The translations under genes were made by a program, and so were the position numbers. The notes under the pieces were generated by a model that made no database searches, was not told where the DNA came from, and saw only the letters and a list, made by a program, of their open reading frames with translations. Of a stretch of DNA of 34,562 nt, positions 1-34,562 are shown one piece after another; the stretch's first letter is position 1, and each line of letters begins with the position of its first letter. This DNA is from a virus, in the IMG/VR virus record IMGVR_UViG_3300018421_008185, positions 1 through 34,562 of that record, one strand, 5' to 3'.

Positions 1-1373
1 AGATCAATATTAGGATCCGAGAAATAGGAGCGGACATTGACATCAATCTCGCCAGCGCCACTGTCCCCTGTATTATTAGCGCCAAACAGAAGATTGCCGC
101 TCGTGTCATTAACTTTGACGTAGTTAAGATAATTGAATCCTCTGTATCCAGTGGTGCTAGTAAGCTCCTGGTCAAGCTCAAAATCTTCTTTTGTATTTCC
201 ATCAGCAAAAGAGATTCTATTATTCTGAAGTTGCCAGTTGTCAACACCAGCAGCAGCGATGCTAACGAAACCACCTTCATAGGTGTTAGCAGGATCCCAA
301 GAAGTAACATCAAAGTCTTCTTGGTTGAAGGATGCGAGACCTTTCTGAGGACTCAGAGCAGATCCGAGATATCTCCAAGAGCCTGCGTCAGAGGTGTCTG
401 TATGTGTAGGCTCGCCGCCGCCTGCGTTAATATCAAGGATAGCCTCATAAAGGCGAGCACTTGAATTTCGGACCTTATCATAACGAGAATAAGCAATAGC
501 GTTATCATACAAGGCATCTTCAGATCCCTGTTTTGCCGTAGCGATAGGGATAGTCCTTGCATAGGTGAAGCGACCATAACGGTCTGTGGTGAATTGAGTT
601 GTATTAACAGACTCATCACCAGTCAGGTTAACCGAGATCAGAGGTGTATCCAGGTTACCAGTCGGGTTGTATTCACCAACCACAACTGTGGTATCTGCCA
701 AGTCAATGAATGGGTTGGCAGACTGTGCGTTACCATTCTGGACAATAATACGACCACTACCACCAGTAATTGTGCGAGTGGTGATAGTGCCTTCTGCTTG
801 ACGAGACATCAGACCAAAAGAGGTCAGACCAGCAATAGATGTCAGGTCACTGTCTAATGGTTGAGCGTCAGCAATACCGAAGTCACTCAGGGTTGTGGGG
901 TTGTCAGCGTCCACAATACGACCACGAGAGTCAACCGTGATACGAGTATATGTGCCTGTCGCGTCTAGGTCTTGCTCGTCGTAGTGGGGAAGTGCCACCA
1001 CATAATTCAACTCAGCAGTAATGGTCAGGTTTGCGGATCCATCAAACGTGCCACTACCAGACATGTCGCCACCAAGCGAGATTTGTCTAGCGTTTGCGAG
1101 TCTAGTTGCAGTAGAAGCGTTACCAACCAGTGAAGCAGTAATGGCACCTGCCTCAAAGTTACCGTCAGCATCTCTCTTTACAAGAGTGTTAGCGGTGTTG
1201 GATTCTGTCTCCAGTGGTCGCTCATATTTAAGCGAGTTCCATGGAGTAACACCATCACCGATCTTGATACGAGAGGTATCAATCTCGATTCCCAATTCGC
1301 CTTGGGCGAGGATTGGGTTGATGTTTGCCCACTGCTGAGCACCATCTCTTCTAAGTTGAATTCTATTCGCCAT
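1..1373 (-). CDS. Tail-fibre protein with Mtd-like N-terminus (3' part outside window)
   Basis: The frame starts at an ATG at 1373-1371 and stays open to position 1, so about 457 codons are visible and the C-terminus lies outside the window. The start (MANRIQLRRDGAQQWANIN, then LAQGELGIEIDTSRIKIGDG and TPWNSL) is the classic opening of phage fibre proteins with the Mtd N-terminal domain, which attaches the fibre to the virion. It is followed by LVGNASTATRLANARQISLGGDMSG and a DSDLTSIAGL segment, both typical of fibre shaft repeats. The start is supported by an AAGGA ribosome-binding site 10 bases upstream and a late promoter 40 bases upstream. A terminator separates the gene from the upstream unit, so it is probably transcribed on its own. 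Likely role: host recognition. The receptor-binding end is not visible, so the target cannot be guessed. Confidence 0.85.
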   Translation of the reverse strand, partial: MANRIQLRRDGAQQWANINPILAQGELGIEIDTSRIKIGDGVTPWNSLKYERPLETESNTANTLVKRDADGNFEAGAITASLVGNASTATRLANARQISLGGDMSGSGTFDGSANLTITAELNYVVALPHYDEQDLDATGTYTRITVDSRGRIVDADNPTTLSDFGIADAQPLDSDLTSIAGLTSFGLMSRQAEGTITTRTITGGSGRIIVQNGNAQSANPFIDLADTTVVVGEYNPTGNLDTPLISVNLTGDESVNTTQFTTDRYGRFTYARTIPIATAKQGSEDALYDNAIAYSRYDKVRNSSARLYEAILDINAGGGEPTHTDTSDAGSWRYLGSALSPQKGLASFNQEDFDVTSWDPANTYEGGFVSIAAAGVDNWQLQNNRISFADGNTKEDFELDQELTSTTGYRGFNYLNYVKVNDTSGNLLFGANNTGDSGAGEIDVNVRSYFSDPNID

Positions 1374-1383
1374 TGCTTAAGGA

Positions 1384-1388
1384 TCCTT
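1384..1388 (-). promoter_or_regulatory. Ribosome-binding site of the fibre gene
   Basis: Read on the minus strand this is AAGGA, 10 bases before the ATG at 1373. It is one of the few clear Shine-Dalgarno sites in the window and fixes the start of the fibre gene. Confidence 0.65.
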
Positions 1389-1413
1389 GCGACTGCACAG
1401 TAGCCATCTAAGT

Positions 1414-1421
1414 TATTTATG
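1414..1421 (-). promoter_or_regulatory. T4-like late promoter (CATAAATA)
   Basis: The minus strand reads CATAAATA, a full match to the NATAAATA late-promoter octamer of T4-like phages, which is read by the host polymerase with the phage late sigma factor gp55. It lies just downstream of a terminator and 40 bases before the fibre start codon, exactly where a promoter for an independent late gene is expected. Confidence 0.75.
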
Positions 1422-1423
1422 CC

Positions 1424-1450
1424 AAATAAAAAGAGTCCCCGCAGGGACTC
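1424..1450 (-). terminator. Rho-independent terminator
   Basis: On the minus strand GAGTCCC and GGGACTC form a perfect 7-base stem with a four-base loop, followed directly by TTTTTATTT. It lies 5 bases past the stop of the 72-residue gene and ends the long baseplate unit before the fibre promoter. On the other strand the hairpin is not followed by a T run, so it appears to act in one direction. Confidence 0.9.
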
Positions 1451-1455
1451 AGGAA

Positions 1456-1674
1456 TCACTCGGTTTCTTCCTCGGTCCCCTCTGTCGTTTCTTCGGCAGG
1501 GGGATTCAAATACTCCAACGTCTCAATAGCACCCAGGAGTTTTAGGGCAGTCTGCTCATTCTCACGGATCTTTGCAGACAGTGACTTGTTTTCGGAAATA
1601 AGATTTTCGTAACGAGTCTTAAAGTTATTGAGAAGCTCTTCTGGAGCCATAGTTTCAGTTTGGGTGGCAGTCAT
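1456..1674 (-). CDS. Small coiled-coil protein with acidic tail (72 aa)
   Basis: Conserved-looking small protein of unknown function. Residues about 10-55 are strongly helical with heptad-like spacing (NLISENKSLSAKIRENEQ, then LKLLGAIETLEY), consistent with a short coiled coil. Residues 58-72 are a glutamate/threonine-rich acidic tail (PPAEETTEGTEEETE). The ATG overlaps the stop of the preceding gene by four bases (ATGA), and a GGAGAA ribosome-binding site sits six bases upstream, so the start is firm. Its position at the end of the baseplate unit suggests a tail-assembly accessory or a chaperone-like partner of the adjacent small protein, but this is inference only. It reminds me of small hypothetical proteins in marine T4-like phages. 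Confidence 0.8.
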   Translation of the reverse strand: MTATQTETMAPEELLNNFKTRYENLISENKSLSAKIRENEQTALKLLGAIETLEYLNPPAEETTEGTEEETE

Positions 1675-1910
1675 TGATTTTTCTCCAATAATGTCTTCAG
1701 CAGATCCTTGATTTCATTCAGATCTGATTTTACAGTTTCAACTTCATTTTGTAAAGCCTCTACCGTGGTTTCTTTCTTCTGCCTCTTGTTGTAGGCAGCC
1801 ATGTATCTTTCGTATTCTACTTTGTTTGTGTTAATTACAGCATTAGTTTTCGGATCACGAAACCATCCGACCTTGCCTTCAACTGGTTGTAACTGTGAGT
1901 GGTCTAACAT
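1671..1910 (-). CDS. Small protein with C-terminal coiled coil (79 aa)
   Basis: Function not recognised. Residues 1-40 form a compact polar segment (VEGKVGWFRDPKTNAVINTN). Residues 48-79 show clear heptad spacing (VEALQNEVETVKSDLNEIKD, then LLKTLLEKN), indicating a coiled coil. The gene follows the giant DUF4815 gene after a 63-base gap (1911-1973), in which I see no strong hairpin and no late-promoter octamer. No good Shine-Dalgarno site precedes its ATG. It is translationally coupled by a four-base ATGA overlap to the next small gene. Both small proteins have coiled coils, so they may pair with each other or cap a trimeric fibre or baseplate part. That is a guess from context. Confidence 0.8.
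   Translation of the reverse strand: MLDHSQLQPVEGKVGWFRDPKTNAVINTNKVEYERYMAAYNKRQKKETTVEALQNEVETVKSDLNEIKDLLKTLLEKNQ
1681..1686 (-). promoter_or_regulatory. Ribosome-binding site inside the 79-aa gene
   Basis: The minus strand reads GGAGAA, six bases before the ATG at 1674 and inside the last codons of the 79-residue gene. With the ATGA overlap it decides the start of the 72-residue gene. Confidence 0.6.
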
Positions 1911-1973
1911 CTTGACAAGATACCAAATAATAATTAGAATAAGCCTGTGGGTTTCAGAGATCAGCTCTAGTAC

Positions 1974-4900
1974 TTAAGTAGCTAGAGCAATGCTTCTAAG
2001 ATCAATAATCTGAGGCACAATAGCCTGATTCTTAGATCTCATTACGATCTTCACTTGGAAAGCATTAAACGAAAGACCCGTTTGCTCATAACTGTAATCT
2101 CTGAATTCATATACATCAGAAGCAGGAATATCTGCAACAGGGAAGATCTCAGTAAAGTTAACTGTTTCGGGATCGCTGTCAGCACCACTTTCAAATGTCT
2201 TGATGTAGACACGGACTTCGCTGCCTTGAGGTTTGTATGCACCAAAGTCAATCTTTAGAGTCCTAGACAGTTGAGTCAGATTTGCGATTCTAGTGAGATA
2301 GACTGCATCGTTTTGATCACCAACAGGCTCAAGTGAAACGTTTGACTGAGTGTCAATTTCAGCGTTGATGCCATACTGTTGGGGACCACCTGGCCATTGG
2401 TTGATCCTGTTTGACACACAAATCAAAGATGTGCGGTCGAGGTCAACATAAGGAGACAGGTTGGGGTTGTCAGTTGCCAGAGCACAGTCAATACTGATGG
2501 ACTTGTTACCACCCAGTTTATTGCTCTCATTAACTTTGGAGCAAACCATCTGAGGAGTAGTAAAGTAGTTTTCAGTATTCAACGTGATGTCATAATATTG
2601 ACCATTGTTAACAAACGATGCTTGATCGATAACAGTGGTGCCGTCACCAACAGAAGTTGCTGTAGTAGTATTTACACGAGCAGAAATACTTGTATCTGGG
2701 AAGACCATGTTAGCGATGGAAGGTCTCAGCACTTCAAACTGGAAGTTTTGAGATGCAAGCACATTGGCGCCACCACCACGAATTCCGTTGGTTGCCACCG
2801 AAGTTGTATTCAACAGATAGTGATCGATCCAAGGATCATCAATACCATCATGGACTTTGTTGATCTCTGTCAGAGGAATGCCGTCAAAGTTGTAGCATTG
2901 AACCACTGCACCAGTGGGGTGATCTGTATCGGTAGTGCCAGCAGCACCTCTACCATTAGTAGCAACAGTGATGACTTGACCGTTGGAAGAGATAGCAGAG
3001 TATTGAATGATCTCGTTACCGATAATCAGATAACCAGGGTTGAGGTTGCCAATGGCAGTGCCATTCACAAAGGTGTGGAAACCACCTGCTGCTTCAACGT
3101 TGATTGAAGTAGACCCAGCACTCAGAGAAGAAGTGAGTGTTGTCGGGGGCACTTCAGAAACAACGCCGCTAATTTCAACGTTGTTGGTGCGTTGATGCAT
3201 ACAGTGATTCTTGTGATACACCAAGACCTTTCTGTCCTTCTGCTGGTAGGAAGGTGCAGCAGTTGGGAATTGGTTGTATGTGTCACCAGAGTATGCAACG
3301 CTAGTAATGGTTGCAGTAACAACACCACCATTCTCAGACAGGGTGTCACTCAGGTCGAATGCCTTATCGACATAGTTAACATACAGCACAGGGTTTGCTG
3401 CTGTTGTCACGCCATCGGGGAGAGTGTCACCAGTTGCATAGTATCCAGTAACCGTTGCAGTTGCATTGGAAGTAGATCCAGAAATAATATCTACCTCAGT
3501 GGTAGCACCACCAGGGGCACCAGGGCGAGGTGAGAAGTCACCGTTAGAAACTGTAGACAGTTGGAAGATAGCAGTTGACTGGGAAGACTTAATGCCTTGG
3601 AATGCATTATTATTGCCATCCAAGAAACCTGCTGCCCATGTGCCTTCAATGTCTGTCAAGGTGATGGTTTCGGGATCAGATGTCGAATCAAATTCCACAA
3701 CTGTGCCTTCTGCGTTGGAAGGTGTCTGCTTCAGTCTTGCACCAACAGTGTATGTATTATTAGTGCCTGCAGGTAGGGTGAGGACTTGCTCTGGTTGAAT
3801 CGTGACAAGAGGATTGTTTCTCAACTGCGTGTAACCGCCGTTAGTTTCTCCCATCTCAACGTTTTCGAGAGTGACTGTGCCAGTCAAGGATGTGTAGTTT
3901 GCTTTATAGATGGTAAACTTCAAGTCCTCATATTGGTCAGCAGTCCAAGTCGATGCGTTTTGTGACTTGAAGAGCACACCTGCATACGGTTGCTCGGAGA
4001 TTGTCCTGTTACCAGACTTCTCAATGTCACCCATTCTGGAGATCCAGACTTGATATTCATTAGAGTCTGACAGCAGCACAAAACAATATTCAACCGACTG
4101 CTTAATATATACGGGAGATCTGAATTCAAATCTTGTTGGGATTTCAGCACTTTCAGACACCTCAACATCGTTTGCGTTGATTGTGATGTCCGAGAGGGGC
4201 AGAATATCCTTAGTGGGATTACCATTCTCCATTGTCCTGATCTGCATAGAGATCGGAATATTGTCATCTCTAGTTCTGAAGAAGATATCAACACCAGTGA
4301 TGAAGATACCACCCTCTTCGTCAACAATGAAAGATTGTGCCAGGGGGTCATACCAACCGATCTGACGTGTCTCCGTCCTTGTGCCACTAACAATGGTCCT
4401 TTCGTCGTTAACTGTATCTCTAACGATCTCAGCGTTTCTGACTGCCAGGATGTTTTCTCTAACAGTTTGAAGAATACCAGATGCTCTGTATTCTGTATCT
4501 GCCGAAGAATCCACTGCACCAGCTTCTCTGCTGTTTTGTGGGTTTGTTGTAAATCTAAGGGTCCTTGTGCCAGTTGCCCAACGTGGGTTGGAATCAACCT
4601 TGGGGTTGGGGATGAAGAATGTGCCTTTGAAGTTACCAACGTTGTCAGTCAGAAGACGACGATCCTTAACATATGCAGCAGCACCAGATGTCAAACCAAC
4701 CAGCAACTCACCAATCTTCATATTGCCTTGGAATCTACCATTGGCAGTCTTTGCCATCTCCTCAACATCTACATTGAGATATGGAGTGTTGGATGCATAG
4801 GAAGACGGAAGAGTTTCTGTGCCTTGACCATATGGATTGGTCACATAAGCATCATCAGCAGCGGCAACTTTGAGACGCACGTTGCTCTCTGTGCCAATAA

Positions 4901-7900
4901 CAGTTTCTCCAACAACAAACGGAATCTGATTGCTGTTGTCGATTGTTGGGTCGGGTGGGAGCACAACGGAAGGAGTGGAAAGACCTTCGCTTCCCTCTGG
5001 ACCGATTACATCTCTAGAAATGGTGCTGTTTGTGCCAGACTTGTTGAGCTCGATAACCTTAGGTGTGATATATGCACTCACATCAACGCCATCGAAGAAG
5101 CAGTAGATTCTAGTCCTGGGCTTCATTCTATAAACGTCAAATGCCAGGTTTCTGGAGCGAATCCAGGGCACTGCAGTTTGAGACAGGATGCTATCACCCA
5201 GAGATTTACGCTCAATTCTGGGGACGATTCTCGTGCGGATACCTTGACGGGACTGGTTAGTCCTGACTTGGAAGGTGCGTCTTTGGTGAATAAATTCCAG
5301 ACCTCTGTGTCTGGTGCCGACCCAACCACCACCACCATGAGTGCTACCAGATCTGTTGATGATCGTATCAGTAGAAACTAGGGATTCTGAAGACCAGTTG
5401 GTTCTCCAACCACCCCATTGAATTGGGGCAAACCCTGTGTTGGGATCGATATCCAACTCTCTGGCAACACTAGAGAAGTCACCTTCAACGTTTTCCACAC
5501 GAGCAGGAAGTCGATTCGTTTCCAACCAGTCATCTGACGTAGGTGTCAGGTCAATACGACCGATGAAAGTAAACACGTTAAACGGGTTAACGTTTTCACT
5601 TCTAGATGCATAGGGTTGTGTGACAACAGCAACGTCTTCATAAGGAAGCATTGCAATGTTTCCAGGTGTCACAACAACATTTTGTGACTTGGTGGTATTG
5701 ATCTGCAGGGGGACGTTGGATGTGTAGTGCGAAGGACGAAGCAGACCCTCTTGGAAATCGAGAGAGCACTTATAGTCTCCACTGTTAACGTCACCAATCT
5801 TATGATCAGTAAAGTCATCAACCACAAAACCATTCTTCAGACGATCGAAACCGTTTTCGTCATAGGATCTGGTAGCATCTGTCTGCACTTCAAGAAGTGA
5901 CAGGGCAGTGTAATATTCAACGTTATTGATTCTCTTCTCAAGGTCACCAATATCCTTCATCGTATAACGACGAATGATTTCTTGGGTGATTGTAGAATCT
6001 CTTTGAGGATCATACATATATGCCTTGTGCTTCATCACAGCAAGACACATGGCATTTTGGATATTCTCTGGCGGTTGAGGATCTTCTGCCGAGATGCCGT
6101 AAACCAGCTTCAGTTTATTGTCGTGAGACAGGAAGAGTTTATCCGTCCTGGGCAGATAATATTCGTAGTCGCAACGGAATTCTGTTTCTGCTTTGGGAAT
6201 ATCAAATAGAGTTGCAACTGCTGCAGCACCAGCACCTTGGTTTGTTGTGCTAAAGACACGAGCGTCGAAATCGAGAGTTGCACAAGTAACTTCAAAAGGA
6301 CCAGTAACTGTGCCATTGCCTGTTGCCAATTCACCAACAGCGGGACGGAAGTCAATTTGATCTCTGACGTTTTTGCTGGATCCTTGCAGAATCGGAGCAG
6401 GGATCTGGTCAAAGTCAATACCAGTATATGACTGTGCAGAGAAGTAGTCACCAGATGCTTCATGAATGAAGTAGTCAAAGATGACCATCAGTTGTCTGGT
6501 GGGGGCAGTAACACCAGACTTTCTTACAAGTTTGGAAACATTGTAATAGAAAGGTGTTTGTCCATCATTCAAGTTAAAGAGGTCCGTGACCACTTTGCTT
6601 CCCTTGACAACGGATCCATCGGCATCATCGATTGTTGCTCTCAGGACATTACCATCAGAATCTTCACCAACGATTTGCTCGCCAGGGTTGAATTGAATAT
6701 CGTTGAGGTTGACGTTATAGAGTCGCAGAGTTGCGTTAATGAAACTAACAACAGTTGCTCTAGCACCAGATGTAGCACCAGTTACAACTGTGCCAGGTGC
6801 AAAGAAGGTTGCTTCGCTCAAGACAACGTAAGGGACTTTTGGTGCGTTATCGTCTTCGGATTCATAAACAGCATGAATCTTGTAGACATCATTCAAACCA
6901 AAAGAAATTTCTTGGTCTTGGATTCTTGTGCCATACAAGTTACCATAAAGAAGACCATACTTCTGGATATCATTATTTTTGTTTGTGCGAGTAACTTTAA
7001 GAGCACGCATCTTGGATGCAGTCTTAATCTTTCTGCTCACAATATTCTTAGACACCAAAGCAGTCAGTTTGACTGTAGTGACACCCGTAAGACCATCAAT
7101 CGTGATCGACTGTCTATCGGCACCGAAGGTAACTGTCAGAGTGCCTGCCTCATCCAATGCTTCCAAATCCAGGTTATCTCCAACAGCATATGCAGATCCA
7201 GATTGGGCAAGGATTGTCAGTTGATAGTTTTCATCGTCAAGAGATGCAAATTGCTCAGACTCGGGCAGTGCAACTGTCAAACCACCAGACACAACAGTTT
7301 TGTTGCTGAATGTGCGATAGACAAAGAATGACTCGTCACTCAGAGACTTCATCGACTGTCTCGGAAGGTCGATGGAAAGTTGACCAGTGGGTTGGGTTGT
7401 GTTGAATATGAAAGGACGATATCTGACAACTGTTGTGTAATCGCCGTCTGTGATAGCACCTTTCGTTAAACCTGTGTCCAGCAATGCAGTCTGGGACTGG
7501 TAATTAAATACTGGAGTGCCACCGACGTTGTTGCCAGATGTGTGGTTGATTGCAGATTTTGTGATCTTCTTGACCACAAGAGAAATATCACCTTCTGTTG
7601 AGGACGCACCATTCGGGCTCAGGATATCACCAGGGCGCAGGTCTTCTTCAAATTTGCTACCCTGCAGACCAATGATATTTTGATTACCTGCCTGATCGAT
7701 TGTAATAGTTGCGCCTCTAACCACAGAAGTATCATTCAACAACCAGTTGGCAAGGAATGAAACTTGGGAGTTGCTGTTGTATGCAACGCAGGATCTAACA
7801 TCGTTAACTTGATAACTGAAAACAGCATCAACTGTACCGACAACGCGACCGTCTCTAGTGATAACTTCACCGTCAGTAAAGACACCACTGACTTGCTCAA

Positions 7901-9419
7901 GACCCACATAAGTGCCACTAATGTCTGTAGTAGCAAAACCTCTGGCGCCAGAAATTCTACCGACCAGAAGATCTCCAGCAGCAACAGTTGCATTACCTGC
8001 GACAAAGTTGAGTGCTGTAAACATCTGGATGTCCATCATATAAAGATCCCAGATGCCAGTTGCTGCTTTTTGCAACTGCACGCAGCGTGCCCTACCAATC
8101 TTTTGACCAGTTACACTGTTTCCACCATTCAGAGTCCATCCATCATGCAGATCGAGGACTTGATATGCGTCGGCAACACCTTCACCAGTAATATCAGGCC
8201 AACCATAGACATCATAAACTTTGACATACTGACCCCATTCAATCGGAATGATTGAGTTTTGGACACCAGTAAAGTCTCTGGGTTTCTTGAGGTCAACATA
8301 TTGAGGAGTAAGAAACTCTGTCCTATAACCTCTAATGTATGCTTTACCTGGCGACACCTCAATAGCAGCGTATTCTTCGCTGGCAGCTTGACCCTCTCTA
8401 GAGGACTGACCAGGACCATAAACGCCGTTATTGAAACCGTCGTCTCTATGCTCTCTTAATTTAACGTCGAATGTATCAATAACATAGTCACCAGACTCTT
8501 CATAAGTGCGTCTAGCGAGTGACTTTTCAAGGACAGAGTATGCTGTGTCATTAACGAATTGCTCGATCTTAGATTCTCTGATCCTGACCAATTCGATGAA
8601 GTTTTTATCAGTCTCGTCATCAATCGGTTTCTTGACGAGAGTTGTGCTAATCTTGAATCTATGAGATCCAGGAGCAGAATAGTTTGACGTGCCAGCAGCG
8701 TTATCATTCAGAGAAGGATCGTCTTCTGGAGTAACAATAGACTCCGAAATTTCAAGACCAATCCTATAAGAAGGGTTATTGCTATACTGGTCGAGGATAA
8801 TATAAGCAGAAGGAACATTGACAAAGTGACCACGAATAAAGTAAACACCATTGTTAATGTATGCAACCGATGCCACAGCGGAAGCATTAACAGGAAGGAG
8901 TTGAGCAAAAGGTGATCCAACCTCAATGAGAGTTGTGCCAAAGGTCAACTCAGATTCGCAAATGAGTTGCTCGTTGTTTTGGAAACCCTTAACACCAACA
9001 TCAGATGTAGTATCGCCCGAGTCAATATACTTCACATATACTGTGATGTATCCTTTGGAAGATTCTGCAGCAGAAATTGAATACAGGACCTTTGCTCGGA
9101 TGCCACTTGTCAAACCCGAGATGATCTTGCCATTCAGTTGAGATCTATAGGTTTCAACATCAACACCAAGGAATGCTTGTTGCAGGATGATTGCTTGGAC
9201 GTTGAGATCGTATCCCACTTGACCAGGGATAACCATGGCACCTTCTTTGAAGAAGTGCTGACCCATGGACTCAATCTGATTCTGCAGAATGCTCTGCATC
9301 GTCGTGAGTTCTCTTGCCTGAATTGGGAATCCAGGTCTATACAACACTCGATAAAAATTCTTATCCTTATCGAAGTCGTCGAAATACGGACTAATGTTGA
9401 GGTTGGTATTTTGTGGCAT
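1974..9419 (-). CDS. Giant DUF4815-family virion structural protein (2,481 aa)
   Basis: Very large baseplate or tail protein. The opening (NLNISPYFDDFDKDKNFYRV, then RPGFPIQARELTTMQSILQN and KEGAMVIPGQ) is the signature of DUF4815 proteins found in cyanomyoviruses. A second conserved block at residues about 1085-1225 has RRYTMKDIGDLEKRINNVEY and NGFVVDDFTDHKIGD. At about 1430 there is CFFDGVDVSAYITPK, and at about 1690-1830 DPLAQSFIVDEEGGIFITGV followed by a beta-rich domain. Between these lie short hairpin repeats of the G-E-x-V-x-G-x-x-S-G-A type (about residues 490-570, 850-930 and 1495-1590). The C-terminal 280 residues include a DPDTSIS/PYVDLDR-like conserved region. There is no signal peptide or membrane segment. 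It starts three bases after gp8 and holds the place of T4 genes 9-10, but I cannot show homology to those. Likely peripheral baseplate or fibre-attachment component. The family is well supported; the precise role is unknown. Confidence 0.92.
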   Translation of the reverse strand: MPQNTNLNISPYFDDFDKDKNFYRVLYRPGFPIQARELTTMQSILQNQIESMGQHFFKEGAMVIPGQVGYDLNVQAIILQQAFLGVDVETYRSQLNGKIISGLTSGIRAKVLYSISAAESSKGYITVYVKYIDSGDTTSDVGVKGFQNNEQLICESELTFGTTLIEVGSPFAQLLPVNASAVASVAYINNGVYFIRGHFVNVPSAYIILDQYSNNPSYRIGLEISESIVTPEDDPSLNDNAAGTSNYSAPGSHRFKISTTLVKKPIDDETDKNFIELVRIRESKIEQFVNDTAYSVLEKSLARRTYEESGDYVIDTFDVKLREHRDDGFNNGVYGPGQSSREGQAASEEYAAIEVSPGKAYIRGYRTEFLTPQYVDLKKPRDFTGVQNSIIPIEWGQYVKVYDVYGWPDITGEGVADAYQVLDLHDGWTLNGGNSVTGQKIGRARCVQLQKAATGIWDLYMMDIQMFTALNFVAGNATVAAGDLLVGRISGARGFATTDISGTYVGLEQVSGVFTDGEVITRDGRVVGTVDAVFSYQVNDVRSCVAYNSNSQVSFLANWLLNDTSVVRGATITIDQAGNQNIIGLQGSKFEEDLRPGDILSPNGASSTEGDISLVVKKITKSAINHTSGNNVGGTPVFNYQSQTALLDTGLTKGAITDGDYTTVVRYRPFIFNTTQPTGQLSIDLPRQSMKSLSDESFFVYRTFSNKTVVSGGLTVALPESEQFASLDDENYQLTILAQSGSAYAVGDNLDLEALDEAGTLTVTFGADRQSITIDGLTGVTTVKLTALVSKNIVSRKIKTASKMRALKVTRTNKNNDIQKYGLLYGNLYGTRIQDQEISFGLNDVYKIHAVYESEDDNAPKVPYVVLSEATFFAPGTVVTGATSGARATVVSFINATLRLYNVNLNDIQFNPGEQIVGEDSDGNVLRATIDDADGSVVKGSKVVTDLFNLNDGQTPFYYNVSKLVRKSGVTAPTRQLMVIFDYFIHEASGDYFSAQSYTGIDFDQIPAPILQGSSKNVRDQIDFRPAVGELATGNGTVTGPFEVTCATLDFDARVFSTTNQGAGAAAVATLFDIPKAETEFRCDYEYYLPRTDKLFLSHDNKLKLVYGISAEDPQPPENIQNAMCLAVMKHKAYMYDPQRDSTITQEIIRRYTMKDIGDLEKRINNVEYYTALSLLEVQTDATRSYDENGFDRLKNGFVVDDFTDHKIGDVNSGDYKCSLDFQEGLLRPSHYTSNVPLQINTTKSQNVVVTPGNIAMLPYEDVAVVTQPYASRSENVNPFNVFTFIGRIDLTPTSDDWLETNRLPARVENVEGDFSSVARELDIDPNTGFAPIQWGGWRTNWSSESLVSTDTIINRSGSTHGGGGWVGTRHRGLEFIHQRRTFQVRTNQSRQGIRTRIVPRIERKSLGDSILSQTAVPWIRSRNLAFDVYRMKPRTRIYCFFDGVDVSAYITPKVIELNKSGTNSTISRDVIGPEGSEGLSTPSVVLPPDPTIDNSNQIPFVVGETVIGTESNVRLKVAAADDAYVTNPYGQGTETLPSSYASNTPYLNVDVEEMAKTANGRFQGNMKIGELLVGLTSGAAAYVKDRRLLTDNVGNFKGTFFIPNPKVDSNPRWATGTRTLRFTTNPQNSREAGAVDSSADTEYRASGILQTVRENILAVRNAEIVRDTVNDERTIVSGTRTETRQIGWYDPLAQSFIVDEEGGIFITGVDIFFRTRDDNIPISMQIRTMENGNPTKDILPLSDITINANDVEVSESAEIPTRFEFRSPVYIKQSVEYCFVLLSDSNEYQVWISRMGDIEKSGNRTISEQPYAGVLFKSQNASTWTADQYEDLKFTIYKANYTSLTGTVTLENVEMGETNGGYTQLRNNPLVTIQPEQVLTLPAGTNNTYTVGARLKQTPSNAEGTVVEFDSTSDPETITLTDIEGTWAAGFLDGNNNAFQGIKSSQSTAIFQLSTVSNGDFSPRPGAPGGATTEVDIISGSTSNATATVTGYYATGDTLPDGVTTAANPVLYVNYVDKAFDLSDTLSENGGVVTATITSVAYSGDTYNQFPTAAPSYQQKDRKVLVYHKNHCMHQRTNNVEISGVVSEVPPTTLTSSLSAGSTSINVEAAGGFHTFVNGTAIGNLNPGYLIIGNEIIQYSAISSNGQVITVATNGRGAAGTTDTDHPTGAVVQCYNFDGIPLTEINKVHDGIDDPWIDHYLLNTTSVATNGIRGGGANVLASQNFQFEVLRPSIANMVFPDTSISARVNTTTATSVGDGTTVIDQASFVNNGQYYDITLNTENYFTTPQMVCSKVNESNKLGGNKSISIDCALATDNPNLSPYVDLDRTSLICVSNRINQWPGGPQQYGINAEIDTQSNVSLEPVGDQNDAVYLTRIANLTQLSRTLKIDFGAYKPQGSEVRVYIKTFESGADSDPETVNFTEIFPVADIPASDVYEFRDYSYEQTGLSFNAFQVKIVMRSKNQAIVPQIIDLRSIALAT

Positions 9420-9422
9420 CTC

Positions 9423-10958
9423 TTAGAACTCGATTACGACTTTAATGTCTTCAATTTGGTCACCAGCACGAGTGATGGGACCTCTATTATCTATGTAAAT
9501 AATTCTTCCCGAATTTGGCTCAATCTCAGGATCGGCATAACCATTAGTAAATGCCATACCCAAGTCATATTCAGTGTTGTTGATAACACGAGTGGAAGTG
9601 CCAGATACAATCGGGAAGTTGATATCTGGGTCTCCAGACGTGCCAGAGATAGCACCCACAATCGGGTTACCACCGTCAAACTCTGTGAGACTACCTGTGA
9701 TCTCAGGGAAAATACCGTCAATTCTATTTTGATAGAATTTCAGGACTTTAGTTGTGCTATTCCAAGAAACAACACGACCACGAGCAGTCACTTGCTGACC
9801 ACCAACAGTCCTTGACTGAGTAACAATCTCGTCTGTTGTATAGTTGCCAGTAAATGTTGGCGAGAAGATTGCTGCCTTTGTGCCAGACAAAGTTAATTCT
9901 GCAGTCAATTCCTGAGTGCCAAATCTATTGGGGTTGAGCAAAAGACCAATACGACGATAATCGTTATCAGTCGGGAAGTCTCCGCTACCCTCATCGTAGG
10001 TAAACTTAGTGTTGATCATCACACGATATCCGCCCAACTCTGTGTCTGGGGCAGCACCGTGACCAGTCGGGGGAGGAATGATAACCTCTACGTTAGCACC
10101 AGCGCCAGCGCCAGCACCGATACCATTCACCTCGTCAATCACAACCTTACCGAAGGTGTAGTTAGATCCACCAGAAGTCACTGTGGCAGTAACCAACTTA
10201 CCACCATCAACCACCAGAGAAACACGACCACCAACGCCGTCGCCCTTGATGGGCACGTTTTCGTAAGTGCCGTTGTTGTAACCTGTGCCAGAAGATCCAA
10301 TAATAATAGTATCGATCTCACCGCCAACTGCATCAGACACAACAGCAGTGTCATTCAACACTGGCATATATTCGTTGGAGAAGAATTTAAGCACCTGTCC
10401 CACAGGGATGGTGTAGAGATACTTCCAACGATAACCGTCAGCAGTTGTAATAATAGATGTCGATGTGCCTGTTGGCTCAACCGTGGAAGGTTTGCCGTTG
10501 GGGTCACTGGGAGACGTGCCGTTGTAGATACACTTGTAAACTTGATACGATGAGTTAACAACGTAGAAGTCGGCGTCAAACAGTTTAGTTGCACCAGAAG
10601 ATGCAGTCTTTGTTGAGGAGTAGTCATGACGATACATGTCATAGACATAACCCAAACCACCAGTTGTCTGCTCTGGGGGAATCCAGTTAACACGACGGAC
10701 AACCTGAATAGTGTCGTTTGCCAAGACTCGCTTCAGGGAGATCATGTCAGCGAAGTCGTCAGAAAACTCCTGCAGAGAGTCTGTCGGATCGGGGGGATCA
10801 TTCTCATTATCCCAAGACTGAGGGCGACCAATAAACACATAGAGTCTATCCCTGCTTGCGCCAGCATCCAAATCGGACTGGGCGGAATCAGGACCCTCAA
10901 GTGATTTGATAAATCGCTTCGCAGTAAAAATTCTAAACTGGTCGGTAAGTAGCGCCAT
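9423..10958 (-). CDS. 8: Baseplate wedge subunit gp8
   Basis: Homologue of T4 gp8, a wedge protein that binds gp7, gp10 and gp6. Shared landmarks in order: LYVFIGRPQSWDNEN (residues about 39-53), PTDSLQEFSDDF (about 57-69), a VRRVNWIPPEQ segment, DGYRWKYLYTIPVGQV (about 175-190), SNEYMPV, and the C-terminus RIIYIDNRGPITRAGDQIED followed by IKVVIEF. All match the T4 protein as I remember it. At 511 residues it is far longer than the 334 of T4 gp8. Part of the excess is a glycine-rich insertion at residues about 209-304 (10045-10330) made of the same beta repeat as in neighbouring genes. The gene has a late promoter in the 37-base gap upstream; a GGGAG sequence upstream of the ATG is slightly far for an ideal ribosome-binding site. 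Confidence 0.93.
   Translation of the reverse strand: MALLTDQFRIFTAKRFIKSLEGPDSAQSDLDAGASRDRLYVFIGRPQSWDNENDPPDPTDSLQEFSDDFADMISLKRVLANDTIQVVRRVNWIPPEQTTGGLGYVYDMYRHDYSSTKTASSGATKLFDADFYVVNSSYQVYKCIYNGTSPSDPNGKPSTVEPTGTSTSIITTADGYRWKYLYTIPVGQVLKFFSNEYMPVLNDTAVVSDAVGGEIDTIIIGSSGTGYNNGTYENVPIKGDGVGGRVSLVVDGGKLVTATVTSGGSNYTFGKVVIDEVNGIGAGAGAGANVEVIIPPPTGHGAAPDTELGGYRVMINTKFTYDEGSGDFPTDNDYRRIGLLLNPNRFGTQELTAELTLSGTKAAIFSPTFTGNYTTDEIVTQSRTVGGQQVTARGRVVSWNSTTKVLKFYQNRIDGIFPEITGSLTEFDGGNPIVGAISGTSGDPDINFPIVSGTSTRVINNTEYDLGMAFTNGYADPEIEPNSGRIIYIDNRGPITRAGDQIEDIKVVIEF
10045..10330 (-). repeat. Glycine-rich beta-repeat insertion in gp8
   Basis: Residues about 209-304 of gp8 have no counterpart in T4 gp8. 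They hold two or three degenerate copies of a repeat with a GSSGTGY or GGSNYTFG turn, a hydrophobic strand, and a glycine/alanine run (GIGAGAGAGANVEVIIP). The same repeat occurs in the proteins at 10996-12837 and 15930-34562. Confidence 0.7.
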
Positions 10959-10983
10959 TTAACTAATAGGATCTCCCACTCTT

Positions 10984-10991
10984 TATTTATG
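10984..10991 (-). promoter_or_regulatory. T4-like late promoter (CATAAATA) upstream of gp8
   Basis: The minus strand reads CATAAATA in the 37-base gap between the 613-residue gene and gp8, 25 bases before the gp8 start. It matches the late-promoter octamer and is identical to the one before the fibre gene. It would let gp8, the DUF4815 gene and the two small genes be transcribed independently of the giant upstream gene. Confidence 0.7.
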
Positions 10992-10995
10992 GACT

Positions 10996-12837
10996 TTATT
11001 CATCCTCGTTTCTGAGTCTGTTTGTATACTCTACGACCAACATATTGGTTGTTGCACCAGTCTGTTGACCTAATATTTGCTCGTTAGCAGTAAACTTGAC
11101 TGCAACTCCAGGAAGGATTGACTGTAGACTCAGATAATATTCCCCAGACTTCTCTGCAGCAACAAAAGAAGTTACAGTTGCAGCAACACCAGACACCTGT
11201 CCAACAACAGTCTCTCCAACAACATATGTTGCATTAGGAGACTTGTTGTTTACTCTCAATACGGCGGTCGAGGTGTGTGCATCTCCATCTCCAAGAGCAC
11301 CAGCACCAATGATTGTTGCCAGTTGTTGTGGAGATCCACCGTCATAAACTTTATCTGCAAGTTGGAATAGTGTCAGGTTGACTCCACCCAACTCCTCTTC
11401 AATACCATATTTGGATGATGCAATACCACCGTCAAGATTTGTATCGAATTCAAATTCTGTGCCAGTATTTACCAAGTCGGGGATGCCGTCTCCAGCACCA
11501 TCCAATTCGTCATCATCTTCAAATCGTCTATTTAGAATTAGACTGAGTGGATTTGTAAATGCAACAATGTCATCCCCAATGGATTCGACAAGGGTGTGTG
11601 GAGATACGCCAGTGGCAGATGACTGTGCAGCACCAGCGACAAACTGGATAGATTTGGTTTTGTCGGCAGAATTGCCACCATCAATAAAGGCAAGCTCGTC
11701 AACCTCAAAGGTCAAATACAGAGCATGGGATACTGGATCCCAATCATAAACAATAGCAATTCTGTTTGACGCACTGCTCTGATATCTTTTTACTTGGTCG
11801 GTAACGTTAAAGATATACTGAGATACGCCATCTGCATCATCTTGCAATGTATCCAAAAAGACCTTCTGGTCATATCTAAAGTTTGTGCCTCTATCGCAAC
11901 CAGTGAATGATGTAGCAGTTTTACCTGTATATCTAACGATCTCTTTGTTGAGAAGAATTTTACCAGATCCAGGGAAGGGTGCAGTTGTCTGCACATTGAT
12001 CGTTGTATCACTGGGAGTGACATCCTCAATCAGACCAGTGATATTGTAAAGAATTGAGTTAAGTGACTGTCTGTTTCTTTGCTTCCTAATTAAGTTTGTA
12101 TCTCTAGCAAAAACAACTTTTGGAGGATTGGTATATCCATTTCCAGGACTATCAATATCAATACTTGTAATTGATCCAAGATTGATATATGCAGTTGCCG
12201 TAGCACCCCTACCACCACCACCAATAAGTTGGATGATGGGTGATGTTTCAAAGAATTCTCCACTATTGGTGATGGTAACCCCAGTAACCTTACCAAACTG
12301 GTTAACGCCCACAACACCAGTTGCACCATCACCACCGCCACCGCTGATAATGATGTTTGCATCTTCGGGGGTATAGTTTCTCCCCTCTCTTTCGATCTTT
12401 AGACCAGTAACACCGCCAGTGACAGGTACCAACTCTGCACCAGTGCCACCGCCACCTATTACTCTTGCAGTTGTGCCGCTGAAGTAGTTATCACCATTTG
12501 TTGTGACTTGGATAAAATCCAATTCACCAGTTGGAGTGAGATTGATCTTACCTTTTGCCCCATATGCACCATCATCAGTGCTTTCGATTATGAGACGAAG
12601 GGGATCGTAACCCTCTCCAGGATCAATAACCTCAACGGAAAGAATCCTGCCATTGGCAATGACAGGTCTTAAAACCGCTTCTCTGAGCGGTGTGCCACAA
12701 TTTTGGACTGTTAGTTTTGGAGGATCTGTTGGATCGTAACCCGACCCACCTTCCACAACATAAACGTCTCTAACCCCAAAGACACTATTGAATTGGGGAG
12801 AAATTATAGCACCAGATCCAGGGACTGTTCTTGGCAT
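10996..12837 (-). CDS. Glycine-rich beta-repeat virion structural protein (613 aa)
   Basis: Probable baseplate or tail structural protein; no T4 counterpart recognised. Residues about 20-245 consist of about six copies of a 38-42 residue repeat with a GxGY turn and a GGGGxGA run (IIISGGGGDGATGVVGV, IQLIGGGGRGATATAYI). Residues about 270-330 form a module with INVQTTAPFPGSGKILLNKE and FTGCDRGTNFRYD, related to modules in two other window proteins. At about 435-470 there are aspartate-rich stretches (DGAGDGIPDLV and DTNLDGG) that resemble calcium-binding loops. The C-terminal 90 residues contain two G-E-x-V-x-G-Q-x-x-G-A hairpins. The ATG overlaps the upstream stop by one base (TAATG), with no Shine-Dalgarno site, which implies translational coupling. 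Structural role and family resemblance to cyanophage virion proteins are inferred from repeats and position. Confidence 0.88.
   Translation of the reverse strand: MPRTVPGSGAIISPQFNSVFGVRDVYVVEGGSGYDPTDPPKLTVQNCGTPLREAVLRPVIANGRILSVEVIDPGEGYDPLRLIIESTDDGAYGAKGKINLTPTGELDFIQVTTNGDNYFSGTTARVIGGGGTGAELVPVTGGVTGLKIEREGRNYTPEDANIIISGGGGDGATGVVGVNQFGKVTGVTITNSGEFFETSPIIQLIGGGGRGATATAYINLGSITSIDIDSPGNGYTNPPKVVFARDTNLIRKQRNRQSLNSILYNITGLIEDVTPSDTTINVQTTAPFPGSGKILLNKEIVRYTGKTATSFTGCDRGTNFRYDQKVFLDTLQDDADGVSQYIFNVTDQVKRYQSSASNRIAIVYDWDPVSHALYLTFEVDELAFIDGGNSADKTKSIQFVAGAAQSSATGVSPHTLVESIGDDIVAFTNPLSLILNRRFEDDDELDGAGDGIPDLVNTGTEFEFDTNLDGGIASSKYGIEEELGGVNLTLFQLADKVYDGGSPQQLATIIGAGALGDGDAHTSTAVLRVNNKSPNATYVVGETVVGQVSGVAATVTSFVAAEKSGEYYLSLQSILPGVAVKFTANEQILGQQTGATTNMLVVEYTNRLRNEDE
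12100..12780 (-). repeat. Glycine-rich beta-repeat array, 613-aa protein
   Basis: About six tandem protein repeats of roughly 40 residues. Each has a strand, a G-x-G-Y or comparable turn, a second strand ending in GGGG[ST]GA, and a third strand with an internal glycine. The copies are too diverged to be recent duplications. Confidence 0.75.
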
Positions 12838-14312
12838 TAGACGACTACGATATTACCGACCATATTGCTATGGACTGTGCATTGATAAACATATGTGGTG
12901 CCAGCAGAAAGGCTGTGAGGCACGGTCCAATATTGAATGCCCATTTGGTTTCCTGTGACGCCACTGACTGCAGCTCCACCGTTGGAAACTCTAATCTCCA
13001 GCGGGTGGCTGGGAGCATTGTTTTCAAATCTGTATGTAAACCCACGATAGACATAAATCGTGGGATCGGTTTGACCCGAGAATCCAGCACCATTCAACGT
13101 ATAATCGCTGTTGCTCGAAGCAGTGAATACGATGTTAAGTGCAGGTGATGCAACAGCATCCCACTGATTAACACCGTAAATGATATTCTGACCTTCCGAT
13201 GCAGACGGCAGTTTATATGCTGTTGTTTGATCGATTGTCAGGGTAGACCCAGCCAGGCTGGTGCTAATTGCAGCGCTACCAGTGATTGTAAATTCATCGG
13301 TAGAAGATGTTGCCGTATACGATCCACCAACACTATCGTTAATTGTCTGCAGGACGTTTTGCACCACATTAGGTGATGTGTTGGTGAATGTCAGGTTATT
13401 TGCATTGAGGTTTGTCTCAATACCTGTGCCGCCAACAAAGTTGATAGTATCTGTTGTTGTGGTTGCTGTGCGAGTGCCGTTGTCTGCTCCAAAGGTCACA
13501 AATACATTCTGATCAGGATCGCCCAGAGCGCCAGTCATATCAATAGTGACTGTATCTCCAGTGATCGTTGTCGAAATATTTGTGCCACCAGCAATAATCA
13601 AAGTATCATTTGCTGCAGAGGCAGTTGTCGTGCCCGTATCAGCATTGATGGTTTCAAAAAGGTTTTGTGTAGTGCCACCGCCAGTGCCAGAGTCTTCATC
13701 ATTAGCAGGCTCCCATGCAGTATTAGTAGCATTCCACTTCAGGACTTGACCATCGGAAGGACCACCATTAACTGTGGTGTCAACATCTGTGAGTGCAGAG
13801 ATGCCATCGTTTACGTCAAGCAAACGAATCCAATTACCACCATGAGCAAAGTAACCATTGCCAGGATCGTGAGCGTGGGCAAACATGCCATGGTGATCTG
13901 CTGCAACTGGGAAAGAAGCAACGTCAGCATAGTCACCAACATACTTTAGGTAACCATCATCGCCATCAATATATACCTTTCTGCTACCCTGACTACCTGC
14001 TTTGAAGTCGATGTCTCCAGTAGCGTTTGGCTCAATAACAATATTTCCACTGTCTTCCGAAACAATCTTGAATTCACCAACATTCAAGTCTGCACTCAGT
14101 CGATCGAAATGACCCTCAGCAAAGATCGATCCATTCCAACGCAACACTTGCCCATCCAGAGGAGCATTGATTCCAATCTGGAGGTTGGTGTCATTTCCTA
14201 ATGATGCATATATCTCATCGATAACGGAATTGATTTTAATCGCACCGTCTCGTAGAGTATCACCTGTGCCATCATTAGCAGCACTGCCGACGTTAAGATT
14301 TTGCTTTGCCAT
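12837..14312 (-). CDS. Virion structural protein with C-terminal cupredoxin-like domain (491 aa)
   Basis: The N-terminus (NLNVGSAANDGTGDTLRDGA, then IKINSVIDEIYASLG) is a short domain common at the start of phage fibre and baseplate proteins. Two DGQVLxWN segments (residues about 54 and 188) are also typical of fibres. Residues about 217-365 hold three tandem repeats of roughly 48 residues. The last 80 residues look like a cupredoxin: a beta-rich segment with RFENNAPSHPLEIRV and a final YVYQCTVHSNMVGNIVVV. The histidine in SHPL plus Cys-x2-His-x2-Met matches the type 1 copper ligand set and spacing of amicyanin. Whether it binds copper is unknown. Its start lies 25 bases after the previous stop. 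There is no Shine-Dalgarno site; a small inverted repeat (GTAG-AAAA-CTAC) is there instead. Probably a minor fibre or baseplate decoration. Confidence 0.88.
   Translation of the reverse strand: MAKQNLNVGSAANDGTGDTLRDGAIKINSVIDEIYASLGNDTNLQIGINAPLDGQVLRWNGSIFAEGHFDRLSADLNVGEFKIVSEDSGNIVIEPNATGDIDFKAGSQGSRKVYIDGDDGYLKYVGDYADVASFPVAADHHGMFAHAHDPGNGYFAHGGNWIRLLDVNDGISALTDVDTTVNGGPSDGQVLKWNATNTAWEPANDEDSGTGGGTTQNLFETINADTGTTTASAANDTLIIAGGTNISTTITGDTVTIDMTGALGDPDQNVFVTFGADNGTRTATTTTDTINFVGGTGIETNLNANNLTFTNTSPNVVQNVLQTINDSVGGSYTATSSTDEFTITGSAAISTSLAGSTLTIDQTTAYKLPSASEGQNIIYGVNQWDAVASPALNIVFTASSNSDYTLNGAGFSGQTDPTIYVYRGFTYRFENNAPSHPLEIRVSNGGAAVSGVTGNQMGIQYWTVPHSLSAGTTYVYQCTVHSNMVGNIVVV
12840..13080 (-). 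other. Cupredoxin-like domain with complete copper ligand pattern
   Basis: C-terminal domain of the 491-residue protein. Candidate ligands are His (codon 13005-13007), Cys (12879-12881), His (12870-12872) and Met (12861-12863). The local order FENNAPSHPLEI ... YVYQCTVHSNMVGNIVVV parallels amicyanin (MPHNVHF ... YHCTPHPFMRGKVVV, from memory). Confidence 0.7.
13220..13665 (-). repeat. Three tandem ~48-residue repeats in the 491-aa protein
   Basis: Three consecutive copies share the pattern QN[LV][FL].T[IF]..D.G, then T.AT..[TD]D, then a strand with GG[TS]GI.T.L and a final LT[IF]. The copies open with TTQNLFETINADTG, DQNVFVTFGADNG and VQNVLQTINDSVGG. They are threonine/serine-rich beta repeats typical of trimeric fibre shafts. 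Confidence 0.75.
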
Positions 14313-14334
14313 GGGAGGTAGTTTTCTACAGTGT

Positions 14335-14342
14335 TATTTAGG
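14335..14342 (-). promoter_or_regulatory. Possible degenerate late promoter (CCTAAATA)
   Basis: Overlapping the stop of the YHYH gene, the minus strand reads CCTAAATA, one mismatch from NATAAATA and 22 bases before the next start codon. It is well placed but imperfect, so this is a weak call. Confidence 0.25.
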
Positions 14343-15933
14343 TGCCATCAAAGGTTTGAGTTGTGGAGTCAAACGTGGTAGATGTGAAGGATAGGTCAGC
14401 ACCAGTTTGACCAGCACCACCGCCAAGGACAGTAAGTGTTGCCACATTAGATTCCAAGGGTGAGTTTTGTGCAGGAGCAGGAGCGCCAATGGGTCCACGA
14501 ATCTCACACTTATATCGGTATCCCGCCATGTAGGACAAGGCAGTGAATGTCAGTGAATTGGATGTTGCTCCTGTGATGACTGCATATGCAAATCCACCAT
14601 CAGTAGATCTATACCAGCGATAACTGATAGGTCCGTTTTCTGGAAGAATTTGTGCTTGGATGCTGAATGTAACTGATGTATTTGCGTTGACAGAAGCAGA
14701 CTGTGGTTGGAGGGTAATCTGCAGTGTGGGTGGAGTGACCGTCCCTCCGCCACCTGTGGGGGGTGCAGGAGGCGCTGCAGCACCGTTGTTTGGTGGTTGT
14801 GCTATGGTTTCCCTAGTGGTGCTACCAATCATATATGGGAATGCTGGATGATCTACATCGCCAGGCAATGTTGAAAGGAAGTAAGCATATGTCCCACTTG
14901 GGAATTCGGGAGTCACGCAGAATCTGCCATTATGATAGTCAAGGTCACCTAGACCCTCTACATACTCCCAGTCCTGCATCAGAGACCCTGCAGGGGGGTT
15001 TTGAGCAGTGCTACCATATGCAGGTCTATTTTCTACTTCAATAGATCTTGCACGATATTGGGACTGCATTGGAAGAGTTGTTTGGGATGCCTGCCAAGGA
15101 TCCTCATAACCATAAGGTCCATAAATGGGAAATCCATCAAATGCAAATCCAACGATCTTTGAGTGACCATCGGGGTGCCTTAGGTTATCTCCGTTAAACT
15201 GACTGCCACCGTAGTAGTCGTTATAGTTTGCCATGGAGGCATTGTCTTTCCAGCAATCTAGAAAGTGTGTGTCATGGTAGTGATATTGACCAGTTTGCTC
15301 TGGATGACCACCACAGGCATCATCGCCAAAATCTACAGGTGATCCTTCAAAGTGAGCGTTCCAGTTGAAACCCACAGGAGGATTACCGCCATTTCCAGCA
15401 CTGGGGTTAAAGAAAACAACACCATTAGCAGAAATGCCAATAGCGCCCAGCGGCGTAGCCGACCGCCCGTTTCTTTGGTCGTAGTATGTGTATGTCCTTC
15501 CTTCTGCATATGCAATGGTTTGCGACTCTGCAACAATTAAGTCAAGACGATCATCTTCAGCCAACCAACATTCACCAGCGATAGATGTAAATACTGGTCC
15601 TCTAAAGATAAACTTTTGCTTTCTTCCATCGGAAAAAACAAAAAGGATGTTATCACCTGGGACAATTTGTCCACCACTAAATATCCCATTGTCATTCAAT
15701 GACAAGTTGATAGATATCACAAAACCAGTTTGAGCGAATACGTTATCGTCAAACTGTCTGGGGGTGCCAAACTCACCACCTCTATATGTAAACGTCCATT
15801 CAAAATCCTGCTCAGTTACACTGTTTGGATTATTTTGATTAGGAAACGTCCCGTATGAAACGGGGGTGGGAAGACCATCCCCCGTTACGGTTAGTTGTTT
15901 AGTGCCAGGTTCGTAGCTTGCAGTTGCGGTCAT
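14338..15933 (-). CDS. YHYH-domain protein with C-terminal Ig-like domain (531 aa)
   Basis: Residues about 1-150 are a beta-rich N-terminal region of unknown fold. Residues about 158-375 form a YHYH domain: the name-giving GQYHYHDTHFLDCW is followed by DGHSKIVGFAFDGFPIYGPY, then NGRFCVTPEFPSGTYAYF and FPYMIGSTT. The YHYH domain occurs in bacterial and phage proteins of unknown biochemical role; its many His, Asp and Cys residues suggest metal binding. A proline/glycine linker (AAPPAPPTGGGG) leads to an Ig-like domain (about 398-505) with RWYRS and YKCEIRG at the usual core Trp and Cys positions. The ATG overlaps the stop of the giant gene by four bases (ATGA), with no Shine-Dalgarno site. Ig-like domains on virions often bind surface glycans. 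A fibre-like adhesive role is likely but unproven. Confidence 0.9.
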   Translation of the reverse strand: MTATASYEPGTKQLTVTGDGLPTPVSYGTFPNQNNPNSVTEQDFEWTFTYRGGEFGTPRQFDDNVFAQTGFVISINLSLNDNGIFSGGQIVPGDNILFVFSDGRKQKFIFRGPVFTSIAGECWLAEDDRLDLIVAESQTIAYAEGRTYTYYDQRNGRSATPLGAIGISANGVVFFNPSAGNGGNPPVGFNWNAHFEGSPVDFGDDACGGHPEQTGQYHYHDTHFLDCWKDNASMANYNDYYGGSQFNGDNLRHPDGHSKIVGFAFDGFPIYGPYGYEDPWQASQTTLPMQSQYRARSIEVENRPAYGSTAQNPPAGSLMQDWEYVEGLGDLDYHNGRFCVTPEFPSGTYAYFLSTLPGDVDHPAFPYMIGSTTRETIAQPPNNGAAAPPAPPTGGGGTVTPPTLQITLQPQSASVNANTSVTFSIQAQILPENGPISYRWYRSTDGGFAYAVITGATSNSLTFTALSYMAGYRYKCEIRGPIGAPAPAQNSPLESNVATLTVLGGGAGQTGADLSFTSTTFDSTTQTFDGT

Positions 15934-16290
15934 GCGTCGTCGAAGATTTGAGCAGGACTGAAGTTGGCAATGATTGTCGTGCCGATCTGGACCGACAAGA
16001 TAGCAGAGTTACTGTAGACAGGTGTAGCACCAGCAGCAGTAATTGCCACTCTGTATTCGTCACCATCATCTTGTTGTGTCGTGACACCAGTCGGGAATGT
16101 AGAAGCGTTAGCGCCAATGATGTTAGTCCAGGCGGTTTGACCGTATTCCTTCTTCTGCCACTGATAATTCAATGTAGTTGTATTTATCGCACCATCGCTT
16201 GCCCTTCTAAATTCAGCAACGACTGTGAATGCAGCATTTTGACCCTGGTTAACTGTCACGTTAACTGGGCTGCTGAGGATAGCGACCAGA
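15930..16290 (-). other. C-terminal Ig-like domain of the giant gp7
   Basis: Segment with SSPVNVTVNQGQNAAFTVVA, a core Trp in LNYQWQKKEYG, and DGDEYRVAITAAG followed by a final strand. This is the layout of a bacterial or phage Ig-like domain, but the usual second core Cys is replaced (YRVAI). The next gene also ends in an Ig-like domain. Confidence 0.65.
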
Positions 16291-19200
16291 CCATCTTCAA
16301 CTACGATCGGGTTGCCCTGATAATCGGTTGCTTCTCCTGCATAGACATCTTGACCGTTGTTGACGGGCTCGCCCACGGGTGAAACAAAATCATCTTCAAC
16401 GGTATTCTGCACAGCGATGAGTGGAGCACCATATGAAGCACCAGGACTCTTAACTTCAATTCTGGAGATACCCATCATTGGAGTCACGCGAGCGTCAAAA
16501 CCAGTAGAAGAGATAACCTCAACGTTTGGTTTGGATGTGTATCCGTCGCCAGGGTTGGTGATGTTTGCACTGATCACCTGACCGAGCGTGATGTCGGCAA
16601 GTGCTTCAGCGTTACGACCCTTAACGGATCCTGTGTATTCAAAGGTAATCAGGGAGTTGGAAGACTCGATCAGAGCAACCTCACGAGCAAATTCTTCACC
16701 TTCAATATTCAATTCATCACCAGTCTCAATCGGAGGCACGACTGTTGCAGAGATCACGTCAGCGTCAGATCCGATGTAGGAGAATCCAACGAATGTAGAT
16801 CCTGCGCGAGGCACTTCAGAGAAGATAATTCTAGAACCGACAATCTCATAAGAGACTCCTGGCTCTTGAATGATGCCGTTGAGCGAGATCAGGATGTTAT
16901 TTTCTGGCAGAATTGTTGCCGAAGAAACGCCCTCTGTCAAAGTCAGTGAGTAGAAGATACCATCCAACTTCAGGTTAAAGGACGACTTCAGGGAGTCAAA
17001 CTCAAAGCTGATATCGTCAAGTTGACGGAGTTTGCCGACGTAGTAACCAATGAATTCGGATCCAACTTCGGGAGGCTCAGTAAACTGAATCTGATCAGAG
17101 AATGCTGTGTATGCAGCATTAGGAGGTTGCAGAATGCCATTAACAAAGACCAGCAGGTGACCAGCGGGATCTGGGAAGTATGCCTGACCATTCTCAATCG
17201 AGAGTGAGAAATCAGTCTGCACACCATCAAATCCACGGAAGTAGCGGTCAACTCTACCTTCAAGGGTCGAAGCCGTTGTAACTGCAGCAGACCAACCATC
17301 ATCACCACGGATGGACATGTTATTGTAGAATTCACCAACAACCTGCTCAAGCCAAACTCTTGCAGTAATGCCACTTTGCTCAACAGCAGCGACCTTGCCA
17401 TATGCGGCATAGTCGGTTTGAGTAACGTTACTAACAGTTGCGTAGATGGAGGGGAAGTTTGTGCCAACGTCAAATTTACCAATGTTGTTGCCAGAGATAT
17501 TCAGAGCAGCAGCAGTCTCTCCCAATCCCACGGGTTGCAGATTTGCGATCCACAGTTTGTGAGGTGTGATGGGATTTGTTGTTGCATCATATGGTTGATA
17601 CTTAGTGACGGTGGCAGTGAATCCAGGATTCTTCTGCACAGTGCCTTGGAGGAGTGTGACCTCATCTCCAGGTCTGAATGTGGCAGCAAGACCAGACTCA
17701 ACAAACGTAGCAGCAATATCCAATTCAATAACAGAGACGCCATGAATGGTGTCATTCACTTCGATAACGCCGTTGGGTTGATAGATGCCCTGCAGATCCA
17801 GGATGTAATCTGTCAAACTACCATAGATGATGTCATTGCTTTCCCAGGAGTTTTGGATTGTTTCCACATCCATCACAACACGACCACTTTCATTGCTGAT
17901 AATAGCGCCAGATTTGTTTACATAAGAAACAATATCTGCTTCTGTGTTATCTGCCTTTTTGAAGATCACATCGCCGTTGGCATAATCGCCAAGGTCAACG
18001 TTGATCAACATGCGATCGGTTTGCAACTCAATGGTGCCTTCGGTAGCAGAATCTTCGCCCACGAGGACATCACCAGTGACCCACGCAGCACCTGTCTTGT
18101 TGATAACTTTTAGAATTGCATAGGTATTGCTTTCGTAGTAGTTAACTTGAAGGATGGTGCCAATCGACGTATTATCGCCATTTTTGTAGACTCTTTCATT
18201 GTTAGTGAATACTGATGTAATAGGATCAGTAAGATTATTAACTCTAATGTATGTGAATGTCTCTTTAACAACTGCAGTGTTGAAGGACTGAGCGGCAATT
18301 TCACCATAGACATCAGAAGATGTGCCATAAAGAATATCTGCAGTAATGAATCCGCCTTGATATGGGGTGTCTGTTGGAGGGTTGCCATAAGTGGTAGTTT
18401 CTCTCTCAACACCAGATCTCACAACAACTTGGAAGAGGTGTTGATTTGTGTCAGATGTATCAAGAGCAAATGACTGATATCTGGCATCGTGCGTGGAGAA
18501 TTCGCCAATCTCGAAGAATGAAGCATCAGCATTCAAGACATAGTAATAAACCTGATTGATGCCACCCAGAAGACTGCCCGAAGAAGGAATGTATTGGACA
18601 ACATCACCACGACGGAAGAAGTTTGCACGATTGATTCTAACTCTAAATTCTGCTCTGTCATATCCAACAGGGACAGTCGGAGTCAGGACCACGAGTTGTG
18701 GATCGGTATTCCAGTCGAAACCTTCATCATAAGTGGTGCTGAGGTTAACAACGTCAGTGGAAGGCACGAAGGTTGTTTTTGCCTCAGTTGGGAAGATGGA
18801 TCTTTCCAGTGCAAACTCAAACGGGTTAATGGAGGAATCCATGTCAAACTCTGTGGACTCTTGATCCCACTCAGGACGATTGGGTGGAATGTAAATGCCA
18901 GGAGTTGTGATATAGGGTTGCCAACCAGCAGATGTTGGGCTATAGATGATGGACTTGACGTATTCTCTGATACGAGTCAGATGATAGATTAGGTGCGTGC
19001 GAGTGATGTTTTGATAGACAATAAAGTTACCGTCACCATCAAACCAAGAGGAAAGTTTATCAAACGCAGCATTGTTACCTCTAGTGATGATGTCGTAGAT
19101 CACAGAATCAATAACTTGATCTGCAAAGTCTGCATCACCAGCGTAAGATGGGTAGAAAGTGACAGTTTGATCGTATGCTCTCTGCTTGATTGCCTCTCTG

Positions 19201-22200
19201 TTGAAGTGGATCAAGCGTGCATCAACTTTGCTGCTGTTGGTGCCAGCACCAAAGGCAGTTTGATACATATCGAAGATGGTAGCGATTGCCTGACGCACGT
19301 CATAGCAGCTGCCCTGGTTATATTCCGTGGGGGCAGTATATGTCCCATCAGTCTTAGTGACCGTGGTGCCATAATAAGTAAGACCATTGCCAGCAATACC
19401 AGCATCCACGCCTTGAATTAGGATGTCAAACAATGTGTCGATTGCAGTTGCCTGCTGACCACATGCCTGATTCCAATCTGCTTGGTTTGTGCTTCCAACA
19501 GAGTAGTCCCAAGTAACGGTGAGATCTCTGATGGGGAGATCGCCAGAATACTTACAAGGCCAGATGTTGGGAAGATCGCCAGAATAACCACCGCCAACTG
19601 TCTTAGGATATGTCTGGGCGTTGAGACCAGCAGGATCTGCAACAGTATCAGTGAGGACTTGAATAAGGGCATCTACAGCGTCATCAACGTCAGTGTCGCT
19701 AACGGCAGAAGAAATAGCAGTCACGCTATATGTGTTGCCAGCAGAAACAGTCGGATTGCCACCCTGATAGATCTGCTTGGCAATATCTCTAGCAGTATTG
19801 AAAATCCAAATGGACTCATTTGCCTGAGAAGTGATGTGTTGCAGATTGCCAGAAGAAACGTAGTATTCTGCAGAGGTGACCATCATGTTATCGCCACCAT
19901 TTTGCAGGTTCCAGGACATCCAATACAGGATGTCTGCAACGTCATGCATACAATTTTCAGATCCACCAGGAATCACCAGGGAAGGATATTGTGCTTGACC
20001 ACGCAGCACTGCTTCCTCAGCAATGAAACGGATGTTTCTTTCAATAGATCTTGCAGCAGCAATTCTATTGTCGGAAGCGCCATTTCTTTCGTAGGATTCG
20101 TAAGTGTAGGAGTTGTCGTTGTGACCATCGATGTTGAAACGACCAAAACCGTTTCTAATGGTAAGAATTGCCATTTCCTTGGCAAACTTAAACACAGTCT
20201 TAGTTGCTTCCTCCTCACCTTCAATGTGGGAAAGGAATCCATCTTCTCTGATATAGAGTTGACCTGCTTCAAAGATTTCAGCGTTGCCACCAAACCTAAG
20301 GTCATGGACCAGGGCGCCAAGAATGTCAACAACGTCATCAACGCAATTTTGACGACCACCAGGAACCTGGAAGTCTGCAAACTTGGACAAGTCATTCATC
20401 ATGCCAACTGCTTCCTTGGCAATGATGTGCTTGTTGCGCTCGATCATATTTGCAGCGTCAACATAGCGATCTGACTGATTTCTAGTCTGATCAAACTGCT
20501 CAGGATCCAGAGTAACTGTAGTGTCTCTATATGCACTTCTGGAGGTGTAGATTGCGCTGTAATATTCATCTTGATAGAGTGCAGCAGCTCCATTGCTAGC
20601 AGCGGTTTCTCCAGGTCCGAGCAGCAGGTTGTTTGCTGCCTTCATGCACAAATCCTTAGCAAACTCAAATGCTTCAAGCATCGGTTGCAACTCATCTGTG
20701 ATAAACAGAATTTCGTTGTCGGAATTGAGATAGAAGTCAATCGCAGCCTGTGTTTGGTAGTTGCCACCAGTCTGGAGGTCGGCAATAAGGGCGGGGATGA
20801 TATAGTCCTTCATGTCCCGAATGCAAGCATTGCGATCGGGGATATTCAGAGTATTGACAGTTTGCCCACCGAGACTAATTGTGTAGAGGTTTTCAATGTA
20901 ACCGACTGTTTCTTCAGCGATATAATCGCGGTTTTTCCAGATCAAGTCACCAGCATTTCTAAATCTGTGACCAGTAGGAGCAAGCTCATCAGCGATATAA
21001 TCGCCAAGGGTGTCGAGTCTTGTTTCTACCTGAGTCGTGCCAGAAAGGGTATGGGGGATGCGAAGTTTGGTGGTGTATGTGCCAGACAGATCGGCAGATG
21101 CTGTGTTGATCACATACTTGCAGAGTTTGATGACTTCTCTCCAAGAATAGAGAGTCTGCAGCAACTCACTGCCAATAAACTTCAGATCGCCACCCTTGTT
21201 TCTATAGAAGCGTGCGTTGACGATAACGTTGTAGTTACCACCTTCCTTGAGGTCTTGGACAATAGCAGGAATGATGTAATCTCTAGTATCTCTGATGCAG
21301 ATATTTGTGCCACCATAAGATCCAGCAGCAGCACTGTCACCAGGAATAACAAAGTCGGGATAGTGTGCCTGCATGATGCCGACTGCTTCTTCTGCAATCC
21401 AAGCAGCATTCGCAGAAATGATGTCTGCAGAATCTCTGTAGATTTCATTTCCGAGATCAATCTCTTCAATAGTGATACGCTTGTTTTCATAATCAACGGC
21501 ACCAAGAGTTGCAGAAGAAATGTTAGTGCCAGACAAAGTAGCAATCACATCGCCAGTGCCAACAACAGCGCCTTGCTGAGCATTCAAACCAAGGACAACA
21601 CCAGTCCTGGTGAAGTCTGTGGTGGTTGGACTTGTGAATGTAGCAGTGCGATCTGCATATCCTTTCCTGACCAGGAAGTTATCGAGATATCCATCAAGGT
21701 TATCGCCGCCGCCAGCGTTAGATCCAACATGACATTCTTGACTAATACCATAGTTGTTATTGTCAGCATCGCTGGAAACTTCAGCACCATCAATAAACAA
21801 CTTTGTCGTTGATGTCTCAGAATCTTTAGAAACTGAAATGTGATACCATGTATCTACCACTAGACCAGCAGATGTTGTCTCAGAAACAGCAGTGCCGTTT
21901 CTCATCCAAGAAACTGTGTTGCCAGAGTTAGAAACAATCAGATAACCAGCGGAAGTGTCGCTCACATCCAGTCTATTATCGACCAGAGTAATTGTGCCCG
22001 TCAGAGAATTGAATCTGAAGTAACCTTCGATTGTGAAAGATCCATCTTCAAAACCAAAGTCATAGCTACGAGTTGCTTGACGGATATAGGGGCTACCGCC
22101 AGAGGTAAACGAATAACTTGAAGTATTGTTTTGAATATTTGTGTTGTAGATGACGTTGCTGATGGAGACATTGTTTGATTCCAGACTGGAGTTTGTAATC

Positions 22201-25200
22201 AACTCTCCATTTTGGAATGCGCCTGTAATATTTCCACCATAGATCCACTTCAGACCAGAGTTGGACCCCTTGATTGGAGTGGTAGCATTGCTAGTGATAC
22301 CTCTAAGTGTTTGACCAGCAAAGAAGATCTTATTGCCACCCTCAGCATCTTTGTATGCAAATTTAGTAACACGAATAACCTCACCCGACTGATATCCACC
22401 ATCGGTGATGATAACCTCAGTGGGAGCAGTGCGGGTAGCATGTGACATGTTACCGTTGGTGTAAGACAGTGTGTAGATGCTCAGAAGAGAATCGACAAGT
22501 GCCGTCTCAGTGTTACATGGAGTTAGAGATTGATCTGGTGTGATCGATACATCGAAGAATTGTTTCTTGCCATGGACGCCAGTAACAGCGACTCTAGGAT
22601 AGAAGTAATCACCACCAGCATGAGTGAAGTGCAGGTGTTGGAGGATGACACTAGATCCGTTGCTGAATGCAGGAGTGCCATCAACTGTGATGCTTAGAGT
22701 GCCATTCACTTCATCATAAGTTGCACTCATGACATTGTGGGTTGCTGATGCAGTGCTGACTTTGCCAGATCCAACATAAACAAAGGAATCACCAGGATCC
22801 AGAGATACAACAGGGACAGCGACACTGAAGGTATTGCCAACTAGACCAGAAACGGTATGTGCCGTTGCCGAATTCTTGAGACATTCTTTAGCAATAGTTG
22901 CAACTTCTGCATAGATGTTTGTAACTTCAGTTGGTGTTGCAGTGGAGTTATCGTATGCGATGGAATATGTGCCAGCATCATAAATTCTGCTGTTTCCACC
23001 ATAACGAATGTCATACGCGATTGCTTCAATGACATCTTTAATGTCGTCGAGGCAGTCATTGTCATTGCCCGTGGAAATGCTGAATCCAGGGTTTGCTGTC
23101 TTATAGACAAACAGACCTTCTGCAGCAATAAATTCCTTATTCTTCAGGAGAAGGTCAGCAGCATCAATGCCATTGTTGCCGCCTGCAGTTGTGGGATCTG
23201 CATAGAGACCAACGATCTTAGGACCACCAACACCTTCTGAAGTATAAGAAATAGCACCAGTTAGGTTGTGGGTATTCTCCGCAGCGAGAGATGTTGTGAT
23301 GATATTTGTCAACTCTCTGACTGTTTGCTGGATATCCAAGCAATTAGTCAGGCTTGTGTTGTTACCTGCGCTGTAGTTTGCGTCATATGTGTAACCAGGA
23401 GCAGTGCCACCATAAGATGCAGGATCATTAAGGACTGCCAAGTCCTTAACAAACAGGAGGTTATTCATCGCATAATACATCATGTCTCTTGCTTTCAGCA
23501 GTGCTGTAAGAGACTCAGGCACCTCGCCATACAGACCATTCAGCAGATAGTTGCCAGTTTCATCAAAATAGTTTTCAGCAAAGAATTGCGAATTAAACTC
23601 ACCACCAGAAGCAACATCATTTGCAATGGCGTCAACAAAGTATCCAACATCTCTACGGCACTTCTCTTGGTTTGGTGTGAAGGAAGGCTTGGTCGATGCA
23701 GGAATGTCTAGAAGATTTCCAGCAGTCAACGCCTCATCTTGCCATGTGTAAATTGTTGTCAGAGCAGCTCTAACATCAGCACAGGACTCGGGGTCGTTGT
23801 TATCTGTATTGGTGCCTGGGGTGCCATATGGATCTCCAGGGGATACATCTGCAGTAATTGATTCATCGACATAACCAACTGCTTGATCACTGCTATTGAC
23901 AGCAGTCCAAAGACCACCATAGTTATTTGTGATTGCAGATTCGCAGTAAGCCTTTGCTTGACCCAAAGCATAAAGTAATTCAGAAGTGTTTCTGTCGTAA
24001 CTTACAGTATTTGTATCTGTGAAATACTCATTGATCCACTGCAGTGAATAGAGGTTGCCACCAGAATGAAGATCCAGTGCTACCGTTTCAACCCAAAGTC
24101 TCAGGTCGCTCAGGTATCCGTCCTTGTCACCAGATGGTGTTGCAGGATACTGGGTCTTAAGATCATCATATGCATTGTGGATGATCTTATCAATATTTTT
24201 AATCAGTAGGCGATAAGCATCTCTATATCTGGAGGTGGTGTTTGTTTGGATATCTCCAGGGTAGTAGAAGTCTGGATGCACAACTGCAATTTCCCTTTCT
24301 GCTCTGTCAATGATTTCGTCCTTATTGAGACGAATCAGACGAGCGGCATCATATGCTCTATTGGATGCATTTGTGGTTACATTTCCATAGAAAATGGATC
24401 TGTTTCTGAGTTGATCTCCCTTAGCGAAAGATCCTCCAGTAAGATTCTCATATTCAACTTCAGTGCTTCTAACCTCTTCAAAGTCGAGGAAGTCTTCATT
24501 GATTCTGGCACTGGAATCTGTTACAGAGACTGGAGTGATGCTGGACTGAGAAATGTCATCAAGAATGATGTTGGGATTCTGAATAGCAACCAGTCTTTCA
24601 TAAATCAGACCGAAGAATGTAGATCCTTGGTTAATGATAAGAGTGTCAACTGGTTGACCATTGTTGGGATCCAGGTATGGGCTGATGTAGATAATTTGAG
24701 CGACAATCTTACTCGTTGCCGAATAGATATACTCATTCAATTTGAGGTCAAAGATACCAGTTTCAAATCTTGCTGTGCCAGATGTCTTACTAACCAACAG
24801 TTCGTCAGTCAGGTTACCATCTTCGTCAATGTTTGTGGTTTCGACCAGGGCAGTATCGCCCTCAAAGTTGGTGATAGACTCGCCAAACTTATAGATGCCC
24901 TCAGTATTCAAGAGAGTGACGCTTTCAACGATTGCGCTGAAAAGAGTTGTCCTCTTAATCAATTCACTGATCTCGAAAGGACCATCAGTGATGTTGATAA
25001 CATCAATGTGGAATGTCCCAGAGTCAACAACAGTTGCATATGCCTCAGAGAAGTCTCCAGTAACTTGCTGACCGATGGTCGGGAAAATACCTTGAGGGTC
25101 GGTCAGTTGGATTCTATAGACGGGGACAGTTGCAACTCGGATTGTGCGATATTTAACTTGAGATGCTGCCTTGGGTGGCTCATCAAAAACAATTTGACCA

Positions 25201-28200
25201 CCAACAACACTATATGCACTCTGGGGTGCTTGGATCACGCCATTCAGGGTGATAACCAGTTGGTTGGAATTGACAATAACTTGCTCACCCTCCACCGTAA
25301 TTGGGAAGGTTTTTTCAATTCCATCAAATCTGCCAGAGATGTCATCGATTTTCTTGACGATAGATGTCAAGATTTCCTCAGAAGAAGTCAGTCTCTTATT
25401 TCTAAACAGGACTTCAGTGTTGTTGTAGTCTGTGTAGACGGGTTCGGCAGCACCGAAAGATGTAATTTGGTTGACGTTGGAGTACTCGTTAATGTTGACC
25501 TGCTTGATAAACTCAGTGCCAACACGACGACCAGAAACGTCCTTACCACCAGTCAGTTGCAGCTGACCAAACAGTTTGAAACCAGCAGGGTGGTTGTTAT
25601 CCAGAATCTGTTTCTTCCACTTGGTGATGGGAATCTCAGAGCTGATAACGTAAGAGAAGTTTTGGTAGAAGAAGGAGTCTTGGATCTTCTGAATAATCTC
25701 AGAAGGTTTACCAACATCATCTGTGAAACGACCAGGAGTCGAGGTCAGGGAGTCAATATTCAACACACCCTTGGCGATGCTCAGGTTGTCGATAATACCA
25801 GATGCTTTGGACACCTCACCGTTGATCTTTTCTCCAACAGCAAAGTTGCCTGTATAGTTGACAATCTTCAGGATCTTGGGACCAGACTGCCAACCAGTGT
25901 TAGTGGAGACATAACCAGTCGCAGATGCCAATTCGGGGCTGCTGCCTTGATAAATTTTCTCACCAGCAAGGAATCTAGAAGTTGCCACGACTGCTTCTGC
26001 TCTACCACCAAAGACCTCAGTCAGAAGAGTCTGACGACCTTCACCTTGAGTCAGGAAAGTGATATAGTCACCAGCAGCTGCTGCCTCTGGTGTCAGAGCA
26101 AATCTCAACTGGTCAGAATCCAGACCATCAGCGATTGCATAGTAAATCTGACCTTCAACCAACGAAGTCAAACCAACACTGCTAGGTTTGGGCAGGATGC
26201 CAGTCGTTGATCCAACATCATCAGCACGCAGTTGGACTTCAGCAGCAGTGGTAATGCCATGAGGGAAGTTAAACTGCAGATAGTTGAGGTCGAGGTTAAT
26301 GACATAGTTAAACTCAGACTTCAGAGTAACCACGGGCTCGGAAGAATAACCACTACCAGGATTCTTGATTTGAATCTCATTCAAACGGTTGTTTTTCACA
26401 ACAGCAACTGCTTCGGCACCTGTGCCACCACCGCCAGAGATGACAACAGCAGGAGCAGAGGTATAACCAGCACCAGGATCAGTGATCTTGATCTCTGTCA
26501 GAATAGATGTATTGAAGAGTTGCAGGTTGACTGGGAAGGAAATCTCAGGACGCAGAGTGTAGTCATGGGAATAACCGAAACCAAACTCATTATTCTTGAG
26601 TCTCTTGATCTTACCAATGTTTTTACCTGTCAGGAAGACAGAAGCACCGCTACCTTCGCTGGGGATGATAACGCTCAGAGCAGCACCAGATCCAGCGAGA
26701 GTGGGTCCAAGAATACCTGTGATACCATCAACATCGATAGATGCTGTTGTGTATCCTTTACCAGGATCGGAAACTTGAGCAGAGGTGATAGCACCAGATC
26801 CAGTCTCATCATCAAGAGTAACTGTAATTGTAGCAAGACCACCTTCTCCGTCACCAGCAATAGGCACCTGATAGTAAACTCCAGGTTGATATTCTGTGCC
26901 ACCATCAATAATTTCGATTCTTTCAATTTGACGGAAAGATGCAATATCAGAAACCACAGGAAGTTTCTGATAGAAACCACCAGGAGACACAAGTTTGATT
27001 GTGTTAATCGGACCAATCGCCTTAACGGAAGTGGTGGAATAGTAACTATATGGGTTACCATTTTCATCATCTTGGACCTCAGCGTTAGTGGTCTCTGGCT
27101 CAACAAGAAGTGGGAATTTGAATTCGGTTTGACTTACAACCTCAGAGATTTTGAAAGTGCCATCGAAAGGTGTCTTAATGACATCGATGAAGGAATTAGA
27201 TCCAACGGGGGAATCTGCACCAACTCTTGACGGGTCGAAGTAGTAAGAAATATTGGTAACGTTACCAATGGCAGAGAATTTCACATAAGGCTGGCTACTA
27301 ACACCAGACACACCAGGGGTGCCAACTCTAGTAATGTTGTTGAAAGAGTATTCGAGTTTATACTGGTTGTCTTGTGCAAACGACAGATAGTAACCGAAGT
27401 TTGTGCCATCACTAACGTCAAAGACATATTGATGGTTTCTGATGAAGTTAATCGTGGGATGCTTAGCGTAAATGTTTACACTAGCAATAGTGCCTTGGTC
27501 AAATGTTGGAGCACCAGTAGCGGTGTCTCTGATCTTGAAGATGAATTCTCTAGATCCAAAGACTTCTTGGACGAAGAAAGATCCATTAAATTCATCTGCA
27601 ACAAATCCTTCAGTATAAAGGACTTCATTGACCACATAATTGTGGGGAGTGAGTGATGTTGCGTAAATCAGATCAGTGAGAGCACTGCTGCTTCTCTTGA
27701 TATCTTTCTTGAGTGTGCAAACCAACTCAACTTTCTTAACCGAGGCGAAACCAGAAATTGTAAGGACCTTTTCCTTATCTGCACCCTGGTCATCGATTGT
27801 GATATTTGCAGAGCTGAGAGCGACCACATCACCAGGAATGTAAGAAGATGCAGGTTGCACATCCAGAATTTTGACTTGGTAGTTTGCGCCAGCGTCAAAT
27901 CCAAGGAATCTTGCATAATCTGAAAGTGCTTCCTCTGTGGATATCCAAGTCCATGTAACACCACCATCGCTAGCATCACCAGTCAGATGGACAGGAGCAG
28001 TGTCACCAGATGTGCCAGCAACTGCAACTTCATAGACGTTTCTCTTCCAGAAGACTCTGTATCCAACAGGATACAGGACACCTTCATCCCATCTCTCCAT
28101 ATCAGATCCCAACCACTGAGGCAGGGGATACGGCTCCTCTTGAATATCGATGGTAAATTGACCAGCGGTCCTAATAAACACCCAAGTAATTGATCCGTCA

Positions 28201-31200
28201 CTTACAGCACCAGTTGTATGAGTCGGAGGAGTTACACCAGAGGTGCCACCTGCTTGTGCCTCATAAATTCTGCCACCATAGTAAACTCTATCGCCAGTGG
28301 CATATGCTGTAGCAGTTACCCAAAGATCTTCTTCCTCAATACCAACAAACTTACCATCCATGGTATTAACGTCTGTTGCTTCAGTGGATTGGAGAAGCTC
28401 TCCGTTATCAAATGTGCCAAAGATCTTACCAATTTTGTATGTTGTGCCAAGACCAGGATTGGTAGTGGTGCCAGTCGGCACATCAACAATAGTGCCATAT
28501 GCTTGGACAACACCGCTGTCGTTAACTTGCTGAAGAATTGATCCCTTGGTGAATTTAGCGTCTTGATTGAGGGTAAATTCAAAGATGTTGTCGATCTTGC
28601 TGTATCCAGCATCTTTAATGTAGAATTTGGGGATGACGTTTGGAGTGACAAACATCTTCTGACCATTCTTCACTGGGACAGTAGAAGACTTGGAGGACAG
28701 AGTTTCTTTTGTATTTGTCCATGTATATGTCTGGACAGTGGTATACAGAGACGGAGCATCAGAGAAGTCCAGAAGTTGCAGACCACCAGCACCAAGATCC
28801 CACTGATCAACTGCAGGTTGTGTTGTAACCTGAGTCCAAGTGCCAGCAGTAAATTCGGAAATCGTGAGATTGACGTGGTTAGTTGCTTCAGTGAGTGTAT
28901 AAGTCCCTCTAGAAGTGGAGTGCTGTCTGTCGATCTTGACCATGACGATATCAGAATCGACACTGGTCACTTCAAACTGCTCAGTGGGCAAAGTAAATGC
29001 ATTCGCATCAGTAAACTCAGCTTTACCTGACATCACAACATCGTCGATGTTGCCTTGGAAACAAAGGGAAGAAGTCTGAGAAGAATCTCCACCAACAGCG
29101 ATGTCACCAACATTAACGTCAATTAGTGACTGATATGTGATAGCAGGATTGCCATTAACAAATACTGTAAAGTCCCAAACACCAACAGCGGTATTCTCCT
29201 TAACTATAGCAATGTGGACCCAAGCACTAGATCCAAATTCAGTATAGTAAGTGTTGGCAGCAGACACACCCACCTGGGTGCCGTTGATGTCCAACTCAAC
29301 CTTTCCTTGATCAGCGTCACCATTGATGCCATTGATTCTGACCTGACAACCAGTAGAGGAATCAATTTCTGTAATGTCGAAGAAAATTGGAGTTGTATTC
29401 TGTGCTGCATATTGAGCAGTTGCCATGTTAAACCAACCAGCAACAGTCCAATTCAAAGCCGATGAATCAATGTCAGCATAAAGGAGTCTGTTTGGTGCAG
29501 TGAATTTCAGCGACCCTGTGCCAAACTTGTAAATTGCTTCATCGATTGATGCATCTCCAGGCACAGCAATGCTGAATGTGCCAATATTTCTCTTGGTGGT
29601 GTCGTAATCGTCATCACTGGCGTCATCAAATCTAAAGACTGCAAACTGCTCTGGGACGAGTCTTTCATTGATGACGATAATGTCACCAGAGTTATCAACA
29701 ACAGAAGTTTTGTTTCTCGATCCAACCTGATCGGTAGTTTCGATGATGCTTTCATATTGAAGCGTGCCATCAAACTTAAGGGAATGGATGGTTGTTGCTT
29801 TTCTATCTTCCGCATAGTCAATAGTAGTAGTAATGACAACGTTGCCGAAGATGTCAACGTGGAAACCAGTTGCATTGATGGAAGTGTAGTCTCCCTGAGG
29901 AGTCATAGTTTTGATAAACTTCCAAGCATTTGCATTGTTTACATCAGAAAGAGTAAACTTACCAAATTGAATTCTTTCAAACTTACTATTAGCGTTGTTA
30001 AATACATCCCAGCAGATGAATACGTCACCATACTCATCAATTTCAAACTTGGAGTTTCTTACATAACCACCACCGATGGGGGGAATCTGCTTGACGTAAT
30101 CAACTTCGATGTTTGCCCCATCGAAGAAGAATTCACCATAAATGAGGTTATCTGTATCAAAGTTAACGCCAGTGAAGAAGAATCTGTCATCGGAGATCCA
30201 CTTGATTTGGTCAATTCTTTCATCACCATTGGAAGAAGCAATCTTACGCTTCTCTTTGATGTCGCCATCATTGTTGGATTGAATGACCCAGATATCCATC
30301 GCATCTAATGCGTTAGTATCTGTATAACCAACCAGATAGATTGACTTATTCTGATCCAGATAGATATCACTTACGAAATCCCTTCTGGCAGGACCAGAGA
30401 TACCTGCGATAGATTTCTGCCACTGTAGAGTGCCTGTGGGGGCATTCTGAGCGTCTCTTTCGGAGATATACTTACCAAACCAGATATCAGGGTTAAATGC
30501 TGCGTTGTTGGGATCATATGTTTGGCCTGCAACATAAATGGCGTCGTTTTCTTCTGTGTCATCAACATACAGAGAAACGAATTCCATTCTCTTGACGCCA
30601 GCGTTGTTGGGCAGCAAAGTCCTAACCCAAAGCACATCTCCATTGACATCAAACTTAGCGAGGATGCCGAGCATATCGTCATCTTCGGTTTCTTCAAGAG
30701 ATCCACAAACGTAGTATTCTCTCTTGCTGGTAATTGTCGAATCGTGGACCTGCAGAGTGCCACCATCATTCAGATATTCAGACAACCAATATCTAGTCTT
30801 GGTAAACGATTGTGGGTGACTGACACGAATCTGCGGGGGGTCGTTAATATCAAAACCATTACCAGAGTTGATGATATTAAAGGAATCTGCAACACCATCG
30901 GATCTGAGGTTAATTGAAAACTCACCATCTTTACCATTGTTGCTGATCAGCTCATAAGTGGGAGGAATGGTCGCTGTATATCCACTACCAGGGATATCAA
31001 CGGTAACATCTTCAATACCAGACACCACCTTAACTTTGAAAGTCTTGTTGGTGTTGGCGGTGATGGGCTCAGAGTTGACAATGATTTCATCGCCAGCAAT
31101 CAAATCATGATTCTCAGATGTTGTGATAACACCGTAGGGTCTATCGTTGATGATCTCCTTACTATATGACGTGACTGCAACACCTTTAATCGAATCGATG

Positions 31201-34200
31201 ATTGCCGATGCGCCAAAACCACCTGTGCCTTCGTTGTCAAAGAAAATAGTGTCATTGACCTGATAAGATTGACCAGGGTTTTCAATAACGAAACCATCAA
31301 TCTGTGCAGTTTCAAACTGAGTAACAGTTTCAATGTCAATATCGACTTTGGACTCTGCAGAAACTTTCGGGAAGTAATCATAAATTTGCAGGGTTGCTTC
31401 CTCGGTCATCTCCAGAAGCTCTTGTTGCTCTAGAGCATCGATGATGCCATCCTGATTGCTATCTTGAATCTCAAAGATGATGGGCCAACCTTCATTCTCT
31501 GTCGTCAGGACATCAGACTCTTGGTTTGGTTGACGCTCAACATCGATATCAACCTCAACAAAAGGCACACGATATCTAACAACGTCTGTGGGGATGTTTT
31601 CTTGAGTTGCACCTTGAGACAGGTTCCAGGAGTCTGGGAGTGAGTTGAATGCTCCACCCAAGATGTATGGAAACTGAGGAATACCTGCATCAGAAGAGTC
31701 GATGGTTACAAAGTATGCATAGGTGCCATCGGGATACTCTGGTGTTTTGCAGAAACGACCATTATACTGATCGAGATCACCAGACTGGAAGACATACTCA
31801 TAGTCGGGCACAAAGGATCCAGCAGGATAGTCCGAAAGCAAAGGACCATCTACCCTAGCGGGGTTTGTATTGGTCAGAGCGTCATAGACGATCTCATCTT
31901 TCAGTTTGTAAGATGTGCGAAGTCTTCTGATACCACTGTTTTGGTCAGTGGGATCGCCATAACCATAAGGTCCATAAATCGGGTTGCCGTCATATGCCCA
32001 ACCCAAGATTGGAGAGTGCTTATAGTTTGTCTCTAATTCTTGGAATCTATTCGTTTCTGCATTGAGGAAGACGTTATCGCCAACCACATAACGCAATTCC
32101 TTGGGGTCGGAGAGGTGGGCATATTCACCACCATATTGGTTGTTGAGACCAGTAAAGACGTAACCTCTAGCAACGTCATACTTGGAATTCAACTCATATT
32201 CAAAGTTTTTATTCCATTCAAACACCTGCGCTTCAAACGTTGCAAAATCGCCAACTGCTTCAAGTCTAACAGTGGTGTTACCTTGGGTATAGTTAATACC
32301 TCTGTTTACGATCTCAATACCAATTACTTTACCAGCGTCTTCACCAGTAGTTGCAATAGTCGCCTTAGCAATAGCACCAAATCCATCACCGTTGATAATG
32401 ACTCTAGGAGCAGTGGTATAACGTCTACCAGAGTTAATAGTAGCAATAGACACGATACGGCCATTCAGGACGATCGGTTGTGCTAGAGCACCTTCACCAG
32501 AGGTCACAGTGACCTTAGGAAGCGATGTGTAACCACTACCAGCATTAGTCAAAGTGACAGACTGGATAGGACCACGAATGTTTGCAATAGCAGTAGCACC
32601 CGTGCCACCACCACCAGTAATGGTGATGCTAGGTTGGGAAGTGAATCCACTACCAGGAGATGCAACCAGAATTCTGGTGATAACACCATTAGTAACCACA
32701 GCGGTGCCAGATGCACCTGTGCCACCTCCACCAACGATGGAGATTAGTGGAGAAGTTTCATAACCACTACCACCATTTGTGACCTCAAAAGAGGATACGC
32801 TACCGTTAACGGTAACAGTTGCAGACGCGCCAGCTCCACCACCACCTTCGATCAAGACTACTGGGGGAGCACCAGCATCATAGTCTTGACCAGCATTTGT
32901 AACACTAATACCAGTAAGAGGACCAAAGAGAATTGCCTCAGCAGACTTATATGTCCAAATAGAGACACCATTCACCCATGCACCAATAGCGGTGTTGGGT
33001 TTGATCTCTTCTCTTTCTGAAACGGTATTAACAACCCTGGGGATCCTAACCAGTTTTCTCTGGTTACCAGGGATAAGTGCCGATCCAGTAAAGGGTCCAA
33101 TCTTGTAGTTTGGCAGACCAGATGCTGCCACATACACAAAATTATTGTTAAAGAAGGAGTTTTGAATATTAGTCGTAAACTCGGTAACGACTCTATTGAT
33201 TGCAGGTTCTGTTGACTTACCTCTATTGAGGTCAACGGAAAGCAGAATATTGCCAACAGGAACAATGTCGCTAGGGGTGTCGATTCTATACGAGAAAGTA
33301 TATTCATCGATACGAGAAGAAACTTGGAATGTGCCGTTGTAAATAACTGGGTTTGCACCATAGATTGTGACGGTATCTTCCACAAGCAGACCGTGGGGTT
33401 GCTCTGTGGTAACAGTTGCAATCTGAAGAAGACCACCAGGCTCGATGTTATCGACCTGAATCAGTTTCTTAACATTGTAGAACCAGGATTCCAGTCTTTG
33501 CTCACCAGGGGAGTCGGATCCCAAAGCAGCAACGTTGAGTTTGTCACCTGGCAGGTAGTAAGATCCAGTATCATCCAGAACAGTGCCTGCTGCTTCAGCA
33601 ATACCAAGCACACGCATCTTCACTTCATTGCTTGTGCCTTTATTGGCATAAATGAAGATATTGGACGAAATCAAAGACCCTGGATCCCAATCTTCGACAA
33701 CACCATTTTTAGATCTGGTGCATTCGATAAATTGGTTGAGTGATTTTTCCTTATACTGAACTTCTTCAGTCTCAGAAATAAAGAATGTGCCATTTCTCTC
33801 TGGCCATCCAATAGTGGAGTCAACAGTGATAATCTGATCTGTTGTAGTCAGAGGCTCGACAAGACGAGTGTTGTATGGGATTTTGAATGTCCCAACAAGT
33901 GTTTCCTCAGAAATGACCAATTCGTAAATTGTATCTTCACCTTTAATGATGGAGATTGCATTTTCAACGAGTGCCGAAGCATATTTGACATCCTGGTCAA
34001 CTTCGTCGGCATATTGGACGATCTCAGACTCAATTAGGTTTACTGCAGACCCAGAAACGATCTGACATCTCAAAATCGTGTCAACAACCCAAGTTGCAGC
34101 AGATGGAGAGATGATTTGATCCTTTGGATAAGAAATATCGACTTCTTCACCAAACAGGACCTTAAACAGGAATTTGGCGCCAAGAGCAGTGCCCTTTGCC

Positions 34201-34562
34201 AAATAGAAGTCACGAATATTCTTAATGACTTCTGTTGGGTTGACCTTGGTCGGATCTAACTCAATAGTGGGGAGATATTGCTTTCTAAACTTCTCAAACA
34301 GTTGATAGATGAAAATTGCATCTAGGTTGTGGACAACCGACCCCACTGGGTGAGTTGAAACACGAGTTTGAGATTCTTTTGCAAAGATTTGGTTACCATA
34401 GTCATCATATTCAACTGTGGAAGAGACTCCACGCACAACGCCATTAAAGGATGAAGGCACATACTTTCTGCCACTCTCTTCAATGACAAAACCAGTAACT
34501 TCATCATATCCAACGTCAACTGATGCTTTGGCAGCACTGGGCTCAGCAATAAAGATTTTGGG
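15930..34562 (-). CDS. 7: Giant baseplate wedge protein, expanded gp7 homologue (at least 6,210 aa, 5' end outside window)
   Basis: One uninterrupted frame reaching the right edge. The first possible initiation codon in the window is a GTG at 34460, but the frame stays open upstream (AEPSAAKASVDVGYDEVTGF), so the real start lies outside. T4 gp7 landmarks: IRDFYLAKGTALGAKFLFKV (about 34150-34215), matching YDFYSTKGIEASYKFLFKV of T4, and TKWKKQILDNNHPAGFKLFG (about 25565-25625), matching RWKSDVIRFVHPVGFGF. T4 gp7 has 1,032 residues; here the two landmarks lie about 2,860 residues apart instead of roughly 100. Modules in order: RG-type hairpin (33660-33850), glycine-rich repeats (32265-32940), YHYH-like (31650-32060), EF-hand-like loop, seven propeller-like blades (29640-30720), LamG-like, two carbohydrate-binding-like modules, more glycine repeats (26300-27010), gp7 second block, NGVIQ repeats, helical repeat array (18920-24360) enclosing a second LamG-like domain, two more NGIxQ repeats, and a terminal Ig-like domain. 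gp7 organises the wedge around gp8 and gp10 in T4. The position directly ahead of the gp8 cluster supports the call. Confidence 0.85.
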   Translation of the reverse strand, partial: PKIFIAEPSAAKASVDVGYDEVTGFVIEESGRKYVPSSFNGVVRGVSSTVEYDDYGNQIFAKESQTRVSTHPVGSVVHNLDAIFIYQLFEKFRKQYLPTIELDPTKVNPTEVIKNIRDFYLAKGTALGAKFLFKVLFGEEVDISYPKDQIISPSAATWVVDTILRCQIVSGSAVNLIESEIVQYADEVDQDVKYASALVENAISIIKGEDTIYELVISEETLVGTFKIPYNTRLVEPLTTTDQIITVDSTIGWPERNGTFFISETEEVQYKEKSLNQFIECTRSKNGVVEDWDPGSLISSNIFIYANKGTSNEVKMRVLGIAEAAGTVLDDTGSYYLPGDKLNVAALGSDSPGEQRLESWFYNVKKLIQVDNIEPGGLLQIATVTTEQPHGLLVEDTVTIYGANPVIYNGTFQVSSRIDEYTFSYRIDTPSDIVPVGNILLSVDLNRGKSTEPAINRVVTEFTTNIQNSFFNNNFVYVAASGLPNYKIGPFTGSALIPGNQRKLVRIPRVVNTVSEREEIKPNTAIGAWVNGVSIWTYKSAEAILFGPLTGISVTNAGQDYDAGAPPVVLIEGGGGAGASATVTVNGSVSSFEVTNGGSGYETSPLISIVGGGGTGASGTAVVTNGVITRILVASPGSGFTSQPSITITGGGGTGATAIANIRGPIQSVTLTNAGSGYTSLPKVTVTSGEGALAQPIVLNGRIVSIATINSGRRYTTAPRVIINGDGFGAIAKATIATTGEDAGKVIGIEIVNRGINYTQGNTTVRLEAVGDFATFEAQVFEWNKNFEYELNSKYDVARGYVFTGLNNQYGGEYAHLSDPKELRYVVGDNVFLNAETNRFQELETNYKHSPILGWAYDGNPIYGPYGYGDPTDQNSGIRRLRTSYKLKDEIVYDALTNTNPARVDGPLLSDYPAGSFVPDYEYVFQSGDLDQYNGRFCKTPEYPDGTYAYFVTIDSSDAGIPQFPYILGGAFNSLPDSWNLSQGATQENIPTDVVRYRVPFVEVDIDVERQPNQESDVLTTENEGWPIIFEIQDSNQDGIIDALEQQELLEMTEEATLQIYDYFPKVSAESKVDIDIETVTQFETAQIDGFVIENPGQSYQVNDTIFFDNEGTGGFGASAIIDSIKGVAVTSYSKEIINDRPYGVITTSENHDLIAGDEIIVNSEPITANTNKTFKVKVVSGIEDVTVDIPGSGYTATIPPTYELISNNGKDGEFSINLRSDGVADSFNIINSGNGFDINDPPQIRVSHPQSFTKTRYWLSEYLNDGGTLQVHDSTITSKREYYVCGSLEETEDDDMLGILAKFDVNGDVLWVRTLLPNNAGVKRMEFVSLYVDDTEENDAIYVAGQTYDPNNAAFNPDIWFGKYISERDAQNAPTGTLQWQKSIAGISGPARRDFVSDIYLDQNKSIYLVGYTDTNALDAMDIWVIQSNNDGDIKEKRKIASSNGDERIDQIKWISDDRFFFTGVNFDTDNLIYGEFFFDGANIEVDYVKQIPPIGGGYVRNSKFEIDEYGDVFICWDVFNNANSKFERIQFGKFTLSDVNNANAWKFIKTMTPQGDYTSINATGFHVDIFGNVVITTTIDYAEDRKATTIHSLKFDGTLQYESIIETTDQVGSRNKTSVVDNSGDIIVINERLVPEQFAVFRFDDASDDDYDTTKRNIGTFSIAVPGDASIDEAIYKFGTGSLKFTAPNRLLYADIDSSALNWTVAGWFNMATAQYAAQNTTPIFFDITEIDSSTGCQVRINGINGDADQGKVELDINGTQVGVSAANTYYTEFGSSAWVHIAIVKENTAVGVWDFTVFVNGNPAITYQSLIDVNVGDIAVGGDSSQTSSLCFQGNIDDVVMSGKAEFTDANAFTLPTEQFEVTSVDSDIVMVKIDRQHSTSRGTYTLTEATNHVNLTISEFTAGTWTQVTTQPAVDQWDLGAGGLQLLDFSDAPSLYTTVQTYTWTNTKETLSSKSSTVPVKNGQKMFVTPNVIPKFYIKDAGYSKIDNIFEFTLNQDAKFTKGSILQQVNDSGVVQAYGTIVDVPTGTTTNPGLGTTYKIGKIFGTFDNGELLQSTEATDVNTMDGKFVGIEEEDLWVTATAYATGDRVYYGGRIYEAQAGGTSGVTPPTHTTGAVSDGSITWVFIRTAGQFTIDIQEEPYPLPQWLGSDMERWDEGVLYPVGYRVFWKRNVYEVAVAGTSGDTAPVHLTGDASDGGVTWTWISTEEALSDYARFLGFDAGANYQVKILDVQPASSYIPGDVVALSSANITIDDQGADKEKVLTISGFASVKKVELVCTLKKDIKRSSSALTDLIYATSLTPHNYVVNEVLYTEGFVADEFNGSFFVQEVFGSREFIFKIRDTATGAPTFDQGTIASVNIYAKHPTINFIRNHQYVFDVSDGTNFGYYLSFAQDNQYKLEYSFNNITRVGTPGVSGVSSQPYVKFSAIGNVTNISYYFDPSRVGADSPVGSNSFIDVIKTPFDGTFKISEVVSQTEFKFPLLVEPETTNAEVQDDENGNPYSYYSTTSVKAIGPINTIKLVSPGGFYQKLPVVSDIASFRQIERIEIIDGGTEYQPGVYYQVPIAGDGEGGLATITVTLDDETGSGAITSAQVSDPGKGYTTASIDVDGITGILGPTLAGSGAALSVIIPSEGSGASVFLTGKNIGKIKRLKNNEFGFGYSHDYTLRPEISFPVNLQLFNTSILTEIKITDPGAGYTSAPAVVISGGGGTGAEAVAVVKNNRLNEIQIKNPGSGYSSEPVVTLKSEFNYVINLDLNYLQFNFPHGITTAAEVQLRADDVGSTTGILPKPSSVGLTSLVEGQIYYAIADGLDSDQLRFALTPEAAAAGDYITFLTQGEGRQTLLTEVFGGRAEAVVATSRFLAGEKIYQGSSPELASATGYVSTNTGWQSGPKILKIVNYTGNFAVGEKINGEVSKASGIIDNLSIAKGVLNIDSLTSTPGRFTDDVGKPSEIIQKIQDSFFYQNFSYVISSEIPITKWKKQILDNNHPAGFKLFGQLQLTGGKDVSGRRVGTEFIKQVNINEYSNVNQITSFGAAEPVYTDYNNTEVLFRNKRLTSSEEILTSIVKKIDDISGRFDGIEKTFPITVEGEQVIVNSNQLVITLNGVIQAPQSAYSVVGGQIVFDEPPKAASQVKYRTIRVATVPVYRIQLTDPQGIFPTIGQQVTGDFSEAYATVVDSGTFHIDVINITDGPFEISELIKRTTLFSAIVESVTLLNTEGIYKFGESITNFEGDTALVETTNIDEDGNLTDELLVSKTSGTARFETGIFDLKLNEYIYSATSKIVAQIIYISPYLDPNNGQPVDTLIINQGSTFFGLIYERLVAIQNPNIILDDISQSSITPVSVTDSSARINEDFLDFEEVRSTEVEYENLTGGSFAKGDQLRNRSIFYGNVTTNASNRAYDAARLIRLNKDEIIDRAEREIAVVHPDFYYPGDIQTNTTSRYRDAYRLLIKNIDKIIHNAYDDLKTQYPATPSGDKDGYLSDLRLWVETVALDLHSGGNLYSLQWINEYFTDTNTVSYDRNTSELLYALGQAKAYCESAITNNYGGLWTAVNSSDQAVGYVDESITADVSPGDPYGTPGTNTDNNDPESCADVRAALTTIYTWQDEALTAGNLLDIPASTKPSFTPNQEKCRRDVGYFVDAIANDVASGGEFNSQFFAENYFDETGNYLLNGLYGEVPESLTALLKARDMMYYAMNNLLFVKDLAVLNDPASYGGTAPGYTYDANYSAGNNTSLTNCLDIQQTVRELTNIITTSLAAENTHNLTGAISYTSEGVGGPKIVGLYADPTTAGGNNGIDAADLLLKNKEFIAAEGLFVYKTANPGFSISTGNDNDCLDDIKDVIEAIAYDIRYGGNSRIYDAGTYSIAYDNSTATPTEVTNIYAEVATIAKECLKNSATAHTVSGLVGNTFSVAVPVVSLDPGDSFVYVGSGKVSTASATHNVMSATYDEVNGTLSITVDGTPAFSNGSSVILQHLHFTHAGGDYFYPRVAVTGVHGKKQFFDVSITPDQSLTPCNTETALVDSLLSIYTLSYTNGNMSHATRTAPTEVIITDGGYQSGEVIRVTKFAYKDAEGGNKIFFAGQTLRGITSNATTPIKGSNSGLKWIYGGNITGAFQNGELITNSSLESNNVSISNVIYNTNIQNNTSSYSFTSGGSPYIRQATRSYDFGFEDGSFTIEGYFRFNSLTGTITLVDNRLDVSDTSAGYLIVSNSGNTVSWMRNGTAVSETTSAGLVVDTWYHISVSKDSETSTTKLFIDGAEVSSDADNNNYGISQECHVGSNAGGGDNLDGYLDNFLVRKGYADRTATFTSPTTTDFTRTGVVLGLNAQQGAVVGTGDVIATLSGTNISSATLGAVDYENKRITIEEIDLGNEIYRDSADIISANAAWIAEEAVGIMQAHYPDFVIPGDSAAAGSYGGTNICIRDTRDYIIPAIVQDLKEGGNYNVIVNARFYRNKGGDLKFIGSELLQTLYSWREVIKLCKYVINTASADLSGTYTTKLRIPHTLSGTTQVETRLDTLGDYIADELAPTGHRFRNAGDLIWKNRDYIAEETVGYIENLYTISLGGQTVNTLNIPDRNACIRDMKDYIIPALIADLQTGGNYQTQAAIDFYLNSDNEILFITDELQPMLEAFEFAKDLCMKAANNLLLGPGETAASNGAAALYQDEYYSAIYTSRSAYRDTTVTLDPEQFDQTRNQSDRYVDAANMIERNKHIIAKEAVGMMNDLSKFADFQVPGGRQNCVDDVVDILGALVHDLRFGGNAEIFEAGQLYIREDGFLSHIEGEEEATKTVFKFAKEMAILTIRNGFGRFNIDGHNDNSYTYESYERNGASDNRIAAARSIERNIRFIAEEAVLRGQAQYPSLVIPGGSENCMHDVADILYWMSWNLQNGGDNMMVTSAEYYVSSGNLQHITSQANESIWIFNTARDIAKQIYQGGNPTVSAGNTYSVTAISSAVSDTDVDDAVDALIQVLTDTVADPAGLNAQTYPKTVGGGYSGDLPNIWPCKYSGDLPIRDLTVTWDYSVGSTNQADWNQACGQQATAIDTLFDILIQGVDAGIAGNGLTYYGTTVTKTDGTYTAPTEYNQGSCYDVRQAIATIFDMYQTAFGAGTNSSKVDARLIHFNREAIKQRAYDQTVTFYPSYAGDADFADQVIDSVIYDIITRGNNAAFDKLSSWFDGDGNFIVYQNITRTHLIYHLTRIREYVKSIIYSPTSAGWQPYITTPGIYIPPNRPEWDQESTEFDMDSSINPFEFALERSIFPTEAKTTFVPSTDVVNLSTTYDEGFDWNTDPQLVVLTPTVPVGYDRAEFRVRINRANFFRRGDVVQYIPSSGSLLGGINQVYYYVLNADASFFEIGEFSTHDARYQSFALDTSDTNQHLFQVVVRSGVERETTTYGNPPTDTPYQGGFITADILYGTSSDVYGEIAAQSFNTAVVKETFTYIRVNNLTDPITSVFTNNERVYKNGDNTSIGTILQVNYYESNTYAILKVINKTGAAWVTGDVLVGEDSATEGTIELQTDRMLINVDLGDYANGDVIFKKADNTEADIVSYVNKSGAIISNESGRVVMDVETIQNSWESNDIIYGSLTDYILDLQGIYQPNGVIEVNDTIHGVSVIELDIAATFVESGLAATFRPGDEVTLLQGTVQKNPGFTATVTKYQPYDATTNPITPHKLWIANLQPVGLGETAAALNISGNNIGKFDVGTNFPSIYATVSNVTQTDYAAYGKVAAVEQSGITARVWLEQVVGEFYNNMSIRGDDGWSAAVTTASTLEGRVDRYFRGFDGVQTDFSLSIENGQAYFPDPAGHLLVFVNGILQPPNAAYTAFSDQIQFTEPPEVGSEFIGYYVGKLRQLDDISFEFDSLKSSFNLKLDGIFYSLTLTEGVSSATILPENNILISLNGIIQEPGVSYEIVGSRIIFSEVPRAGSTFVGFSYIGSDADVISATVVPPIETGDELNIEGEEFAREVALIESSNSLITFEYTGSVKGRNAEALADITLGQVISANITNPGDGYTSKPNVEVISSTGFDARVTPMMGISRIEVKSPGASYGAPLIAVQNTVEDDFVSPVGEPVNNGQDVYAGEATDYQGNPIVVEDGLVAILSSPVNVTVNQGQNAAFTVVAEFRRASDGAINTTTLNYQWQKKEYGQTAWTNIIGANASTFPTGVTTQQDDGDEYRVAITAAGATPVYSNSAILSVQIGTTIIANFSPAQIFDDA
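16181..16188 (-). promoter_or_regulatory. Possible internal late promoter (GATAAATA)
   Basis: The minus strand reads GATAAATA, a full NATAAATA match, inside the last 90 codons of the giant gene and about 250 bases ahead of the YHYH gene. It could drive the five-gene block downstream separately from the 18.6 kb gene. A chance match in coding sequence is quite possible. Confidence 0.35.
16785..17255 (-). repeat. Two tandem 'LNGIxQxP' beta modules
   Basis: Two consecutive copies of a roughly 75-residue module: FRGFDGVQTDFSL ... LLVFVNGILQPPNAAY ... QIQFTEPPEVGSEFIG, and FEFDSLKSSFNL ... ILISLNGIIQEPGVSYEIVG ... RIIFSEVPRAGSTFVG. A third copy lies at about 25140-25335 (LVITLNGVIQAPQSAYSVVG ... 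IVFDEPPKAAS). Such modules occur in phage tail-fibre proteins. Confidence 0.75.
18920..24360 (-). repeat. Array of about eight degenerate helical repeats in the giant gp7
   Basis: Copies of about 100-115 residues are spread through this stretch, at about 23920-24360, 23440-23665 (second half only), 22864-23172, 21085-21437, 20605-20965, 20125-20470, 19750-20065 and 18920-19230. Each has a helix such as MIERNKHIIAKEAVGMM, then YP.F..PGG, a Cys followed by a second helix with a GGN turn (CVDDVVDILGALVHDLRFGG), a short strand (A..YY...GN), and a third helix rich in A/K. I do not recognise the family. Between copies three and four lies a LamG-like domain. Confidence 0.8.
21640..22115 (-). other. 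LamG-like lectin domain 2
   Basis: Segment with YDFGFEDGSFTIEGYFRFNS, then WMRNGTAVSET, DTWYHISVSKDSETSTTKLF and DGYLDNFLVRKG. This is the concanavalin A-like/laminin-G signature: an x-I-E-x-Y-x-R strand, a W-x-H-I-x-V strand, and a final hairpin with DNF. Such domains commonly bind glycans. Confidence 0.75.
25555..25700 (-). other. Second conserved block of the gp7 core
   Basis: Contains IQDSFFYQNFSYVISSEIP followed by TKWKKQILDNNHPAGFKLFG. It corresponds to the SYYVMKIKSNLP ... RWKSDVIRFVHPVGF block near the T4 gp7 C-terminus. It lies about 2,860 residues after the first gp7 block. Confidence 0.7.
26300..27010 (-). repeat. Second glycine-rich beta-repeat cluster in the giant gp7
   Basis: Includes KITDPGAGYTSAPAVVISGG, then GGTGAEAVAV, IQIKNPGSGYSSEPVVTL, and more degenerate copies (IEIIDGGTEYQPG, VSDPGKGYTTAS). 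It is the same repeat as at 32265-32940. A further pair lies near 16405-16590. Confidence 0.75.
27935..28330 (-). repeat. Two tandem carbohydrate-binding-like modules
   Basis: Two copies of about 57 residues, 28150-28330 and 27935-28102. Each has W....YA.GDRVYYGGRIYE (second copy YPVGYRVFWKRNVYEV), then GGTSGVTPPTHTTGAVSDGS (second AGTSGDTAPVHLTGDASDGG) and a final TW.[FW]I. The aromatic pattern resembles chitin-binding modules of the CBM5/12 type seen in phage fibres. Confidence 0.75.
28995..29645 (-). other. LamG-like lectin domain 1
   Basis: Segment opening with FRFDDASDDD, followed by FGTGSLKFTAPNRLLYADID, WTVAGWFNM, SSAWVHIAIVKENTAVGVWD and QGNIDDVVMSG. This is the standard order of LamG/concanavalin A-like lectin strands (F-G-x-x-S-L-x-F, W-T-x-x-x-W-F, W-x-H-I-A, I-D-D-V). 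Confidence 0.8.
29640..30720 (-). repeat. Seven propeller-like blades
   Basis: Seven consecutive segments follow the pattern x-[IV]-[YVF]-[VILF]-x-G-x-T ... D[IM]-W..K....G....W.K.I: EYYVCGSLEETE, AIYVAGQTYDPN, SIYLVGYTDTNA, RFFFTGVNFDTD, DVFICWDVFNNA, NVVITTTIDYAE and DIIVINERLVPE. Early blades also show GDVLWVRTLL and GTLQWQKSIAG. This is what a beta-propeller of the SBBP/PQQ-like type looks like. Confidence 0.65.
31428..31463 (-). other. EF-hand-like calcium-binding loop
   Basis: The 12 residues DSNQDGIIDALE have Asp, Asn, Asp, Gly, Asp and Glu at positions 1, 3, 5, 6, 9 and 12 and Ile at 8, a complete EF-hand or dockerin-type loop. A helix-like LEQQELLEMTEEA segment follows. Only a single loop is evident. 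Confidence 0.6.
31650..32060 (-). other. YHYH-like domain lacking the YHYH motif
   Basis: The segment YKHSPILGWAYDGNPIYGPY, then YPAGSFVPDYEYV, QYNGRFCKTPEYPDGTYAYF and QFPYILGG aligns by eye with the second half of the YHYH domain in the 531-residue protein. The preceding GQYHYH half is absent and the sequence there is unrelated. Confidence 0.75.
32265..32940 (-). repeat. First glycine-rich beta-repeat cluster in the giant gp7
   Basis: Five full copies and one partial copy of a 38-41 residue repeat. Each has N.GSGY.S.P.[VI].I, then GGGGTGA.A.A.V and a final strand, for example VTNGGSGYETSPLISIVGGG and LTNAGSGYTSLPKVTVTSG. Confidence 0.85.
34100..34345 (-). other. First conserved block of the gp7 core
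   Basis: Contains NLDAIFIYQLFEKFRKQYLP, then EVIKNIRDFYLAKGTALGAK and FLFKVLFGEEVDISYPKD. The FY.[AS]KG......FLFKVL[FY].EEV pattern is the best-preserved stretch shared with T4 gp7. Confidence 0.75.

Follow-up and report, generated by a model that had tools for sequence, protein, structure and literature searches.

The closest described counterparts of the locus considered here lie in the tail of bacteriophage T4. Gp8 of T4 (334 aa; PF09215; PDB 1n7z) is present as a dimer in each baseplate wedge and is a chaperone of gp6; gp7 and gp8 together form a platform that binds gp6, and in the star form there is contact between gp9 and gp8, as set out in PMC3004832. The same paper describes Domain I (PF22639) of gp18, the T4 sheath protein, as exposed on the tail and as binding the baseplate and the retracted fibers. 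BW3TFN/A511 gp105 (6hhk) and a phi812 baseplate protein, at 172-176 aa and without inserted modules, look like a minimal gp8 core: approximately 170 of their residues align to the predicted structure of the gp8 described below, with Z scores of 11-12. The cyanophage gp8s make up PHROG 438, which matches our gp8 over its full length (residues 1-511, E=1.4e-210) with a family profile that also covers the block of interest; no difference was found, and the family is not described as module-bearing in the text searched.

The window, that is, the whole 34,562-nt stretch of IMG/VR virus record IMGVR_UViG_3300018421_008185 that was analyzed, comes from a virus very near cyanophage P-TIM40 (gp8 identity 94.3%). 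Six proteins are encoded in succession on its minus strand: a gp7-like giant of 6176 aa, a YHYH protein of 531 aa, a gp9/10-N-like protein of 491 aa, a 613-aa protein, gp8 itself (511 aa) and, last, a protein of 2481 aa. The features to which the argument refers are these:

9423..10958, minus strand: gp8, baseplate wedge subunit, 511 aa (PF09215, Phage-Gp8, E=6.4e-17 and 62.1 bits, above the Pfam cut-off of 25; PHROG 438; model against T4 gp8)
10065..10322, minus strand: two-unit GxGY module of gp8, aa 213-298 (profile bounds; six predicted strands, 10-residue pLDDT means of 79-95 over aa 211-300)
9549..9893, minus strand: second gp8 insert relative to T4, aa ~356-470 (alignment with T4; aa 361-438 against small barrel domains, Z <=4.8; weak match to the 2481-aa protein)
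15930..34460, minus strand: giant gp7-like protein, 6176 aa (PHROG 701; weak PF23786 Baseplate_wedge match at aa 76-116, E=0.015)
26652..26933, minus strand: module of the giant nearest to the gp8 block, aa 2510-2603 (blastp, profile, tree and hhalign)
32265..32924, minus strand: tandem GxGY array of the giant, aa 513-732 (repeat profile searches)
30804..31304, minus strand: further GxGY units of the giant, aa 1053-1219, gapped (repeat profile search)
26313..26498, minus strand: GxGY unit pair of the giant, aa 2655-2716 (repeat profile searches)
16401..16625, minus strand: GxGY units close to the C-terminus of the giant, aa 5946-6020 (repeat profile search)
10996..12837, minus strand: 613-aa protein, directly upstream of gp8 (PHROG 22827; PHROG 708, baseplate wedge)
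12049..12774, minus strand: GxGY array of the 613-aa protein, aa 22-263 (repeat profile searches)

The start of the giant is a GTG, as listed; its frame is open to 6210 codons. A YHYH domain occurs twice in this region, at aa 727-921 of the giant and in the adjoining 531-aa protein (window 14338-15933), and a 68-nt stretch is 74% identical between the two. Three viral contigs (L181, L182 and L183) share a 291-aa stretch with the window's giant at 100% identity.

The sequence-only reading had singled out window positions 10045-10330, corresponding to gp8 aa 210-304; the module proper comprises aa 213-298. It is glycine-rich and of beta character, and is made up of two units of the pattern G-x-I-x-x-V-x-I-x-x-x-G-x-G-Y. 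That reading was right to call gp8 enlarged (511 aa against 334 aa in T4, whose gp8 has no module), and right that the block resembles repeats of the gp7-like giant and the 613-aa protein: blastp, profile and hhalign comparisons place the likeness above chance. A profile made from 8 gp8 blocks scores E=1.5e-26 with the giant ORF and 4.2e-7 with that of the 613-aa protein, and hhalign aligns the gp8 block with the family of the 613-aa protein at E=5e-7. The nearest relative of the gp8 module is the single module at aa 2510-2603 of the giant and not the tandem arrays. Membership of gp8, the gp7-like giant and the 613-aa protein in one repeat family is thus supported by sequence comparison. The same repeat is found in PHROG 701, 22827, 708, 2885 and 460, which comprise giants, 613-like, neck and hub proteins, where it mostly forms tandem arrays; kyanovirid gp8, in contrast, has a single two-unit module. 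Within the cluster the module carriers are gp8, the giant and the 613-aa protein, a module search finding none in the other three (531-aa, 491-aa and 2481-aa). The carriers had been described as the products of three adjacent genes, but two module-free genes separate the giant from the 613-aa gene, and the carriers are therefore not in a row.

How common is the module among gp8s? We assembled 177 gp8 ORFs from 174 loci or records, and omitted 17 of them as not full-length. The remaining 160 derive from 14 phage or window records and from two viral contig scans (the best 80 of at least 597 relatives and the best 80 of at least 592), seeded from block-bearing gp8s with peptide patterns that lie outside the block. 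The module is found in 158 of these 160 (i-E<=1e-6) with an iterated profile that was partly trained on those same gp8s; the exceptions are T4 and contig locus L099, and reversed sequences gave 0 matches at i-E<=1e-6. A profile of giant modules containing no gp8 at all recovers 108/160 at E<=1e-3, including 72/73 marine-type contigs and excluding T4, and a plain gp8-block profile matches 145 of the 177 ORFs. The sequence-only reading had named, as evidence that would count against it, a block universal in marine gp8s and devoid of profile similarity to the gp7 repeats. The first half of that picture holds (12/12 kyanovirid-type phage or window gp8s and 73/73 marine-type contigs have the module), while the second does not, the profile similarity being strong.

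In an alignment of 13 gp8s, every kyanovirid has the block and T4 lacks it; Cr30, phiM19, Mendera and ORM_20 have the second of its units at least. Over wide distances the copy number varies, being 0 in T4, 1 in the kyanovirids examined and 5-6 in two environmental gp8s; two modules are found in 7/160 gp8s, those of Mendera probably being one module that is split. The two multi-copy proteins are an 1808-aa gp8 with 5 GxGY modules between its core halves (L131:5959-11382) and a 1543-aa gp8 with 6 (L144:5950-10578); other long gp8s have 1333, 1216 and 1205 aa. With T4 gp8 as the query, 1437 phage records are matched; among the matches listed, 39/40 cover at least 86% of it and span <=1029 bp, and therefore have no room for the block. 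The giant module is conserved as well: used as query it matches 306 phage records, 292 of them covering at least 80% of the query. Of 19 phage records searched with a repeat profile, 16 contain the repeat, T4 not being one of them; most of its occurrences are in structural genes, among them those for giants, 613-like proteins and gp8. Neither the gp8 module nor a link to Domain I is reported in the accessible portions of the literature, including PMC10966104, PMC9230969, PMC3037559, PMC2984593 and PMC3004832, subscription journals lying mostly outside the search.

If the block and the repeats of its neighbors are alike, is this a matter of descent, and if so, how old? The resemblance could be merely a compositional effect of glycine-rich low-complexity sequence. 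When gp8 is compared by blastp with the five other window proteins, its match to giant aa 2450-2607 (E=1.1e-10, 54.7 bits) does lose most of its signal with SEG masking on (E=0.032), and a first small profile, built on 10 repeat units taken from the giant and from the 613-aa protein, failed to tell gp8 from shuffles. However, 1000 gp8s with composition-matched shuffled blocks reach a maximum of just 30.8 bits, conserved positions are collinear in the gp8 and giant modules of 9 genomes, and profile-profile alignment of the gp8 block with the giant module gives E=3.8e-12. Since neither the shuffles nor the reversed-sequence controls attain the observed scores, we reject a low-complexity artefact, an explanation to which we can give scarcely any credence. 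Another possibility, suggested by the occurrence of three repeat-sharing genes in one cluster and by the 5 and 6 copies in the gp8s of two contigs, is that recent local recombination or gene conversion among neighboring baseplate genes brought the repeat into gp8. Nine genomes with both copies bear on this. In the module tree, their gp8 and giant copies fall into separate clades (local support 0.993); mean module identity is 75.9% among gp8s and 67.1% among giants, while gp8 and giant modules are 39.7% identical within a genome and 40.4% identical between genomes, and its own genome's giant copy ranks first of 9 for just 1/9 gp8 modules. DNA identity is low (only ~68%, over 31 nt), and the module is also found in gp8s across the kyanovirids and in Cr30, phiM19 and Mendera. 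Because the clades are separate and two copies from one genome resemble each other no more than copies from different genomes do, the spread through local recombination put forward earlier finds no support as a recent event; we reject it in this form for the kyanovirids compared, on the module tree and the within- and between-genome identities, and consider it very improbable overall. By these computations the gp8 module and giant aa 2510-2603 are old sister copies, a sequence-based assignment to paralogy without recent exchange.

The block has six strands in the predicted structure of gp8 (from 46 sequences; mean pLDDT 87.9, pTM 0.82), which superimposes on T4 gp8 with Z 18.9 and an rmsd of 3.5 over 272 aligned residues. 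The core fold is shared and the C-terminal motif is kept; T4 gp8, in contrast, has neither the GxGY module nor the second insert, so that window gp8 carries two inserts relative to T4. Within this T4-gp8-like fold the module is predicted, with good confidence, as a domain. The second insert, absent from the sequence-only reading, has predicted strands, and part of it aligns to small barrel domains; compared with the 2481-aa and 613-aa proteins, its best i-E is just 0.0033, a weak match to the former. The corresponding model of giant aa 2440-2730 is poor overall (pLDDT 59.8); the strand order that it predicts for the module looks similar to that of gp8, with 10-residue pLDDT means of 83-93 over fragment residues 71-160. 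A structure search with this fragment returned nothing at Z >=5, and gp18 was not returned; the model being poor, the missing gp18 match says little.

Gp18 enters the argument through the gp8 model. Residues 216-296 of gp8 align to residues 99-188 of gp18 (three entries; best Z 5.4 over 74 residues, rmsd 3.1), a Z that is under the tool's level for trusting a fold match; the aligned part of gp18 falls on the exact bounds of Domain I, and six strands are predicted in the gp8 block. A Domain I profile run over 2332 ORFs has its best non-gp18 matches in GxGY stretches: the Mendera protein at the gp7 position (2.9e-6), L094 (4.6e-6), ACP17 (1.4e-4, from a record that was included because of such a match) and L157 (7.5e-4), with the best reversed domain at 0.42. 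Fifteen of the top 20 non-gp18 matches (15/20) lie in GxGY modules, which account for 5.8% of residues; three control segments of gp18 place 4, 0 and 0 of their top 20 there. The top-20 loci are related, and this enrichment is therefore not an independent test. PF22639 (Gp18_dom_I) finds the same Mendera protein at 3.6e-5 and ACP17 at 0.0055, both below cut-off; over 21 phage records it passes cut-off only in the three of T4 type, with sub-cut-off matches in 10 others, several of them in gp7-type genes. PHROG 26741, the gp7-like family of Mendera, compares with gp18 Domain I at 7.6e-5.

Domain I has no direct sequence match in the window: PF22639 finds nothing in it at E<=10, the gp8 block included, and the block thus falls outside this Pfam family. 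Direct profile-profile proof that the gp8 block is Domain I failed, hhalign giving a probability of 1.1% and E=0.048, which lends no support; the giant module (0.01), a generic giant repeat (0.0023) and the array of the 613-aa protein (0.0026) were the other queries in this comparison. An iterated search from gp8 arrives at T4 gp18 only at 0.0031 in a lax run and, unconvincingly, at 3.2 in a strict one. Taken as a whole, the evidence is suggestive: the gp8 module may be related to gp18 Domain I. The sheath protein of P-TIM40 (L345:466-3237) is 923 aa long, against 659 in T4; it is without a Domain I of the T4 kind and seemingly has other repeats there, a profile search for the GxGY module in it being negative.

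What might the module do? The explanation that we favor, and think rather probable, is that the block is a compact two-unit beta module of ancient residence in gp8, acting as an exposed accessory docking domain. It would have entered gp8 ahead of the radiation of the marine T4-like phages and would then have been passed down with gp8; in the distant past its family would also have been copied repeatedly into gp7-like giants, into the 613-aa protein and into further proteins of the virion. The module would stand out from the gp8 core and would add contact surface at the baseplate periphery, the place of the gp6 and gp9 contacts in T4, for docking neighboring wedge proteins or fibers. Exposure, docking role and partners are what we infer, the model for docking being T4 sheath Domain I; our proposal is that an exposed module has been reused on sheath and baseplate.

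Other functions can be envisaged. In the assembled wedge, gp8, the giant and the 613-aa protein might interlock through their repeats: the modules are homologous, and T4 gp7 and gp8 do jointly form the gp6-binding platform (PMC3004832). We nevertheless regard such interlocking as unlikely, since the gp8 module is present in phages where a paired giant module was not found, Cr30 and phiM19 among them, and pairing therefore cannot be its general role. The large arrays in baseplate and fiber-like proteins of marine phages would fit a module that binds host surface glycans during adsorption. That role seems to us quite improbable: the module matched no carbohydrate-binding family, and there is one conserved copy per gp8, unlike what is expected of a fast-changing receptor binder. 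(Mean identity over 9 genomes is 77.0% for the gp8 module, compared with 83.4% for the N-terminal core.) The docking domain accordingly remains our preferred reading of the block, and it can be taken one step further. The GxGY module and gp18 Domain I might be one mobile, exposed docking domain of T4-superfamily tails, kept on the sheath in T4-type phages and, in marine and soil relatives, on gp8, gp7 and other baseplate or neck proteins, at times in long arrays; tail decoration would thus have been relocated between sheath and baseplate. We are evenly divided on whether this is so.

Judged by the gp8s examined, it is the compact T4 protein that departs from the norm, gp8 cores usually carrying inserted beta modules. 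Of most interest is a possible common origin of the module and gp18 Domain I. It would offer a testable link between a very common and unexplained baseplate repeat of marine phages and a domain of the T4 sheath for which both structure and contacts have been established.
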